Assembly: GCA_934668375.1 (NCBI GenBank)
Contig: CAKUNF010000001.1
Span: 1-64,000, forward strand
Source: an uncultured Parolsenella sp.
GTDB lineage: Bacteria > Actinomycetota > Coriobacteriia > Coriobacteriales > Atopobiaceae
Reading direction: 5' to 3'
Length of the DNA: 64,000 nucleotides
Program-made: the position numbers and the translations under genes
Part shown: in pieces, positions 1 to 64,000 of the stretch
How positions within the stretch are numbered: the first letter of the stretch is position 1
How the letters are laid out: the number at the start of each line of letters is the position of its first letter
Notes under the pieces: model-generated
Seen by the model: the letters and a program-made list of their open reading frames with translations, nothing else
What the model was told of the DNA's origin: nothing
Database searches by the model: none

Positions 1-1091
1 TGGCCGCCCCGTCCGGCCGCGGCCCCCTGGGCGGCACCCGTCGAGCGGGCCGAGACGCTCAGGCCGCCCGCCCTGGCAGGTCCGGTGCCCCGCGCACCGA
101 CTCCGCCCGCGGCGGGTCCTCCTCGACCGTGGCGCGCCGGGCCGTCATCGTGGCGGCGGTGGTCGCGGCACTCGCCGCCGTGGGCCTCGTGGCCCTGCTC
201 GTGCTCTCGCACATGCCGGTCTTCGTCATCTCGGGCATCGACGCCACGGCCTCCGAGCACGTGAGTGCCGAGACGATCGCCAAGCTCGCCGCCGTGGACG
301 AGGGCACCACGCTGCTGTCCGTGGACGTCTCGCAGATCCAGCAGAACGTTCGCAAGAACCCCTGGGTCAAGAACGTCAACGTCACGCGCGAGTTCCCCGA
401 CACGCTCGGCGTGAGCGTCGAGGAGCGCACGGTGTCTGCCATCGTGGTCATGGGCTCGGGCGCGAGCGTGTGGGCGCTCGGCGACGATGGCGTCTGGATC
501 GAGCCCGTTCAGCTCGACACCTCCGCCACGGACGACGCCACCTCCGCGGCGCTTGCCAAGGCCAGCGAACTGGGATGCCTGCTCATCGCCAACGCGCCGT
601 CCACGGTCGACCCCGCGCAGGGCGCCGCCGCCACCGACGAGGTGATCCTCGACGTGCTCGAGTACCAGCGCGAGCTGCCGGAGTCCGTCACCTCGCAGGC
701 GCAGGTCTACTACGCGGCGAGCGCGGGCAGCATCTCGGTGGTGCTCCAGAGCGGTCTCGAGGTCTCCCTGGGATCTGCCACGGACATCTCGGCCAAGGCC
801 ACGGCCCTGCAGACCGTGCTCGACGCCTACGGCGACAAGCTCACCTACGTGAACGTCCGCGTGCCGAGCAAGCCGTCGTACCGCAAGGTGGCTGACGGCA
901 CCTCGCTCAAGGGCGCCGCGCAGGTCGTCGCGGACAACGCGGCTGCCGCGGCAACGACGTCCGCGGCCACGACCGGTGACGCCTCGGGCGCGGACTCGTC
1001 CGACGAGGACGGCTCCTCCGGCGACGACGAGGACTCGGACGAGGGGCAGGGCTCCTCGGCTGGCGATACATCGTCCGATGAGGGGGAGTAA
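1..1091 (+). CDS. ftsQ: Cell division protein FtsQ (5' partial)
   Basis: FtsQ/DivIB is a single-pass divisome protein that links early and late division proteins. A GTG at 129 is followed at once by a hydrophobic segment (about residues 3-28 from that GTG), then a POTRA-type domain beginning FVISGIDATA and the typical stretch NPWVKNVNVTREFPDTLGV. The frame is open without a stop from base 3 to 129, and no ribosome binding site precedes the GTG. The true start is therefore probably upstream of the window, giving a basic, proline- and glycine-rich cytoplasmic tail as is common in Actinobacteria. The last 40 residues are an extracytoplasmic tail of almost only Ser, Asp, Glu and Gly. It lies 5' of ftsZ, the usual dcw order. 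Confidence 0.88.
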   Translation, partial: AAPSGRGPLGGTRRAGRDAQAARPGRSGAPRTDSARGGSSSTVARRAVIVAAVVAALAAVGLVALLVLSHMPVFVISGIDATASEHVSAETIAKLAAVDEGTTLLSVDVSQIQQNVRKNPWVKNVNVTREFPDTLGVSVEERTVSAIVVMGSGASVWALGDDGVWIEPVQLDTSATDDATSAALAKASELGCLLIANAPSTVDPAQGAAATDEVILDVLEYQRELPESVTSQAQVYYAASAGSISVVLQSGLEVSLGSATDISAKATALQTVLDAYGDKLTYVNVRVPSKPSYRKVADGTSLKGAAQVVADNAAAAATTSAATTGDASGADSSDEDGSSGDDEDSDEGQGSSAGDTSSDEGE

Positions 1092-1292
1092 TCTGCAGTT
1101 CGCGTGAAACTCCGCATGTTTTTTATTGACGAGCCGGCGGGGCATGTGCAACCATGTGCCGCTTTGGTTCTGACGTAGAGCTAAACCTGAGCTTGAGAGT
1201 TTGAGACTATGGCTAAACACAGCACGACACAAAAGGGCACCGCAAGCACCGGCGCCGCCCGCGCACGCAAGACCCGCACGCAAGGAGGACCC

Positions 1293-2399
1293 ATGAGCAC
1301 GAACGATACCCTCAGCAACTACCTGGCCGTCATCAAGGTCGTGGGCGTTGGCGGCGGCGGCACGAACGCCGTGAACCGCATGATCGAGGAGGGCATCCGC
1401 GGCGTCGAGTTCGTCGCCATCAACACGGACGCCCAGGCGCTCGCCATGTCCGACGCAGACGTGAAGGTCCACATCGGCACCGACGTCACCAAGGGTCTCG
1501 GCGCGGGCGCTAACCCCGAGGTGGGCGCCGAGTCTGCCGAGGAGAGCCGCGACGAGATCAAGGCCGCCCTTGCCGGCGCCGACATGGTCTTCATCACGGC
1601 CGGCGAGGGTGGTGGCACCGGCACCGGCGCCGCCCCGATCGTTGCCGACATCGCCAAGAACGACGTGGGCGCCCTCACGATCGCCGTCGTGACCAAGCCC
1701 TTCACCTTCGAGGGCCGCAAGCGCACCCAGAGCGCCCTGTCCGGCGTCGAGAACCTCTCGGCCAACGTCGACACGCTCATCGTCATCCCCAACGACCGCC
1801 TGCTCGACATCGCCGAGAAGAAGACGACGATGCTCGAGGCCTTCCGCATGGCCGACGACGTGCTGTGCCAGGGCACGCAGGGCATCACGGACCTCATCAC
1901 CGTCCCGGGCCTCATCAACCTCGACTTCGCCGACGTCTGCACGATCATGCGCGGCTCCGGCACGGCCATGATGGGCATCGGCGTCGCCTCCGGTGACAAC
2001 CGCGCCACCGACGCCGCCCAGGAGGCCATCTCGAGCCGCCTGCTCGAGAGCTCCGTCGACGGCGCCACGCGCGTCCTGCTCTCCATCGCCGGCAACAAGG
2101 ACCTCGGCATCACCGAGATCTCCGACGCCGCCGACCTCGTTGCCTCCAACGTCGACCCCGAGGCCAACATCATCTTCGGCACGACCGTCGACGAGAGCCT
2201 CGGCGATCAGGTGCGCATCACCGTCATCGCCACGGGCTTCCAGGAGGCCAACTCCCAGCCGTCTCTGCTCGGTGACTTCCGCGCCCCGGCCGCTCAGGAG
2301 AGCGCCCCGGCCGCGGCCCCCGCTCCCAAGCCGTCCGTGAGCGCCACGGGCAGCAAGGAGTTCGACATTCCCGACTTCCTGAAGCGCGGCCGCCTGTAA
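1293..2399 (+). CDS. ftsZ: Cell division GTPase FtsZ
   Basis: Tubulin-like GTPase that forms the Z ring. The glycine-rich nucleotide loop [10 protein letters not shown], the N-terminal [13 protein letters not shown] and the T7-loop region are all present. The C-terminal tail ends in [13 protein letters not shown], the conserved peptide bound by SepF or FtsA. The start at 1293 is chosen because AAGGAGG (1282-1288) lies just upstream and [20 protein letters not shown] fits the family. An in-frame ATG at 1209 would add 28 basic residues but has no ribosome binding site. The length, 368 residues, is normal. Its stop codon overlaps the start of the next gene (TAATG), so the two are probably translationally coupled. 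Confidence 0.97.
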
Positions 2400-3202
2400 T
2401 GGAGGCTCCCTCGCTCAGCAGATACGTTGAGAGCGGCGTGACCCTGCTCGGCGACACACGTCGCCCGAACGGGGTCACGTTCGCGTTTACCGAGCGCACG
2501 GGTGGTGTCTCCAAGCCTCCCTACGCGAGCCTCAACCTTGGCTCGCGCTGTGGCGACGACCCCGCATGCGTGGCCGAGAACCGCGCGCGGGCCCTTGCCG
2601 CCCTTGGCGCCTCCGCGATCGCGGACAGGCTCGTGGAGCCGCGCCAGGTGCATGGGGACGCCGTCGTGGTCATCGACTCGGCCGAGCCCGACGCGCTCGC
2701 GGCCGCCCGCGCGCTCGCGCAGGCCGGCGCGGACGCCATCGTGTGCACGGTGCCCGGCGTGCCGGTGCTGCTGTGCTTCGCGGACTGCGTGCCCATCGTT
2801 CTCACGGCGCCCGGCGGCTTTGCCGTGGTCCACTCGGGATGGCGGGGCACGCTCGCGCGCATAGGCGCCAAGGCGCTCGCGGTCCTCTGCGAGCAGGCGG
2901 GCTGTGCGCCCGAGCAGGTCACGGCCTACGTGGGACCGCACGTCTCGGGCACGGACTACGAGGTGTCTCCCGAGCTTCTCGCAACGTTCGAGGGCGAGTT
3001 TGGTACGATGGTGCATGCTGCCGAAACGGAGTCGAAACTTGACCTGTCGGCAGCCATCAGGTGCGCGCTCGAGCAGGCGGGGGCTGACCCTGCCCGCATC
3101 GTCGACACGTGCCCCTCGACGGTCTCCAACACGGACCGTTTCTACTCCTATCGAGCCGAAGGAGGCCTATGCGGTCGTCACGCTGCCATCGCCTACCTCT
3201 AG
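2399..3202 (+). CDS. YlmD/PgeF-type purine nucleoside phosphorylase (laccase-domain protein)
   Basis: This 267-residue protein belongs to the YfiH/YlmD family (formerly called laccase domain or polyphenol oxidase). Characterised members are zinc-dependent enzymes acting on purine nucleosides. The His-Cys-His metal and active-site set is visible in QVHGDAV, FADCVPIVL and HSGWRGTLARIG, followed by the family motif YVGPHVSG. Its ATG overlaps the ftsZ stop, and ylmD directly after ftsZ is a classic Gram-positive arrangement. Unusually, its last 34 bases overlap the start of pstS, so the phosphate operon is fused into the division cluster here. Confidence 0.9.
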   Translation: MEAPSLSRYVESGVTLLGDTRRPNGVTFAFTERTGGVSKPPYASLNLGSRCGDDPACVAENRARALAALGASAIADRLVEPRQVHGDAVVVIDSAEPDALAAARALAQAGADAIVCTVPGVPVLLCFADCVPIVLTAPGGFAVVHSGWRGTLARIGAKALAVLCEQAGCAPEQVTAYVGPHVSGTDYEVSPELLATFEGEFGTMVHAAETESKLDLSAAIRCALEQAGADPARIVDTCPSTVSNTDRFYSYRAEGGLCGRHAAIAYL

Positions 3203-4044
3203 TGGGCTGCATGCTGGCGCTTGCCTGCTCCCTGGTCTTGTCCGCCTGCTCGGGCTCGGGGTCTTCCCAGACCCTGACCGTCGCGGGCTCCACCACGGTC
3301 CTTCCCATCGCGGAGATGGCCGCGGAGGGCTATGAGCAGCAGACCGGCACCAAGGTGCTCGTCTCGGGCCTGGGGTCGTCTGCGGGCATCGAGGCCGTCT
3401 CGAACGGCACGGCAGACATCGCCACGTCGAGCCGCCAGCTCACGGAGGAGGAGTCGAGCCACGAGCTCGTCGCCACCGTCATCGCCCACGACGGCATCGC
3501 GGTCATCGTGAACCCGGACAACCCCGTCGACGGCCTCACGACCCAGCAGCTGCGCGACATCTACGCCGGCAAGATCACGAACTGGAGCGAGGTCGGCGGA
3601 CCCGACCTGGCCATCCAGGTCGTGAACCGCGACGAGGCCTCGGGCACGCGCGAGGCCTTCCGCACCATCGTCATGGGCGAGACGTCCTTCGACCGCTCGG
3701 CGGCCGTTCTTCCCGGCACCGGCCAGGTCCGCGACGTCGTGAGCCGCACGCCCGGGGCCATCGGCTACATCTCCATCGGCTTCGTGGACTCCGACTACGC
3801 CACGACGACCGTCCGCGCGCTGCCCATCGACGGCGTGGACGCCACGGAGGAGAACGTGGAGAGCGGGGCCTACCCCATCTCGCGTGACCTGTACTTCTTC
3901 ACCAACGGAGACCCCCAGGGCGAGGCGTACGGCTACATCTCCTACGTCCTGTCCGACGCCATGGACCAGACGATTCGCGACGCCGGCTACATTCCCGCCC
4001 ACAAGTCCTCCTCGGACAACGCAGAGGGGAGTGATGCGCGATGA
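3169..4044 (+). CDS. pstS: Phosphate ABC transporter substrate-binding lipoprotein PstS
   Basis: Periplasmic-type phosphate-binding protein anchored as a lipoprotein. It has a signal peptide with lipobox LVLSAC near residues 20-27, then LTVAGSTTVLPIAEMAAEGY, the phosphate-binding start of the PstS fold. TADIATSSRQL and NRDEASGTREAFRTIVM are further family signatures. The start at 3169 is chosen because AAGGAGG (3159-3165) precedes it and the signal peptide follows directly. The gene begins inside the 3' end of the YlmD gene, and its TGA overlaps the ATG of the permease (ATGA). The mature protein is about 265 residues, within the usual range. Confidence 0.95.
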   Translation: MRSSRCHRLPLVGCMLALACSLVLSACSGSGSSQTLTVAGSTTVLPIAEMAAEGYEQQTGTKVLVSGLGSSAGIEAVSNGTADIATSSRQLTEEESSHELVATVIAHDGIAVIVNPDNPVDGLTTQQLRDIYAGKITNWSEVGGPDLAIQVVNRDEASGTREAFRTIVMGETSFDRSAAVLPGTGQVRDVVSRTPGAIGYISIGFVDSDYATTTVRALPIDGVDATEENVESGAYPISRDLYFFTNGDPQGEAYGYISYVLSDAMDQTIRDAGYIPAHKSSSDNAEGSDAR

Positions 4045-5999
4045 GCGACAATGCGCAGCAGGCTGCCGCCCCGTCTGACCTCAAGCAGGTCACGCGCGCG
4101 ACGCGCCTCAAGGAGCTCGCGCTCAAGAACCTCTTCCTCACGTGCGCGTGTGTGGCCGTCCTCGCGGTCATCCTCATCTTCGTGTTCACGTTCTGGAAGG
4201 CCATCCCCGTCATCACCGACATCGGCCTCGGCGAGTTCTTCGGCCTCACGTGGGCGCCCACGGAGGGTCACTACGGCATCCTCGCGCTTCTCGCCGGCTC
4301 GGGCATCGTCACGGTGGGCTCGCTGGCCATCGGCGTGCCTCTGGCCGTGGGCTGCGCCGTCTTCCTCACCGAGATCGCCGGCAAGCGCCTCGCCGGCATC
4401 GTGAGCACCGCCGTCGACCTGCTGGCCGGCGTGCCGTCCGTGGTCTACGGCTTCTTCGGCCTCGTCATCCTGCGGCCGCTCGTGGCGCAGCTCACCGGCG
4501 GTCTGGGCTTCGGCGCCCTCACCGTGTGGCTCGTGCTCGCCATCATGATCGTGCCCACGATCACCACGCTCACGATGGACGCGCTTCGCTCCATCCCCAT
4601 GGGCATCCGCGAGGCGAGCTTTGCCATGGGAGCCACGCGCTGGCAGACCATCTACAAGGTCGTCCTGCCTGCCGCCAAGATGGGCATCGTGAACGCCGTC
4701 GTGCTCGGCATGGGCCGCGCCATCGGCGAGACCATGGCCGTCCTCATGGTGGTGGGCAACGCCCCGGTCATCCCCGGCGGCATCGCCAGCCCGCTCTCCA
4801 CGCTCACGAGCCAGATCGCGCTCGACATGGGCTACTCCTCCGGCCTTCACCGCAGCGCCCTGTTCGGCATGGGCGTCGTGCTGTTCGTCATCTCCGCCTC
4901 GCTCGTGGGTATCGTGCGCGCCGTGTCGAGCGCCCGCGAGTCGGGCCGCGGCCACTCGCGCCGCCGCCGCGCCAAGGCCGCGGACCGCGCCGTCGTTGCC
5001 GGCGGCGTCAACTTCGACCACGCCGAGGCACCCGCAGACCACGCGCCCGCCCAGACGCTCACCGCGGACGACGTGACGCCCGTGACCGGTGCCGTCACCG
5101 AGGTCCGCGAGGGCTCCCGCGCCCGCATCAAGCGCCTGCTTGCCCAGGGTGCCAAGGGCGGCGGCAACAAGAACCGCACGAACGACATCATGCTTGGCGT
5201 GTTCCGCGCCGCCGGCGTCGTCACGGCTGCCATGCTCGCCATCATCATCGCGTTCGTCGCCGTCAACGGCCTGCCCGTCATGTCGCTCGACTTCATCTTC
5301 GGCTGGCCCGAGGGCGTCAACGCCGAGGGCGGCATCTTCCCCACGATCGTCTCGACGCTCTACGTCACGGCCCTCGCGATGCTCATCTGCACGCCCATCG
5401 CCGTGCTCGCGGCCGTCTACCTTGCCGAGTACGCCAAGCAGGGCCGTCTCGTCACGTTCATCCGCTACGCGGCGGACACGCTCTCCTCCGTGCCGTCCAT
5501 CGTCATGGGCCTGTTCGGCTACGCCATGTTCGTGGAGGCCATGGGCCTTGGACTGTCGATGCTCTCGGCGGCGCTGGCGCTGGCCCTCATGATGCTGCCC
5601 ATCGTCATGCGCACCACCGAGGAGGCCATACGCGCGGTGCCGCGCTACATCCGCTGGGGCGCCTACGGCCTTGGCGCTACCAAGTGGCAGGTCGTCTCCA
5701 AGATTGTGCTCCCGAGCGCCTTCCCGCGCATCGCCACGGGCATCGTCCTTGCCATCGGACGCGCCATCGGCGAGACGGCCGTCGTGCTGTACACGATGGG
5801 CCAGGCCATCAACCTGCCGCTCACGCCGCTCGACTCCGGCCGTCCCATGACGATTCATCTCTACCAGCTCGCCAACGAGGGCATCAACATGCAGGCCGCC
5901 TATGGCACGGCGCTGCTGCTCATGGTGATGATCCTCGCGTTCAACCTGTTCGCACGCTACATCTCGCGCAGGTCCGCATCGAAGTCGAAGGGAAACTAG
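4041..5999 (+). CDS. Fused phosphate ABC permease PstC-PstA
   Basis: A single 652-residue frame encodes both membrane subunits of the Pst phosphate importer, which are normally two separate proteins of about 300 residues. Residues 1-295 match PstC, with the ATPase-contact loop [20 protein letters not shown] around 188-207. Residues 378-652 match PstA, with the equivalent loop [20 protein letters not shown] around 538-557. Between them is a charged, low-complexity linker of about 80 residues (rich in Arg, Ala, Asp) predicted to be cytoplasmic. No stop codon and no ribosome binding site lies at the junction, so this is a real fusion in the given sequence. It sits between pstS and pstB, with overlap to pstS. 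Confidence 0.95.
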
Positions 6000-6001
6000 C
6001 C

Positions 6002-6805
6002 ATGACCGTCTATCGTCACGCGCCCGAGAACGGCGGCACGGGCATCCACGTCGAGAACTTCGACTTCTGGTACGGGGACTTCCACGCGCTGTCCGGCGTC
6101 ACCATGGACGTGGCCCCCAACAAGATCACCGCGTTCATCGGCCCGTCCGGCTGCGGCAAGTCTACCTTCCTGCGCTGCATGAACCGCATGAACGACCTCA
6201 TCGAGGGCACGCACACCTCCGGCCTCATGGCCTTCGACGGCAACGACATCTACGCCGAGGGCGTCGACCCCGTCGACCTGCGTCGCCGCGTGGGCATGAT
6301 CTTCCAGCAGCCCAACCCGTTCCCCAAGTCCATCTACGAGAACGTCGCCTTTGGCCCGCGCCTTCTTGGCGTCAACAGCAAGAGCGAGCTTGACGGCATC
6401 GTCGAGGAGTCCCTCAAGCGTTCCAACCTCTGGAAGGAGGTCGCCGACCAGCTCGACAAGAACGGCCTGGCGCTCTCCGGTGGCCAGCAGCAGCGCCTGT
6501 GCATCGCGCGCACCCTGGCCGTGCAGCCAGACGTCCTGCTCATGGACGAGCCGTGCTCGGCCATCGACCCCACGAGCGTCCAGCGCGTCGAGGACCTCAT
6601 GGCCGAGCTCTCGAGCGAGATGACGATCATTATCGTGACCCACTCCATGCAGCAGGCCGCCCGCGTCTCCGACTACATGGCCTTCTTCCTGCAGGAGCAC
6701 GCCGGCGAGCCGGCGGGCCTGGTGGAGTACGGCGATACGAACGAGATCTTCAACTCCCCGAGCGACCAGCGCACCGAGGATTACATCACCGGCCGCTTCG
6801 GCTGA
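6002..6805 (+). CDS. pstB: Phosphate ABC transporter ATPase PstB
   Basis: ATPase subunit that powers phosphate import through the fused permease just upstream. Visible motifs are Walker [10 protein letters not shown], the ABC signature LSGGQQQRL and Walker [13 protein letters not shown]. PstB-specific features are [12 protein letters not shown] and [20 protein letters not shown]. The length of 267 residues is normal for PstB. It starts two bases after the permease stop and has only a weak ribosome binding site (GAAGGGAAA), so it is likely translated by coupling. It is followed by a short palindromic repeat and then phoU. Confidence 0.97.
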
Positions 6806-6818
6806 TCCGCGACGTCCG

Positions 6819-6852
6819 GGGTGCCCAATGGTGTCAAAGACCTTTGGGCACC
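6819..6852. repeat. Palindromic intergenic repeat, family A
   Basis: Inverted repeat GGTGCCCAAtGG ... CCttTGGGCACC between pstB and phoU, with the core GTGTCAAAGA. Closely similar palindromes occur at 10449, 42559, 47874, 50731, 54229 and 61981. No T-run follows, so it is not a classical terminator. Confidence 0.75.
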
Positions 6853-6899
6853 GCGACGCTTCCATCGCCAACCGCGACCATCCGTCGAAGGAGTTAGCC

Positions 6900-7694
6900 A
6901 TGAGAGAGACATTCAACCGCCAGCTCACGGAGATGCGTCAGGAGCTCGTCTACATCTACGCCAACATCGACCTGGCGCTCCACGACGCCGTCGACGCCCT
7001 GTCCGATGGGGACAAGGAGAAGGCCAAGGCAGTCAAGGCCAAGACGCGCGAGATGGACGAGCACTGCGCCGCGCTCGAGCAGAAGGCGTTCATGCTCATC
7101 GCCACGCAGCAGCCCGTCGCGAGCGACCTGCGCCTCATCCAGTTCGTGATCTACGCCAACTTCAACCTGGCGCGCATGTCCAACCACGTGCGCAACATCG
7201 CCAAGACCGCCAAGCGCTGCGCGGGCCGCGCCGTCCCCGGCCAGCTCATCGACCTGCTCGCGAGCGAGGGGCACCTCGTCTACCGTGTGCTGTCCAGCTG
7301 CGTCACGGCCATCGTCGAGGACGACCTGCGCGCCGCCTCCTCGCTGCCTGTGCTCGACGAGCCAGTGGACGAGCTGTACAAGCAGTTCTTCCGCTCGCTC
7401 GCCACGCTCGGCCCCGATGACGACATGGACGCTGCGAGCCGCGTGATCATGGCCTCCCGCATGCTCGAGCGAATCTCCGACAACGCCGTGGAGATCGGCG
7501 AGAGGCTCGTCTTCCTGCTCACGGGCAAGCGCCGCAGCCTCGACGACCTGCGCGACCTCGATGACGACGACCTCCAGGAGATGTACGCCGCCCGCGGTGT
7601 GGGCCTCGTGGCAGACCGCGGCACCGACGAGCAGCTCGCCCATCAGATTCCCGAGCTCCAGCACGAGGGCGGCGACGCGAGCGATGGCCAGTAA
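6900..7694 (+). CDS. phoU: Phosphate signalling protein PhoU
   Basis: Three-helix-bundle protein that links Pst transporter activity to the PhoR-type sensor and represses phosphate uptake genes when phosphate is plentiful. Two PhoU repeats are visible, from RQLTEMRQELVYIYANIDLAL to about residue 110, and a second with ASRVIMASRMLERISDNAVEIGERLVFL. The start at 6900 is preceded by GAAGGAG. The 264-residue length is slightly above the common 215-235 because of an acidic C-terminal tail (residues 215 onward). Its last bases overlap the start of the YggS gene, so the pst operon runs straight on into the division cluster. Confidence 0.94.
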   Translation: MRETFNRQLTEMRQELVYIYANIDLALHDAVDALSDGDKEKAKAVKAKTREMDEHCAALEQKAFMLIATQQPVASDLRLIQFVIYANFNLARMSNHVRNIAKTAKRCAGRAVPGQLIDLLASEGHLVYRVLSSCVTAIVEDDLRAASSLPVLDEPVDELYKQFFRSLATLGPDDDMDAASRVIMASRMLERISDNAVEIGERLVFLLTGKRRSLDDLRDLDDDDLQEMYAARGVGLVADRGTDEQLAHQIPELQHEGGDASDGQ

Positions 7695-8433
7695 CGGGGA
7701 CACGGCCGCCCTTGAGGCGGACGAGGCATACGTCTCGTTCGTTTCCGCGCGTCGCGAGCAGATCCTCTCGCGCCTGTCCGACGCCTGCGCCCGCGCGGGC
7801 CGCGACTCCTCCGAGGTGACGCTTGCCGCCGTCTCCAAGACCGTGGGTCCGTCCGAGGCGCTCGCCGCCATGCGCGCGGGCTACGCCACGTTTGCCGAGA
7901 ACCGCCCCCAGGAGCTCGTCCGCAAGCTCGACGCCTTTGCCGCCGCTGGCATCGAGGCGCCGCGCTTCGACATGATCGGCAACCTGCAGAAGAACAAGAT
8001 CAACCAGGTGCTCGGGCGCGCGTCGCTCATCCAGTCCATCTCGAGCGAGGGGCTCGCTCAGGCCGTCTCCAAGCGCGCCGAGCGCGAGGGCCTCTGCGTG
8101 CCGGTGCTGCTCGAGTGCAACGTCTCCGGCGAGCAGTCCAAGGGCGGCTTTGCTCCCGACGAGGTGCGTGCCGCTGCCGACGTCCTGCTCGATCTGCCCG
8201 GCATCCGCATCGAGGGCGTCATGTCCATGGCTCCCGCCCATGATGCGGCCGCCGCGCGCAAGACGTTCTCGGACGCCCGCGAGCTTGCCGAGGAGCTGCG
8301 CGGCCGCATGGGCCTTGCGCTGCCCGTTCTTTCCTGCGGAATGAGCGATGATTTCGAAATCGCAGTCGAGGAAGGCTCCACCCTCGTTAGACTGGGACGC
8401 ATAGTGTTTTCTGCCGAATACGACCTTCCTTAG
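7684..8433 (+). CDS. YggS/YlmE family PLP-binding protein
   Basis: Single-domain alanine-racemase-fold protein that carries pyridoxal phosphate and takes part in vitamin B6 homeostasis; it is not a racemase. The PLP lysine is in LAAVSKTVGPSEAL. Further family motifs are FAENRPQEL, DMIGNLQKNKINQVL, LECNVSGEQSKGGF and CGMSDDFEIAVEEGSTLVRLG. The gene is 249 residues long. The start at 7684 overlaps the phoU stop by 11 bases. The position before sepF, proC and yggT matches the ylmE slot of the Gram-positive ylm cluster. Confidence 0.93.
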   Translation: MASNGDTAALEADEAYVSFVSARREQILSRLSDACARAGRDSSEVTLAAVSKTVGPSEALAAMRAGYATFAENRPQELVRKLDAFAAAGIEAPRFDMIGNLQKNKINQVLGRASLIQSISSEGLAQAVSKRAEREGLCVPVLLECNVSGEQSKGGFAPDEVRAAADVLLDLPGIRIEGVMSMAPAHDAAAARKTFSDARELAEELRGRMGLALPVLSCGMSDDFEIAVEEGSTLVRLGRIVFSAEYDLP

Positions 8434-8484
8434 GGTCGACAGGACGGGTGCCCCCGTGGCGCCCACCAAGACATGGGGACCATC

Positions 8485-9261
8485 ATGGGATTTCTCGACA
8501 ACCTCAAGGGCGCGGTCCAGGACAAGCTCCAGCCCCGCGACAATGACTATTACGACGACGGCTACGGCGACTACGACGAGCCCTACGACGACGGCTACTA
8601 CGACGACCGCCAGCCCCAGCGCGAGGAGTCGCGCGGCACGGGCCTGCTCGGCAACCCGTCCCGTCCGGATGCGGACAGCGTGAACGTCTACACCCGCTCG
8701 GGCCGTCACCTCTCCGGCGACGATCTGCCCTCCACGGCCACGGAGAGCTATGGCTCCGGTACCTACGGCGCGGACGGCACGTACGGCTCCTACAGCTCCG
8801 ACTCCGCCTACCGCGCGGCAGACGACGACTGGCGTGCCAGTGCTGACGCCCCGCGCGACTTCGAGCCCCAGCACGCCGAGGGCACCGAGGCCTACGTGCC
8901 GCCCATGACGCAGCCCGGCGTCTTTGGTGCCACGGGCAACACGCCGGCCGACAAGGGCCTCACGGCCGTCCCGCGCGTGACGAGCGGCAAGCTGCCGGCC
9001 TACGTGCTCAAGCCCACGAGCTACGACGACGTCCAGATGGTCGTCCGTCGCGTGCGCACGAACCAGCCCGTGGTGCTCTCGTTCAAGAACCTCAAGATCG
9101 AGGTTGCCAAGCGCATCCTCGACTTCAGCTTCGGCCTTGCCTGCGGCATCGACGGCGCGGTCGAGGAGCTCGGAGACCGCGTGTTCGTCGTGCTGCCTCA
9201 GGGCGTGGAGCTCGCCGAGGCCGACAAGCGCAAGCTGCGCGCCGACGGTCTCATCGACTAG
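8485..9261 (+). CDS. sepF: Cell division protein SepF
   Basis: SepF anchors FtsZ to the membrane and substitutes for FtsA in Actinobacteria and Firmicutes. The N-terminal MGFLDNLKGAVQDKL is the expected amphipathic membrane-binding helix, which favours the ATG at 8485 over the one at 8473. Residues about 20-150 are a low-complexity linker rich in Tyr, Asp, Gly and Ser. The conserved SepF domain occupies the last 100 residues (TSYDDVQMVVRRVRTNQPVV, GLACGIDGAVEELGDRVFVV). At 258 residues it is longer than B. subtilis SepF because of the linker. No ftsA was seen in the window, which fits SepF as the main FtsZ anchor. Confidence 0.94.
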   Translation: MGFLDNLKGAVQDKLQPRDNDYYDDGYGDYDEPYDDGYYDDRQPQREESRGTGLLGNPSRPDADSVNVYTRSGRHLSGDDLPSTATESYGSGTYGADGTYGSYSSDSAYRAADDDWRASADAPRDFEPQHAEGTEAYVPPMTQPGVFGATGNTPADKGLTAVPRVTSGKLPAYVLKPTSYDDVQMVVRRVRTNQPVVLSFKNLKIEVAKRILDFSFGLACGIDGAVEELGDRVFVVLPQGVELAEADKRKLRADGLID

Positions 9262-9331
9262 CGCTCCCAACCAACCATTCGCAACAACCTCGTGGCGGCC
9301 CCGTGCCGCCACGTTGTCTGAAGGGGGACAT

Positions 9332-10162
9332 ATGTCCGATACCGAGAAGGACCTGCTCAGCGGCCAGACCGTGGGCATCATTGGCGCCGGCTCCATGGGC
9401 GGCTCCATCGCCCGTGGGCTCGTGGAGTCCGGCGCCCTGCCCGGCTCGAACGTGTTCGTGTGCGACCACAATCCCGGCAAGCTCGAGGCGCTGGCCTCCG
9501 AGGCGGGCGTGCGCACGTTCCAGACGTCTTCCGAGCTGCTCGCCGCCAAGCCCGGCATCGTCGTGCTCGCCGTGAAGCCGCAGGTGCTTGCCCCCGTGCT
9601 CGCACAGCACGCGGCAGACCTCGACGGGGTGCTCGTGGTCTCCATCGCGGCCGGCGTCACGCTCGCCACGCTCGAGGCGGCGCTTCCCGGCTCGCGCGTC
9701 GTGCGCGTCATGCCCAACCTGCCCGTCTCGGTGCGCTCGGGCGCCTCGGCCGTCACGGGCGGTGCCTCTGCGAGCGCGACGGACGTGGAGACCGTTCGCG
9801 CGCTGTTCGCCACGCTCGGCTCCGCAAAGGTCATGCGCGAGGACCAGCTCGACGCCGAGGGCGCCGTCGTGGGCTGCGCGCCGGCCTACTTTGCCCTCAT
9901 GGTGGACGCCCTCACGCGTGCCGGCATCCGTGCGGGACTGCGCGCCGCGGACGCCCGCGAGATGGTGAACGCCACGATGCTCGGCGTGGCCGAGTCGCTC
10001 GCCCAGAGCGGCGAGCACCCGCGCGCCTACATGGAACGTGTGACGTCTCCGGGCGGCACCACGGCCGCCGCCCTCTACGAGCTCGAGCCCGCGCTCGTCG
10101 ACGGCTGCTATGACGCGGTGGACGCCGCGCTTGCGCGCACGGCCGAGCTTGCGAAGGGTTAG
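9332..10162 (+). CDS. proC: Pyrroline-5-carboxylate reductase
   Basis: Catalyses the last step of proline synthesis, NAD(P)H-dependent reduction of 1-pyrroline-5-carboxylate. The Rossmann motif GIIGAGSMGGSIARGL is at the N-terminus. VVRVMPNLPVSVRSGASAV and the C-terminal SPGGTTAAALYELE are family signatures. The start at 9332 is preceded by AAGGGGG (9321-9327). The length, 276 residues, is normal. It lies between sepF and yggT, a placement commonly seen in Gram-positive ylm clusters. Confidence 0.95.
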   Translation: MSDTEKDLLSGQTVGIIGAGSMGGSIARGLVESGALPGSNVFVCDHNPGKLEALASEAGVRTFQTSSELLAAKPGIVVLAVKPQVLAPVLAQHAADLDGVLVVSIAAGVTLATLEAALPGSRVVRVMPNLPVSVRSGASAVTGGASASATDVETVRALFATLGSAKVMREDQLDAEGAVVGCAPAYFALMVDALTRAGIRAGLRAADAREMVNATMLGVAESLAQSGEHPRAYMERVTSPGGTTAAALYELEPALVDGCYDAVDAALARTAELAKG

Positions 10163-10165
10163 CGC

Positions 10166-10444
10166 ATGGAGATCTATCGCGTCATCAACCTCGTCTCCGC
10201 GCTCGTCAACTTCTACGAGTGGCTTGTGATCATCTGGTGCTTCATGTCGTGGTTCCCGCTGCGCGAGGGCAGCCTCATGTATGACATCGCCGTGGTCATC
10301 GACCGCATCGTGAGCCCGTACATGAACCTGTTCCGGCGCTTCATCCCGCCGCTGGGCGGCATGGACTTCTCGCCGATCGTGGGCCTGTTCGTCCTCTCGA
10401 TCGGTGAGCGCCTGATCTTTCGCCTGCTGCTGGGCCTGGCCTAG
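10166..10444 (+). CDS. YggT family membrane protein (YlmG)
   Basis: A 92-residue protein with two hydrophobic segments, about residues 5-30 (LVSALVNFYEWLVIIWCFMSW) and 62-90. Between them lie the family motifs FPLREGSLMYDIAV and RIVSPYMNLFRRFIPPLGGMDFSPIVGLFVL. YggT/YlmG proteins are linked to division and membrane organisation, though the exact role is unclear. It begins 4 bases after proC and is followed by divIVA after a 197-base gap, the standard ylmG-divIVA order. Confidence 0.9.
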   Translation: MEIYRVINLVSALVNFYEWLVIIWCFMSWFPLREGSLMYDIAVVIDRIVSPYMNLFRRFIPPLGGMDFSPIVGLFVLSIGERLIFRLLLGLA

Positions 10445-10448
10445 CGCC

Positions 10449-10477
10449 TGCCCAGGGGGGGCGTGGCCCTTTGGGCA
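10449..10477. repeat. Palindromic intergenic repeat, family A (variant)
   Basis: TGCCCA ... TGGGCA arms with a G-rich left interior and CCCTT on the right, 4 bases after the yggT stop. It resembles the other family A palindromes in arms and position at a gene end. Confidence 0.5.
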
Positions 10478-10641
10478 ATGCGTCGGGCGACGCCGTGCCG
10501 CCCGCATTCGGCATCGCGGCTTTTGTCGCGCGTTTGTGACCCGCCCCGCTCACGAATCGCGGGCGGGTTATACTGGTAAGAGGCTAATCGCGTGACCTGG
10601 GCGCACGCCCCGCACGCCCATAGGAACGAAAGGGATTCAGA

Positions 10642-11319
10642 ATGGCAATCACACCCGCAGAAATCGACAACCTCTGCTTCTCTCCGTCCAAGAAGGGCTA
10701 TGACACCGACGAGGTCGACGCCTTCCTCGAGCGCTGCTCGAGCGAGGTCGACGCCATGCTCCAGAAGATCGCCGACCTCAAGGGCCGCCTGACCGCCTCC
10801 GAGCAGCAGCTTGCCGCCGCCCAGGCCCAGGTCGCCCAGCTCCAGAGCCAGCAGCCCGCCGAGGCTGCCGCGCCCGCCGTTGCCCCCACCGGCCTCACCG
10901 CCTCCGAGAGCCAGATTTCCAAGGTCCTCATCGTGGCCCAGCAGAGCGCCGACAAGATCGTTGCCGAGGCCCGCGACAACGCCGAGAAGATTCGCAACGA
11001 CGCAGACCAGAAGGCCCGCGAGGTCATTCGCCAGGCCCTGGCCGAGAAGCAGAGCGAGCTTGACGAGATGGATCGCCTCAAGGAGTCCCGCGAGCAGTTC
11101 CGCGACCAGTACAAGGCCCTGCTCCAGCACTTCATGGACGATGCGGACAACGCCTTCTCCGGCCAGCTCTCCACGAGCCTACCCACCGGCTCCGCCGCTG
11201 CCGCCCAGGCCGCCGCTCCCGTGGCTGCCCCGGCTGCGTCCTATGACGCGGACGCCACGCAGCTCGCGCAGCCCTCTCAGCTGCCGATGTCTGGCGTGGA
11301 CGTGGACGACCTCGACTAG
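10642..11319 (+). CDS. divIVA: DivIVA-domain cell polarity/division protein
   Basis: Membrane-curvature-sensing coiled-coil protein that organises septum and poles. The DivIVA N-terminus is clear: MAITPAEIDNLCFSPSKKGY followed by DTDEVDAFLERCSSEVDAML. Residues about 35-75 and 95-160 are predicted coiled coil (heptad-like, rich in Glu, Lys, Ala, Gln), separated by an Ala/Pro linker. The C-terminus is another Ala/Pro-rich segment. It has 225 residues and a GAACGAAAGGGA ribosome binding region. A TATACT at 10569-10574 in the preceding gap may be a -10 element, but no good -35 box was found. Confidence 0.93.
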   Translation: MAITPAEIDNLCFSPSKKGYDTDEVDAFLERCSSEVDAMLQKIADLKGRLTASEQQLAAAQAQVAQLQSQQPAEAAAPAVAPTGLTASESQISKVLIVAQQSADKIVAEARDNAEKIRNDADQKAREVIRQALAEKQSELDEMDRLKESREQFRDQYKALLQHFMDDADNAFSGQLSTSLPTGSAAAAQAAAPVAAPAASYDADATQLAQPSQLPMSGVDVDDLD

Positions 11320-11347
11320 CTTGTAGGCCGCAACCATCTGATTGCTT

Positions 11348-11384
11348 GGGGCAGGCTCGCCGCGCGGGTCTGCCCCTTCTCGTT
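11348..11384 (+). terminator. Probable intrinsic terminator after divIVA
   Basis: Perfect 7-bp stem GGGGCAG/CTGCCCC (11348-11354 with 11370-11376), followed by TTCTCGTT. The tract is U-rich but interrupted, so termination strength is uncertain. Confidence 0.55.
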
Positions 11385-11395
11385 AGGGAGGGGCC

Positions 11396-12052
11396 ATGGG
11401 CCTGTTGAGGGAGTTCTGCGCCGAGAACATGGAGCACGTGCCGGCCGCCATCGAGGCGGGTGCAGGCCGCATCGAGCTGTGCGACAACCTCGCCGTGGGC
11501 GGCACGAGCCCCAGTACGGGCGTCATCCGGGCGGCGTGTGCCTATGGCCGCAGCCATGGCGCCGACGTCATGGTCATGGTGCGCCCGCGCGGGGGAGACT
11601 TTGCCTACTCGGCAGCCGAGCTTGCCATGATGTGCGATGACATCGACGTGGCGCTCGAGGCGGGTGCCACGGGCGTCGTGTTTGGCTGTGCGAGCGAGGG
11701 ACACCTCGACACGGCTGCCACGCAGGTGCTTCTCGCGCGTGTCCATGAGGTCCGCGCCGACGTGCAGGTGACGTTTCACATGGCGTTCGACACAATCCGC
11801 GCGGACGAGCAGCTTGCGGTCATCGACTGGCTGGCCGAGCGCGGCGTCACGCGCATCCTCACGCACGGCGGGGGAGAGGGCACCTCGATCGCCGACAACG
11901 TGGCGCGCCTGCGCACGTACGTGGCGCGCGCGGCCGGACGCATCGGCATCCTTCCGGGTGCCGGCATCACCTGGGAGAACGCCGAGGACGTCGCCGCCGC
12001 CGTGGGCGTCTCCGAGGTCCACGGCACCCGCATCGTCCGCCTCCCGCGGTGA
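11396..12052 (+). CDS. cutC: CutC family protein
   Basis: TIM-barrel protein of the CutC family, long called copper homeostasis proteins although a direct copper function is disputed. Family features are EFCAENMEHVPAAIEAGAGR, IELCDNLAVGGTSPSTGVI, MVRPRGGDFAYS and ILTHGGG. The 218-residue length lies at the short end of the family. GGGAGGGG just upstream of 11396 is a strong ribosome binding site. It follows the divIVA terminator and is probably monocistronic. A family B palindrome overlaps its stop codon. Confidence 0.9.
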   Translation: MGLLREFCAENMEHVPAAIEAGAGRIELCDNLAVGGTSPSTGVIRAACAYGRSHGADVMVMVRPRGGDFAYSAAELAMMCDDIDVALEAGATGVVFGCASEGHLDTAATQVLLARVHEVRADVQVTFHMAFDTIRADEQLAVIDWLAERGVTRILTHGGGEGTSIADNVARLRTYVARAAGRIGILPGAGITWENAEDVAAAVGVSEVHGTRIVRLPR

Positions 12053-12080
12053 CACTTGGGGACGGGGTCAAACTGTCACC
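12048..12080. repeat. Palindromic intergenic repeat, family B
   Basis: GGTGACA ... TGTCACC arms enclosing CTTGGGGACGGGGTCAAAC. It overlaps the cutC stop codon. The same element recurs several times in 15405-15512. Confidence 0.75.
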
Positions 12081-12102
12081 GTCTGCCGCCGTTCTCGCGC
12101 AC

Positions 12103-12141
12103 GCAAAAAACGCTCCCTCGGCTGGGCCGGGGGAGCGTTGC
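12103..12141 (-). terminator. Intrinsic terminator of rnpB
   Basis: Read on the minus strand: AACGCTCCC, a GC-rich loop, GGGAGCGTT, then a run of Ts. This is a textbook rho-independent terminator placed just after the RNase P RNA. Confidence 0.85.
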
Positions 12142-12144
12142 GCT

Positions 12145-12513
<369 letters not shown>

Positions 12514-12519
12514 TGGGCG

Positions 12520-12525
12520 ATTGTA
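12520..12525 (-). promoter_or_regulatory. -10 box for rnpB
   Basis: TACAAT on the minus strand, placed 7 bases before the inferred RNase P RNA 5' end. No convincing -35 hexamer was identified; a TAACGCGTTA palindrome lies upstream. Confidence 0.5.
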
Positions 12526-12648
12526 GCACGCGCGTAACGCGTTACCCCGCGAGCCGCGCAAAGCTGCTATGATTTCGAACAATTCGCCTAATTCGGCGGG
12601 CGGGCTCGCGCGCTCGGCCGTCGTCACATCCACGCGGGAGGTCCCCAC

Positions 12649-13677
12649 ATGTCCATGAACTTCAAGCGCCGTCTGCCCATCCCGCAGGAGATTCGCGAGG
12701 GCATGCCGCTGTCCGCCGAGCTCGCTGCCAAGAAGGTCGAGTTCGACGCCCAGGTGGCCGCCGTCATCCGCGGCGAGGATTCCCGCAAGCTGCTCGTCAT
12801 CGGCCCGTGCTCCGCAGACCGCGAGGACTCCGTGCTGGACTACACCACGCGCCTGGCCAAGCTCGCCGAGGACGTCAAGGACCGACTCGTCATCGTCCCG
12901 CGCGTCTACACGGCCAAGCCCCGCACCAAGGGCACCGGCTACAAGGGCCTGCTCCACAACCCCGACCCGGATGCCGCCGGCGACGTCCTCGAGGGCGTCA
13001 AGGCCATCCGCCACATGCACCTCGCCGTGGCCGAGAACACCGGCTTCTTCACGGCCGACGAGATGCTCTACCCCGCGAACTTCCAGTACCTCTTCGACAT
13101 CCTGTCCTACGTGGCCGTGGGTGCCCGCTCCGTCGAGAACCAGGAGCACCGCCTCGTGGCCTCCGGCGTCTCCGTGCCCGTGGGCATGAAGAACCCCACG
13201 GCCGGCTCCACCACGGTCATGCTCAACTCCATCTACGCCGCCCAGGCCCCGCAGGAGTTCATCTACCGCAACTGGGAGGTCGAGACGCAGGGCAACCCGC
13301 TCGCGCACGCCATCCTTCGCGGCTACATCGGCCTGGATGGGCGCACCTACCCCAACTACCACTACGAGCACCTCGAGCGCCTCGCCGAGCGCTACACGGC
13401 CGAGAACTACGCCAACCCCGCCGTCATCGTGGACTGCAACCACGACAACTCCGGCAAGCGCCCGTTCGAGCAGTTCCGCATCTGCAAGGAGGTGCTCGAC
13501 TCCTGCCGTCGTAACGAGCAGATCCGCGGCCTCGTGAAGGGCTTCATGGTGGAGTCCTACCTCGAGGACGGCAACCAGCCCGTGGACGGCGGCGTGTACG
13601 GCAAGTCCATCACCGACGCCTGCATCGGCTGGGACAAGACGGAGTACCTCGTTCGCGAGCTCGCCGAGCGCGCCTAG
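12649..13677 (+). CDS. 3-deoxy-7-phosphoheptulonate synthase (DAHP synthase, type I)
   Basis: First enzyme of the shikimate pathway, condensing phosphoenolpyruvate and erythrose 4-phosphate. Type I (AroG/AroF-like) motifs are LLVIGPCSADREDS, PRVYTAKPRTKGTGYKG, GARSVENQEHRLVASG, PVGMKNPTAGS and VDCNHDNSGKRP. The last carries a metal-site His, and VKGFMVESYLEDGNQP completes the active site. The 342-residue length is normal. A GGGAG ribosome binding site lies upstream of 12649. It stands alone in the window without other aro genes, and a small hairpin (13689-13707) follows it. Which aromatic amino acid inhibits it cannot be read from the sequence. Confidence 0.95.
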   Translation: MSMNFKRRLPIPQEIREGMPLSAELAAKKVEFDAQVAAVIRGEDSRKLLVIGPCSADREDSVLDYTTRLAKLAEDVKDRLVIVPRVYTAKPRTKGTGYKGLLHNPDPDAAGDVLEGVKAIRHMHLAVAENTGFFTADEMLYPANFQYLFDILSYVAVGARSVENQEHRLVASGVSVPVGMKNPTAGSTTVMLNSIYAAQAPQEFIYRNWEVETQGNPLAHAILRGYIGLDGRTYPNYHYEHLERLAERYTAENYANPAVIVDCNHDNSGKRPFEQFRICKEVLDSCRRNEQIRGLVKGFMVESYLEDGNQPVDGGVYGKSITDACIGWDKTEYLVRELAERA

Positions 13678-13773
13678 CGTCTTGCCGGGCGGGTGACGCT
13701 TACCCGCACGTCCCATGAGCGCTACCATGGGAAACGCGTACGTTTGGTTCAGGTTCTTATCGAGGCGGGCAGC

Positions 13774-14028
13774 ATGGTCGAGCTAACACACACCATCAAG
13801 GATCCCCTGGGCTTCCATGCCCGCTCCGTGATGCTCGTCGCGGGCGAGTGCGCCCGGTGGAAGAGCGAGATGACCGTTGCCCATGGCACGCGCGAGGCCT
13901 CGGCCGACGATCCGATCGCCCTCATGGGACTCGAGGCGCACAAGGGCGACACCATCTCCGTGAAGATCTCTGGCGCGGACGAGGAGGACGCCGCGGACTT
14001 CATGGCGCACCTTCTCCGGAGGCTCTAG
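13774..14028 (+). CDS. HPr family phosphocarrier protein
   Basis: HPr proteins carry phosphate on a histidine in the sugar phosphotransferase system. The 84-residue protein has the active-site segment KDPLGFHARSVML, with the phospho-His in FHAR, and the C-terminal KGDTISVKISGADEEDA. Aligning on KG, the regulatory Ser46 of Firmicute HPr falls on Asp in ASADDPIALMGL. The usual Pro after HAR is Ser. So ATP-dependent seryl phosphorylation of the usual type looks impossible. The start at 13774 is preceded by GAGGCGGG. No enzyme I gene is next to it; the YigZ gene follows with a one-base overlap. Confidence 0.88.
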   Translation: MVELTHTIKDPLGFHARSVMLVAGECARWKSEMTVAHGTREASADDPIALMGLEAHKGDTISVKISGADEEDAADFMAHLLRRL

Positions 14029-14729
14029 TGGCCCGTCCCAAGCAACCAAAGCAAACCGCTCCTCATGGCGAGGCGGCTCCCGCGTCTTCGGGAGCCGCCT
14101 CGTATCTCACGCTGCGAGCCGGCCAGGTGGTCGAGGCCGAGTTCGTGGACCGCAAGAGCCGCTTCATCGCCCAGCTCACGCACGTGGAGAGCGAGGAGGC
14201 GGCAAACGAGTTCATCGCTGGCGTGCGCTCCCACCACTATGACGCCCGCCACAACGTGCCGGCGTGGATCCTCGCGGACGGCCGCGAGCGCCAGAGCGAC
14301 GACGGCGAGCCCCAGCGCACGAGCGGCATGCCCACGCTCGAGACCCTGCGAGGCGCCGGCCTCATGAACGTGTGCTGCGTGGTGACGCGCTACTTTGGCG
14401 GCACGCTGCTGGGTCCGGGCGGCCTCGTGCGCGCCTACACCACGGCCGCGCAGCGTGCCATCGAGGCGGCCCGCGAGGCTGGTGCCGTCGTCGAGAAGAC
14501 GCTCGTGGTGCCCGTCGAGGTGGGCGTGCCCTACGCGATGCACGACCGTGTCCGCGACCTCGCGGACCGCAGCGGCGCCCACGTGGCGGGCTGCGACTAC
14601 GCGGCGGACGTCACGCTCTCGCTCGTGTTCCGCGCGGGCGAGGAGGTGCCGTTCGTGGACGCCATGCGCGAGCTCATGGCTGGGCAGGACGTGTGCCTCG
14701 TGGGCGAGCCGGAGTTCAGCGAGTTCTAG
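14028..14729 (+). CDS. YigZ/IMPACT family protein (UPF0029)
   Basis: A 233-residue protein of the YigZ/IMPACT family, whose bacterial function is not established. The N-terminal UPF0029 domain is clear: EFVDRKSRFIAQLTHVESEEA, RHNVPAWILADG, SDDGEPQRTSGMP and VTRYFGGTLLGPGGLVRAYTTAA. A C-terminal ferredoxin-like domain (DUF1949 position) follows from about residue 160. It starts with GTG at 14028, overlapping the TAG of the HPr gene, and CCGGAGG lies upstream. Its stop codon overlaps the stop codon of the convergent HAD gene. Confidence 0.92.
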   Translation: MARPKQPKQTAPHGEAAPASSGAASYLTLRAGQVVEAEFVDRKSRFIAQLTHVESEEAANEFIAGVRSHHYDARHNVPAWILADGRERQSDDGEPQRTSGMPTLETLRGAGLMNVCCVVTRYFGGTLLGPGGLVRAYTTAAQRAIEAAREAGAVVEKTLVVPVEVGVPYAMHDRVRDLADRSGAHVAGCDYAADVTLSLVFRAGEEVPFVDAMRELMAGQDVCLVGEPEFSEF

Positions 14730-15364
14730 TTTGCCGGGGCCTGGGTCTGTGCCTGGGCGCCCGCCTCGTCGGCGATGAAGTCCTCCAGCGCGCTCACGTC
14801 TCCCGTGAAGTGGAACGGGTGCATGCCGGCGATGGCGGCACCCTTGCAGTTGTCGAGGTTGTCGTCCACAAAGATGCAGGTGTCGGGCGCAATCTCGTAG
14901 CGATCGCACAGCAGCGCGAAGATGGCCGGATCCGGCTTCATGATTCGCTCGAAGGCAGAGACAACGACGCCGTCCGCAATCGCGGCCACCGGCGCCTGGT
15001 CGAGCTGCTCGTGGATGCGCGTGGAGGCGTTCGAGAGCACGTAGACGCCCCAGCCGGCTGCCTTGAGGCGCGCGGCGAGCGCGTTCGTGCCCTCGATCAC
15101 CTGGGAGTGCTCGGGCCAGTGGGCGAGGCACTCGTGCAGGTTGGGCAGCAGGCGCTCGGGCGTGTGGGCCTCGGCCACGCGCAGCATCGTGTCGTGGTCG
15201 ATGGCGCCGGCGTCGAGCAGCGCCCACTCCGTGCGGCCGAACAAGCCCTCGTAGAGCGCCTGGGCATCCTGCTCGCACTCCGTGAAGACGCGCGAGAAGT
15301 ACATCCCGTCAAACGTCATGAGCACGTTTCCCATGTCGAACACGATGTTGTGAGCTGCCGTCAT
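14726..15364 (-). CDS. HAD superfamily hydrolase
   Basis: HAD-type phosphatase of 212 residues. Motif I is NIVFDMGNVLMTFD, where the second Asp position of DxD is replaced by Gly-Asn as in several phosphatase-like or dehalogenase-like HADs. Motif II is YVLSNAS and the motif III/IV region is IMKPDPAIFALLCDRY ... CIFVDDNLDN. The helical cap lies at about residues 17-90. This pattern resembles the YihX-like sugar phosphatases, but the substrate is unknown. The start at 15364 follows GAGAGGAGACGC on the minus strand. It is convergent with the YigZ gene, and a cluster of family B repeats lies upstream. Confidence 0.88.
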   Translation of the reverse strand: MTAAHNIVFDMGNVLMTFDGMYFSRVFTECEQDAQALYEGLFGRTEWALLDAGAIDHDTMLRVAEAHTPERLLPNLHECLAHWPEHSQVIEGTNALAARLKAAGWGVYVLSNASTRIHEQLDQAPVAAIADGVVVSAFERIMKPDPAIFALLCDRYEIAPDTCIFVDDNLDNCKGAAIAGMHPFHFTGDVSALEDFIADEAGAQAQTQAPAN

Positions 15365-15404
15365 GTGCGTCTCCTCTCGATGAGCGTGTGCCCCCCATTC
15401 TAGC

Positions 15405-15512
15405 GGTGACACTTGGGTGACACTTGGGGACGGGGTCAAACTGTCACCAACTGTCCCAAGTGTCACCGTTCGGCAGCGAGGTGACAGAACGACCCCGTCC
15501 CCAAGTGTCACC
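15405..15512. repeat. Cluster of family B palindromic repeats
   Basis: About 108 bases built from GTGACACTTGGG-type units in both orientations. The outer arms GGTGACACTTGGGGACGG... (from 15415) and the matching complement ending at 15512 form a 22-bp perfect inverted repeat. Inside lie further TGTCACC/GGTGACA copies. It separates the divergent HAD and PiT genes and could fold into several alternative cruciforms. Confidence 0.8.
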
Positions 15513-15621
15513 GTTCGGCCGCAGAACCGTGCGCGTCTGCCGCCGCGTCTGCCGTCCCGGCGGCGAACCCCGCCCCGCCCGTGGAAAACTGAAGTCGAGA
15601 ACGCATGGGAAGGGGAGAGTC

Positions 15622-16674
15622 ATGGACGTCTCGTTCGCGCACTTTATGGGCCAGCTTGCCAGCAGCCCGCCGCTGGCGCTCACGACGCTGCTCACGCTGG
15701 GCGTCATCTTCGTGAACGGCTGGACGGACGCGCCCAACGCCATCGCCACCTGCGTCACGACGCGATGCATGCGCGTGAAGCCCGCCATCCTCATGAGCGC
15801 CGCGCTCAACTTCGCCGGCGTGCTCGTGATGACGCACCTCAACGCGAGCGTGGCCGCCACCATCTCCAACATGGTGGACTTTGGCACGGACACCCAGGCG
15901 GCGCTCATCGCGCTGTGCGCCGCGCTGTTCTCCATCGTGGTCTACAGCGTGGCGGCCTCGGTCTTTGGCATCCCCACGAGCGAGAGCCACAGCCTCATCG
16001 CGGGCCTCACGGGAGCGGCCATCGCCATCCAGGGCGGCATGGACGGCGTGAACGCGCACGAGTGGGTCAAGGTCATATACGGCCTGGTCATGAGCCTCGT
16101 GCTGGGCTTTGCGATCGGCTGGCTCACCTGCAAGCTCGTGACGCTCGCCTTTGCCGGCGCGGACCGGCGCCGCGCGGACGGCTTCTTTCGCTACGCGCAG
16201 ATCGCGGCCGCCGCGGCCATGAGCTTCATGCACGGGGCGCAGGACGGCCAGAAGTTCATCGGCGTGCTGTTCCTGGGCGTGGCGCTGTGCAACGGCCAGC
16301 CGGGCGTCGAGGGCGTCGTGATCCCCGTGTGGCTCATGCTGCTGTGCAGCCTCACGATGGGCGTGGGCACGAGCGTGGGCGGCGAGCCCATCATCAAGAG
16401 CGTGGGCATGGACATGGTGAAGCTCGAGAAGTACCAGGGCTTCGCGGCAGACCTCGCAAGCTCGCTGTGCCTACTCGTGATGACCGAGCTCGGCATCCCC
16501 GTCTCCACGACGCACACCAAGACGAGCGCAATCATGGGCGTGGGTGCGGTGCGGCGCCTCTCGGCCATCAACTTTGGCGTGGTGCGGGACATGATGCTCA
16601 CGTGGGTGTTCACGTTCCCGGGCTGCGGCCTCATCAGCTTCGCGATGGCGAAACTGTTCATGTTCCTGTTCTAG
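15622..16674 (+). CDS. PiT-family inorganic phosphate transporter
   Basis: Low-affinity, ion-coupled phosphate transporter in the cytoplasmic membrane. The two PiT signature repeats are present, FVNGWTDAPNAIATCVTTR near the N-terminus and SFMHGAQDGQKFIGV around residue 203. GIPTSESHSLIAGLTGAAI and GIPVSTTHTKTSAIMGVG are the paired pore loops. About ten membrane segments are expected over the 350 residues. The start at 15622 is preceded by AAGGGGAG. It forms an operon with the DUF47 gene, the usual PiT accessory. The window thus holds both a high-affinity (Pst) and a low-affinity phosphate system. Confidence 0.94.
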   Translation: MDVSFAHFMGQLASSPPLALTTLLTLGVIFVNGWTDAPNAIATCVTTRCMRVKPAILMSAALNFAGVLVMTHLNASVAATISNMVDFGTDTQAALIALCAALFSIVVYSVAASVFGIPTSESHSLIAGLTGAAIAIQGGMDGVNAHEWVKVIYGLVMSLVLGFAIGWLTCKLVTLAFAGADRRRADGFFRYAQIAAAAAMSFMHGAQDGQKFIGVLFLGVALCNGQPGVEGVVIPVWLMLLCSLTMGVGTSVGGEPIIKSVGMDMVKLEKYQGFAADLASSLCLLVMTELGIPVSTTHTKTSAIMGVGAVRRLSAINFGVVRDMMLTWVFTFPGCGLISFAMAKLFMFLF

Positions 16675-16725
16675 CGAATGGCGGCCACGGCGCAAGTGCC
16701 GGGCTGCGGGCGAGGGGAGCCAGCG

Positions 16726-17349
16726 ATGGCGCGCAAGGCAGACAGCTTCTACTTCGATAACTTCAACGCGTGTGCCGAGAACAACTGCCGGGCGGCGCGG
16801 CTGCTCGAGCAGGTCATGCGCGAGTACGACCCAGACGGCCTCACGGAGCGCATCAACGAGATGCACGAGATGGAGCAGGCCAACGACGAGCTGCGCCACG
16901 AGCTGCTGGACACCGTTCTCACGGCGTTCATCACGCCCATCGAGCGCGAGGGGATCGTGGCCCTCTCCGCACGCCTCGACGACGTCACGGACTGCATCGA
17001 GGGCGTGCTGCACCGGCTGTACTACAACAACGTCCGCGAGCTCACGGCCGGCGCCCTCGAGATGGTGACGCTGCTCGTGCGTGCGTGCGACGAGGTGCGA
17101 GACACCGTGGCCGAGCTGCCCAACTTCCGCAAGTCCAAGACGCTGCGCGACCACATCGTGGCCATCAACACCGTGGAGGGCCTGGCGGACGACGTCTTCG
17201 TTCGCATCATGCGCGAGCTCCACGAGGGCGAGACGGACGCCCTGCGCGTCATCTCCACGCGCGAGACCTACATGTACCTGGAGTATTGCGTGGACGCCTG
17301 CGAGCACGTGGGCGACGAGGTCATGGGCATCGTGATGGAGAACAGCTAG
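16726..17349 (+). CDS. DUF47 family PhoU-like protein
   Basis: All-helical PhoU-like protein of 207 residues that accompanies PiT transporters and is thought to regulate them. Family features are FNACAENNCRAARLLEQVM, the central FITPIEREGIVALSARLDDVTDCIEGV and ISTRETYMYLEYCVDACEHVGD. The start at 16726 is chosen because GAGGGGAG precedes it; an in-frame ATG at 16678 lacks a site. It begins 51 bases after the PiT stop and is very likely cotranscribed with it. Confidence 0.93.
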   Translation: MARKADSFYFDNFNACAENNCRAARLLEQVMREYDPDGLTERINEMHEMEQANDELRHELLDTVLTAFITPIEREGIVALSARLDDVTDCIEGVLHRLYYNNVRELTAGALEMVTLLVRACDEVRDTVAELPNFRKSKTLRDHIVAINTVEGLADDVFVRIMRELHEGETDALRVISTRETYMYLEYCVDACEHVGDEVMGIVMENS

Positions 17350-17448
17350 GGCGTGGGCGGGCCTTGGGTGGCGTTCATCTCATGCTGCGAGATGTGCCAA
17401 AACATGTACTAGACTATGTGCAGAAGTGGCTACATTGAGGAGAAGGTC

Positions 17449-17742
17449 ATGGACGCAATCTACTCGGCAACGATGCTTCGGGACAAGCCCCGCGAGGTGA
17501 AAGAGGCCGCGAAGCACAACCTCGTCCGAATCACCGAGAACGGTAATGGCGCATTCGTATTCTGTTCGGAAGAGATATATCGCGAGAAGATTGCCGAGGC
17601 CGCCGAGCAGGCTGCCTATGAGGCGCGCGTCTCTATGGGTATCGAGAGAGGACGCGCCGACGTTGCCACTGGTCGCGTTTTTGAGGGCTCTCTCGACGAT
17701 CTCCTTGATGAGGCCGAGCGAAGGGCTGGCGTAAATGGCTAG
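17449..17742 (+). CDS. Antitoxin of a RelE/ParE-type module
   Basis: A 97-residue protein placed directly before a RelE/ParE-like toxin with an 8-base overlap, so it is read as the antitoxin. The N-terminal half (MDAIYSATMLRDKPREVKEA, FVFCSEEIYREKI) looks like a Phd/RelB-type DNA-binding strand-helix fold. The C-terminal half is acidic (SLDDLLDEAERRAG), as expected for a toxin-wrapping tail. GAGGAGAAGG gives a strong ribosome binding site. The upstream sequence has an ACATGT palindrome near 17402, a possible operator. The exact antitoxin family was not identified. Confidence 0.75.
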   Translation: MDAIYSATMLRDKPREVKEAAKHNLVRITENGNGAFVFCSEEIYREKIAEAAEQAAYEARVSMGIERGRADVATGRVFEGSLDDLLDEAERRAGVNG

Positions 17743-18004
17743 GCTCGTCATAACCGAGGGCTTCGTTGACGACCTCGCTCGGGTTTGGTCCAAGCGCATC
17801 GCAATGCGAGTTCGGGATTCCCTGAGAAATCTTGAGACGCTCCCTGAGCTTGGATCGACGCTCCTGCCCGTTGGGATGAGAAGGAAATACGGCGAGTCGG
17901 TAAGGAGGCTGACCGTGGCTCCGTTCGACATCATCTATGAGTTCGACAGGCAGGGCGATTGCGTAAACGTCTATGCGTTGGTCCCTTGCAGGAGGATTCA
18001 CTAG
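17735..18004 (+). CDS. RelE/ParE family toxin
   Basis: An 89-residue basic protein with the RelE/ParE pattern: VDDLARVWSKRIAMRVRDSL, LETLPELGSTLLPVGMRRKYGESVRRL, and the strand segment APFDIIYEFDRQGDCVNVYALVPCRRIH. Toxins of this fold either cleave mRNA on the ribosome (RelE) or inhibit gyrase (ParE); which applies cannot be told here. Its ATG overlaps the antitoxin gene by 8 bases. Confidence 0.8.
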   Translation: MARLVITEGFVDDLARVWSKRIAMRVRDSLRNLETLPELGSTLLPVGMRRKYGESVRRLTVAPFDIIYEFDRQGDCVNVYALVPCRRIH

Positions 18005-18096
18005 CTGTTGGCGCGCTGGGGACCATTTAAGATGGTTCGACTTATTGTCCGCTATGGGTGGCATGATTGATCCATCGCCATCGAAGGGAGACGGAC

Positions 18097-18993
18097 ATGA
18101 GTGACGTTGACTACGGTATTACCCCAGCCGAGCTCAAGCGCCTTGGTGAGCTTGCGGGCTTTGAGGTCGAGGAGAGCGTCGAGGAGCCGGACGAGGACCT
18201 GCCGGAGCTTGAGTTCCACTACGACGAGGACGTCGACATAGAGGGGCTGCTCCAGGAGATGGGGCAGGCTGCCGTCTCCGCCGATCCCGATTCCTTCGCG
18301 AAGTACGTGTCCGAGAACCGCCAGCTCATTCGCGTGGCGGTGGCCATGGACCCCAGCGTCTCCGAGATGCTCGTGTATGGCTACAAGCTGGGCATCAAGA
18401 TGGGCGGCGCCGCCTGCATGAACGACCTGGGAGCCCTCTACTACATGGGCGAGCTCGTGGAGCAGGACTTCCAGAAGGCGGCCGACCTCTACGAGATGGC
18501 CATGGATCGCGGCTGCCTGCAGTCCGTCATCAACCTGGGCTACATCTGGGAGTACGGCCGCACGGGCGAGCGCGACTACGAACGCGCGTACCACTACTTC
18601 GCGCTCGCGGCGGCGCTCGTGGATTCTTACGAGGCGGTCTACAAGCTGGGCGACATGTACGCCCGCGGCCAGGGCGTCGAGCGAGACGTTGCCAAGGCCT
18701 ACCAGCTGTGGAGCCGCAGCCTTGAGCTTGCCGAGAACGTCGTGGAGCTTGCCCAGCCTGCCGCGAGGATCGCGCAGCTGCTCATTTCCGATGACTGCGC
18801 GGCTGCCCACGTGCAGCCGGATGCCCTGCGTGCGCTCTCCCTGTTCCAGCAGGCCGAGATTGGCTTGCGAATCGACATCGACAACGGCCAGGTCTACTAC
18901 AAGAAGCGCCTTCAGGAGGTCATCGAGGGTCAGGCGAGGGCGCGCGAGACGCTGGGGCACGGCTCTGAATCGCCTAGCGTTTCCTGGGACTAG
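18097..18993 (+). CDS. Sel1-repeat protein
   Basis: A 298-residue protein with tandem Sel1-like (TPR-related) helical repeats at about residues 105-245. They include NDLGALYYMGELVEQDFQKA, INLGYIWEYGRTGERDYERA and KLGDMYARGQGVERDVAKAY. The N-terminal 60 residues are acidic and start with an SDVDYGITPAELKRLGELAG helix. No signal peptide or membrane segment was seen, so it is probably cytosolic. Sel1 proteins act as scaffolds for protein contacts; the partner is unknown. The start at 18097 follows GAAGGGAGA. Confidence 0.85.
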   Translation: MSDVDYGITPAELKRLGELAGFEVEESVEEPDEDLPELEFHYDEDVDIEGLLQEMGQAAVSADPDSFAKYVSENRQLIRVAVAMDPSVSEMLVYGYKLGIKMGGAACMNDLGALYYMGELVEQDFQKAADLYEMAMDRGCLQSVINLGYIWEYGRTGERDYERAYHYFALAAALVDSYEAVYKLGDMYARGQGVERDVAKAYQLWSRSLELAENVVELAQPAARIAQLLISDDCAAAHVQPDALRALSLFQQAEIGLRIDIDNGQVYYKKRLQEVIEGQARARETLGHGSESPSVSWD

Positions 18994-19070
18994 ACCAAGA
19001 ACCAACGAGGACTCGCCGTGCCACTGACTTGCAGTCCACGGGACTGGGCCCAGATGGGCCAACCGTTTTT

Positions 19071-19097
19071 GGGTGTCCGGCTCTGGCCGGGCACCCC
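19071..19097 (+). other. Strong hairpin between Sel1 gene and next gene
   Basis: GGGTG-t-CCGG, loop, CCGG-g-CACCC forms a 9-bp stem with one mismatch, just upstream of the gene starting at 19116. It lacks a following T-run; a T-run precedes it (19065-19070). It could be a weak bidirectional terminator or a leader hairpin. Confidence 0.45.
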
Positions 19098-19115
19098 ACT
19101 TGATTGGAGCGAAGG

Positions 19116-20411
19116 ATGGAGCGGGTCGCCCTTCTCCTGGAGAAGCCGCAGCATCAGGCGGATTATCCCGCTCTGGGTTTCTTTGCGGACTGGCTCTGCG
19201 CCAAGGATATGCCACAGTTTGAGACTCGCCTCATCGACGTTGACGGATTTCTGTCTGGGGCTCGTCCCATCTGCGAGCGCTCGGACACCAAAGACATGCC
19301 CGCAATTATGAGATGCCATCCAATGGACGCTGGGAGCTACAAGCGGGTTGCCCGTGAGCTCCGCCTCTGTGGCTTCAGGTTGCTCGGCGAGGAGAACCGA
19401 TGGGTCTATGAGCCCCTGCCGCTTTCCATCTGCGGGGACGAGGGTCGTGCGAGCCGCTATCTTCCCAACAGGTATCACGCCGGGTGCTCCTTTGGCAATG
19501 GGCCATGCGATGGCATGGCTCCCACAATTGCCATAGCCAGGGACGCAGACGGCTATGCCCCTGGCGACCTGAGCTTGATGCTCGCGATCGGCTGGATAAC
19601 GGCTGCCGAGTCACGCGAGATTGCCGAGAGGTTTGTGAGGGCAAAGGGCAAGACGTTTACTGGCGAGGTTTTCTTTGAGCAACTCGTCTCCTGCGCCACG
19701 TGCGGCGACGGCGGCATTCCCGTACGCTGGCGCGTCTTTTACCTCGACGGTCGCCCGTTCTACTCGGGGTTGGTTTCCTCGGATGCCAGGTATGTGCCAT
19801 GCGATGCTCCCAAGCCGTCGGATGAGATCGTGGACGCCTTCCGGAATCTCGATGCCTGCTTCTTCTATGCGTGCGATTTCTTCCTCGTCGCAGGCGGCTC
19901 CTGGATGTGCGACAGGGTCTTTGATGCGCAGATGTCGCAGATTTCGTTTGGCGGAGACGCGGGGGAGTTCTATCGCGCGCTTGCTCGAGCGCTGGCGGAG
20001 TTCCCCCGCACTCCCAGCTGGATCTGGTGTCTGACGGCCCGCGTCGTGGACGAGAACGTGCTGGGCGAGGACAAAAGGCCCGTGCGCGGATCGAGGCACT
20101 TTGCTCCTGGAACGAAGGTGTACCTGGCCTGTCCCCACTGGGGTGGGCGCGTGGCTGCCATTGGCGTGCCCCGCTATGCGGGCAAGAGGATTCGCGTCGT
20201 CATGAGCCTCAGCAAGCTCGAAGGCTTTGCGCTCGAGAAGGTCTCCGACCCCGAGGTCATCCTGGCGCTGCAGCATCCCTGCCAGACGTGGCCCTACACG
20301 AGCATGGCGCCCTCTGGGCTGGGCGGCATCCCCTGGGACGAGAGCGACGAGTCGAGGGAACTCATCGGCAGGCTCGCAGAGAGGCTCAACGCCAAGGCGG
20401 ATGACGAGTAG
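19116..20411 (+). CDS. Protein of unknown function, ATP-grasp-like features
   Basis: A 431-residue soluble protein that I do not firmly recognise. The segment VRWRVFYLDGRPFYSGLVSS (about residue 203) resembles the RVFVLDG strand pair of ATP-grasp ligase-like domains (DUF4343 type), followed by FRNLDACFFYACDFFLVAGG. From about residue 327, HFAPGTKVYLACPHWGGRVA looks like a small beta-barrel domain. It carries an unusual number of Cys residues (for example SCATCGDGG and CSFGNGPCDG). The start at 19116 is preceded by GGAGCGAAGG; a TTG at 19104 is the alternative. Neighbours give no clear functional hint. Confidence 0.6.
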   Translation: MERVALLLEKPQHQADYPALGFFADWLCAKDMPQFETRLIDVDGFLSGARPICERSDTKDMPAIMRCHPMDAGSYKRVARELRLCGFRLLGEENRWVYEPLPLSICGDEGRASRYLPNRYHAGCSFGNGPCDGMAPTIAIARDADGYAPGDLSLMLAIGWITAAESREIAERFVRAKGKTFTGEVFFEQLVSCATCGDGGIPVRWRVFYLDGRPFYSGLVSSDARYVPCDAPKPSDEIVDAFRNLDACFFYACDFFLVAGGSWMCDRVFDAQMSQISFGGDAGEFYRALARALAEFPRTPSWIWCLTARVVDENVLGEDKRPVRGSRHFAPGTKVYLACPHWGGRVAAIGVPRYAGKRIRVVMSLSKLEGFALEKVSDPEVILALQHPCQTWPYTSMAPSGLGGIPWDESDESRELIGRLAERLNAKADDE

Positions 20412-20460
20412 GAGCTTGCTGTCGTGCCAAAGTGAAGGCACATTTTCTTTAACAAGAAGA

Positions 20461-20529
20461 GTGTAAAATCATCAATGAAATAGGTATAAAATCATAAATG
20501 AAATCGGTGTAAAACCATAAACGTCGAGA
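20461..20529 (+). repeat. Three tandem 23-bp AT-rich direct repeats
   Basis: Exact period of 23 bases: 20461-20483, 20484-20506, 20507-20529. Each unit begins GTGTAAAATCATAAATG or a close variant; the third diverges at its end. The block is far richer in A+T than the surrounding DNA and lies immediately upstream of the ATPase gene at 20549. It resembles iteron or operator arrays. There are no spacers, so it is not CRISPR. Confidence 0.9.
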
Positions 20530-20548
20530 TGAATAGCGGTGAACAACC

Positions 20549-21844
20549 ATGAAGCAAGTCAAGAGATTGGTTCAGGAAGGTTATCGCCCTCGTCTTATTG
20601 AGCACAGATTAGACACGCTCATGCAAGCTTTTGGCTGCGTTGAGATCAACGGTCCCAAATGGTGCGGGAAGACCTGGACAGCTCTCTCTCGTGCCGTAAG
20701 CGTGACAAGGCTCGACGAGCCGTCGGAGCGAGAGGCTGCCGAGATTGACCCTGCACTCGCTTTGGTTGGCGAGACACCTCATCTGGTTGACGAATGGCAA
20801 GAAGTCCCGGGGGTGTGGGACGCGGCGAGGCGCTTTGTGGACGCAAGCGGGAACCAACGAGGGACCCTTCTCCTCACCGGGTCGACCTCGCTTTCAAAAG
20901 GCGAGCGCGATGCCGTGAGGCACACGGGTACGGGCAGAATCGCACGTCTGACCATGCGCCCCATGGCTTTGTGCGAATCTGGGGATAGCGAACCCACGGT
21001 CTCGCTTGCCGATCTATTTGATGGCAAGACGATGGTTCCAGCGCGAACGGAGAACTCGATCATCGACGTTGCTCGCTGGTGTTGCAGGGGTGGCTGGCCC
21101 GCCAATCTCGAGCTGGCCAATGAGCTCGCCTACGAGACTACGAACCAATATGTCCAGTCCGTCCTTGACGTCAATGTCGTCGAAGAGGGGAAGTCTCCAG
21201 AGTTGGCGATGGCTCTGCTCCGCTCTCTCGCCTTGAACGAGAGCCAGGCGGTTACGTACAAGACCCTTGAAAAGGATGCTTCGTATGGTGAGAAGGGGCC
21301 TGGTGAGGCGACTATCAAGTCCTATCTTGACCTATTCGAAAGACTTAAGCTCATCGAGAATCTATATGGTTGGGAGCCACCCATGCGCTCAAAGGCGAGG
21401 GTGCGCGTGAAGCCCAAGCGGTACTTTTGCGACCCATCTCTTGCTGCAGCACTGCTGGGGGCAACTCCCGAGCGCTTGCTGTTTGATACCCAGACGCTTG
21501 GAATGCTGTTCGAAAACTTGGTCGTTCGAGACATCAGAACGTTCGTCTCGACGTATTCCGGTTTGGGCAACAACGTCTACTACTATCGAGACGATAAGGG
21601 GCTCGAGGTCGATGTCGTCGTTGAGTGTAAGGGCCGATGGGGCGCTCTTGAGGTCAAGCTGAGCGACGCGAAGGCAGATGAGGGCGCGAGAAATCTCAAG
21701 GCTCTCGAGCGAAAGGTCCTGTCCAACCCGGCAGCTCGGAATGCCAAGCCCGCTTTTTTGGCCGTCGTGGTAGGGAAGGGCAGCCTTACCTACATGCGAG
21801 ACGACGGTGTTGCCGTTATTCCCATGGCGCTACTGGGGGCGTAG
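20549..21844 (+). CDS. AAA ATPase with DUF4143 (ATP-binding protein of the COG1373 type)
   Basis: A 431-residue predicted ATPase. The Walker A motif is GPKWCGKTWTA at about residue 34 and the Walker B-like motif is PHLVDEWQEVPGVWDAAR near 78. The sensor-like LLLTGSTSLSK follows. The C-terminal half has the DUF4143 arrangement, with a winged-helix-like middle (TIKSYLDLFERLKLIENLYGW) and then LGMLFENLVVRDIRTF and EVDVVVECKGRWGALEVKLS, which resembles the PD-(D/E)XK-like end of this family. The biological role of the family is unknown. It has three 23-bp repeats directly upstream. Codon use is less GC-biased than the core genes, suggesting transfer. Confidence 0.85.
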   Translation: MKQVKRLVQEGYRPRLIEHRLDTLMQAFGCVEINGPKWCGKTWTALSRAVSVTRLDEPSEREAAEIDPALALVGETPHLVDEWQEVPGVWDAARRFVDASGNQRGTLLLTGSTSLSKGERDAVRHTGTGRIARLTMRPMALCESGDSEPTVSLADLFDGKTMVPARTENSIIDVARWCCRGGWPANLELANELAYETTNQYVQSVLDVNVVEEGKSPELAMALLRSLALNESQAVTYKTLEKDASYGEKGPGEATIKSYLDLFERLKLIENLYGWEPPMRSKARVRVKPKRYFCDPSLAAALLGATPERLLFDTQTLGMLFENLVVRDIRTFVSTYSGLGNNVYYYRDDKGLEVDVVVECKGRWGALEVKLSDAKADEGARNLKALERKVLSNPAARNAKPAFLAVVVGKGSLTYMRDDGVAVIPMALLGA

Positions 21845-21867
21845 TCCTGCCAGCAGATTGCTCCGGT

Positions 21868-22251
21868 CTAGTCCGTGCCCTCTCCACCAGGCAGGATGTA
21901 GACGTTCTCGCGGTCCACGGCGAGGCGCGAGGGCTCGTTGTGCAGGGCGCTCACGGTCTCGAGACAGGCCGAGAACGGCGTGAGGTCAGGAACCTTGGCG
22001 GCCGCGAGCCTTGCCGTGAGGCCGTCGGAGATCTTGCCGTTGAGGTGCTCGAGCCCCTTGCCCGCGCCCTCGAGCGCCTCGTCGATGAGCGTGTAATCGC
22101 CTACGGGCGTGGCGGCAACGGCCTTGCCCAGCCGCTTGTCCGCGCTCGCGATGCCGCCGAGCACGATGGCGTCAACGGAGTTGGCCGTGCTTGCCTCCAG
22201 GGCGTCGCAGCAGAAGTGGAGCCCATCAATGACCGAGAACATCCGAGGCAT
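21868..22251 (-). CDS. Hypothetical protein
   Basis: A 127-residue frame that follows the CpXC gene on the minus strand, overlapping its 3' end by 26 bases, so it is probably its operon partner. The N-terminus (MFSVIDGLHFCCDALEASTA) is followed by Gly/Ala-rich helical sequence. No known domain, signal peptide or clear membrane helix was seen. The start at 22251 is uncertain; 22242 is an alternative. It resembles helper or immunity-sized proteins only in size and position. Confidence 0.5.
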   Translation of the reverse strand: MPRMFSVIDGLHFCCDALEASTANSVDAIVLGGIASADKRLGKAVAATPVGDYTLIDEALEGAGKGLEHLNGKISDGLTARLAAAKVPDLTPFSACLETVSALHNEPSRLAVDRENVYILPGGEGTD

Positions 22252-23977
22252 GATATGCCCACGTGCGGTCAACGTAGAGTGGCTGCTCGTTGGCCAAGTC
22301 ACTTGCGGAAATCTCGTTTACGAACAACTCGTATCCACCGCGTGGCACGTCTGCAACGAATGAACGACCGCTCTTAAACGTGAGCCTGACCTGTATCGTA
22401 TCCGCGTCCGCTGCGACAAACCTTGCTTTGTAACCAGGCGCCTCCGAACCGATTCCCTGCGTGAGCGCTTGCCCAGCAACGCCGAGCTTGAGAAGCTCAA
22501 TGGCGCGGTCATCCAGGCCGGCTGCGATGATGGCGACTTTTTCCTGGAACTCTTCTCTGCTTCGCACAATTCGCCTGTTGCTGCCTCCGGGGCCCTGTTC
22601 GCCATCGTCCTCAGCAAGACCGAGAAACATCTCTTCTGCCTGTTCGCGCATTTGCTCGCTTACCACGTGATAGATGCAAACGCGATGGCTTGGGTCGAGG
22701 TAGAGACATGGATGCTCTAGGTGGGCTGTGTATCCACAGGAGTCACAGGTGAATTTGCAGTATGAACCGTCAACAATGCCATCAACGAGGTTGGGGTCAT
22801 CCTGGGCGTTGACCTTGGTCCAGGCAGAGAAGTCCATGCGCCTCCCACATCCTGGACACGTGATCTTGACGGTGTCCTGCTCGGACTCGCCCCAGGGGTT
22901 TTCCTTGGGCAGCATCGAGTAGGATGCCTTGCGCTTGGCAGTGATACCGTTCTCATCTGCCCAGGCGTCGAGCTCGGTGGGACCCGTGCCCCAGAAGTCA
23001 ACGGTGTCTGCTTCGCCTGCAAGCGCGCGTGCGGCCATGCCGGTGGGGTCTTCGAGAATCTCCCAGCGGGATGGATCGCAAGGATAGAGGTACGAGGTGG
23101 TTTCCTCGTCGTCAATGACGCCCTCGTAGATGGGATGAGCCGGCGAACAGGGCCAATAGTAGCAACGCCCGGGCGTGAGTCCGCGATGACCCACTGGCTG
23201 GTTGCCCGTGTAGCGCACGACGGACCAGTATTCCTTCGCATTCGCTTGGTCCATGAGTTCTATTACGTCCAACACGGCATCGGCGAGCTCGGGACTCTTC
23301 GTCCTGTACTTGTCTGCATAGCCAGAGAGCCTGCCAAAGAACTCCTCATAGCTCTTGCAGTCAAAGGGCATGATGTTGACCTTGACGTTCTCTCTGTCCT
23401 TCTCGGCCGCCTCTGAGAGCAAATCCTGCAACGCCATGAGCTCGATGGGATAAGAGAACACCTCGCCTCTGTTCTCGCGCGAGTGGGGGAGGAGGTCATA
23501 CTTCTGATGCCATTCGGGGATGTAGGGTGCCTCGGTGAGGTCTTGCGGACGGTGGCTGTGCGCCACCTGCTTGCGTACCTCGTTGCGAAGGGGACCATTC
23601 GGTAGCTTTTCGTATAGGCCACGTGCGAGATATCCCATGCGAAGGAACTCGCATACATCCATCCAGGTGAAAATCTGCTCGTCTTCTGTCACGCGGCCGA
23701 CCCTGCGGACGACTTGAACACCCATGAGCGTTAAAAAGTCCGTACCAAGTGGCCGGAAGTCCGTATCGCATTCTATGCCCTCGAGGAAGCATCCCTCATG
23801 CTCGCCTTCCACGGGTGGCACGGCGCCGGTCAGGAACAGCAGCAGGCCCTCGTCAGTCTCAATGACATCCTCGGTGTGATAGATCGCCTTCTGACGTCGC
23901 GCCAGCTCCTTTGGAGGCAGGCTGGCATAGCGCCCGTCTGTCCAACGCCAGTAGTTCTCGTCCCCGTGGTTGCTCAT
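22226..23977 (-). CDS. CpXC-domain protein
   Basis: A 583-residue protein with a zinc-ribbon CpXC domain from about residue 370. There, ITCPGCGRRMDFSAWTKVNA and FTCDSCGYTAHLEHPCLYLD supply the paired CxxC ligands and the typical nucleic-acid or metal-binding ribbon. The first 350 residues (beginning MSNHGDENYWRWTDGRYASL) match nothing I recognise; they contain Trp/Tyr-rich segments such as DVCEFLRMGYLARGLYEKL. No membrane segment is apparent. The start at 23977 is supported by AAGGGAG on the minus strand. It is divergent from the defence locus and ends in an overlapping small gene. Confidence 0.7.
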   Translation of the reverse strand: MSNHGDENYWRWTDGRYASLPPKELARRQKAIYHTEDVIETDEGLLLFLTGAVPPVEGEHEGCFLEGIECDTDFRPLGTDFLTLMGVQVVRRVGRVTEDEQIFTWMDVCEFLRMGYLARGLYEKLPNGPLRNEVRKQVAHSHRPQDLTEAPYIPEWHQKYDLLPHSRENRGEVFSYPIELMALQDLLSEAAEKDRENVKVNIMPFDCKSYEEFFGRLSGYADKYRTKSPELADAVLDVIELMDQANAKEYWSVVRYTGNQPVGHRGLTPGRCYYWPCSPAHPIYEGVIDDEETTSYLYPCDPSRWEILEDPTGMAARALAGEADTVDFWGTGPTELDAWADENGITAKRKASYSMLPKENPWGESEQDTVKITCPGCGRRMDFSAWTKVNAQDDPNLVDGIVDGSYCKFTCDSCGYTAHLEHPCLYLDPSHRVCIYHVVSEQMREQAEEMFLGLAEDDGEQGPGGSNRRIVRSREEFQEKVAIIAAGLDDRAIELLKLGVAGQALTQGIGSEAPGYKARFVAADADTIQVRLTFKSGRSFVADVPRGGYELFVNEISASDLANEQPLYVDRTWAYHASDVLGH

Positions 23978-24135
23978 GGTGACTCCCTTTGCGACATTCG
24001 ATAGTACCTATGAACGGAGTGTAGAGGCCATTGCGGACAATAAAGGAATCCATATAGCGGCTCGGGAGCGCCTTTGTCTCAGGGGCTGGAATCCGGGCTC
24101 GTGGCGCAAATACGGGAGCGATACTCATGCTCTGC

Positions 24136-24141
24136 TAATAT
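24136..24141 (+). promoter_or_regulatory. Candidate extended -10 upstream of the defence locus
   Basis: TAATAT preceded by TG-C (TGC-TAATAT), about 100 bases before the helicase start in the divergent intergenic gap. No matching -35 hexamer was found, as is usual for extended -10 promoters. Confidence 0.3.
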
Positions 24142-24244
24142 GCGAGTGAGTTGAGCTTAGTTCAAATCGCGGCTAGACATGTGGGCCCACACATCCGTTT
24201 CGGGCCAGCTCCGCCGTGAACCTGTACAAGGAGGGCGGCAGTTC

Positions 24245-27200
24245 ATGCAGCCGGACTATTTCGATAACATGGCGCGCATCGTCAAAGACGACCTTGTGGC
24301 CAACGTCTCTGCCGGTGACAAGGTCTCCGTTGCCGCCTCCGTCTTCTCCATGTATGCCTACCAGGAGCTTAAGGAGCAACTTGAGGGCATCGATGAGTTT
24401 CGTTTCATCTTTACCTCGCAGGCGTTCACAAAGGAGCGCACCCCACGTGAGAAACGCGAGTTCTATATCCCGCGTCTGGCCCGCGAGCGGGGGCTCTGCG
24501 GCACCGAGTTCGAGATCAAGCTGCGTAACGAGCTCACGCAGAAGGCGGTTGCCGCCGAGTGCGCCGACTGGATACGTCGCAAGGCGCAGTTCCGCTCCTA
24601 TGAGGGCGAGGGCCAGCTGTCTGCTTTCATGGACGTCGAGAAGCCAACTGACATCGTTGCCTACATGCCCTTCGATGGCTTTACCACGCGAAAGCTTGGC
24701 TGCGACAACTCGGTGTCGACGCCCGATATGACCATGCGTCTGGATGTCTCGCAATCCCGCGCTCTGCTCCAGCAGTTCGATTCCGCCTGGAATTCCGGCG
24801 AGCTCCACGACGTGACCGATGCCGTTATCGATGGCGTAACGGCCATGTATCAGGAGAACGCACCCGAGCTCGTCTACTACATGGCGCTCTACCGCATATT
24901 CAGCGAGTTCTTAGACGACGTCTCCGAGGATGTGCTGCCCAACGAGGGGTTGGGATTCCGCGACAGCCTGATCTGGAACAAGCTCTACGACTTCCAGAAG
25001 GATGCGGCGCTTGCCATCATCAACAAGCTCGAGACGTACAACGGCTGCATCCTGGCCGACTCCGTGGGCCTGGGCAAGACGTTCACCGCTCTTGCCGTCA
25101 TCAAATACTATGAGAGCCGCAACAAGGACGTGCTCGTCCTGTGTCCCAAGAAGCTGCGGGACAACTGGATCACCTACAACTCCAACGTTGTGAACAACCC
25201 CATCGCCGGGGACCGCCTGCAGTACGACGTGCTCTACCACACCGACCTCTCGCGCACACGCGGCACGTCGGAGACGGGCCTTCCGCTCGACCGCCTTAAC
25301 TGGGGCGCGTACGGGCTCGTCGTCATCGACGAGAGCCACAACTTCCGCAACGGCGGCGATTCTGCCTCCGAGGACAAGATGAACCGCTACCAGCTCCTCA
25401 TGGAGAAGGTCATAAAGCAGGGCGTCAAGACCAAGGTGCTCATGCTTTCCGCCACTCCGGTGAACAACCGCTTCCGTGACCTTCGCAACCAGCTTGCCCT
25501 GGCCTACTGGGGCGATCCCACGGGGTGGTCGGAGAAGCTCCACCTGGAGAACGACATCGAGACGGTGTTCCGCAACGCACAGGCTGTTTACTCCCGCTGG
25601 TCAAAGCTCCCGCCCGAGCAGCGCACCACCAACGCCCTCACCGACATGCTCGACTTCGACTTCTTCGAGGTGCTCGACCAGGTGACTGTGGCGCGCAGCC
25701 GCAAGCACATCCAGCGCTACTACGACATGAGCGCAATCGGACCCTTCCCGCGCCGTCTGCCCCCGATATCCAAACGCCCCAAGCTCTCCACGCTGCCGGA
25801 TACCATCAACTATCACGAGATTTACGAGGAGCTCGATTCCCTCGTGCTCGCCGTGTACATGCCCAGCGCCTATGTGCAGCCCAGCAAGATGGCCAAATAC
25901 GTTGAGAAGGGCGGTGGCGGCAACCTCACGCTCGGCGGGCGAGAGACGGGCGTTCGCCGTCTCATGACGGCAAACCTCCTCAAGCGCCTGGAGAGCTCCG
26001 TGTGCTCGTTCCGCCTGACGCTCGAACGCGTGCTGGCCGTCATGAACGACGCCCTCAAGACCATTGACGACTACCGCAGCGGTCTTGCGGCCGGGGCCAG
26101 CGTGGCTGACGGCGACCTGCCCAGCGGGTTTGACTTCGATCCGGACGATGAGGGCGGCTTTGAGGTGGGCGGTGCCACGAAGATCCTTATCGAGGACATG
26201 GACTGGATGAGCTGGGAGCGCGATATCAAGGCAGATGCGGATATCGTCGAGGTCCTCATTGCCATGGTCTGTGACATCGACCCCGCTCATGATGCCAAGC
26301 TCATCGAGCTGTGCGAACAAATCCGCGACAAGGTGCGCAACCCCATCAACCCGGGCAACCGCAAGGTGCTCGTGTTCACCGCGTTCTCGGACACTGCCGA
26401 CTACCTCTACGAGAACGTCTCTGCATTTGCGGCACGCGAGCTTGGCCTTGAGTGTGCCAAGGTCACGGGCGACGGCTGTGCCTGCACCATCGACGTCGTC
26501 CCGCCTCATATGCCCGAGATCCTCGCCTGCTTCTCGCCCGTGTCCAAGGAGCGGGATATGGTGGCTCCGCAGCTCGGAGGCTGCAACGTGGACATCGTGA
26601 TCGCCACTGACTGCATCTCCGAGGGCCAAAACCTCCAGGACTGCGACTACCTCGTGAACTATGACATCCACTGGAACCCTGTGCGTATCGTGCAGCGCTT
26701 TGGCCGCGTGGACCGCATCGGCTCCAAAAACGCCTGCATACAGCTCGTCAACTACTGGCCAGACGTAGAGCTGGACGAGTACATAAAGCTCAAGGCGCGC
26801 GTTGAGGAGCGCATGCGCATAACCGTGATGACCTCCACGGGCGATGACGACTACATCAACGCCGGGGAGACGGGAGACCTTGAGTATCGCCGTCAGCAGC
26901 TCGAGCAGATGCACAACGAGGTCATTGACCTGGAGGACGTCTCGGGCGGCGTGTCCATCACGGACCTGGGGCTCAATGAGTTCCGCATGGACCTCGTGGG
27001 CTACTACCGCGATAACCCCGGAATCGATCGGCTTCCCTCGGGCATCAATGCCGTCGTGGAGGGCGATGAGCCTGGCGTCATCTTCGTGCTGAGGAACGTG
27101 AACGCCAAGGTTGATCGCGACGGCAGAAACCATCTGCACCCGTTCTACGTCGTGCACATGGGTGCCGATGGATCCGTTGTTCATGGGCATCTGGAGCCCA

Positions 27201-27478
27201 AGGCGGTGCTCGACGACATGCGTCTGCTCTGCCGTGGAAAGACCGAGCCCAACATGGCCCTGTGCCGTGCATACAATCGCGAGACAAAGAGCGGCCGAGA
27301 CATGCGGCGCGAGGCCAAGCTTCTGCGGGATGCGGTGGCATCGATCATCGACTCCAAGGAGGAGTCTGACGTCGACAGCTTCTTTGGTGGCGGCACAACG
27401 GGCTATTTGGAGAATGACATCGAGGGGCTCGACGACTTTGAGCTCGTATGCTTCCTGGTGGTGAGACCCAGATGCTAG
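24245..27478 (+). CDS. SNF2-like helicase with degenerate PLD-like N-terminal domain (defence-associated)
   Basis: A 1077-residue superfamily 2 helicase. The N-terminal ~200 residues (VSVAASVFSMYAYQELKEQL, EFRFIFTSQAFTKER, DGFTTRKLGCDNS) look like a phospholipase D-type domain, but no HxKxxxxD motif is visible, so it may bind rather than cut. Helicase motifs: Walker A ILADSVGLGKTFTA (about 268-281), VVIDESHNFRN (about 361), VLMLSATPVNN, and IVQRFGRVDRIGS (about 814). Such RapA/HepA-like motors move on double-stranded DNA. The start at 24245 follows AAGGAGGG; an in-frame ATG at 24179 has no site. It overlaps the DUF4391 gene, placing it at the head of a four-gene defence operon with Mod and Res. 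Confidence 0.85.
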   Translation: MQPDYFDNMARIVKDDLVANVSAGDKVSVAASVFSMYAYQELKEQLEGIDEFRFIFTSQAFTKERTPREKREFYIPRLARERGLCGTEFEIKLRNELTQKAVAAECADWIRRKAQFRSYEGEGQLSAFMDVEKPTDIVAYMPFDGFTTRKLGCDNSVSTPDMTMRLDVSQSRALLQQFDSAWNSGELHDVTDAVIDGVTAMYQENAPELVYYMALYRIFSEFLDDVSEDVLPNEGLGFRDSLIWNKLYDFQKDAALAIINKLETYNGCILADSVGLGKTFTALAVIKYYESRNKDVLVLCPKKLRDNWITYNSNVVNNPIAGDRLQYDVLYHTDLSRTRGTSETGLPLDRLNWGAYGLVVIDESHNFRNGGDSASEDKMNRYQLLMEKVIKQGVKTKVLMLSATPVNNRFRDLRNQLALAYWGDPTGWSEKLHLENDIETVFRNAQAVYSRWSKLPPEQRTTNALTDMLDFDFFEVLDQVTVARSRKHIQRYYDMSAIGPFPRRLPPISKRPKLSTLPDTINYHEIYEELDSLVLAVYMPSAYVQPSKMAKYVEKGGGGNLTLGGRETGVRRLMTANLLKRLESSVCSFRLTLERVLAVMNDALKTIDDYRSGLAAGASVADGDLPSGFDFDPDDEGGFEVGGATKILIEDMDWMSWERDIKADADIVEVLIAMVCDIDPAHDAKLIELCEQIRDKVRNPINPGNRKVLVFTAFSDTADYLYENVSAFAARELGLECAKVTGDGCACTIDVVPPHMPEILACFSPVSKERDMVAPQLGGCNVDIVIATDCISEGQNLQDCDYLVNYDIHWNPVRIVQRFGRVDRIGSKNACIQLVNYWPDVELDEYIKLKARVEERMRITVMTSTGDDDYINAGETGDLEYRRQQLEQMHNEVIDLEDVSGGVSITDLGLNEFRMDLVGYYRDNPGIDRLPSGINAVVEGDEPGVIFVLRNVNAKVDRDGRNHLHPFYVVHMGADGSVVHGHLEPKAVLDDMRLLCRGKTEPNMALCRAYNRETKSGRDMRREAKLLRDAVASIIDSKEESDVDSFFGGGTTGYLENDIEGLDDFELVCFLVVRPRC

Positions 27479-28089
27479 GGCTGCCAAGCACAACGGAGGT
27501 GGGCCGGCGCATTCCCAAGGAGGCCTTCTACGGGCACCTGAAGGTCAATGCTGCCCTTCGACAGAGCTTCGTTGAGGACGTCGAGCGCTTCACAGTGACC
27601 AATTCGATCAAGAACGCTACGACGGGCATTCCCGACGGTGAGCGCGTCCATGAGGTGCTCGTGCTTGAGGTCGCGCTCAAGGCGCGCAAGGTCCCCGAGG
27701 ACGTACTCGCGTGCGTGGCGCGGGCCAACCCACACAAGCTGCTGTTTGTTTGCGCATTTGGGGACGAGGCGTGCCTGGCCGTGATGCTCAAAGACCTTGT
27801 TATTGGTCCGTGGCGGAGCGTGGATGGCCTTACACTTGACGTACGTGCAGCGAGTATCGACGCGATGTGGGATTCGTTGGCCTCGCAAGTTGCCTACGGT
27901 GACATCGGCAGCGGCGTGTCTGTCGAGGAGCGGTTCGAGGCGGATACCAAGCTCGAGGCCCTGCGCAAGGAGCTGGCTCGCATCGAGGCTCGTGGGCGTA
28001 AGGAGCGGCAGGTGGCACGCAAGAACGCGCTGTTCGAGCAAGCAAAGAGTCTCAAACGGCAGATTGCCGACATCGAGAAGGGCAGATAG
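27472..28089 (+). CDS. DUF4391 domain protein
   Basis: A 205-residue protein with the DUF4391 pattern: MLGLPSTTEVGRRIPKEAFY, then FTVTNSIKNATTGIPDGERV, HEVLVLEVALKARKVPEDVL and ANPHKLLFVCAFGDEACLAV. The last 50 residues form a charged predicted coiled coil (LEALRKELARIEARGRKERQ). Its function is unknown; genes of this family are typically found between a helicase and a type III-like methyltransferase. It overlaps the helicase stop by 7 bases and is followed with no gap by the mod start codon, so it is surely part of the operon. Confidence 0.8.
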   Translation: MLGLPSTTEVGRRIPKEAFYGHLKVNAALRQSFVEDVERFTVTNSIKNATTGIPDGERVHEVLVLEVALKARKVPEDVLACVARANPHKLLFVCAFGDEACLAVMLKDLVIGPWRSVDGLTLDVRAASIDAMWDSLASQVAYGDIGSGVSVEERFEADTKLEALRKELARIEARGRKERQVARKNALFEQAKSLKRQIADIEKGR

Positions 28090-30136
28090 ATGGACAAGAT
28101 TGAACTGGGCACGTCTGATGGCGTAGCTGAGAACGTGGAGCGCTTGGGTGAGCTGTTTCCGCAGGTAGTTACCGAGGTCGAGAATTCAACCGGGGGGGGG
28201 CGTTCATAAGGCGATAGACTTTGACGCCCTGCGTGACCTCCTGGGCGACGTTGCCGAGGATGGGCGAGAGCGCTATCAGTTCACCTGGCCGGGCAAGCGC
28301 GAGGCCAAGGCAGAGGCGCGTCGTCCCATCTACAAGACGATGATTCCCGAGCCGGTCAAGTCAAAGGACTGGGACACCACCGAGAACCTCTACATCGAGG
28401 GCGACAACCTTGACGCACTGAAGATCCTGAAGGAGACCTACGCCGGCAAGGTGAAGCTCATCTACATCGATCCGCCCTACAACACGGGTCACGACTTCGT
28501 CTACGACGACGATTTCGCTAAGACGCGCGGGGAATATGATGCCGAGAGCGGCGAATACGATGAGGAGGGCGGCCGCCTGGTCGCTAACACCGAGGGCAAC
28601 GGTCGGTTCCATTCGGACTGGTGCTCGATGATGTATCCGAGGCTGCTGCTGGCACGTGATTTGCTGGCGGTCGATGGCGCCATCTTTATCAGCATTGATG
28701 ACAATGAGAGCGCTAACCTTCGCAAGGTTTGCGACGAGGTGTTTGGCGGCGCTTGCTTTGTCGGGGATATCGCTTGGCAGAAGACGTATTCGCCGAGGAA
28801 TGACTCCAAGGGCATTCCTGCTGAAGTCGAACATGTCATCGTGTGCTCAAAGAGTCCCAGTTGGACTCCGAGAAGACTGCCTCGAACTGCAGAGATGGAC
28901 GAGCGTTATTCGAGTCCAGATGGGGATCCACGACCGTGGTCTTCGGGCGATGCCGCAGCCCCTGGCGCAGCTACTCACCAAGGAATGGTTTACGCTATTC
29001 AGCATCCCATCACTGGAGAGCTGCTGTACCCGCCGAACGGACGATGCCGTCCGTTCGGCGGGTACAGCATGCTCGAAATAATGAGTGGGTGGGCTGAATA
29101 CGAGTTCAAGAACATACACGATGAAGTACGTCGTGCGGAAATATGTGGCATCTCTCCTGATGAAGTCAGAAAAGACGTCGATGCAATTGTTTTAAAAAAT
29201 CCGTGTGAGGAAACGTATGCGGCCGCGCAACGTAGATATGACGCTGGTAATTGGCCACGACTCTATTTCACTGGTGGCGGCAAGGGCGGAATGCGTCTAA
29301 AGCGTTATCTCGACACCATGGAAGGCAAGATGCCTACTAATCTCTGGCCCTACTCAGAGGTCGGCCATACCGACGAGGCTAAGAAGCAGCTCAAGGCCCT
29401 CTTCGACGGTTCCGCGCCCTTTGATACGCCCAAACCGGTCCGTCTCATGAGGCGTATTCTCGACATCGCTTCTTCTGAGGATTGCGTCGTACTCGACTTC
29501 TTCTCTGGCTCGGCCTCCATGGCGCAGGCCGTCATGGAGAAGAACGCCGAGGACGGCGGCAACCGTCGCTTCGTGCTCGTTCAGATTCCCGAGGAGACGT
29601 CTGGCCAGTTCTCAACGCTGACCGAGGTTGGTGAGGAGCGCATCCGCCGCGCGGGCGCGAAGATCGCCGCCGAGATTGACAAGGAAAACGAGCAGCTCGA
29701 GCTCGGTGCTAAGCCCAAGCCCTACCCTGACCTTGGCTTCCGCGTGCTGCGCATCGACTCCTCGAACTTCAAGGACTCCTATCTCACGCCCGGGCAGACC
29801 GAGCAGGCGAACCTCTTTGACTACGTCGATAACGTGAAGGAGGGCCGCACGGACCTGGACCTGCTGTTCGAGGTACTGCCCAAGCTGGGCATTCCCTACT
29901 CGGCAAAGATCGAGGAACGCATGCTTGCGGGCAAGAAGGTCTTCTTCGTGGACGACGATAAGCTTGCCGCCTGCTTCGATGTGAACGTTGGCTCCGACAC
30001 CATCGAGGAGATGGCAAAGGCCAAGCCGTGGTATGCCGTCATCCGCGACGCCTCCATGGCAGACGACGCCACGCACGCGAACTACGAGGAGCTCTTCCGC
30101 ACCTACAGTCCCGACACCGTTCCCCAAGTGATCTAA
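28090..30136 (+). CDS. Type III DNA methyltransferase Mod, phase-variable and OFF by frameshift in a G9 tract
   Basis: Beta-class adenine or cytosine N-methyltransferase of type III restriction systems. From the ATG at 28090 the frame reads MDKIELGTSDGVAENVERLG and stops at 28209, just after nine consecutive Gs (28192-28200). Removing one G joins it in frame to VHKAIDFDALRDLLGDVAED and the rest of Mod, giving 681 residues. Motifs follow the beta order: YIDPPYNTGHDFVY first, target-recognition region in the middle, then LDFFSGSASMAQAVM (motif I) and FVLVQIPEE. ATG 28340 is the next in-frame start but has no ribosome site and would lose a conserved N-terminus. The middle is locally richer in A+T. 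Either a true phase switch or a homopolymer read error explains the break. Confidence 0.88.
28192..28200 (+). repeat. Poly-G (G9) tract within mod
   Basis: Nine Gs at codons 35-37 of mod. Eight (or five, or eleven) restore the full reading frame; nine gives a stop at 28207-28209. Slippage at such tracts is the usual basis of phase variation. Confidence 0.9.
29023..29068. repeat. 21-bp perfect inverted repeat inside mod
   Basis: Arms at 29023-29043 (starting GCTGTACCCG) and 29048-29068 (ending CGGGTACAGC), spaced by 4 bases. It lies in the middle, target-recognition part of Mod and encodes the segment LLYPPNGRCRPFGGYS. Confidence 0.85.
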
Positions 30137-30145
30137 GGCGCCAGC

Positions 30146-33100
30146 ATGAAGTTCAAGTTCAAAGTGCAGCAGTACCAGACCGACGCCGCAGATGCTGTGA
30201 CCTCGGTCTTTGAGGGACAATCCAACCAGGGTGCCTCCGTCTACCTGCGCGACCTGGGACGCAAGCCCAAGCGCGCGCAGGGCGAGCTCGATTTTGGCGA
30301 CGAGAGCACGGAGGGCTATGCCAACGCGCCCGTTGTGCTCTCGCCAGACGCGCTCCTGGCAAACGTCCGGGCTGTTCAGCGTCGCAACCAGATTCCTGAG
30401 TCTGCGGAGCTCTTCATTGGCATGGGCGCCTGCCAGCTGGATGTGGAGATGGAGACGGGCACTGGCAAGACCTATGTCTACACCAAGACGATGTTTGAGC
30501 TCAACCGCCTGTACGGCTGGTGCAAGTTCATCGTGGTGGTGCCGAGCGTGGCCATTCGCGAGGGTGTGAACAAGAGCCTGGAGAACACCCAGGAGCACTT
30601 TTTCTCCCAGTACCACAAGAAGATCAGGTTCTTCATCTATGACTCCGACAACCTCACGGAGCTGGACGCCTATGCGCAGTCGAGCGACATCAACTGCATG
30701 ATCATCAACATGCAGGCGTTCAACGCCTCGATGAAGGAGGGCGCCAAGAACAAGGCGGCACGTATCATCTTTGACGAGCGCGACGAGTTCGGTAGCCGCA
30801 GGCCCATCGACGTCATCGCGGCCACCCGGCCGATCGTCATCACCGACGAGCCGCAGAAGATGGGCAAGAAGGGGAGCGCCACCTGGAAGGGCATCGCGCG
30901 CTTCAACCCGCTGTTCGTCCTGTCCTACTCGGCCACGCACAAGGAGAAGCACGACCTTGTGTACGCGCTGGACGCACTGGATGCCTACAACCAGAAACTC
31001 GTGAAGCGCATCGAGGTCAAGGGCTTCTCGCTCAAGAACATGCGCGGCACCGACGGCTACCTCTACCTGCGCGATATCGTTGTGAGCAAGAGCCGCGCCC
31101 CTGAGGCCGTTATCGAGTTCAAGTACATGGGCGCGGGTGGCAAGGTTCGCAAGAAGACCCAGCGTTTCTGCGAGGGTGACAGCATCTACGACGTAAGCGG
31201 GTCCACCAAGCTCGAGGTGTATCGTGGCTACACCATCGCGAGCGGCAACGATGGCGTGGTGCCGCCGCAGGACGGACGCCCCGGGTACGTTCGCTTCCTG
31301 GACAGCTCTATCGGCGACAACGGCCGCATCTACATGGGTGAGGTCTACTGCGACTCCGCGGCGGACGACATCCAGCGCATCCAGATTCGCGAGACCATCA
31401 AGAGCCATCTCCAGAAGGAGGAGGCCCTGTTCCGCCGCGGCATCAAGTGCCTGACGCTGTTCTTTATCGATGAGGTGGCCAAGTATCGCGACCTCACCGG
31501 CAACGGCGAGACTGTGGGCTACGGCAAGATCTTCGAGGAAGAATACGCGGCGGCCATTGTCGAGCGCGTGGCGCATCCTACCACGGACGATGCGTATGAC
31601 CCAAGCTATCTCAATTACCTGCGCCGCGATGACGCCCATGCGGTTCACAGCGGCTACTTCTCGGTGGATAAGAAGGGCAACACCGTTGAGTCCAAGGCCG
31701 AGAAGAAGGCCGAGCGCGAGGATGGCATCGGCATCAACGACGACGACGCGCGGCGCGGCTACGACCTGATCCTGCGTGACAAGGAGAAGCTGCTCTCGTT
31801 CGACGAGCCCGTGCGCTTCATCTTCAGTCACTCGGCGCTTCGCGAGGGCTGGGACAACCCCAACATCTTCCAGATCTGCACGCTCAAGGAGTCGGGCTCC
31901 GAGACCTCCAAGCGCCAGGAGGTGGGCCGAGGCATGCGCCTTTCCGTTGACCAATGGGGCAACCGCCAGGATGCGGTTTTGCTGGGGCCCGATGAGGTGC
32001 ACCGCGTGAACCTGCTCACGGTCATTGCGTCTGAGAGCTATGAGACGTTTGTCCGCGACCTGCAGACCGACATCAGCAAGAGTCTGCGTGAGCGTCCCAA
32101 GAAGGTCGAGGCCCACCTGTTCAGCGGTGCCGACATCGTGGTTGATGGCCAGCCCGTGCTCTTTACCGAGTACGAGTCCAAGCGCGTCTACAAGGCCCTC
32201 TACAAGGCGGACTTTATCGACGAGGACGATAGGCCAACGGATACCTTCAGGGAAGCCGTGGACGCGGGGACGTTCGTTGAACAGTTCGTGCCAAAGCTGC
32301 CGGAGGACATCGCTGACGAGGCGCATGCCAAGGCGGTCGAATCCCTGGTGAGAAGCGTCTATGACGCCCATGCCCTCGACGGCATGATTGGCCGGGCCGA
32401 GGAAAAGGTAACGGAGAACTCGCTCACGGACAACTTCGCCAAGAGGGAGTTCAAGGAGCTGTGGAGCCGGATCAACCGCAAGCATGCCTACACCGTGAGC
32501 TTCTCTGACGACGAGCTGCGACGCAAGGCGATTGCGCGCATCAACAGCAACCTTCGCGTGAGCAAGCTCCAGTACGTGCTCACGATTGGCGGCCAGAAGG
32601 CCGAGGCGACTCGTGGAGAGGTCGAAGGCGGCTCGTCCTTTGGGCGTACGGGCACGGAGACGCATGACGTGGATGCGGGAACCTCCACCGTTGGTGTCAC
32701 GTATGACCTCGTTGGCGAGGTGGCTCAGGCGGCCGCCGTCACTCGCAGGAGCGCCGCCGCTATCCTCGCCGGAATTGACGCCAACGTCTTTAGGCTTTAT
32801 CGCGTTAATCCCGAGGAGTTCATCAAGAAGGCTGCCGCGCTCATCGTCTCCGAGAAGGCGACGATGGTCGTGGAACACATCAGCTACCACGAGATAGACG
32901 ATGCCTACGACGAAGCCATTTTTACTGAGCGCATGCCTGACAACGCAAGCAGGGCATACGAGGCCAAGAAGAACGTCCAGCGCTTCGTGTTCCCGGACTC
33001 TGACGGCGAGCGCAAGTTTGCCGAGGACATGGATGCCGCGGCTGAGGTTGCTGTCTATGCCAAGCTGCCGCGCACGTTCCAGATCCCCACGCCTGTTGGC

Positions 33101-33328
33101 AACTACGCGCCGGACTGGGCCATTGCCTTCAGGCAGGGCAGCGTGCGCCATGTGTTCTTCGTCGCCGAGACCAAGGGAACCATGGACTCGATGGAGCTTT
33201 CCGGCGTGGAGAACGCAAAGATTGCCTGCGCCAAGAAGCTCTTCAACGAGATGAGCACGAGCGATGTGCGCTACCACAACGTGGCGACCTACGACGATCT
33301 GCTTGAGGTCATGGGAAGGTTACCGTAG
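30146..33328 (+). CDS. Type III restriction enzyme Res subunit
   Basis: A 1060-residue helicase-nuclease that pairs with Mod. Helicase motifs: Walker A METGTGKTYVYTKTMFELNR (about residue 103), a DEPQ-type Walker B in IVITDEPQKMGKK (about 233), SATHKEKHDLVYALDA, and SHSALREGWDNPNIFQICTL with RQEVGRGMRL. The C-terminal nuclease motif is PDWAIAF ... FFVAETKGT (about residues 988-1010), the PD-(E)xK site of the type III family. Length is normal. It starts 9 bases after mod. It needs Mod for cutting, so the phase-OFF mod should also silence restriction. A hairpin follows the stop. Confidence 0.93.
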   Translation: MKFKFKVQQYQTDAADAVTSVFEGQSNQGASVYLRDLGRKPKRAQGELDFGDESTEGYANAPVVLSPDALLANVRAVQRRNQIPESAELFIGMGACQLDVEMETGTGKTYVYTKTMFELNRLYGWCKFIVVVPSVAIREGVNKSLENTQEHFFSQYHKKIRFFIYDSDNLTELDAYAQSSDINCMIINMQAFNASMKEGAKNKAARIIFDERDEFGSRRPIDVIAATRPIVITDEPQKMGKKGSATWKGIARFNPLFVLSYSATHKEKHDLVYALDALDAYNQKLVKRIEVKGFSLKNMRGTDGYLYLRDIVVSKSRAPEAVIEFKYMGAGGKVRKKTQRFCEGDSIYDVSGSTKLEVYRGYTIASGNDGVVPPQDGRPGYVRFLDSSIGDNGRIYMGEVYCDSAADDIQRIQIRETIKSHLQKEEALFRRGIKCLTLFFIDEVAKYRDLTGNGETVGYGKIFEEEYAAAIVERVAHPTTDDAYDPSYLNYLRRDDAHAVHSGYFSVDKKGNTVESKAEKKAEREDGIGINDDDARRGYDLILRDKEKLLSFDEPVRFIFSHSALREGWDNPNIFQICTLKESGSETSKRQEVGRGMRLSVDQWGNRQDAVLLGPDEVHRVNLLTVIASESYETFVRDLQTDISKSLRERPKKVEAHLFSGADIVVDGQPVLFTEYESKRVYKALYKADFIDEDDRPTDTFREAVDAGTFVEQFVPKLPEDIADEAHAKAVESLVRSVYDAHALDGMIGRAEEKVTENSLTDNFAKREFKELWSRINRKHAYTVSFSDDELRRKAIARINSNLRVSKLQYVLTIGGQKAEATRGEVEGGSSFGRTGTETHDVDAGTSTVGVTYDLVGEVAQAAAVTRRSAAAILAGIDANVFRLYRVNPEEFIKKAAALIVSEKATMVVEHISYHEIDDAYDEAIFTERMPDNASRAYEAKKNVQRFVFPDSDGERKFAEDMDAAAEVAVYAKLPRTFQIPTPVGNYAPDWAIAFRQGSVRHVFFVAETKGTMDSMELSGVENAKIACAKKLFNEMSTSDVRYHNVATYDDLLEVMGRLP

Positions 33329-33333
33329 GTAGT

Positions 33334-33367
33334 TGAGGGGCCGAAGCTTGGAAGCTTCGGCCCCTCA
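33334..33367 (+). terminator. Probable terminator after the defence operon
   Basis: Perfect inverted repeat TGAGGGGCCGAAGCTT/AAGCTTCGGCCCCTCA with a two-base loop, followed by GGGGTTT. It sits 6 bases after the res stop. The following T-run is short. Confidence 0.65.
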
Positions 33368-33415
33368 GGGGTTTACTAGGGCTGTGACAAGACCTCGAGG
33401 CGGTGCTGGCTGAGG

Positions 33416-34654
33416 CTATTCGACATGCTCGTTGTCTGTCTCGGAGACGTTGCGCATACCTTGACCGCAGAGCCTCTCGATCCTCTCTTGCTTCTCGAGA
33501 ATGAACCTCTTGTGGTAGAAGAGGTCGGCGATTTTAAGAACTTGACTCATTTGGGCCGTGTCGAACAATGCGCCGAAGCCGGCACCTACGAACGGGACCA
33601 TTTTCCCGATTGTCTTAAGAGATAGCTTTCTTCCAATTTGTGCGAGCGTTTTCTTGAAGATCCCCGCCTCGAGGGCCTTCTGCCCACCCTTTTCTAGGGC
33701 CTTCTGAGCGGCCCTGTTGGCCATAGCTCGCATCTGGGTAAGTACCAGCGCCGCTCCGCCCGACTCAATCATTGCTGTCCAGGTTTTTGCGGCAGCCTTC
33801 CTGACGCCGGCCATCTCCGTATAGACCAGAATCTTGCCGACGTAGTCATTCGCCGCCGTGTTCTCGGCGTTGGGAGACATGGCCTTTGAGAAGACCTCGC
33901 TCGAGATAACAAGTTCATCAGGATTGCTCTTCACGTCGTAGCCGTAGAAGAGCGCTACGGATTGGACCGCACGGAAGTAGATGAGCATGCTTAAAGCGAA
34001 GTTTGCCGGAAGTCCCCAGAATCCTGCGGCCCCAGTCCCGCCGCCTTCAACAGCTGCGATGCCGATATGTTGCAGATGCTCGTCGTTTGCGATGGCTGCG
34101 ACGTCGTATGAGCGCAGCATGCATATTTCAGAGATGTCGGAGACCTTTTGCTCCTGCTTACCGGAGTTGATCCTCTGGAGCACATACTCCTTGCTTACAC
34201 TTGCGCGCGCGGCGTGCTTCTCAAGCTCGCCAAAGCCCTCCGTGGCTTTCTTGATGGCGCCCGCAATGAGCTCTTGCTCGGTCAGCCCATTGAAGGTGTC
34301 CTTGACTGCATTCCCGGCCTTGCCCGCGATTTCTTTTACGGGCTGCGGAGTCTTCTCGATGATTGCCTTGCCTGCCTTAGCGATGGGGCCGGGGGCAAGA
34401 GCCTTCTCGTAGCGTTTCGTCAATGTGGCTATCTCTTCGTACTCTCGCTCATCTACGAGCGGGTCGGGAATCACGTAATTCCCCTCTTCGTTCTTTAACG
34501 TCCCGGCGAACTTGTCGCCATACTCACCGCCGAATGCCTGGTGGACCTGTTTTGCGCCTGCCCTGAGAGCGCCGAACCCCGCATTGGCGGCATCCGCAAA
34601 CCCGCGAAGCGCTGCCCCTGCCTTTGCGGGAGCAATCTTGTTCTGATTTTCCAT
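33416..34654 (-). CDS. EcsC family protein
   Basis: A 412-residue protein with an EcsC domain in its second half: HLQHIGIAAVEGGGTGAAGF, then WGLPANFALSMLIYFRAVQS and ALFYGYD. The N-terminal 140 residues are Ala/Lys/Gly-rich and probably disordered or helical. The C-terminus has KMVPFVGAGFGALFDTAQMS, typical of this family. EcsC proteins are of unclear function; some are linked to ABC exporters or to surface adhesion. A strong GAGGAGGACAGG site supports the start at 34654. It is convergent with the defence operon and stands alone. Confidence 0.8.
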   Translation of the reverse strand: MENQNKIAPAKAGAALRGFADAANAGFGALRAGAKQVHQAFGGEYGDKFAGTLKNEEGNYVIPDPLVDEREYEEIATLTKRYEKALAPGPIAKAGKAIIEKTPQPVKEIAGKAGNAVKDTFNGLTEQELIAGAIKKATEGFGELEKHAARASVSKEYVLQRINSGKQEQKVSDISEICMLRSYDVAAIANDEHLQHIGIAAVEGGGTGAAGFWGLPANFALSMLIYFRAVQSVALFYGYDVKSNPDELVISSEVFSKAMSPNAENTAANDYVGKILVYTEMAGVRKAAAKTWTAMIESGGAALVLTQMRAMANRAAQKALEKGGQKALEAGIFKKTLAQIGRKLSLKTIGKMVPFVGAGFGALFDTAQMSQVLKIADLFYHKRFILEKQERIERLCGQGMRNVSETDNEHVE

Positions 34655-34783
34655 CCTGTCCTCCTCGTTTTGGCCGTACCTCTTAACAGCGCATGTAAGA
34701 TTTGCGAGCCCATTCGTCTGGGATGGATTCTATATCTCCCTTGGAGCTCTAGTTTCAGCTACGAGCTGAGTCTGGGCGAGCGG

Positions 34784-34829
34784 TTGCACATCATCGTTCA
34801 TGGCTATAATGTACGGTGAATCGCCGTAC
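34784..34829 (+). promoter_or_regulatory. Promoter and palindromic operator of the DUF1778/GNAT module
   Basis: A perfect TATAAT (34805-34810) with TTGCAC (34784-34789) 15 bases upstream. It is immediately followed by the inverted repeat GTACGG-tgaatcg-CCGTAC (34811-34829). The operator lies over the expected transcription start, as in autoregulated toxin-antitoxin operons. Confidence 0.7.
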
Positions 34830-34846
34830 GTGAGAGGGGATGCAAG

Positions 34847-35125
34847 ATGGCGACGATCGCATCGAACAAGAAGAATGCCAGGCTCGACCTCCGCATGACC
34901 GCCGAGCAGAAGGAAGAAGTCGAGCTCGCTGCCAGCCTGAGCGGAATCAGCCTCTCCCAGTGGTCTCTTGAGAACCTTTTGGCTAACGCCCGGGAGGCTA
35001 TCGCCCGCAGCGGCCATACGGTGATGGCTCCGGCGGACTTTGATGCCTTTGTCGAAGCTTTGGATTCACCCATGAACCCAGATCTGAAGAAGTTCGTCTC
35101 TCAGAAGACTATGTGGGAGCAGTAA
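34847..35125 (+). CDS. DUF1778 antitoxin (TacA type)
   Basis: A 92-residue ribbon-helix-helix antitoxin. KKNARLDLRMTAEQKEEVEL is the DNA-binding strand and helix, and AASLSGISLSQWSLENLLAN continues the RHH fold. The C-terminal VEALDSPMNPDLKKF matches the toxin-binding segment of TacA-type proteins. It is followed 2 bases later by the GNAT toxin. The palindrome upstream is its likely autoregulatory operator. Confidence 0.88.
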   Translation: MATIASNKKNARLDLRMTAEQKEEVELAASLSGISLSQWSLENLLANAREAIARSGHTVMAPADFDAFVEALDSPMNPDLKKFVSQKTMWEQ

Positions 35126-35127
35126 CG

Positions 35128-35595
35128 ATGTTTACTGCGCCTAGAAGACTCGAGGATGCGGATGACCTTTCGGGATTCACTTGTGGCGAATCGGCAATAG
35201 ACTCGTGTCTGCAGAAGCATGCCCGCCATGCGTTCAGGCGCGGAACCGCGGTTGTCTACGTTACGTTTGATGACGAAGGCAGGCTTGCCGGGTTCTATAG
35301 CCTGTCTGCTCATTCGATGGATCGCAACGCCATGACGGGCTGGCTTGCGAGAAACGCCCCAGAGCAGGTTCCGGTGATTTTGCTGGGAATGCTTGGCGTG
35401 GGCTCCGCGCACCAGGGGGAGGGCCTGGGAAGGCAGCTCCTCCTTGATGCCTACCATCGTGCCAAGCAGGCTGCCGAGACTATCGGCGCCCGCGCGCTGG
35501 TCGTTGACCCGCTGAACGCTGGGAGTGCGGAGTTCTACACGCGTGTTGGATTCGAACAGGTCCCGGGGAGTGACGGGTTGTTTGCGAGGTTCTAG
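35128..35595 (+). CDS. GNAT acetyltransferase toxin (TacT type)
   Basis: A 155-residue GNAT protein paired with a DUF1778 antitoxin. Known family members acetylate the amino group of charged tRNAs and block translation. Features are FTCGESAIDSCLQKHARHAF, the acetyl-CoA loop GVGSAHQGEGLGRQLLLDAY, LVVDPLNAGSAEFYTRVGFE with the usual catalytic Tyr, and a final GLFARF. The start at 35128 follows GGGAG (35115-35119). Confidence 0.88.
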   Translation: MFTAPRRLEDADDLSGFTCGESAIDSCLQKHARHAFRRGTAVVYVTFDDEGRLAGFYSLSAHSMDRNAMTGWLARNAPEQVPVILLGMLGVGSAHQGEGLGRQLLLDAYHRAKQAAETIGARALVVDPLNAGSAEFYTRVGFEQVPGSDGLFARF

Positions 35596-35620
35596 GCAGG
35601 CGCCGCACCCCAACCACGCC

Positions 35621-35830
35621 CTACAGCTTCACCTGCCAAGTGTTGCCGCACTCGTGGCAGACGAAGGTGGTCTTTCCCCTCTTGCCGAGCATGGCGCCGC
35701 CCACGGCGCCGATTGGCCCGAGCAGCACGCCGCCCACGATGCCCTTCCCGAGCGACAGCGACTTCTTGCTCGACGCGACGGCCTCAAAGTTGAGGCTGCC
35801 GCACTTTGGGCACTTGATCTTCTTTCCCAT
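35621..35830 (-). CDS. Small zinc-ribbon/glycine-zipper protein
   Basis: A 69-residue protein with two CxxC pairs, KCPKCGSLNFEAV at the start and FVCHECGNTWQVKL at the end, forming one zinc ribbon. Between them lies a Gly-rich hydrophobic stretch (GKGIVGGVLLGPIGAVGGAM), which looks like a membrane hairpin or glycine zipper. Function unknown. GGGAGG on the minus strand supports the start. Confidence 0.75.
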   Translation of the reverse strand: MGKKIKCPKCGSLNFEAVASSKKSLSLGKGIVGGVLLGPIGAVGGAMLGKRGKTTFVCHECGNTWQVKL

Positions 35831-35967
35831 GGTCTTGCCTCCCGTCCTGCGCCCTCGGTGTGGGCGCCATTCCCGCCTCCATCTTAGTCCTTTGATTATC
35901 GAGCGGGGTCTCTTTGGGCCCGGGGGCTACGGCACCTTTGGGTCCGAGCCGTTGAGACATGAGGCTC

Positions 35968-35994
35968 GAATTTATCAGAATTCGGATATAATTC
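35968..35994 (+). promoter_or_regulatory. Operator-like palindrome with -10 before the Phd/RelE module
   Basis: GAATTTATC and GATATAATTC form an imperfect inverted repeat around AGAATTCG. The right arm contains TATAAT (35987-35992), 28 bases before the antitoxin start. No good -35 was found. Confidence 0.5.
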
Positions 35995-36019
35995 TCAGAG
36001 CTAAAAGGCTGGAGGCATC

Positions 36020-36295
36020 ATGAACATCAGACCCGTATCTGACCTTCGCAATCACTACTCGGACGTTGAGAGGGACGTTGAGACCAGCGGTCCCGTCTTT
36101 CTCACCAAGAACGGTCGAGGTTCGATGGTAGTGATGAGCTTTGACCAGTATCAGCGTGTCAATGACACCATTGAGCAGGCTCTCGATGCCGCAGACCGCC
36201 AGGCTCAAAGCATGCCTCTCCGCTACTCGCATGAGGAGGTCTTCGGCTCGGTGAGGGAGATGCTTGCCAATGTCGCCCCAGCCCAGTCGGTATAA
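36020..36295 (+). CDS. Phd/YefM family antitoxin
   Basis: A 91-residue antitoxin of the Phd/YefM family: MNIRPVSDLRNHYSDVERDV, then GPVFLTKNGRGSMVVMSFDQ and YQRVNDTIEQALDAA. The C-terminus contains the toxin-binding tail. Its last 26 bases overlap the toxin gene. GGCTGGAGGCATC provides the ribosome binding site. Confidence 0.9.
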   Translation: MNIRPVSDLRNHYSDVERDVETSGPVFLTKNGRGSMVVMSFDQYQRVNDTIEQALDAADRQAQSMPLRYSHEEVFGSVREMLANVAPAQSV

Positions 36296-36593
36296 GGTTC
36301 GCTACCTCCCTATCTTTTGGGAGGACCTCAGCGAGGCTGCCAGTTATATTGCGCTCGAGCTGGGAAACCCCGCCGCCGCCCAGCGTCTTGTGGACTCGGT
36401 TGAGGAGGGGATTCTCGATCATCTCGAGAATCCTACGATGGCATCGACATATCCCTCAACGCGGCATCGCCCAAAGCCGTACTACCGTTTTTGGGTTGGC
36501 AACTACATGGTGTTTTATGTTGTTGATGGCGATACGGTTGAAGTTCGCCGCCTTCTTTATCGCGCGCGAAATATCGAGTCGATCATTCGCTAG
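36270..36593 (+). CDS. RelE/ParE family toxin
   Basis: A 107-residue toxin with YKVRYLPIFWEDLSEAASYI at the N-terminus, NPAAAQRLVDSVEEGILDHL as the helical hairpin, and the strand YRFWVGNYMVFYVVDGDTVE followed by VRRLLYRARNIESII. That pattern is typical of ParE/YoeB-like proteins. The ATG at 36270 is chosen; a TTG at 36264 is possible. It forms a module with the Phd antitoxin. Confidence 0.87.
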   Translation: MSPQPSRYKVRYLPIFWEDLSEAASYIALELGNPAAAQRLVDSVEEGILDHLENPTMASTYPSTRHRPKPYYRFWVGNYMVFYVVDGDTVEVRRLLYRARNIESIIR

Positions 36594-36723
36594 CGCAGAC
36601 GCCTCTCTTTGGTTGGCGCGTCTCGGCTGTTGATGGCACGGACTCAAAGCGCTACGACTCCTTTGGATCTATTCCGAATCTATATCGATTCAAAATCCGA
36701 ATCTGCGCAAGAAAGGAACCATC

Positions 36724-37233
36724 ATGACAAACGACGAATACGATGAGGCTGCCGCGCACTGGACGAGCCGCGAGGCCGGCGCCGCACGCATGCCGGCCGA
36801 CGAACTGCGCGCGGATATCGACGCCTTTCTCTCCTCGCACAACACGTGCGCGCTGGCCTGCGGCTCCGGCGACTTCGTGCGCTGCACGCCGCTCGAGTAC
36901 GCCTGGCGAGACGGCGCGTTCTGGATCTTCTCGGAGGGCGGCCTCAAGTTCCGCGCGCTCAAGGAGAACAAGAACGTGAGCCTCGCGGTGTTCGAGCCCT
37001 ATGACGGCTTTGGCAAGCTTGCGAGCGCGCAGGTCACGGGCGTGGCAGAGCTCGTCGACCCCGAGGCTCCCGAGTTCGCCGAGGCGGTCGCGGCCAAGGG
37101 GCTGCCTGCCTCCGCCCTGCCCAAGCTTCGTGGCATGCTGCGTCTCATCCGCGTGCGGCCCACGCGCATCGACTATCTCTGCAGCGACCTCAAGTCCCGC
37201 GGGTATGACTCGCGTCAGTGGCTGGAGCTGTAG
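36724..37233 (+). CDS. Pyridoxamine 5'-phosphate oxidase family protein
   Basis: A 169-residue flavin split-barrel protein. The pattern LSSHNTCALACGSGDFVRCT, PLEYAWRDGAFWIFSEGGLK, and FRALKENKNVSLAVFEPYD is typical of FMN- or heme-binding members. The specific substrate is unknown. The N-terminal 35 residues include HWTSREAGAARMPADELRAD, seen in many gut-bacterial members of this group. AAAGGAACCATC precedes the start. Confidence 0.85.
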   Translation: MTNDEYDEAAAHWTSREAGAARMPADELRADIDAFLSSHNTCALACGSGDFVRCTPLEYAWRDGAFWIFSEGGLKFRALKENKNVSLAVFEPYDGFGKLASAQVTGVAELVDPEAPEFAEAVAAKGLPASALPKLRGMLRLIRVRPTRIDYLCSDLKSRGYDSRQWLEL

Positions 37234-37353
37234 GGACACCGCCGCCACTGTTCGCTCGTCCTTTCGCCGATGTTCGTATTTACGTACCTCGCCTTTCTTG
37301 CGGCTCCCGCCTAGGTTTGAGGCATGGGAAGTCCTGCGAGAGAGGAGTGCACC

Positions 37354-39231
37354 ATGCCTGCAAAGACCACCTCTACCACGAGTAAGCGTCTGCCCGACGA
37401 TCGCCCGCACGTGACGCTCCGCACGGATTGGCACCGCGCCGCCCGCCGGATCATCGCGGGCGGCCTATGCGCCGTCACGGCCGTCTCGCTCACGTTCCCG
37501 TCCACGGCGCTAGCCGCCGAGTGGGTCAACGTTGGCGGCACCCAGTATGACGCCGGTGCCGCCGCGGGTGACGAGGCCGGCACCTGGAGCTGGGACGGCG
37601 CCAACGACATGCGGCTCAACGGCTACGACGGCGGCTCCATCGAGGCCGCCGGACGTCTCGACCTCACCTACGAGGGCGACAACACCGTCACGAACGACGA
37701 GGGCGAGGGCATAACGACGGTTGATGGCGTAAGCGAGAAAGGCGAGCTCAACATCACGGGCGGGGCCGACGACAGCCTCACCGTGGATGCCTCGGGCGAC
37801 GCCATCGCCTCGGACGGTGACATCAACATCTCTGGCGACGGCACCGTCACCTCCACGAGCTCGGGCGCGGACGGTATCGACGCCGAGGGAAACCTCAGCA
37901 TCGGTGGCGGCGGCACCGTGAATGCCACGGGCTCGTCCGACGGTATCGAGGTGAGCGGCAACACCACGATTGACACGAGTGGTAGCGTCACGGCCAAGGG
38001 GACGACCGCTAACGGCCTGGACGTCAATGGAAACCTCACCATTTCCGGTGGCGGCAACGTGACGGCAAGCTCCGAGAATGACGCGGCCGTGGATGTCGAT
38101 GGTGACCTCGGCATTTCTGGCGGCAGCTGCCTGGAGGCAAGCTCCGTTCACGACGCGGGCGTGGAGGTTGGCGGCAGTCTCTCCATGTCTGGCGGCGGCC
38201 GTCTGGCTGCAAGCTCCACGGAAGACAGGGGAGCGTCCGTCGATGGCAACCTCACCATGACCGGCGGTAGCCACCTGGAGGCGAGCTCCGAGGCGAGGAC
38301 GGGATTGCTGATCGAGGGTACGCTCTCTGCCGTTGGCAGCACGATTGTGGCGTCGGGCGCATGGGAGGGGCTCTACGTTTACAAGGGCGTGACGTTCGAC
38401 CGCGCCAACGTCAAGGTCACGGCCCGCAAGGCCGGCGACGACGCCTACGGCCTCTTCGTTGACGAGGGCGACATCGTCATCAAGAACGGCTCCGTGGTGG
38501 ACGCGCTTGGAGAGGGAGCGTACTCCGCGGGAATCCTGGCTCGCAACTACGAAGAGGGCGATGCCGGGGGTCATGTGTTCATCAGCGATTCCGTCGTGAA
38601 AGCCATCGCGCGCTACCTCGCGGAGGAGGGGCAGGACGGTGGCGACATCAGCATCAACGACGTTGACGACGCCGTTGCCGAGGACGGCGACGAGCAGTCG
38701 GGCCAGAACATTGGCATCATCGTGCTCACGGAGAACGGCATCAGCCCGGCCAAGCTCTCCATCGTGCGCAGCACCGTGACGGCCGAGGGTGACACGGCCG
38801 CGATTCTCGTCTATGTCACGAGCGAGGATGGGAGCGTTGCGGGGACGATCGAGCTTGAGGGCTCGCTCATCCAGACGCCCGCCGGCGGACGCGTGAGCGA
38901 CTACAACGTTAAGTATGAGAACTGGGACGGCGCCACCGCGTATGACGTTGGCCAGACCATTGGCCTCTCGGGCGCCACGATTGACTCGCTGAGCAGCGCC
39001 GATATCGCCAAGAGCACGGTCATTGCGCCGCTGGCCGAGCCTGTACCGGTGACGCCTGGAACGACGACGAGCGGCGCGGCCGTGACGCAGGCTACGGCGC
39101 GAACGTCCACGGTGACCGGCTCCTCGATTCCGCAGACGGGCGACGCCTCGCCCGCCGGCGCGCTCGCTGCCGGCCTCGCGGGCCTCACTGCGCTCGTGAG
39201 CGGGCTGTTTGTGAGCCGAAAGCGCAGCTAG
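37354..39231 (+). CDS. Sortase-anchored beta-helix-like surface protein
   Basis: A 625-residue secreted protein with a signal peptide at about residues 30-56, ending in STALAA. Residues about 115-330 are repeated motifs of roughly 20 residues such as GDINISGDGTVTSTSSGADG and GNLSIGGGGTVNATGSSDGI, which suggests a right-handed beta-helix. The C-terminus has a sortase signal IPQTG at about residue 591, a hydrophobic helix and the basic tail RKRS; Ile replaces the usual Leu of LPxTG. The start at 37354 follows GAGAGGAG. It is not linked to a sortase gene in this window. Adhesion or carbohydrate binding is possible but not shown. Confidence 0.82.
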   Translation: MPAKTTSTTSKRLPDDRPHVTLRTDWHRAARRIIAGGLCAVTAVSLTFPSTALAAEWVNVGGTQYDAGAAAGDEAGTWSWDGANDMRLNGYDGGSIEAAGRLDLTYEGDNTVTNDEGEGITTVDGVSEKGELNITGGADDSLTVDASGDAIASDGDINISGDGTVTSTSSGADGIDAEGNLSIGGGGTVNATGSSDGIEVSGNTTIDTSGSVTAKGTTANGLDVNGNLTISGGGNVTASSENDAAVDVDGDLGISGGSCLEASSVHDAGVEVGGSLSMSGGGRLAASSTEDRGASVDGNLTMTGGSHLEASSEARTGLLIEGTLSAVGSTIVASGAWEGLYVYKGVTFDRANVKVTARKAGDDAYGLFVDEGDIVIKNGSVVDALGEGAYSAGILARNYEEGDAGGHVFISDSVVKAIARYLAEEGQDGGDISINDVDDAVAEDGDEQSGQNIGIIVLTENGISPAKLSIVRSTVTAEGDTAAILVYVTSEDGSVAGTIELEGSLIQTPAGGRVSDYNVKYENWDGATAYDVGQTIGLSGATIDSLSSADIAKSTVIAPLAEPVPVTPGTTTSGAAVTQATARTSTVTGSSIPQTGDASPAGALAAGLAGLTALVSGLFVSRKRS

Positions 39232-39250
39232 CGGCGCTGTGGAGTGGGGA

Positions 39251-39282
39251 CGTGGAACGGGGGACTGTCCCCTGTTCCACGC
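39251..39282. repeat. Palindromic intergenic repeat, family C
   Basis: CGTGGAACGGGGGACTGTCC followed by CCTGTTCCACG: a nearly perfect palindrome 20 bases after the surface-protein stop. A second copy lies at 41003-41033. Confidence 0.75.
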
Positions 39283-39651
39283 GTTGGGCGCGGACGGGAA
39301 GTGATTCTCGCCCGCGCCCTTCTATGTAAAAGTGCGAAAATGTGTAGCTAAGTGGCTGCCTGCTGAGTAGGTATAAAACAGTCAAGTGTTCTACCTGGTG
39401 TTTTGCATTCACTGCCCAGGGCTCTACTCGCAAGAAGAAGTTATAGCTACACAATTTCGAACATACCTCTCGCCTGACCGCTAGAGGTATGTTCGAAATT
39501 CCGAGGCTAAAAGAGCTGTCGTCGAGTAGCCAAAATTGAGCCAACTCATCTACCTGGGGTTTTGCTCCGACGTATTATGGGTCTACTCGGCTCGTTGCCA
39601 GTTAGCCTCGGAATTTCGCAATTAGCTATTGGCAAGACGGCCTGGAGGCGT
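39283..39651. other. AT-rich, palindrome-dense intergenic island
   Basis: About 370 bases without a credible gene. It contains a perfect 18-bp inverted repeat AATTTCGAACATACCTCT (39453-39470) with its complement at 39483-39500. A 17-bp inverted pair CGAAATTCCGAGGCTAA lies at 39494-39510 with its complement at 39602-39618. Other elements are a GTGTAGCTA/TAGCTACAC pair (about 39340 and 39444) and a direct repeat CTACCTGG-g/t-GTTTTGC (39391 and 39551). The composition is much richer in A+T than its surroundings. It could be a small non-autonomous mobile element or a structured RNA. Confidence 0.75.
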
Positions 39652-40968
39652 CTATTCGGCCTCGCGACGGGCCACCTCGTCGATGAGAATGGCGTCGCCG
39701 TGCTTGGCGGCGGCGACGGCAAGGGCCATGAGCGCGCCCATGGCGGCGATGTAGGCAAACAGCATCGTGGGCGCCACGTCCATCACCATGCCGGACAGGA
39801 TGGGCGTCACAACCTGCGCCGCCATGCTCACGGTGTAGTAGTAGCCCGAGTAGCGGCCCACGCTCTTTGAGCTACAGCACTCCAGGATCATGGTGTACAC
39901 GCACAGGTCCACGCCGCCCAGCGCCACACCCATGGCAAGAAATACGAGGTAGAGCGCTGGTGTAAAGCCTGGCGCCAACCAGATGAGCACGGGGCACGCC
40001 GCCATGATCACGGCCGTTCCCAGGGCAACCTTCTTGCGCCCCACCTTTAGCGAGAGGTTCGCCAGCGGCACGTAGCTCACGAGCGCACCCACGATCGTCA
40101 CGATGTTGATGACGGCGTACGAGCCGCCCGCCATGCCAAAGAACAGGTCAGCGTAGCGGCTGATGTTGGTGGTCATCGCGTTGTAGCTCATGTAATAGAA
40201 GAACGTCGCGGCCAGAAGGCATGCAATGGAGCGACGCATGCCAACGTCCGTCACGCACTCCTTGCCACCGGCCTCGGGGGAGTCATCGTGGTCGATCTGG
40301 TCCTCGTCGATGCCCATGGCAAGGGACTTCTCGCGCATCTTGGCCACGAGCGCCGGCTCGCGCACGAACGCGGCGTAGGCAACGGCGGCCACGAGGATGA
40401 AGGCCGCCTGCAGCACAAAGAGCGGTAGGTAGTCGGGCCGCTCCACGTTGGGCACCATGACCGAGATGGCCACGAGCATGAGTCCCGTGCCGGCGTATCC
40501 CACGATCTTCTCGATGGAGTCGGCCTTGGTGCGCAGCGGGCGCGGCGTGATGTCTGCCACCATTGCCACCGTCATGGTGCGATAGGCACAGATGGCGAGC
40601 AGCGTGAGGATGATGGCGCAGACGAGCACGGGGAGGCTTCCCATGTTGTTGGCGATGGCGATGAGCGGCACGGAGAGCATCGCCACGGCGGAGCCGCCGA
40701 GGATGAACGGCGTGCGGCGACCGAGCCTGCTTGTGCAGCGGTCGGACAGGATGCCGAACAGCGGCAGCAGGAACAGGCCAAACACGTTGTCGATGGCCAT
40801 GATGGCACCGGTGAGCGAGTTGGAGAGGCCAAACGTGTTCGTGAGCATCTTAGGAACGATGCCGTCGTAGACCTGCCAGAAGCTGATCATGCCCATGAAG
40901 GGCAGTGAGGCCAGCGCCACGGCTCTGTTGTCGAGCTTGGCGGCGCGCTTGAGGTCGGGTTGGGGCAT
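39652..40968 (-). CDS. MFS transporter (SLC45/GPH-like)
   Basis: A 438-residue major facilitator with about 12 membrane segments. Features include FWQVYDGIVPKMLTNTFGLS, the loop motif FGILSDRCTSRLGRRTPFIL between helices 2 and 3 (the MFS signature region), and MVADITPRPLRTKADSIEKI. This pattern resembles sugar or glycoside transporters of the GPH/SLC45 type, but the substrate cannot be inferred. AAGGAGACCCGC precedes the start. It lies downstream of the M20 peptidase on the same strand with a family C palindrome between them. Confidence 0.85.
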   Translation of the reverse strand: MPQPDLKRAAKLDNRAVALASLPFMGMISFWQVYDGIVPKMLTNTFGLSNSLTGAIMAIDNVFGLFLLPLFGILSDRCTSRLGRRTPFILGGSAVAMLSVPLIAIANNMGSLPVLVCAIILTLLAICAYRTMTVAMVADITPRPLRTKADSIEKIVGYAGTGLMLVAISVMVPNVERPDYLPLFVLQAAFILVAAVAYAAFVREPALVAKMREKSLAMGIDEDQIDHDDSPEAGGKECVTDVGMRRSIACLLAATFFYYMSYNAMTTNISRYADLFFGMAGGSYAVINIVTIVGALVSYVPLANLSLKVGRKKVALGTAVIMAACPVLIWLAPGFTPALYLVFLAMGVALGGVDLCVYTMILECCSSKSVGRYSGYYYTVSMAAQVVTPILSGMVMDVAPTMLFAYIAAMGALMALAVAAAKHGDAILIDEVARREAE

Positions 40969-41002
40969 GCGGGTCTCCTTGGGTTGGGGCCGTGAGCGGG
41001 AC

Positions 41003-41033
41003 TGTGGAACGGGGGACTGTCCCCTGTCCGACG
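41003..41033. repeat. Palindromic intergenic repeat, family C
   Basis: TGTGGAACGGGGGACTGTCC followed by CCTGTCCGACG, between the M20 peptidase stop and the MFS start. It is the second copy of the element at 39251. Confidence 0.7.
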
Positions 41034-41039
41034 TTCTCG

Positions 41040-42470
41040 TTACGCGCCGAGCGTGTCGACGTGGGCGAGGTTGGCGAGGAACGCCACGTAGAACTCGACG
41101 CCGCGCTTGTAGACGTCCACGCCGATGCGCTCGTTGGCGGCATGCAACAGCGTACGTGCCTCGCCGGAGTAGATGAAGCCGCAGAAGCGGTAGACGCGGT
41201 CGCAGATGGCATTAAACTCGCGCGAGTCCGTGCAGGAATTCTGCACGTAGGGCGCAAAGCCCGCCTCTGGGTAGACGCCGGCCACGCAACGGTGCAGGTA
41301 GTCGAAGGCCGCGTCGCTCTCGTAAGGGGAGATGGGTGCGGGCTCGGTGTGGGGGATGGCCTCGTTCACCTCGACGGTCACGAAGCTGGGATCCACGCCG
41401 CTCGCACGGCACTGCTGGGCGGCGAGTCTGCGCGCACGCTCGACGGCGTCATCGATCGTCTCGAACGGAGCGACGCGCACGTTGAAGTTGGCGCGCGCCA
41501 CGGGCGGCAGCACGTTGTGGGCGTTCGAGCCCTCGAGCTGGGTGAGCGCATAGGTGGTGCGTAGCATCGCGGCCGTCTCGGGGCTGGCAGCCATGATCTT
41601 GGTCACAGCCGGACGCGTGAGCCACAGGTTGCCAAAGACGGCCTGGTAGAGCTCTGAGCCGCGGGCGCCAAGCTCGGCCAGCGTGGCTTCGACGGCAGGC
41701 GTGAGCTGCGGCTTTCCTGGGTTTGCCGAGATGGTCTCGCACACACGGCAGAGAAGTCGGCACGCGTCGTTGGCCGCCGGCGTGGAGGCGTGACCGCCGC
41801 CCGCGCGCGCCGTGACCGTGAGGTCGACGTGGCCCTTCTCGGACACGCCCACCATGGCCACGGGCTCGGTGACGCCCAGGGGCGCATCGGTTGCCACGGC
41901 GCCGCCCTCGTCGAGCACCATGTAGGGATGGACATCGTGCTCGCGCAGCCACGCCACGGCGTGCGCGGCCGTGGGCGCGGCGATCTCCTCGCCGTCGCTC
42001 GAGAAGTACCAGACGTCGCGCGGGGGCACGTACCCCTGGCCCACGAGGTACTCGGCCGCCTCGAAGAAGGCCGCGACTATGTTTTTGGTGTCGAGCGTGC
42101 CGCGCGCCCAGATCTGGCCGTCCGCAATCTCGGCGGCGAACGGGTCGTGCTGCCAGTCCTGGCCCTCGACGGGCACGACGTCCTGGTGGGCCATCATGAC
42201 GACGGGGTCGAGGCTGGCGTCCGCGCCCGGCCAGCGCAGCAGGATGCCGAAGTCGTCGATGCGCGTGAGCTCTGCCATGGCAAAGAAGCGCGGGTAGAGG
42301 CGTTGGAGCGTGGGGATCCACTGGGCAAATGCGACGTCGTCGCGCAGCGAGATGTCCTCGCGCGAGACGGTGGGGATGCGCAGCAGCTCCCGGAAGCGAC
42401 TCACGGCCGCGTCGTCTGCCTTGTAGCCACCCGCGGTGAGCGCGGGACCTGCGGCAACTGATGGCTTCAT
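41040..42470 (-). CDS. M20 family metallopeptidase
   Basis: A 476-residue zinc-dependent peptidase. Metal ligands are visible in MMAHQDVVPVEGQDW (His, Asp), WARGTLDTKN (Asp), SSDGEEIAA (Glu pair) and the C-terminal LLHAANERIGVD (His). The inserted dimerisation domain lies about residues 220-370 (GVSEKGHVDLTVTARAGGGH). It resembles the carboxypeptidase S-like group of M20 enzymes, which act on small peptides or N-acyl amino acids. The start at 42470 follows AAGGA; a longer frame from 42566 has no site. Confidence 0.88.
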   Translation of the reverse strand: MKPSVAAGPALTAGGYKADDAAVSRFRELLRIPTVSREDISLRDDVAFAQWIPTLQRLYPRFFAMAELTRIDDFGILLRWPGADASLDPVVMMAHQDVVPVEGQDWQHDPFAAEIADGQIWARGTLDTKNIVAAFFEAAEYLVGQGYVPPRDVWYFSSDGEEIAAPTAAHAVAWLREHDVHPYMVLDEGGAVATDAPLGVTEPVAMVGVSEKGHVDLTVTARAGGGHASTPAANDACRLLCRVCETISANPGKPQLTPAVEATLAELGARGSELYQAVFGNLWLTRPAVTKIMAASPETAAMLRTTYALTQLEGSNAHNVLPPVARANFNVRVAPFETIDDAVERARRLAAQQCRASGVDPSFVTVEVNEAIPHTEPAPISPYESDAAFDYLHRCVAGVYPEAGFAPYVQNSCTDSREFNAICDRVYRFCGFIYSGEARTLLHAANERIGVDVYKRGVEFYVAFLANLAHVDTLGA

Positions 42471-42558
42471 GATGGTCCTTTCCTTGCGTTTTCGCTGTTG
42501 CGAGACAGGATATGCCCGCTGGCGTTGCGTCTGGAAAAACGTTGCGAGCTGTTCATCT

Positions 42559-42589
42559 GTGCCCAAAAGTGACTGACACTTTTGGGAAC
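42559..42589. repeat. Palindromic intergenic repeat, family A
   Basis: GTGCCCAAAAGTG-actga-CACTTTTGGGAAC, immediately after the aconitase X small-subunit stop on the minus strand. It is a family A member with A-rich arms. Confidence 0.75.
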
Positions 42590-42590
42590 G

Positions 42591-43034
42591 CTACTCGACG
42601 GTGACGGTGCCGTCCTCGGCCACGGTCACGGTGTCGCCGGTGGCGACGGCCTCGAGGAACTCGTCGCCCAGGTTGTCGACGGTGGGCATGGGCGTGTCCG
42701 TCCACACGCCGGAGAGGATGGCGCCGGCGGCGGCCAGGCTGTCGATGGGCTTGGAGAACAGCAGGCACGCCGGCTGCCGGCCCATCTTCGTGGCGCAGAA
42801 CAGCACCATGCCGCCCGTCGTGGAGCCAATCGTCTGCGGCAGGCACAGGGCCCGGCCCGCCATGGGGCGCCCGTAGAGGTCGGGGTTGTTCTGGTCGGAG
42901 CACGTGGCGCGCTTGTCGCCGAACATGAGCGCCTTCTGGAACGACGCGAGCGTGTTGAGTCCGCCGTGGGAGACGAGCGCCTCTGCCCGCACGCTTCCGG
43001 GTACCACTACGCGGCCATGGAAGATCTTTGCCAT
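42591..43034 (-). CDS. Aconitase X small (swivel) subunit, DUF126
   Basis: A 147-residue swivel domain. MAKIFHGRVVVPGSVRAEAL, SLAAAGAILSGVWTDTPMPT and KMGRQPACLLFSKPID are typical; the conserved GSTTGGMVLF loop carries substrate-binding residues. It pairs with the large subunit to form the heteromeric, bacterial type of aconitase X. Characterised bacterial enzymes dehydrate cis-3-hydroxy-L-proline; archaeal ones act on phosphomevalonate. Its ATG overlaps the large-subunit stop (TAATG), so the pair is translationally coupled. Confidence 0.9.
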   Translation of the reverse strand: MAKIFHGRVVVPGSVRAEALVSHGGLNTLASFQKALMFGDKRATCSDQNNPDLYGRPMAGRALCLPQTIGSTTGGMVLFCATKMGRQPACLLFSKPIDSLAAAGAILSGVWTDTPMPTVDNLGDEFLEAVATGDTVTVAEDGTVTVE

Positions 43035-44326
43035 TATCGGTCGCCTCCTCTTCGCGCCAGGGTGCCGGTCGTGACGCACTCCAGCACCTCGCTGTCCGTG
43101 CAGTAGCGCGCCGTGGAGTACGTGCGCAGCTTGTTCGAGTTCGTGACGATGGGCATGCTGCCGCACAGCGGGTTGTTCGTGTACATGAGCGGGCAGATGC
43201 TCGAAACGACCGCGCCCGTGGCGGCGAGGCGTTCGTGGGCGGGCGTCTCGCGGAAGGCACGCGCCACGGCAGGTGCGGCCGTGAGGACCGTTGGTACCTG
43301 GACGCGGTGCTTGCCGGCCGTCTCCAGGCCGTCGCATATGGCCGTCGCCCAGTGCTCAAGTTGCGAGGCCGAGAGGTGCGGGCAGCCAATAAAGGCCAGC
43401 TTGGGACGTGCGCCCGGTTTCTTCCACATGACGGGGTAGCTCGCTCGCACGCGCTCGAGCTCCGCGTCGTCGATGCGATAGACCTGCGCGCCTGGCGCTA
43501 TGAGGCCGCGGCCCTCCTCGCGCGCCTCGGGCGTGAGGCCCTCCACGTGGTAGAGGCCCACGGCGCCGTTGGAGGCGCTCGCGGCACCCATGTCCTTGAG
43601 GTAGTCCTCGGCATCTGCGGTGAGCTCGCTGCCCAACCAACGGTCGAGTCCCGTGATGTAGGGGACGTCCTCCATGACCCTCATGCCAATGGCGCTGCCG
43701 AGCACCTGAGCTTCGGGCCTGTGCTCGCAGTCCACCTCGATGACCCACGTGGCCCGGCGGCCCTCGTCCGTGAGCAGGCCAAACTCGGGCACGAAGCCCG
43801 CAATGGAGCCAAAGAGCTCGATGATGCCCGAGTTGCGGTTGCAGCGCGCGCCCAGCACGGAGTTCGCGAAGACGACGGCGCTGCTCTCGGCCCAGCTCAG
43901 GACGTCGCCGCGCTGCGGGCGGTTGCCGACCTCGGGCTCGTAGCACGTGCACGTGAAGGCGTCAGGGCCCATGAGGCCCATCTGGCGCAGTTGCGCCTCG
44001 TAGTCGTCCTGCTTGGAGTACATGACCTTGAAGAGGAGCCGCTGCAGGGGGTTGGCGGGAACCGCCGGATCGAGTGGCCGTGGGTCTGCGGAGAACGCCT
44101 GGCCGCTGAGAGCGCCATCGCCGATGAGCTCGTCCATGAGGTCGTAGACGGGGCCAAGCATGGACAGGCCAAAGCTCGTGACGAGGTGGCCGCGCGAGCC
44201 GGTGACGGGCACCATACGCATGGCGCCGAAGCACTCGCCGTACATGACGAGGGTCTTCACCACCTTGGCCATGGCCGGCCCCTTGGCGCCATCGAGCAGC
44301 GCCTGTTGTTCTGGCGTGAGGTTCAT
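43034..44326 (-). CDS. Aconitase X catalytic (large) subunit, DUF521
   Basis: A 430-residue protein of the aconitase X family. Hallmarks are TCTCYEPEVGNRPQRGDVLS, WAESSAVVFANSVLGARCNR, IGCPHLSASQLEHWA and SSICPLMYTNNPL. Cys residues in ARCNR, GCPHL and ICPLM are at positions expected for the iron-sulfur ligands. The N-terminus MNLTPEQQALLDGAKGPAMA is typical. It may act as cis-3-hydroxyproline dehydratase, but no hydroxyproline gene is adjacent, so the substrate is open. It follows the large reductase gene by 21 bases in the same operon. Confidence 0.9.
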   Translation of the reverse strand: MNLTPEQQALLDGAKGPAMAKVVKTLVMYGECFGAMRMVPVTGSRGHLVTSFGLSMLGPVYDLMDELIGDGALSGQAFSADPRPLDPAVPANPLQRLLFKVMYSKQDDYEAQLRQMGLMGPDAFTCTCYEPEVGNRPQRGDVLSWAESSAVVFANSVLGARCNRNSGIIELFGSIAGFVPEFGLLTDEGRRATWVIEVDCEHRPEAQVLGSAIGMRVMEDVPYITGLDRWLGSELTADAEDYLKDMGAASASNGAVGLYHVEGLTPEAREEGRGLIAPGAQVYRIDDAELERVRASYPVMWKKPGARPKLAFIGCPHLSASQLEHWATAICDGLETAGKHRVQVPTVLTAAPAVARAFRETPAHERLAATGAVVSSICPLMYTNNPLCGSMPIVTNSNKLRTYSTARYCTDSEVLECVTTGTLARRGGDR

Positions 44327-44347
44327 GTTGCGAGAATTCCCTTCTGG

Positions 44348-46666
44348 CTAGATCGTGGTGCCGAGTCGATACGCCGCCCGCACGGCCTCCAACACTCGCC
44401 CAGGGGCAAAGCTGTCGCCGATGCTGCGCAGCTCGGGAGCGGCGTGCGCCTGCTGCAGCGTGTAGAACAGCGTGTCGTCTGCGCGCTCGCCGCAGGCAAT
44501 GACCACGAGGTCAGAGGTTATGTCTTCCTCGTGCCAGTCGTCGCCGATCTTTGGTGCGAGCGGGTTCACGACGTTCTCGGGCAGAATCGGCGTCCACGTG
44601 ACATACGGGTCTGGCACGTTCCTGTGCCGGTTGCGTGAGACGTGCAGAATCGCACGGCCGTCCGGCGTCTGCTCGGCGCGCACGACGCGGGCCATGTTGA
44701 GCAGACGCACGCCGTGGCCGGCGAGCGCGTGGAGCAGGTGACCGCGGTTTGCCGTGCAGGCCCCCTGCATCATGTGCGGGAGCATCTCGACTACGCTGAC
44801 CTTGGCGACGCCGCGCTCAACGGCGAGCCACTGGGCCACCTCGCAGCCCACCGCACCGCCGCCTATCACGGTGACGCTGCGCGCCTGGCCGAGAAGCTCA
44901 GGCTCGCGGAGCAGGCGCGTGGCTGGCGCGGCCTTGCCGACCTCTGCCAGCTCGGCAAGGCCGGGGATGGGCGGCGTGGCCTCGCGGGCGCCGGCCGCGC
45001 AGACGATGGCGTCGTAGCGCGCGGCGGCCAGCGAATCTGCCGTGGCGGCGTGGCCCAACTCAAGCGCGAGGTTGCTCGCCTCGGCCTGCTTGCGTACCTG
45101 TCGCTCTAGGTAGATGCGATAGTTGTCCACGTCGAACTTGATGCGGGCGGCACCGGCGGCCACAAGCTTGCCGCCGAGCTTCCCGGAAGCGTCGATGAGC
45201 GTGACGGCGTGCCCGCGCCGTGCCGCCGTGAGCGCGCATACCATACCGGCTGGTCCCGCGCCTACCACGGCCAGGCGTTTGGGATGCACGGCGGGGGCTG
45301 GCGCCTCCGGCATGAGATGCTCGAAGCTGCAGCGCGGATTCACGGCGCACTGTGGGTGGCCGCCCTCGACGAACTCGTTGAGGCACCCCTCCTGGCAGCC
45401 GATGCACGGACGGATGTCCGCGACGCGCCCGGCATAGGCCTTGTTGGGCCACTCCGGGTCTGCGAGCAGGGGGCGCCCGAGCATGACCATGTCGCAGTCA
45501 CCGCTGCGCAAGGCGCGCTCGGCCACGTCCGGGTAGCCGAGCTTGCCCACGGCAACCACGGGGACGAGAAGGCCGGCGTTGGAGCGAATGCCGTCTGCCT
45601 CGAGGCGCCCGCGCACGGTGCGCGCCACGTCCACGAAGCAGCCCGCCGGCATGCTTGCGGGCGGATGGGGCATCCACCAGTTGTCATAACAGCCCAGGTC
45701 AACGTCAAAGACGTCCACGCCGGCCGCCACGAGCTCCTCCATGTAGGCAAGCGTCTGCTCCACGGTACGCCCGCCTCGCATGCGTCCGAGGTAGGTGGAT
45801 CCAAGCGTCTGGTCGCCGTAGGTCTCCTCGAGGGCGAGCGACAGGTCGATGCGGTACATGATGGGATAGCTGGGTCCCACGCGACGTCGGATCTCTGTGA
45901 CCATGTCGAGGCCAAAGCGCTTCCAGTCCGCATATCTTCCCAGCTTGCGGTGGTTGAACGCGGGGTTGGCGAGCTGCTCGATGAGGTAGCCCTCGTGCCC
46001 GTGGAGATACACGCCGTCGATGCCCATGGCGTGCGCGTCCGCCGCAGCCTGGCCGATGTTCGCCACGATGCGGCGCAGCTTGCGGTCCGAGAGGCGCATG
46101 CAGGGGATTGCCGGGATGTAGTAGTTGGGCAGGAAGCTCGCCGAGACGGGGAGCTTCTTCTGGGTGAGGAGGCACTGCGGGTTGCCGACGCGACCGAGAC
46201 CGGCCGTGAGCTGCACGAATATGCGCGATCCGTAGGCGTGGACGCCCTGGGCGAGGTCGCGCCATCCTGGCATGACGGTGCGACTGCGGTCGATGCGCGG
46301 AAAGTAGGTGAGGCCGTCGAGCTCCGTGACCGTGGAGTCTATGCCGTGGCTCACGGGGACGAGCCCGGTGGTGATGAGGCCGCAGCCGCCCTTGGCGCGC
46401 GCAAAGAAGTACTGCAGCATCATGTCGTTGGGGCGGCCGGTCTCCTCGCACATGTCGATGTTGCCCATGGGCGCCATGACGATGCGGTTCTTGATGGTGA
46501 GCCGATTGATCTGGATGGGCGAGAAGAGCGCGTCGTAGGGGAAGAGCTCCTGCGTCATGCGCGCGGAGCCACCGCAGGCGCCGGGCTTCGCATCTGCGCT
46601 CTTCCTGCTTGCGGGCCAATCGTCGAACGAGTCTACGAGTCCCTGTACCAGTGCGTCTTTTCCCAT
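44348..46666 (-). CDS. FMN/FAD/4Fe-4S oxidoreductase of the 2,4-dienoyl-CoA reductase / BaiCD-BaiH type
   Basis: A 772-residue enzyme. Residues about 40-400 form an old-yellow-enzyme barrel (FSPIQINRLTIKNRIVMAPM, GIDGVYLHGHEGYLIEQLAN). The 4Fe-4S motif is CIGCQEGCLNEF ... CAVNPRC. The C-terminal half has a dinucleotide site RLAVVGAGPAGMVCALTAAR and a second fold with SVTVIGGGAVGCEVAQWLA. The family reduces enoyl or enone substrates (dienoyl-CoA, bile acid intermediates, trimethylamine). At 772 residues it is longer than the usual 640-680, with an extra 36-residue N-terminus. GAGAGG supports the start. Predicted MarR operators lie just upstream. Confidence 0.88.
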   Translation of the reverse strand: MGKDALVQGLVDSFDDWPASRKSADAKPGACGGSARMTQELFPYDALFSPIQINRLTIKNRIVMAPMGNIDMCEETGRPNDMMLQYFFARAKGGCGLITTGLVPVSHGIDSTVTELDGLTYFPRIDRSRTVMPGWRDLAQGVHAYGSRIFVQLTAGLGRVGNPQCLLTQKKLPVSASFLPNYYIPAIPCMRLSDRKLRRIVANIGQAAADAHAMGIDGVYLHGHEGYLIEQLANPAFNHRKLGRYADWKRFGLDMVTEIRRRVGPSYPIMYRIDLSLALEETYGDQTLGSTYLGRMRGGRTVEQTLAYMEELVAAGVDVFDVDLGCYDNWWMPHPPASMPAGCFVDVARTVRGRLEADGIRSNAGLLVPVVAVGKLGYPDVAERALRSGDCDMVMLGRPLLADPEWPNKAYAGRVADIRPCIGCQEGCLNEFVEGGHPQCAVNPRCSFEHLMPEAPAPAVHPKRLAVVGAGPAGMVCALTAARRGHAVTLIDASGKLGGKLVAAGAARIKFDVDNYRIYLERQVRKQAEASNLALELGHAATADSLAAARYDAIVCAAGAREATPPIPGLAELAEVGKAAPATRLLREPELLGQARSVTVIGGGAVGCEVAQWLAVERGVAKVSVVEMLPHMMQGACTANRGHLLHALAGHGVRLLNMARVVRAEQTPDGRAILHVSRNRHRNVPDPYVTWTPILPENVVNPLAPKIGDDWHEEDITSDLVVIACGERADDTLFYTLQQAHAAPELRSIGDSFAPGRVLEAVRAAYRLGTTI

Positions 46667-46680
46667 GGCGTCCTCTCAGA

Positions 46681-46730
46681 TGTTGACTAAGCAACAAGCT
46701 AGTGTAGCCATCAATGTTGATTAGTCAACA
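46681..46730. promoter_or_regulatory. Pair of MarR-type operators before the reductase/aconitase X operon
   Basis: Two 16-bp palindromes, TGTTGACTAAGCAACA (46681-46696) and TGTTGATTAGTCAACA (46715-46730), 34 bases apart. The second is a perfect palindrome. The same half-sites recur upstream of the MarR gene at 49205 and 49251, so that regulator is the likely ligand. Confidence 0.8.
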
Positions 46731-46882
46731 AGCTTTCATGAGACGGGCGAGTCGCTTGTTTTGCGCCTCGAATGCCTGCGGGGGACGCAAAAACAACGCT
46801 CGCAGCTAATGAAATCAGTCACGCTTCTCTTCACCATGAGGCCCAGCGGCGACAAGCCGATGACACCGTCATGGGAGGAAGC

Positions 46883-47401
46883 ATGTCCAAGAAGAACTTT
46901 GCAGCCAAGGTAGTCGCGATTCTCGCGGTGGGCACAATCGCGATTGGCGCCACCGCGTGCGGCGGAAAGACCACCACGACTTCGAGCGATGGGGGCCAGA
47001 CCCAGCAGGCCGAGACCGCTCAGGAGGCAGAGTCCACCGAGAACCTCGCCGTGGGCACCACGGTGAACCTCCCCGACGGCCTTTCTGTGACGGTCGACTC
47101 CGTCGAGCCTGGCCTTGCCAACTACGATGGCTCCACCGTCACAGGCATTCACGTCACGTACGTGAACAACGGCAGCGAGGGCGCTTCCTACAACCCCTAC
47201 GACTGGAAGGGCCAGGACGCCAACGGCGCGCAGCAGTCGACGACGTTCTACAGCGACGCCTCCGACGAGCTCAAGAGCGGTACCCTTGCGGAGGGCGGTA
47301 CCGTCTCTGGCAACATCTACTTCGACGGCGACATCACGAGCGCCCTTTATTTCGAGAACATGTTCAACGATAGCCCGAGCGCAAGCTGGGCGCTTTCGTA
47401 A
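46883..47401 (+). CDS. Secreted lipoprotein with DUF4352-like domain
   Basis: A 172-residue lipoprotein: KVVAILAVGTIAIGATAC provides the signal peptide and lipobox Cys. A Ser/Thr/Gln-rich linker follows, then NLAVGTTVNLPDGLSVTVDS and GIHVTYVNNGSEGASYNPYD, with the strand pattern of DUF4352 (telokin-like immunoprotective extracellular domain). The start at 46883 follows GGGAGG. It is divergent from the reductase operon and could share the operators between them. Confidence 0.78.
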   Translation: MSKKNFAAKVVAILAVGTIAIGATACGGKTTTTSSDGGQTQQAETAQEAESTENLAVGTTVNLPDGLSVTVDSVEPGLANYDGSTVTGIHVTYVNNGSEGASYNPYDWKGQDANGAQQSTTFYSDASDELKSGTLAEGGTVSGNIYFDGDITSALYFENMFNDSPSASWALS

Positions 47402-47426
47402 CGCGGAATAGGCAAGGAGAGGCAAC

Positions 47427-47846
47427 ATGGCAGAGCCGTTGACAGAGGAGCTGCTCGACGAGCTCCTCGAGGCGCCGAGCATCGACAGCTATCTGGACAC
47501 GCGCGCGCCCGGCACCCGCACCCTCTCCGACTATCTCACGAGCCTTCTCGAGGCCAAGCGGCTCAAGCGCTCGCAGGTCGTGCGCATGGCCAACCTCAAC
47601 GAGACGTTCGGCTACCAGATCTTCACGGGCGCGCGCAATCCCAGCCGCGACAAGGTGCTCCAGATCGCATTTGCCATGGCGCTCACCCTGCGCGAGACCA
47701 ACCGTGCGCTCGAGGCCGCCGGCGTGAGCTCGCTGTACAGCAAGGACCGCCGCGACGCCATCATCATCTTCTGCCTGGACCGCGGCTGCTCGCTACAGAA
47801 GGTGAACGAGGAACTCTACCGCTTTGGCGAGCGCACCATCTGCTAA
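47427..47846 (+). CDS. Helix-turn-helix protein, kinase partner
   Basis: A 139-residue protein with an XRE-like helix-turn-helix centre: LEAKRLKRSQVVRMANLNET and FGYQIFTGARNPSRDKVLQI. The tail DRRDAIIIFCLDRGCSLQKV is typical of a family usually found before a Ser/Thr kinase gene, as here. It may be the kinase's substrate or regulator; this is inference from pairing. It begins 26 bases after the lipoprotein stop and is likely cotranscribed. Confidence 0.8.
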   Translation: MAEPLTEELLDELLEAPSIDSYLDTRAPGTRTLSDYLTSLLEAKRLKRSQVVRMANLNETFGYQIFTGARNPSRDKVLQIAFAMALTLRETNRALEAAGVSSLYSKDRRDAIIIFCLDRGCSLQKVNEELYRFGERTIC

Positions 47847-47873
47847 CTGCGATTTGTTGCTCGACCGCCGTTT

Positions 47874-47908
47874 AGGTGCCCAAGGGGGTCTGACTCCTTT
47901 GGGCACCT
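47874..47908. repeat. Palindromic intergenic repeat, family A
   Basis: AGGTGCCCAAGGGGGTCTGA followed by CTCCTTTGGGCACCT, between the HTH and kinase genes. Arms match other family A elements. Confidence 0.75.
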
Positions 47909-47923
47909 TGCTATGATGGTCAC

Positions 47924-49165
47924 ATGACTACTGACGAGACAGACGCGTTGCACGACGAACTGGAGACGAGCCTTGCCTCGGGCGCCTCGCTTGCGCCCAC
48001 GGACGCCTACCGTGTCGAGCGTGTGCTCAAGGAGTCGCCGGGCGAGGTGACGCAGCTCGTCTACCTGCGCACGGCCACCGGAGGCGAGCTGGGCCCCTAC
48101 GTTCGCAAGATCATCGATCGCTCGTCGGGCATCGGTGGGGCGTACGAGGTGCTTGCCGCCTCCGAGCGCGACGGCCTGCGTACGCGCCAGCTCCCGAGGA
48201 TCCTCGAGTGCCGCGAGCACGAGGGCGCGCTCGCGGTCGTCATGGAGTACGTTCCCGGCAACACCCTGCGTGAGGTGATCGAGGCGGCCGAGCCCGAGCA
48301 GCGCCTCGCGCTCACCGAGCGGCTCTTTCCCGCAATCTGCGCCGCCGTCGAGGAGCTCCATACCGCCCTTGACCAGCCGCTGATCCATCGCGACCTCACG
48401 CCGGGCAACGTCATGTGCCCAGATGGCGACCCCACCTCGCCCGTCCTCATCGACCTGGGAATCGCCCGCGCCTGGCATGAGGGAGCCGAGGCGGACACCA
48501 CCCACTTTGGCACGCGCGCCTATGCCCCGCCCGAGCAGTTTGGCTTTGGCCAGACGGACGTCCGCAGCGACGTCTACACTCTTGGGCTTCTCGCCTTCTT
48601 TTGCCTCACGGGTCGCGACCCCGTGCCGGCGGATCGCGAGCATGGCTTTGCGGACCCTGCCGTTCCAAAGGCATGGCGGGTTGTCATCACCCAGGCGGCG
48701 GCGCTCGACCCAAACAAGCGCTACCTGTGCGTCGAGGAGCTCGCGGCGTCTTTGCCGGGCCCGGGGGAGAGCTGCGTTAACGTTTCCGCCGTTCCGAGGC
48801 GCGTGCGTTTCTGGACGCTGCGGGAGGGCCGTGGCAATGCGTCCGCGGCGAGGCCCGTGCGCTTCTGGACGCTGCGAAATGCCGTTGTCATCGGCGCTCT
48901 TGCGCTCTACCTGCTTGGATGTGCCATCGACGCGGTTGTGCTCGATTACTGGGCAAAGGCCTCCGCCGTCTTCAACCTCTTTGGCTTTCTGGTCTTCATG
49001 CCCTTCCTGGGCCTCGTCTGCGCCTACGCGCTGCTCGACAAGCGCTGGCTGCGCGCCCGCGTGCGGTGGTTTCGCACCCGAACGCCCCTGCGCACCTGGC
49101 GCGACCTGCTGCTGATCCTGCTCGCGCTATTCGCCATCCTCGTCCTGCTCGTGCTCGTGCCGTGA
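47924..49165 (+). CDS. Membrane-anchored serine/threonine protein kinase
   Basis: A 413-residue protein. The kinase domain spans about residues 25-285: the ATP-binding Lys is in YVRKIID, the catalytic loop is HRDLTPGNVMCPD, and the metal-binding motif is DLGIAR (DFG replaced by DLG). GTRAYAPPEQFGFGQTDVRS is the activation segment. The glycine-rich loop is weak (ESPGEVTQLV). After a short duplicated VRFWTLR element, three membrane segments fill residues 325-413. It differs from PknB-type kinases in lacking an extracellular PASTA domain. It pairs with the HTH protein upstream. Confidence 0.87.
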   Translation: MTTDETDALHDELETSLASGASLAPTDAYRVERVLKESPGEVTQLVYLRTATGGELGPYVRKIIDRSSGIGGAYEVLAASERDGLRTRQLPRILECREHEGALAVVMEYVPGNTLREVIEAAEPEQRLALTERLFPAICAAVEELHTALDQPLIHRDLTPGNVMCPDGDPTSPVLIDLGIARAWHEGAEADTTHFGTRAYAPPEQFGFGQTDVRSDVYTLGLLAFFCLTGRDPVPADREHGFADPAVPKAWRVVITQAAALDPNKRYLCVEELAASLPGPGESCVNVSAVPRRVRFWTLREGRGNASAARPVRFWTLRNAVVIGALALYLLGCAIDAVVLDYWAKASAVFNLFGFLVFMPFLGLVCAYALLDKRWLRARVRWFRTRTPLRTWRDLLLILLALFAILVLLVLVP

Positions 49166-49204
49166 GCGAGTGTCGCCACAGCGCTGTGTTCGTCTCGTGA
49201 ACGT

Positions 49205-49266
49205 TGTTGACGTGTTAACATCGATTCCTACAATGGCTAGTCGGCTCAGATGTTGAGCAGTTAACA
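49205..49266. promoter_or_regulatory. Pair of operators upstream of the MarR gene
   Basis: TGTTGACGTGTTAACA (49205-49220) and TGTTGAGCAGTTAACA (49251-49266), 46 bases apart, the second 14 bases before the marR start. They match the palindromes at 46681 and 46715. Autoregulation is expected. Confidence 0.8.
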
Positions 49267-49280
49267 AATCAGGAGGAACC

Positions 49281-49751
49281 ATGGCAGCGAGTGAGCACAG
49301 ACCCACGGACGGCGAGCGCTTCGAGGAGTTCGTCGGCCTCGTCTCCGCGCTCGAGAAGGAGGTCCAGCGCATTCGCGCCGTCGAGTGCGAGCGCCTGGGC
49401 CTTCGCGGTGCGGACCTCATGTGCCTCTACTGCCTGGGCAGGGCGCAGGCCGGCATCACGGCCGCCGAGCTCTCCCGTCGTGCCGGCGTGACGCGCGCCG
49501 CCGTCTCGCGCTCGCTGGCGCAGCTCGAGAAGGGTGGTCTCGTGTCGGTGGCGCCTGCGGGCGACGAGGGGCGTGCCTACCGCGTGCCCGTCTCGCTCAC
49601 CGACGCCGGCCGGGAGACCATGGCGGGCGTCGACGAGGCCGTCTCGCGCGTCATGTCGCGCGTGGACTCCGCGCTTGAGGACGATGCCCGCACGCAGCTC
49701 TACGCCTCGCTCGGCTCCGTGCTCGAGTGCCTGCGCGGCATCGGCCGCTAG
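49281..49751 (+). CDS. MarR family transcriptional regulator
   Basis: A 156-residue winged-helix protein: the recognition region GITAAELSRRAGVTRAAVSR, then SLAQLEKGGLVSVAPAGDEG, AYRVPVSLTDAGRETMA with the wing, and dimerisation helices at both ends. AGGAGG lies just upstream of the ATG. Its promoter carries two palindromes that also occur before the aconitase X/reductase operon, so it probably controls that operon and itself. A small-molecule ligand is likely but unknown. Confidence 0.9.
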   Translation: MAASEHRPTDGERFEEFVGLVSALEKEVQRIRAVECERLGLRGADLMCLYCLGRAQAGITAAELSRRAGVTRAAVSRSLAQLEKGGLVSVAPAGDEGRAYRVPVSLTDAGRETMAGVDEAVSRVMSRVDSALEDDARTQLYASLGSVLECLRGIGR

Positions 49752-49805
49752 TCCGCGCGCCGCGCTCGGTGTCCCGCATCCTCCTCGCGCGTCGAAAGGA
49801 ACCCC

Positions 49806-50672
49806 ATGACCGTTCGCATCATCACTGACTCCGCCTCAGACATCACTTCGGCCGACATCGCCGCCGCGGGCAGCCCCGCGCTTACGGTGCTGCCGCTGTC
49901 CGTCACGTTTGGCCAGACCACCTACGAGGACGGCGTCGACCTCACCCACCAGCGCTTCTACGAGCTGCTTGTTGAGGGCGACGACCTGCCCATGACCGGC
50001 CAGGTGAACCCCTATGCCTTCGAGCAGGCCATCGCCGGCGCGCGCGAGGCGGGCGAGGAGGTCGTGGTCATCACGCTGTCCAGCAAGCTCTCGGGCACCA
50101 ATGCGAGCGCCAACACGGCGGCGGCAAGCTTTGGCGAGGGCGTCTATGTCGTGGACAGCAAGAGCGTCACGGTGGGCGAGCGCGTGCTCGTTGACTACGC
50201 GCTGCGTCTCGTCGACGAGGGGCTGTCCGCGGCGGACATTGTGACGGCGCTCGAGCAGGCGCGCGAGGACGTCCACGTGGTGGGCCTGCTCGACACGCTC
50301 GAGTTCCTCCGTCGCGGCGGCCGCATTCCGGCGTCGGCCGCTGCGCTTGGCAAGCTGCTCTCCATCAAGCCCGTCATCACGATCGCCGACGGCCTCGTGG
50401 AGCTTCTCGGCAAGGCGCGCGGCTCCAAGAACGGCCGCAACCTGCTCACGCAGCAGGTCGAGGCCGCCGGCGGCATCGACTTCTCCATGCCCATCGAGCT
50501 TGCCTACGCGGGCCTCGACGACGCGCTGCTGCGCAAGTACATCGAGGACAGCCGCCGCATCTGGGAGGGTCACGTCGCGCTGGACGACCTGCCTGTCCAC
50601 ACCGTGGGCGCCACGATCGGCACGCACGTGGGTCCCGGCGCCATCGCTCTGGCGTTCTTCCGCCAGCGCTAG
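49806..50672 (+). CDS. DegV family fatty acid-binding protein
   Basis: A 288-residue DegV protein. DegV/FakB-type proteins bind a fatty acid for phosphorylation by FakA. The N-terminus MTVRIITDSASDITSADIAA and LPLSVTFGQTTYEDGVDLTH are typical; so are MTGQVNPYAFEQAI, ITLSSKLSGTNASA, FLRRGGRIPASAAALGKLLS and IGTHVGPGAIALAFF. No fakA gene is adjacent. A GAAAGGA site precedes the start. Confidence 0.93.
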   Translation: MTVRIITDSASDITSADIAAAGSPALTVLPLSVTFGQTTYEDGVDLTHQRFYELLVEGDDLPMTGQVNPYAFEQAIAGAREAGEEVVVITLSSKLSGTNASANTAAASFGEGVYVVDSKSVTVGERVLVDYALRLVDEGLSAADIVTALEQAREDVHVVGLLDTLEFLRRGGRIPASAAALGKLLSIKPVITIADGLVELLGKARGSKNGRNLLTQQVEAAGGIDFSMPIELAYAGLDDALLRKYIEDSRRIWEGHVALDDLPVHTVGATIGTHVGPGAIALAFFRQR

Positions 50673-50730
50673 GGGGCAAGAGGGGAGTTCGCCTGGTCCG
50701 CCGCCCGTCTCCAGTCGCCCGTTGCCGGGG

Positions 50731-50777
50731 GTGCCCAGGTGCCCAAAGGGCTACGGTCCCTTTGGGCACCTGGGCAC
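50731..50777. repeat. Palindromic intergenic repeat, family A (longest copy)
   Basis: A 20-bp perfect inverted repeat, GTGCCCAGGTGCCCAAAGGG with its complement, around CTACGGT. It contains a duplicated GTGCCCA motif and lies between degV and the flavin reductase gene. Confidence 0.85.
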
Positions 50778-50859
50778 GCGGCCCCTTTGAGCACGCGCTC
50801 CACTTGGCCCGCTTCGGCGTATAGTTCTCTGCGATGAAAACCGCGGAGAGGAGACGCGC

Positions 50860-51366
50860 ATGGCGTTCAGGGAAGTCGACCTCAAGAGCCTCGAGTTCAG
50901 CCCGTTCGAGAAGATCGGTGACGAGTGGGCGCTGCTCACCGCCGGCTCGACGAGCGGCTACAACACGATGACCGTGAGCTGGGGTGGCATGGGCGTGCTG
51001 TGGAACAGAGACGTCGCGACCGTCTACGTGCGCCCCCAGCGCTACACCAAGGAGTTCGTCGACGCCAACGACCGCTTCACGCTCTCGTTCTATGCGCCCG
51101 AGCACAAGGAGGCGCTGCGCTACCTTGGCACGCACAGCGGCCGAGACTCCTACAAGGCCACGCACGTGGGGTTCACGCCCGCCTACCTCGATGGCTCGGT
51201 GGCCTTTGAGCAGGCGAGCCTTGTGCTCGTGTGCCGCAAGCTCTACGCGGACGACATTAAGCCCGAGAAGTTCCTCGACGTCTCCATCGACGGCCGCTGC
51301 TATCCCGAGAGGGACTATCACACCATGTACATCGCCGAGGTGGAGCATGCGCTCGTCTCCGAGTAA
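50860..51366 (+). CDS. Flavin reductase-like protein
   Basis: A 168-residue protein of the flavin reductase/FMN-binding split-barrel group: FEKIGDEWALLTAGSTSGYN, TMTVSWGGMGVLWNRDVATV and VRPQRYTKEFVDANDRFTLS, the last a typical FMN-contact segment. GTHSGRDSYKATHVGFTP follows. Members reduce or transfer flavins, but the partner enzyme is not visible. GGAGAGGAGACGC precedes the start. Confidence 0.87.
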   Translation: MAFREVDLKSLEFSPFEKIGDEWALLTAGSTSGYNTMTVSWGGMGVLWNRDVATVYVRPQRYTKEFVDANDRFTLSFYAPEHKEALRYLGTHSGRDSYKATHVGFTPAYLDGSVAFEQASLVLVCRKLYADDIKPEKFLDVSIDGRCYPERDYHTMYIAEVEHALVSE

Positions 51367-51433
51367 CATGGGGCTGCCGACGGGCTCGCTTGCCCGTTGG
51401 CTGTCCGTATTGTCTACCAGGGAGTCCCGTTCC

Positions 51434-51667
51434 ATGGCCACGCTCATCCTCGCAATATTCTTCCTGTTCCTGCTTTCGCTGTTCATCTCGCTCGTCATCA
51501 GCGTCATCGGCATGGCGTTTGGCCTCGTTGGCCTCGCGTTCAAGCTCCTGCCTGCCGTTGCCGTCATCCTCGTGGGCCTGTTCTTTGCCCAGGGCGGCCG
51601 CGTGAGCCGCGGACCGAACGGCAACGTCACGCTCGAGCTGCCCAGCAGCTGGCGTCGTAACAGGTAG
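51434..51667 (+). CDS. Small membrane protein
   Basis: A 77-residue protein with a long hydrophobic N-terminal half (MATLILAIFFLFLLSLFISL onward to about residue 55, probably two membrane helices) and a short basic C-terminus (SSWRRNR). GGGAG lies about 9 bases upstream of the ATG. It ends 9 bases before crcB and is probably cotranscribed with it. The function is unknown. Confidence 0.6.
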   Translation: MATLILAIFFLFLLSLFISLVISVIGMAFGLVGLAFKLLPAVAVILVGLFFAQGGRVSRGPNGNVTLELPSSWRRNR

Positions 51668-51676
51668 GGGGCTGCC

Positions 51677-52060
51677 ATGCTTGACGCAATCGCCGTGTTC
51701 GTGGGCGGAGGCCTGGGCTCCGTTGCCCGCTGGGCGCTCACGTTTGTGCCGTGGAAGACGGTGGGAGAGGCGGGCTTTCCCGCCGCCACGCTCGTGACCA
51801 ACGTCGCGGGCGCCTTTCTCATTGGCCTCGTCGTGGCCGCCTCGACCCCGGCTGGGCTCTCTCCTCGCGTGACGCTGCTGCTCAAGACCGGCGTCTGCGG
51901 CGGCTTCACCACGTTCTCCACGTTCGCGCTCGAGACGGGCGGCCTCATCGAGAGGGGCGCCTATGGCGCCGCCGCGGCCTACCTGCTGCTGAGCTTTGCC
52001 CTCGGCGTGGCCGCGTGCCTCGCCGCGCAGGCGCTCGTGGCGTCTGTCGTCGGTCGATAG
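51677..52060 (+). CDS. crcB: Fluoride exporter CrcB/Fluc
   Basis: A 127-residue fluoride channel with four membrane segments. Hallmarks are VGGGLGSVARWAL, FPAATLVTNVAGAFLIGLV and GGFTTFSTFALET with the pore Phe and Thr/Ser residues. Only one crcB gene is present, so it probably forms a homodimer. It starts 9 bases after the small membrane protein, and no fluoride riboswitch was found in that gap. Confidence 0.9.
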   Translation: MLDAIAVFVGGGLGSVARWALTFVPWKTVGEAGFPAATLVTNVAGAFLIGLVVAASTPAGLSPRVTLLLKTGVCGGFTTFSTFALETGGLIERGAYGAAAAYLLLSFALGVAACLAAQALVASVVGR

Positions 52061-52084
52061 CGCGTCTCGCCTCCGTCCTGTTCC

Positions 52085-52168
52085 GTTCGAACTTTTTGGA
52101 CGCAATACGCCCCCGAAAACGTCCAAATTGTTCGAACCCCCTTGCGGGCATGTCCAAATTGTTCGAAC
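52085..52168. repeat. Three copies of a 17-bp element upstream of the CobW-type GTPase
   Basis: GTCCAAATTGTTCGAAC occurs at 52121-52137 and 52152-52168, and in inverted form with two changes at 52085-52101. The three copies fill the crcB-GTPase intergenic gap and look like regulator-binding sites. Confidence 0.8.
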
Positions 52169-52254
52169 TGATCACGTGCGGCACCTTGGATAGAGCCCGC
52201 GCGGCTGGGTACACTTGCCTGTGGCTAACTTTCGACCAGAAGAAGGAGCTCCAC

Positions 52255-53388
52255 ATGGCAGACAAGCCCAAGCAGACAAAGATCGTCCTGCTCACCGGCT
52301 ACCTGGGCGCGGGCAAGACCACGCTGCTCAACCACATCCTGTCCAACGACCGCGGCGTGCGCGCGGCCGTGCTCGTCAACGACATCGGAGAGATCAACGT
52401 CGACGCGAGCCTCATTGCCAAGGGCGGCCTGTCGCAGGTGGACGGCGAGCTCATCCCCATGACGAACGGCTGCCTGTGCTGCACGCTGTCCGACGACCTC
52501 GCCCGCCAGCTCGCCCAGATCGCGGACTCCGGCGACTTCGACTACATCATCATCGAGGCCTCCGGCATCTGCGAGCCCATCCCCATCGCCTACACCATCT
52601 CCCAGTTCTGCGACGAGTCCAAGTACGGAAGCGCCGCTCCGCTCGACCTCGACAACATCGTGGCCGTGGTCGACTGCGCGCGCATGTGGGACGAGTTCCA
52701 CGGCGGCCGCGACCTGCTCGCCGACAACATCGACGAGGACGACATCGAGGCGCTGCTCATCCAGCAGCTCGAGTTCTGCACCACCGTCGTGCTCAACAAG
52801 TGCGACACGGTCACGCGCGAGCAGATCGACGAGCTCAAGGGCATCGTCCGCAGCCTGCAGAAGGAGTCCGTGATCGTGGAGGCCGAGCAGGGCAACGTGG
52901 ACCTCGACCAGATTCTCGACACGAACCGCTTCGACTTCAACCGCGCCTACGGCTCCGCCGCCTGGCTCGACGCCATGGAGCACCCCGAGGAGCACGACGA
53001 CCCCGAGGTCCTCGAGTACGGCATCGAGACGTTCGTCTACGATCGCCGCCGCCCGTTCGACATCGACAAGTTCGCCGACTACGTGCGCACGTGGCCCAAG
53101 GAGATCATCCGTGCCAAGGGCCAGCTCTGGAGCGCCCAGGACCCCGACATGTGCTACATGTTCGAGCAGGCCGGCCAGCAGTCCGTGCTCTCCGAGCAGG
53201 GCAAGTTCATCGCGAGTGCCCCCGACGATATCCGAGCGCGTCTTATCGCCGAGAACCCCGAGGTCATGGACGACTGGGACGAGACCTGCGGAGACCGCGA
53301 GACCAAGATCTGCTTCATCGGACAGCACATGAACAAGAAGGGCCTCGTGGCCGGCCTCGACGCCTGCCTCGTGGACTGGAAGCACTAG
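52255..53388 (+). CDS. CobW/COG0523 family GTPase (metal chaperone type)
   Basis: A 377-residue P-loop GTPase. Walker A is LLTGYLGAGKTTLLNHIL, the metal-binding CxCC motif is in NGCLCCTLSDDLARQL, and the guanine motif NKCD is in VVLNKCDTVT. The C-terminal domain has the CobW fold (VLEYGIETFVYDRRRPFDID). COG0523 proteins insert or supply zinc, cobalt or iron; here the metal is unknown. AAGGAG precedes the start. Three 17-bp repeats lie upstream; a zinc-responsive regulator is one possible ligand. Confidence 0.9.
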   Translation: MADKPKQTKIVLLTGYLGAGKTTLLNHILSNDRGVRAAVLVNDIGEINVDASLIAKGGLSQVDGELIPMTNGCLCCTLSDDLARQLAQIADSGDFDYIIIEASGICEPIPIAYTISQFCDESKYGSAAPLDLDNIVAVVDCARMWDEFHGGRDLLADNIDEDDIEALLIQQLEFCTTVVLNKCDTVTREQIDELKGIVRSLQKESVIVEAEQGNVDLDQILDTNRFDFNRAYGSAAWLDAMEHPEEHDDPEVLEYGIETFVYDRRRPFDIDKFADYVRTWPKEIIRAKGQLWSAQDPDMCYMFEQAGQQSVLSEQGKFIASAPDDIRARLIAENPEVMDDWDETCGDRETKICFIGQHMNKKGLVAGLDACLVDWKH

Positions 53389-53424
53389 GGAAGTTGCTGT
53401 CGCGCGAGCGAAGGAGGGGGAGTC

Positions 53425-54204
53425 ATGGAGCATCGAGAGAAGGCCGCGCCCGAGCTCGTGGCTGCGGGCAACGCGCCCTACGAGACCACCTACCACAAGG
53501 GACCCGTCATCCTTCGCGGGGACATGATCCCCGAGGAGAGCACCTCCGAGCACCTGCTGCGCGCAGACGACACGCCCGACTGGCTGCACACCGACCCCTG
53601 GCGCGTGCTGCGCATCCAGGCCGAGTTCGTGGACGGCTTCAGCGCGCTCGCGGGTCTCGGACCGGCCATCGCCTGCTTTGGCTCGGCGCGCACGGCTACG
53701 GACGACCCCTCTTACGCCGCCGCCCGCGAGGCAGCCGGCCACCTCGCGGACGCGGGCTACGCCGTCATCACCGGGGGCGGCCCGGGCATCATGGAGGCGG
53801 CAAACCGCGGGTGCGCCGAGCATGGCGGCAAGTCCGTGGGCCTCGGCATCGAGCTGCCGCACGAGGAGGGCATCAACCGCTGGGTCAACATGGGCATCAC
53901 CTTCCGCTACTTCTTCGTTCGCAAGGTCATGTTCATGAAGTACTCGAGCGGCGCCATCGTGTTCCCCGGTGGCTTCGGCACGCTCGACGAGGCGTTCGAG
54001 ATGCTCACGCTCATCCAGACGCACAAGGCCAAGACCATGCCCGTGGTGTTCTTTGGCAGCGAGTACTGGCAGGGGCTGTTCGGCTGGCTTGAGGGGCCCG
54101 TAACCGAGAGGGGCATGATCTCGCCGCCGGACCGCACGCTCGTCACCATCACCGACGACGTGGAGGAGGCCGTCCGCGTGGCCACGGGCGGCGCCGCGCG
54201 CTAG
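53425..54204 (+). CDS. LOG family protein (TIGR00730)
   Basis: A 259-residue Rossmann-fold protein of the LOG family. Characterised members are cytokinin-activating phosphoribohydrolases or nucleotide 5'-monophosphate nucleosidases. The family motif is FPGGFGTLDEAFEMLTLIQT, with GGGPGIMEAANRGCAEHGGK upstream. The N-terminal 80 residues before IACFGSARTATDD are an extension. AAGGAGGGGG gives a strong start at 53425. The bacterial role is not certain. Confidence 0.88.
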   Translation: MEHREKAAPELVAAGNAPYETTYHKGPVILRGDMIPEESTSEHLLRADDTPDWLHTDPWRVLRIQAEFVDGFSALAGLGPAIACFGSARTATDDPSYAAAREAAGHLADAGYAVITGGGPGIMEAANRGCAEHGGKSVGLGIELPHEEGINRWVNMGITFRYFFVRKVMFMKYSSGAIVFPGGFGTLDEAFEMLTLIQTHKAKTMPVVFFGSEYWQGLFGWLEGPVTERGMISPPDRTLVTITDDVEEAVRVATGGAAR

Positions 54205-54228
54205 GATTGTGCCCACGGACATTCACTT

Positions 54229-54263
54229 GGCGTCCCAAAGGTCTTTGACACCTTTGGGACGCC
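54229..54263. repeat. Palindromic intergenic repeat, family A
   Basis: GGCGTCCCAAAGG-tctttgaca-CCTTTGGGACGCC, 13-bp perfect arms, between the LOG gene and luxS. The outermost bases differ from the GTGCCC copies. Confidence 0.8.
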
Positions 54264-54282
54264 TCTCTCGCAAGGAGCAACC

Positions 54283-54774
54283 ATGGAGCGCATCGCAAGC
54301 TTCTCCGTCAACCACCTGCTGCTCGAGCCGGGCGTCTACGTCTCGCGCATCGACCGAGACCCGGCGAGCGGCATGGCCGTCACCACGTTCGACCTGCGCC
54401 TCACCGCGCCCAACGACGAGCCGGTCATGAACACGGCCGAGTGCCACACCATCGAGCACCTGGGTGCGACGTTTCTGCGCAACCACCCCACGTGGGCGAG
54501 CCGCATCGTCTACTTTGGCCCCATGGGCTGCCGCACGGGCTTCTACCTCGTGGTCTTTGGCGAGCTGACCTCCGCGGAGATCCTGCCGCTCGTGCGCGAG
54601 CTGTTCGAGTTTGTCCGCGACTTTACGGGCGACATCCCCGGTGCCGCTCCCGAGGAGTGCGGCAACTACCTGGACCAGAACCTGCCCATGGCCAAGTGGC
54701 TCGCGGCCCGCTACCTCGAGCGCGACCTCGCAGGCATCGACGAGAGCCACCTCACGTATCCCACGGGCGAGTAG
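54283..54774 (+). CDS. luxS: S-ribosylhomocysteine lyase LuxS
   Basis: Cleaves S-ribosylhomocysteine to homocysteine and the autoinducer-2 precursor DPD. The zinc ligands are in ECHTIEHLGATF (HxxEH) and in the later ECGNYLDQN; the catalytic Cys is in YFGPMGCRTGFYLV. The 163-residue length is normal. It starts 19 bases after a family A palindrome. No pfs (nucleosidase) gene is adjacent. Confidence 0.95.
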   Translation: MERIASFSVNHLLLEPGVYVSRIDRDPASGMAVTTFDLRLTAPNDEPVMNTAECHTIEHLGATFLRNHPTWASRIVYFGPMGCRTGFYLVVFGELTSAEILPLVRELFEFVRDFTGDIPGAAPEECGNYLDQNLPMAKWLAARYLERDLAGIDESHLTYPTGE

Positions 54775-54784
54775 CGAGGCGAGC

Positions 54785-55291
54785 ATGCCCTCGTCCCAGG
54801 CCGCGTATGCCCACATAGACCACGGCTTCGAGCCCGTGTTCGACGAGCGCTCGCGCACTCTCGTGCTCGGGAGCTTCCCGAGCGTGCTGTCCCGCGCGAA
54901 CGACTTCTACTACGGCAACCCCCAGAACCGCTTCTGGCGGGTTGCCGCGGCGTGTCTCTCCGAGTCCGTCCCCGCCACCATCGCCGAGAAGCGCGCCATG
55001 CTGCTCGCCCATGGCATCGCCCTGTGGGACGTCATCTCAAGCTGCGACATCGTGGGCTCGAGCGACGCGAGCATCAGGAACGTGGTGCCGGCAGACATCG
55101 CCCGCGTCACGGACGTGGCGCGCATCGAGCGCGTCGTCTGCAATGGCGGCACGGCCGGCAGGCTCTACCATCGCCACCTCGAGCGCGAGACGGGCCTGCC
55201 CGCTGTCGTGCTCCCGTCGACGAGCCCGGCCAACGCCGCTTGGTCGCTCGAGCGCCTCATCGACCGTTGGCGCCAGGAGCTGGCCGGGTGA
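54785..55291 (+). CDS. DNA-deoxyinosine glycosylase (uracil-DNA glycosylase superfamily)
   Basis: A 168-residue repair enzyme. VLGSFPSVLSRANDFYYGNP and QNRFWRVAAACL are the signature of the deoxyinosine glycosylase group. GIALWDVISSCDIVGSSDAS and VLPSTSPANAAWSLERLI complete the active-site loops. It removes deaminated bases such as hypoxanthine from DNA. It begins 10 bases after luxS and is probably cotranscribed with it. Confidence 0.88.
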   Translation: MPSSQAAYAHIDHGFEPVFDERSRTLVLGSFPSVLSRANDFYYGNPQNRFWRVAAACLSESVPATIAEKRAMLLAHGIALWDVISSCDIVGSSDASIRNVVPADIARVTDVARIERVVCNGGTAGRLYHRHLERETGLPAVVLPSTSPANAAWSLERLIDRWRQELAG

Positions 55292-55440
55292 TGGCGAGGT
55301 CCCTTATCGCCATTGCGGACCGTCCCTTTGTCAACTTTGCGTTCTGCCAGTTCGGTGCAGCTTGACGCGCTATCATGGTCAACTGGAAATTCGCGGGCCG
55401 CACGCGCCTGCGTACTGTCTTCATCGGAGAGGATCACCAC

Positions 55441-56613
55441 ATGAACGTTCTCGTCATCAACGCAGGCAGCTCTTCGCTCAAGTACCAGCTGCTCGACGTC
55501 GACACCCGTGAGGTCTACGCCAAGGGCAACTGCGAGCGCATCGGCATTGATGGCTCCTTCATCGGCCACTCTGAGATGGGCGGCGACAAGCAGCAGCTCG
55601 ACGTGGCGCTTCCGGACCACAAGACGGCCATCAAGCACGTCTTCGAGATTCTCAAGGCCGTCGACAAGCCCATCGACGGCATCGGCCACCGCGTCGTTCA
55701 GGGCGGCTGGTACTTCCCCGAGTCCAAGGTCGTCACCGACGAGACCCTCGGCTGGGTCCGCGAGGTCGCCCCGCTCGCGCCGCTGCACAACTACGCCGAG
55801 GCCGACGTCATTGAGATCTGCCGCGAGATGTTCCCCGAGATCGGCAACGTGATCGTGGCCGACACCTCCTTCCACTACAACATGCCGGCCGAGGCCCACA
55901 ACTACGCCCTGCCCAAGGAGGTCGTCGACAGCCTGCACATCCGCAAGTACGGCGCCCACGGCACGAGCCACCGCTTCATCTGGCGCACGGTTGACGAGGT
56001 CTCCAACCACACCGCCCACAAGGTCGTGAGCTGCCACCTCGGCTCTGGCGCCTCCCTGTGCGCCATCGAGGACGGCAAGTGCATGGACACCACGATGGGC
56101 CTCACCCCGCTCGACGGCCTCATCATGGGCACGCGCTGCGGCACCGTCGACCCGGCCACGGTCTTCTACCTCTCCCGTGAGGGCCACTACTCCATCGACG
56201 AGATCGACACGATGATGAACAAGCAGTCCGGCCTCGCCGCCATCTCCGGCGTCTCCAGCGACTGCCGCGACATCGAGGCCGGCGCGGCCGAGGGCAACGA
56301 GCGCTGCCAGATGGCCATCGACATGTGGAGTTACCGCGTGGCCTCCCAGTTCGCCACGATGGTCCAGGCCATGAACGGCGTCGACACCATGGTCTTCACC
56401 GCCGGCGTGGGCGAGAACTCCGCGCACATGCGCAAGGAGGTCGTGAACCGCCTCGCCTGGATGGGCGTCAAGATCGACGACGACAAGAACGCCGTCCGCT
56501 CCGACGACCCGCGCGAGATCTCCACGCCCGACTCCAGCCTGCACGTCTGGGTCATCCCGACGAACGAGGAGCTCATGATCGCCCTCGACGTCAAGGAGCT
56601 GCTCGGCAAGTAG
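55441..56613 (+). CDS. ackA: Acetate kinase
   Basis: Converts acetyl phosphate and ADP to acetate and ATP, the energy-yielding step of acetate fermentation. Motifs: MNVLVINAGSSSLKYQLL, GHRVVQGGWYF, the catalytic region TSFHYNMPAEAHNYALP, YGAHGTSHRFI, MGLTPLDGLIMGTRCGTVDP, and FTAGVGENSAHMRKEVV. Length 390, normal. GGAGAGGATCACC precedes the start. The usual partner pta (phosphotransacetylase) is not in the window. An intrinsic terminator follows. Confidence 0.96.
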   Translation: MNVLVINAGSSSLKYQLLDVDTREVYAKGNCERIGIDGSFIGHSEMGGDKQQLDVALPDHKTAIKHVFEILKAVDKPIDGIGHRVVQGGWYFPESKVVTDETLGWVREVAPLAPLHNYAEADVIEICREMFPEIGNVIVADTSFHYNMPAEAHNYALPKEVVDSLHIRKYGAHGTSHRFIWRTVDEVSNHTAHKVVSCHLGSGASLCAIEDGKCMDTTMGLTPLDGLIMGTRCGTVDPATVFYLSREGHYSIDEIDTMMNKQSGLAAISGVSSDCRDIEAGAAEGNERCQMAIDMWSYRVASQFATMVQAMNGVDTMVFTAGVGENSAHMRKEVVNRLAWMGVKIDDDKNAVRSDDPREISTPDSSLHVWVIPTNEELMIALDVKELLGK

Positions 56614-56638
56614 CCTCTCTGCCAGCAAGAGCCTTCGG

Positions 56639-56672
56639 GCGGCATCGGGCATGCGCCTGGTGCCGCTTTTTT
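56639..56672 (+). terminator. Intrinsic terminator after ackA
   Basis: GCGGCA ... TGCCGC stem followed by six Ts and TGTTTC, 26 bases after the ackA stop. Confidence 0.8.
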
Positions 56673-56798
56673 GTTTCAACCCTATTACACACCAGGTTGG
56701 TAGGATTTTAATTCTCGCACCAATCGGGTAGACTACGCACCAACATCCCAACCAGCATTCGCAATCCTGGGATTCACGTCATAGGGAAGGACTTACCC

Positions 56799-57788
56799 AT
56801 GAGCAACAAGAGCTACAGCCGTCGTCAGTTCCTCTCGCTCGGCCTGGGCCTCGCCGGCGCCACCGCGCTGTTTGGCCTTGCGGGCTGCTCGGAGGGCCCG
56901 TCTGACGCCGCAACCACGGGCGCCGCAGCCTCGACCGGTGCCGCCAGCTCCGCCGGCGTCGACATCGACAAGGACGCCTTCAACGAGCTCGTCGCCTCCA
57001 TCGAGCCGGCCGCCGACGACGTCATCTCCGCCAACAGCTGGGCCAAGGGCATCAAGGACGCCGGCACGTTCCGCCTGGGCGCCACGCGCACCTCGGCCAT
57101 CTTCTCCCAGCTCGACGAGCAGGACGGCAAGGTCTATGGCTTCGATGCGGGCCTCTACCTCGGCCTCATTCGCTACATCCTCGGCGACGAGACCAAGTAC
57201 GACTACACCCAGCTCACGAGCGACACGCGCGAGTCGGTCCTCCAGAACGACACGGTTGACGCGGTGTTTGCCAGCTACACCATCACCGACAAGCGCAAGC
57301 AGGTCGTCTCCTTCGCGGGTCCCTACATGTCCACGCAGTACGCCGCCCTCGTCCTGGCCGACAACACCGACATCAACTCCGTCGATGACCTCGCCGGCAA
57401 GAAGGTCGCCGTCCAGTCCGGCTCCACGGGCCCCGAGGTCGTGGCCCAGTACGCCCCGCAGGCCGAGGTCCAGGAGTTCTCCAAGGACGACGAATGCCGC
57501 GCCGCGCTCGAGCAGGGTCGCGTCGATGCCTACGTGGTCGACAACACGCTGCAGATGGGCAACGTCGTCAAGAACCCGGGCAAGTACCGCATCGCCGGCG
57601 ACGCCTTTGGTCCCGAGGAGTACCTCGGCATCGGCGTCAAGCTCGACAACGTTGAGGCCGTGGACTTCATCAACGACTTCCTCAAGAAGTTCGAGGATGA
57701 CGGCAACTGGAAGAAGCTCTACAAGATCTGCCTTGCGGACCGCTGCGGCGTCGACACGATTCCCGAGCCTCCCGCGATCGGTGCCTAA
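56799..57788 (+). CDS. Glutamate/amino-acid ABC transporter substrate-binding lipoprotein
   Basis: A 329-residue solute-binding protein. The signal contains a twin-arginine motif SRRQFLSLGLGLAGATALFG ending in LAGC, so it is probably a Tat-exported lipoprotein. The mature fold has RLGATRTSAIFSQLDEQDGK, VYGFDAGLYLGLIRYILGDE and a late DDLAGKKVAVQSGSTGPEVV, typical of the family 3 (polar amino acid) type. A glutamate preference is inferred from the downstream permease and ATPase set. It heads the operon. Confidence 0.88.
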   Translation: MSNKSYSRRQFLSLGLGLAGATALFGLAGCSEGPSDAATTGAAASTGAASSAGVDIDKDAFNELVASIEPAADDVISANSWAKGIKDAGTFRLGATRTSAIFSQLDEQDGKVYGFDAGLYLGLIRYILGDETKYDYTQLTSDTRESVLQNDTVDAVFASYTITDKRKQVVSFAGPYMSTQYAALVLADNTDINSVDDLAGKKVAVQSGSTGPEVVAQYAPQAEVQEFSKDDECRAALEQGRVDAYVVDNTLQMGNVVKNPGKYRIAGDAFGPEEYLGIGVKLDNVEAVDFINDFLKKFEDDGNWKKLYKICLADRCGVDTIPEPPAIGA

Positions 57789-57913
57789 GGTTGCCATCTT
57801 GTAAGCGCGCGCGGCTTGGGAGGCAGGGTCTTCCTCGCGGCGCGTAAGCTCATTGCAAGTCTGGGGCTCTCCGTCCATGTGGGCGGCGGGCCCCTTCCCT
57901 GTAAGGAGGTACG

Positions 57914-58573
57914 ATGGGGCTTCCCGAGCTACTCGCAAACTACGGGCCGCTGTATCTCACGGCCCTTCTCACCACGTGGCGCCTCACGATCGTCTCGTTC
58001 GCGCTCGTCATGGTGTTCTCGGTCCTCGTGACCGTCCTGCGCGTCTGCCCGTTCAGGCCGCTTCGCCTGTTCGGTGACTTCTACGTGCAGGTATTCCGCA
58101 ATATCCCCGGCGCGGTCCTCGTGCTCATCGTTGTGTACGCGCTGCCGCACCTGAAGCTTCTGCTCGACTACGAGCCGAGCGTCATCCTCGCCACGGTGCT
58201 TCTCGGCACGGCGTTTGGGTCTGAGAACTTCATGTCTGGCATCAACACCATCGGCGTGGGGCAGATCGAGGCCGCGCGCTCGCTGGGCCTCTCGTTTGCG
58301 CAGATCCTGCGCACGATCGTCATCCCGCAGGCGCTTCGCTCCACCGTGCTTCCCATGACGAACCTGTTCATCGCCGTCATGCTCACCACGGCGCTGGGCT
58401 CGCAGGTCCCCATGACGCCGCAGGAGCTCACGGGCGTGGTCACCTACATCAACACGCGCGAGTCCGCCGGCATCGTGACGTTCTTCGTCTCTGCCGCAGG
58501 CTACATTGCCACCGCGCTCGTCGCCGGCTTTGTGGGCAACGCCATCGACAAGAAGGTCAGGGTGATCCGATGA
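57914..58573 (+). CDS. Amino-acid ABC transporter permease (GluC-like)
   Basis: A 219-residue membrane subunit with about five helices. YLTALLTTWRLTIVSFALVM, then VFRNIPGAVLVLIVVYALP and the ATPase-contact loop IEAARSLGLSFAQILRTIVI with PQALR. It pairs with the next permease, whose ATG overlaps its stop (ATGA). TAAGGAGGTACG precedes its start. The preceding gap of 125 bases holds nothing I recognise. Confidence 0.9.
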   Translation: MGLPELLANYGPLYLTALLTTWRLTIVSFALVMVFSVLVTVLRVCPFRPLRLFGDFYVQVFRNIPGAVLVLIVVYALPHLKLLLDYEPSVILATVLLGTAFGSENFMSGINTIGVGQIEAARSLGLSFAQILRTIVIPQALRSTVLPMTNLFIAVMLTTALGSQVPMTPQELTGVVTYINTRESAGIVTFFVSAAGYIATALVAGFVGNAIDKKVRVIR

Positions 58574-59391
58574 GCGCCGCCAAGTCCATGAGGGACGCCC
58601 TCTACGAGGAGCCGGGTCCCAAGACGCGCATGAGGATGCTCGTGGGCACCGCGCTCTCGCTTGCGGCGCTCGCCGCGCTCGTAGCGTGGGTGGTCTACCG
58701 CTTCTGGGTGACGGGCCAGCTCGCCCCCAAGTACTGGGAGCTCTTCAGCTGGCGTACCACGTGGCGCTACCTGCTCGCCGGCCTCGAGGGCACGTTTGCC
58801 GTGGCGCTCACGGCCGCGGTGCTCTCCATCGTCCTGGGCATGCTGCTCATGCTGGGCCGCACGAGCCACGTCCGAGCGCTCAGCGTGGCGTGCGCCGTGC
58901 TCACGAACGTCCTGCGCGGCATCCCGAGCCTGCTGTTCATCTACTTCTTCTTCTTTGCGATGCCCAACCTCGGCATCAAGATGCCGGCGTTCTGGATGCT
59001 GTGCATCCCGGTGACGCTTGCGGCTTCGGGCGTGCTTGCCGAGGTGTTCCGCGCCGGCGTCAACGCCGTGCCGCGCGGCCAGACCGAGGCGGGCCTCTCG
59101 ATCGGCCTGTCGCGCTGGAAGGTCAAGACCAAGATCGTGCTGCCGCAGGCGGTTCGCCTCGTGATCCCCTCGCTCATCAGCCAGCTCGTCGTGGTGGTGA
59201 AGGACACGGCACTCGCCTACGTGGTGAGCTACCCGGACCTCATGCAGAACGCCCAGGTGCTGCGCACGAACTACGACGCGCTCGTCTCGACGTTCCTCGT
59301 GGTGGCGGTCATCTACATCGCCATCAACTACCTCATCAACAAGGCCGCCGTGCTCGTCTCGCGCCGCACAGGCGTCAAGATCATCCGCTAG
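58570..59391 (+). CDS. Amino-acid ABC transporter permease (GluD-like)
   Basis: The second membrane subunit, 273 residues. LLAGLEGTFAVALTAAVLSI, LRGIPSLLFIYFFFFAMPNL and the coupling loop TEAGLSIGLSRWKVKTKIVL with PQAVR are typical of GluD. It has a longer N-terminal cytoplasmic part than the first permease. It overlaps the upstream gene by four bases. Confidence 0.9.
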   Translation: MSAAKSMRDALYEEPGPKTRMRMLVGTALSLAALAALVAWVVYRFWVTGQLAPKYWELFSWRTTWRYLLAGLEGTFAVALTAAVLSIVLGMLLMLGRTSHVRALSVACAVLTNVLRGIPSLLFIYFFFFAMPNLGIKMPAFWMLCIPVTLAASGVLAEVFRAGVNAVPRGQTEAGLSIGLSRWKVKTKIVLPQAVRLVIPSLISQLVVVVKDTALAYVVSYPDLMQNAQVLRTNYDALVSTFLVVAVIYIAINYLINKAAVLVSRRTGVKIIR

Positions 59392-59413
59392 CGGCCGTCC
59401 AAGGGAGTAAGCC

Positions 59414-60172
59414 ATGAACAACGAACCCACGGGCGCGACGCCCGTCATCGAGCTGCGCCACGTCGAGAAGCACTTTGGCGAGCTGCACGTGCTCAAGGAC
59501 ATCAACCTCGAGGTAGACAGGGGAGAGGTGCTCGTCGTCATCGGCCCGTCGGGATCTGGCAAGTCCACGCTGTGCCGCACGATCAACCGCCTGGAGACCA
59601 TCGACTCCGGCCAGATTCTCATCGAGGGCAAGCCGCTTCCCCAGGAGGGCAAGGAGCTCACGCGCACGCGCGCCGAGCTTGGCATGGTCTTCCAGCAGTT
59701 CAATCTGTTCGCCCACAAGACGATCCTCGACAACGTCACGCTGGGCCCCGTCGAGGTGCTCGGCATGTCCAAGGCAGACGCCGAGAAGCGCGCCATGGAG
59801 CTGCTCGCCCGCGTGGGCGTGGCCGAGCAGGCGGGCAAGGTCCCCGCGCAGCTCTCCGGCGGCCAGCAGCAGCGCGTCGCCATCGCGCGCTCGCTTGCGA
59901 TGAACCCCAAGGCGATGCTGTTCGACGAGCCCACGAGCGCGCTTGACCCCGAGATGATCAACGAGGTGCTCGACGTCATGGTCGAGCTCGCGCGCGGTGG
60001 CATGACGATGGTCGTCGTCACGCACGAGATGAACTTCGCGCGCCGCGTGGCAGACCGTGTCATCTTCATGGCGGACGGCGCCATCGTGGAGACCGGCACG
60101 CCCGACGAGTTCTTCGACCACCCGCAGACGCAGCGCGCCCGCGACTTCCTCAACTCGATTAAGGAGCACTAG
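59414..60172 (+). CDS. Amino-acid ABC transporter ATPase (GluA-like)
   Basis: A 252-residue ATPase: Walker [21 protein letters not shown], signature [15 protein letters not shown], Walker [21 protein letters not shown] and switch His THEMNFAR. It is typical of polar amino-acid importers (GluA/GlnQ). AAGGGAG precedes the start at 59414. It is followed 3 bases later by the C26 hydrolase, in the same operon. Confidence 0.95.
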
Positions 60173-60175
60173 AGC

Positions 60176-60952
60176 ATGGCGGATACCGAGGCAGGGCAAC
60201 AGCGACTGGCGGGGTCGGTGCGCCGGCCCGTCATTCTCGTGGCGGCGCGCTTCGAGGAGGGACACGCCCACAAGACCGAGAAGCTGGCTCCCAACGAGTG
60301 CGGTGCGCGCGTGTTCTTCGACGCGATCCTGGCGGCGGGCGGCCTGCCCGTCCAGATGTCGCTCACCGATGACGAGGACGTCATCGGTGAGTACGTGGCG
60401 CTGGCGGACGGCGTCGCCATCCCCGGCGGCCCGGACGTGGACCCCAGGCTCTGGGGGGATGAGGAACCATACGACGAGGCGTTGCTCTGCCACGTGCGCG
60501 ACGCGTGCGAGCTGCCGCTCGTCCGCAAGGTCGTGGCGGCGGACAAGCCGCTTTTCACGACGTGCCGCGGCACCCAGATGCTCAACGTGGCCCTTGGCGG
60601 CACGCTCGACATGGACGTGCCGGGCATTCCGCGCCGCGAGGGCTCCGTGGCGCACGACCACGCCGACCTGCTCACGCGCACGAGCCACTCGGTCGAGATC
60701 GAGCCGGGCAGCCTGCTCGAGCGTGCCTCGGGCTCGCGCGGCTATGACGTGAACTCGGCGCATCACTGCTGCGTCAAGGACCTGGGCGAGGGCCTCGTGC
60801 TCTCCGCAACCTCAGACGACGGCATCCCCGAGTGCATCGAGATGCCGGGCAAGCGCTTCGTTCTGGGCGTGCAGTGGCATCCCGAGTACACGTGGATGCC
60901 AGGTGGACCCGACTTCAACCTCTGGAAGGCGTTCGTGGGGGCCTGCAGATAG
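60176..60952 (+). CDS. Class I glutamine amidotransferase-like hydrolase (peptidase C26, PuuD-like)
   Basis: A 258-residue gamma-glutamyl hydrolase-like protein. The catalytic Cys is in LFTTCRGTQMLNVALGG and the His-Glu pair in VLGVQWHPEYTWMP. GVAIPGGPDVDPRLWGDEEP is also typical. Relatives cleave gamma-glutamyl-GABA and related gamma-glutamyl compounds. It starts 3 bases after the ATPase gene of a glutamate-type importer, suggesting that the importer and hydrolase handle a gamma-glutamyl substrate; this is inference. Confidence 0.88.
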   Translation: MADTEAGQQRLAGSVRRPVILVAARFEEGHAHKTEKLAPNECGARVFFDAILAAGGLPVQMSLTDDEDVIGEYVALADGVAIPGGPDVDPRLWGDEEPYDEALLCHVRDACELPLVRKVVAADKPLFTTCRGTQMLNVALGGTLDMDVPGIPRREGSVAHDHADLLTRTSHSVEIEPGSLLERASGSRGYDVNSAHHCCVKDLGEGLVLSATSDDGIPECIEMPGKRFVLGVQWHPEYTWMPGGPDFNLWKAFVGACR

Positions 60953-61034
60953 GACTGAGCCAAGCGTGACCTGCCTCGGGTGCGTTTGAACTACTATTGT
61001 GACCGTGAACCGAACTCCTACGAGAGGAAGCACC

Positions 61035-61970
61035 ATGGCCCAGGACCTCATCTTCACCAAGCCCATCTTCCACGACAAGATCTGGGGCGGACGCCGCCTT
61101 GACACCGTGTTTGGTTACGACATCCCCGAGGGCAAGATCGGCGAGTGCTGGGCCATCAGCGCCCACCCGGCTGGCGACTGCGAGGTCGCAAGCGGCCCGT
61201 ATGAGGGCTCCGCGCTCTCGCAGCTGTGGGACGAGCACCACGAGCTGTTCGGCAACGCCACGGGCGACCGCTTCCCGCTGCTCATCAAGATCCTCGATGC
61301 GGACGGCGACCTCTCCATCCAGGTCCACCCCGATGACGAGTACGCCCGCGTCTACGAGAACGGCAGCCTTGGCAAGTGCGAGTGCTGGTACGTGCTCGAC
61401 TGCGACGAGGACGCCACGATCATCGTGGGCCAGAAGGCAAGGGATCGAGAGGAGTTCGCCAGACTCGTGGAGGAGGGCCGCTGGAGCGATCTGGTGAACG
61501 AGGTCCCCATCCACAAGGGCGACTTCTTCCAGATCAACGCAGGCACGGTGCACGCCATCAAGGCCGGCACCCTCATCCTCGAGACCCAGCAGAGCAGCGA
61601 CGTGACGTACCGCGTGTATGACTACGATCGCGTCCAGGCGGACGGCACCAAGCGCGAGCTGCACCTTGCGCAGAGCATGGACGTCGTTGACTACGCGGCG
61701 ACGGCGCCTGCGAGCGGTGCCATCACGGCCCCCGAGGTCGATGGCATCACGCTGCTCGAGAGCAACGAGCGCTACACCGTCGAGCGCGTGCGCGTCACGG
61801 GCACCAAGACGCTCGCCCAGGACCACGACTTCATGTGCGTGAGCGTCATCGAGGGCGCGGGCTCGGTGAACGGCGCCAGGCTCGAGAAGGGATCCCACTT
61901 CGTGGCGCCCGCAGCCAGCGGCGACCTCTCGTTCGAGGGTGACATGACGCTCATCTGCTCCTGGGTGTAG
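61035..61970 (+). CDS. manA: Mannose-6-phosphate isomerase, class I
   Basis: A 311-residue cupin-fold enzyme converting mannose 6-phosphate and fructose 6-phosphate. Zinc ligands are in LSIQVHPDDEYARV and in INAGTVHAIKAGTLILETQQ. The N-terminal MAQDLIFTKPIFHDKIWGG and GECWAISAHPAGDCEV are typical of the short bacterial type. The start at 61035 follows GAGAGGAAG. It is followed by a family A palindrome and a strong terminator. Confidence 0.92.
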   Translation: MAQDLIFTKPIFHDKIWGGRRLDTVFGYDIPEGKIGECWAISAHPAGDCEVASGPYEGSALSQLWDEHHELFGNATGDRFPLLIKILDADGDLSIQVHPDDEYARVYENGSLGKCECWYVLDCDEDATIIVGQKARDREEFARLVEEGRWSDLVNEVPIHKGDFFQINAGTVHAIKAGTLILETQQSSDVTYRVYDYDRVQADGTKRELHLAQSMDVVDYAATAPASGAITAPEVDGITLLESNERYTVERVRVTGTKTLAQDHDFMCVSVIEGAGSVNGARLEKGSHFVAPAASGDLSFEGDMTLICSWV

Positions 61971-61980
61971 ACATCCCATC

Positions 61981-62013
61981 GGCGTCCCATTGGTGTCAAA
62001 GACTTTTGGGCAC
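61981..62013. repeat. Palindromic intergenic repeat, family A
   Basis: GGCGTCCCATTGGTGTCAAA followed by GACTTTTGGGCAC. It contains the same GGTGTCAAAGAC core as the copy at 6819 and lies just after manA. Confidence 0.7.
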
Positions 62014-62018
62014 TTTTC

Positions 62019-62052
62019 GACCCGGTCACGTATTTCGTGACCGGGTCTTTTC
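62019..62052 (+). terminator. Intrinsic terminator after manA
   Basis: GACCCGGTCACG-tattt-CGTGACCGGGTC stem of 12 bp with TTTT after it. Strong rho-independent terminator. Confidence 0.9.
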
Positions 62053-62129
62053 TCGCATGTTGCGCAACGTTGAGCGTGGGCCGAGTGCCGTAATATGGAG
62101 CCCAACCAAAAGCGAGGGGAGAGGTGCCC

Positions 62130-64000
62130 ATGTTCTGCACCAACTGCGGCAAGGAGCTCAAGCCCGGGGCGAAGTTCTGCACGTCATGCGGAGCCCCCGT
62201 CGAGACCGACGCGGACGAGACGACCGTCGTCTCTGATTCCGAGGAGACCGCGGTCATCCCCGGTGCGGAGGCCACCACCGTGGTCCCCGAGGCACCCGTT
62301 GCCGCCGAGGCGCTCATCGCTCCCGAGCACGACCGCGAGGCGGACACGGCCGCTGCCGTCGCCTCGTTCGACGACGTGGAGCCCGCGCCCGCCGCTTCCG
62401 CCTACGTGCCGCCCATGGCTTCCGCACCCGCGGCGCCACTCGAGGCCCCCAAGAAGAAGGGCCATGGCGCCCTCATCATCGGCATCGTCGCCCTTATCGC
62501 CGTTCTCGTCGTGGGCGCCGCGCTCTACGTGCGCGTGCACGGCCTGCCCGGTGCGGCATCCGGTGCCTACACGGCTGACTCGCCTGCGCAGGTCTCGGCC
62601 AAGACGCACGTGCGTCCCAAGGACGCCAACGGCAAGGAGATGAGCGCCTACGTGGCCTACCTCATCTCCACGAAGGGCTCTGGCGACGCCGCGAGCATCG
62701 CCATGACGCCCTACCGCTACGAGGGCACCGACGACTCCGGCTTCACGCTCGCGGACTTCGGCGACGTCGAGGACGGCGACTACACGCTCGTGATCGTCGA
62801 CTCGTCCGATGCGAGCTCATCGACGCGCTACGACGTGCCCGTCCACTACGAGCATGACAACCCCAAGGCACCTGAGACGCTCGATCCCGAGCCGCCCGCG
62901 CCCTCCACGGACGGCTCCCAGGCTGCCACGACCACGACCGACACCCGCACCGACGAGCAGAAGGCCGCCGACCTCTACCTCGCCAAGTGCCGCGAGTACA
63001 TCGACAAGTACGGAGAGCCGACGCTTACCAGCTATCAATACAACGATCTGGCATCGGGTCTTGCGGTTGCGCGCCTCATCGACTTTGATGGCGATGGCAT
63101 GGACGAGTTGCTGCTCGTTTATGACACCAATCCTGCGCCATCGGGCAGCGTCTACAGCTACGACACCGATCAGAAGGGCGCCTATACGGTTGAGGTCTGG
63201 GCGTACAAGGACGGGAAGATCTCCAAGGTCTACGACGAGCCCGATTCCGTGCGGTCCGCGGACGACGGAAGCCTGTTCGTCCAGATCTCCACGCTCGACG
63301 GCACCGAGATATGCGTATCGACCCGGACGCAGGACTATGACGAGACCACGAGCAGCGACGTTTTCAGGAACTATGCGTTCGACGGGGACGAGTTCGACGT
63401 TGCGCTTGAGACGGCATCCCAATCGGAGCAGGGTGGATCCAACACTGTGTTTACGGTTGATGGCCAGGAGGTCTCCCTTGACGACGAGATCGCCGCGTCA
63501 AAGCGCGTCCAGCAAACCGATTGCATCTGGCTTCTGATCTCCACCTACTTCCAGGCGTCGCCCAACGTAAGCCAGACCATCTCCGACACCAACGCCACGC
63601 TCGACGAGCTCAAGAGTCGCTCTGCCGGCAACGCTGCCACGACGGCCGCCACAACGTCCGAGCAGGCCTACTCCTCGGAGAGCGTCGACCAGAACTACAC
63701 CATCGTCAACGCCTACAGTCCCAGCTCCACGCAAGGCGTCATGTGGAGCTACCCGAAGTTCTCGAAGGTCGACGGCTCCACGGATGATGCGCTCGACGCA
63801 CTAAACGCGCAGCTTGCCAAGAGCTGCGAGGATGACGCGAACCTCGCCAAGATGTGGAACACGTCCCTGGACACCGTCATGGTCGATGACCACCAGGACC
63901 TGTGCGCGAGCATCAACGGCTCCATCGCCTCCGTCTTCAGCGTGCGAGACGAGACGGGCGGCGGCCAGCACGGCACCGACGCGAGCTTCGGCACCTTCTA
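62130..64000 (+). CDS. Zinc-ribbon membrane protein (3' partial)
   Basis: A frame open to the end of the window (623 residues so far). The N-terminus MFCTNCGKELKPGAKFCTSC is a zinc ribbon. An acidic Ala/Glu/Pro linker follows, then a membrane helix at about residues 113-135 (ALIIGIVALIAVLVVGAALY). The extracytoplasmic part has FDGDGMDELLLVYD around residue 317, a calcium-binding-like repeat. Near the cut end, the fold resembles the DUF3298/RsiV-like region (ASINGSIASVFSV and GGGQHG). Such proteins are common in Coriobacteriia with unknown function. GGGGAGAGG precedes the start. Confidence 0.85.
   Translation, partial: MFCTNCGKELKPGAKFCTSCGAPVETDADETTVVSDSEETAVIPGAEATTVVPEAPVAAEALIAPEHDREADTAAAVASFDDVEPAPAASAYVPPMASAPAAPLEAPKKKGHGALIIGIVALIAVLVVGAALYVRVHGLPGAASGAYTADSPAQVSAKTHVRPKDANGKEMSAYVAYLISTKGSGDAASIAMTPYRYEGTDDSGFTLADFGDVEDGDYTLVIVDSSDASSSTRYDVPVHYEHDNPKAPETLDPEPPAPSTDGSQAATTTTDTRTDEQKAADLYLAKCREYIDKYGEPTLTSYQYNDLASGLAVARLIDFDGDGMDELLLVYDTNPAPSGSVYSYDTDQKGAYTVEVWAYKDGKISKVYDEPDSVRSADDGSLFVQISTLDGTEICVSTRTQDYDETTSSDVFRNYAFDGDEFDVALETASQSEQGGSNTVFTVDGQEVSLDDEIAASKRVQQTDCIWLLISTYFQASPNVSQTISDTNATLDELKSRSAGNAATTAATTSEQAYSSESVDQNYTIVNAYSPSSTQGVMWSYPKFSKVDGSTDDALDALNAQLAKSCEDDANLAKMWNTSLDTVMVDDHQDLCASINGSIASVFSVRDETGGGQHGTDASFGTF

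Follow-up and report, generated by a model that had tools for sequence, protein, structure and literature searches.

A nine-guanine tract in a type III methyltransferase gene of a gut coriobacterium: a probable phase switch whose site appears to move among related operons

In the stretch of DNA that was analysed (64,000 nucleotides, hereafter the window), the mod gene of a predicted type III restriction-modification system is broken after codon 34 by nine consecutive Gs. The locus raises the question of whether this gene is lost, wrongly assembled, or a switch that was sequenced in its OFF position. It stands third in a plus-strand operon ordered Snf2-type helicase, DUF4391 gene, type III mod and res. 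The features on which the argument draws are the following:

18005-36710, no strand assigned: approximate variable island, of which the sister genomes G076 and G077 match only small patches
24179-27478, plus strand: Snf2-type helicase, first gene of the operon (PADLOC HKD+Snf2, E 2.1e-105)
27448-28089, plus strand: DUF4391 gene, whose stop codon abuts the mod ATG
28090-28209, plus strand: 5' part of mod as it stands, comprising 34 codons, the tract and a stop, TAA 28207-28209
28192-28200, plus strand: G9 tract, the proposed slippage site and the only G or C run of at least 8 in the 64-kb window
28340-30136, plus strand: larger part of mod, 598 aa when counted from the earliest start listed, with an N6_N4_Mtase domain, DPPY and FFSGSAS
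30146-33328, plus strand: res, 1060 aa, open throughout, with ResIII plus RE_endonuc

The 598-aa Mod and 1060-aa Res ORFs were both found to match type III families over most of their length. Specifically, Mod matched PF01555 with 107.1 bits and PADLOC MTase_III with an E value of 1.3e-170, while Res matched ResIII (49.5 bits) and RE_endonuc (101.6 bits), both over their cut-offs, and PADLOC REase_III (E 4.2e-269). The catalytic motifs DPPYNTG and FFSGSAS could be read in the Mod ORF, and we take these to be what are called the DPPY and FxGxG-like motifs. Overall, with a methylase domain and motifs in Mod and an adjoining Res, the pair is a predicted type III restriction-modification system. 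The start of the helicase is more likely ATG 24245. Assignment of this helicase to DISARM or to Dpd was rejected (DrmD scored 122.1 bits, below its cut-off of 610, and DpdE 86.5 bits, below its cut-off of 500), and its BREX-type match was partial (BrxHI, E 2.2e-24, with a best stretch of just 57 residues).

Translation from ATG 28090 gave 39 residues, MDKIELGTSDGVAENVERLGELFPQVVTEVENSTGGGRS, followed by TAA 28207-28209, and the start at 28090, the G9 tract at 28192-28200 and the stop at 28207 given in a preliminary description of this DNA were confirmed at the same coordinates. Two of the three frames 3' of the tract close at 28207-28209 and 28215-28217, and the third continues for 644 codons until the Mod stop at 30134-30136. 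A simple-sequence repeat within the mod ORF thus sets its frame, and the motifs named above are read in the 644-codon frame. Examination of all runs in the window yielded 131 G runs of length 4, 34 of length 5, one each of lengths 6 and 7, none of length 8 and one of length 9, with a longest C run of 6. The G9 tract is an outlier against this distribution. Composition by itself (G = 0.317) predicts about 1.4 runs of at least nine Gs on one strand, so that the run taken alone is weak evidence; the case is built instead on the position of the tract, the intact remainder of mod and the relatives.

We consider it highly probable that the G9 tract is a contingency locus, at which a type III mod is switched by slippage and which was caught OFF in the window. 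Replication slippage would alter the length of the tract. In one length class modulo 3 (ON), the two parts of mod would be read through as a methyltransferase of 681 codons; in both remaining classes (OFF), to which nine Gs belong, translation would terminate at the third or the fifth codon past the tract. A type III Res depends on Mod, so that a cell in the OFF state would give up modification and restriction together. The dependence of Res on Mod had also been put forward in the preliminary description, and it agrees with passages of a study of EcoP1 and EcoP15, in which recognition resides in Mod and the level of Res is increased by it (PMC3874151). Slippage in vivo, its reversibility, the loss of methylation in the OFF state and any change of expression are what we infer from the sequence.

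In order to place the tract among related proteins, we drew on a protein search that gave 7593 matches at E <= 1e-100, 120 of them listed, and on a second search from P0034 that listed 31 more; the N-termini of all 151 listed Mod relatives were read. Nine full-length Mods (681 aa) among these 151 carry GGG in a loop at the site of the window tract (P0009, P0010, P0013, P0016, P0017, P0020, P0022, P0034 and P0040), and P0048 has GG in the same loop. P0011 (652 aa) begins MKILRGGGIRK and shares 646 of its 652 residues with P0010, P0016 and P0020. A single DNA string satisfies both readings, VENPA in one frame and a start codon plus KILR in the adjacent one. The tract lengths implied by it are 10 Gs for the PAGGGIRK alleles, 11 for P0011 and, if its codons are the same as those of the PAGGGIRK alleles, 7 for P0048. 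By implication, P0011 would be the same gene put out of frame by an additional G. This near-identical pair of implied 10-G and 11-G alleles, 87% identical to the window Mod at the protein level, would be the nearest approach to an observed variation in length.

P0011 was predicted from a single contig of 4962 bases, and could stem from an assembly error. P0008 (628 aa, identical to P0010 at 623 of 628 residues) starts past the tract and may or may not be an out-of-frame allele too. Lengths below 670 aa were found for 12 of the 151 listed proteins, P0011 being the only one of them in which the tract shows; the breaks in P0003 and P0093 seem to lie at other sites, so frameshifts in such assemblies are not limited to the tract and assembly errors are possible. 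The same concern applies to the window itself, since homopolymers are error-prone: the true tract might be in frame and fixed and mod simply ON, a reading with which the intact Mod N-terminus and missing tract of most of the closest operons would agree. We nevertheless judge such an assembly or consensus error to be very unlikely, as correction of a single base would still leave 8 or 10 Gs, itself an outlier in the window, and as glycine-loop homologues with implied 7, 10 and 11 Gs exist.

A scan of genome contigs for mod, in which the best 80 of 151 relatives were kept, yielded 79 loci, and a tract of at least 8 was found within mod plus 300 bases upstream in seven of them (L006, L012, L017, L037, L043, L045 and L067). 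In Bifidobacterium, C8 in L012 and C10 in L017 directly follow the ATG, and both genes are out of frame. The Bacteroidales loci L043 (in frame) and L045 (out of frame) have their tract in the same loop as the window, that of L043 sitting in a second mod 3' of the first. The L067 tract lies in a leader fused to mod and that of L006 further inside mod, both out of frame, and L037, from genome G011, has G10 inside mod near the FxGxG region, in frame and at a site unlike the window's. Among 189 Bifidobacteriaceae genomes, nine contained such a mod, at ten loci, and five of the ten loci carried a tract of at least 8 in the gene or at its start:

L224: C10
L225: C9
L228: C8
L229: G8
L233: G10

Two of these five were counted in both surveys, L224 being the L017 gene and L228 the L012 gene. 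The mods of L224 (C10, out of frame) and L225 (C9, in frame), which share 79% identity, carry the tract at one and the same position. Seven surveyed genomes (G001, G002, G006, G011, G012, G013 and G214) have a helicase with 89-90% identity to that of the window, and of these only G011 has a tract of at least 8 in the operon. Tracts were weakly enriched in the operon relative to its flanks (20 in 380 kb vs 3 in 188 kb; Fisher p = 0.046). Overall, some relatives carry a tract at the start of mod, in its N-terminal loop, in its interior or in a leader before the helicase. As to the check on tract length among relatives that had been suggested earlier, the implied 10 and 11 Gs and the C10/C9 pair would speak for variation, and the closest operons are mostly tract-free. 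A side observation concerns a second mod that shares a Bifidobacterium locus with the first (L233, genome G457, and position 9293 of L012). It carries G10 towards its 3' end, where the ORF ends right at the tract (521 aa), and Mod homology continues to 9708 of L012.

The central proposal of the preliminary description, a type III mod made phase-variable by a G tract and OFF in this sequence, is supported by the frames (two closing within five codons after the tract and the third open for 644), the glycine-loop homologues, the implied allele P0011 with its additional G, the recurrence of tracts in relatives, and the precedent of G-tract slippage in the pili of a gut actinobacterium, B. breve. 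What counts against it is that six of the seven operons with the closest helicases are tract-free and that the tract of G011 is elsewhere and in frame. That description left out the place of mod as third gene of the operon and the other tract sites of some relatives.

It could also be supposed that an unneeded restriction-modification system has undergone a one-way inactivation. Such systems are often lost, and this one lies inside a variable island. The Mod and Res ORFs, however, contain no stop codon over their 5.0 kb, which makes an old pseudogene unlikely, the lesion falls exactly at the slippage tract, and the tract-bearing genes of relatives occur both in and out of frame; we therefore hold fixed loss to be slightly less probable still than a sequence error. 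Least credible is a leaky rather than an OFF gene, in which some Mod would be made with nine Gs, either by slippage of the polymerase or the ribosome along the run or by a start at ATG 28340 (the earliest ATG, GTG or TTG of the listed Mod ORF). In its favour, the 598-aa ORF is open from there, P0057, P0081 and P0092 are annotated as 598 aa among the proteins listed, and recoding at frame transitions is known from passages of PMC3711429. Against it, database annotation is not expression, and no Shine-Dalgarno-like sequence was seen by eye before 28340. The relative P0034 aligns to 6k0w and 4zcf (EcoP15I Mod), and its alignment to a solved Mod covers residues 43 onward, so that a start at 28340 would leave out a conserved stretch.

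A slipping mod is one of the two forms that we propose for this operon; the other was seen in relatives, upstream of the helicase. The helicase was searched in three Coriobacteriia families and found in 31 of 140, 9 of 65 and 23 of 138 genomes. It is at least 57% identical to that of the window in 39 genomes, in 36 of which DUF4391 adjoins it, the contig ending at the helicase in the other three. Fourteen of the 39 genomes have 9-11 Gs in a tract located 37-152 bp upstream of the helicase match:

Genomes with a tract-bearing leader: G009, G010, G014, G016, G017, G018, G106, G108, G109, G121, G320, G322, G364, G383
Loci with a tract-bearing leader: L015, L025, L066, L074, L078, L184-L186, L188, L190-L192, L197, L198

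The other 25 have no G or C run of at least 7 within 1500 bases of the helicase, as far as the contig reaches, and such a run was present in none of the 24 loci examined, of 27, from a more distant helicase group (44-48% identity, no DUF4391 found). Genome G017 has a second tract, G12, farther upstream, and in L074 G12 and G11 occur in one region upstream of the helicase, at 1655 and 1796. The helicase start is itself preceded by G-rich sequence, so that the helicase may depend on coupling only in part. Twenty other G tracts, from G018, G076 and G009, were inspected for their context and open frames; L204 (G018) and L220 (G009) have similar elements, in which 11 or 9 Gs are followed by ttctcctRgMgtagaattgcgcg, with an ATG soon after.

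All 14 tracts sit in a short ORF, and in every case exactly one post-tract frame runs almost to the helicase start codon, ending 0, 1 or 3 nt short of it, and the two remaining frames stop 29-133 nt earlier. First-order Markov resampling of the same spacers expects 1.45 of 14, a comparison in which the 14 are not independent, as they comprise about five leader types. Leader starts were set to our likeliest choice; two are GTG, and G010 has a second candidate in another frame. By the chosen starts, eight of the 14 leaders are now in the coupled frame (G009, G010, G014, G018, G109, G121, G364 and G383) and six are not (G016, G017, G106, G108, G320 and G322). The leaders of G009 and G108 are the same but for one G (10 vs 9) and two bases beside the start codon. 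A leader of this kind was also found where the helicase is missing or reduced, in G004, G007 and G015; none of these leaders is read through to the next gene, and in G007 none of the three frames would allow it. Against a coding role of the leader peptide, the one leader type tested showed no third-position bias: across seven leaders of this type, the variable columns after the tract numbered 12, 8 and 7 of 22 at codon positions 1, 2 and 3. Since the peptide of this type is unconserved as a protein, the role of the leader probably lies in where ribosomes stop and not in its product.

In the leader form, the tract would encode no part of any defence protein. A leader finished at the helicase start codon would permit translational coupling and turn the operon ON, and ribosomes stopping at the sites 29-133 nt upstream would leave it OFF, so that the leader would act as a phase switch for all four genes. 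As judged from these comparisons, we find it somewhat likely that a four-gene defence operon of gut Actinobacteria has repeatedly come under slippage control, with the site moving between mod and the leader, and with the leader tract switching the whole operon by coupling. Among the matches listed by our literature searches, we saw neither the same restriction-modification operon under slippage at different sites nor a leader ORF that couples to the first gene of its operon or not according to slippage. The leader and the moving site would thus be the more novel part of the proposal; they are drawn from relatives, and their functional step is what we infer.

The mod switch of the window itself belongs to an already known kind. 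As in known phase-variable type III mods, a simple repeat lies inside mod and its length class would decide between a full-length and a truncated Mod, and the target-recognition region is variable between otherwise similar Mods, a difference also seen here. The window departs from these systems in its host, a gut coriobacterium, in its gene order (helicase-DUF4391-mod-res, with mod in third place and res open), and in that some relatives of the operon have the tract elsewhere. EcoP15I-type systems share with it the alignment of P0034 to EcoP15I Mod and the helicase and endonuclease domains of Res; to our knowledge, EcoP15I has no repeat tract and no helicase-DUF4391 pair. Another kind of phase variation, by inversions at capsule genes, has reportedly been seen in a coriobacterium, Eggerthella lenta (PMC13174815).

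Passages of published work supply further points of comparison. A poly-G tract in a type III methyltransferase gene is described in H. pylori (in a part of PMC12003011), and S. suis modS was called the first phasevarion of its type in a Gram-positive organism (2021; in a portion of PMC8125046). In B. breve, slippage of a G tract switches sortase-dependent pili (passages of PMC9187656). According to those passages, the likeness extends to a G tract (9 to 12 reported) in a gut actinobacterium, there in the first gene of the operon, one length class of which joins two ORFs; the differences are that pili are not a defence system and that variation in tract length was measured there, whereas the window is known from one sequence.

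Phase-variable restriction-modification has mainly been described in pathogens, and gut coriobacteria fall outside that group. If the proposed switch is real, these bacteria would carry mixed populations with the system ON or OFF, with consequences for phage resistance, DNA uptake and methylation-dependent expression, and methylomes from single clones would be misleading. The leader form in relatives would amount to a compact switch for a whole operon.

The host had been described as a gut-type actinobacterium, with which the DNA comparison agrees: the nearest genomes by DNA over window 1209-3202 are G076 (94%) and G077 (93%), which are in the same family as G009, a Thermophilibacter. These sisters match the window in long flanking stretches at 82-91% identity outside the island, within which only 21890-22119 (in G076) and 35620-35852 (in G077) are matched. 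Window 17403-18004 matches the sister genomes at 74-77% only, and 37235-39651 is also unmatched. GC content is about 56-62% in the island, 67-68% directly to its left and 63-64% directly to its right. The mod locus is absent from both sisters, and no second copy from the same species was found. A megablast comparison of window 22000-34700 with plasmid and phage collections gave no match, and viral contigs yielded four distant relatives, 34-41% identical.

Three minor observations concern this region and its sisters. Window 29018-29074, in the target-recognition region of mod, is a near-perfect inverted repeat that encodes LLYPPNGRCRPFGGYSML, with a fold of -55.2 kcal/mol (z -10.85). L005 and L006 share it, with synonymous changes that match on both arms, and from these three DNA examples it may be either a template-switch mutation or a retained hairpin. 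Very long, clustered G runs occur in G077 at C1:1500675-1500757. Lastly, the island also encodes an ATPase with DUF4143 (PADLOC candidate PDC-S01), a CpXC protein and an EcsC-family protein.
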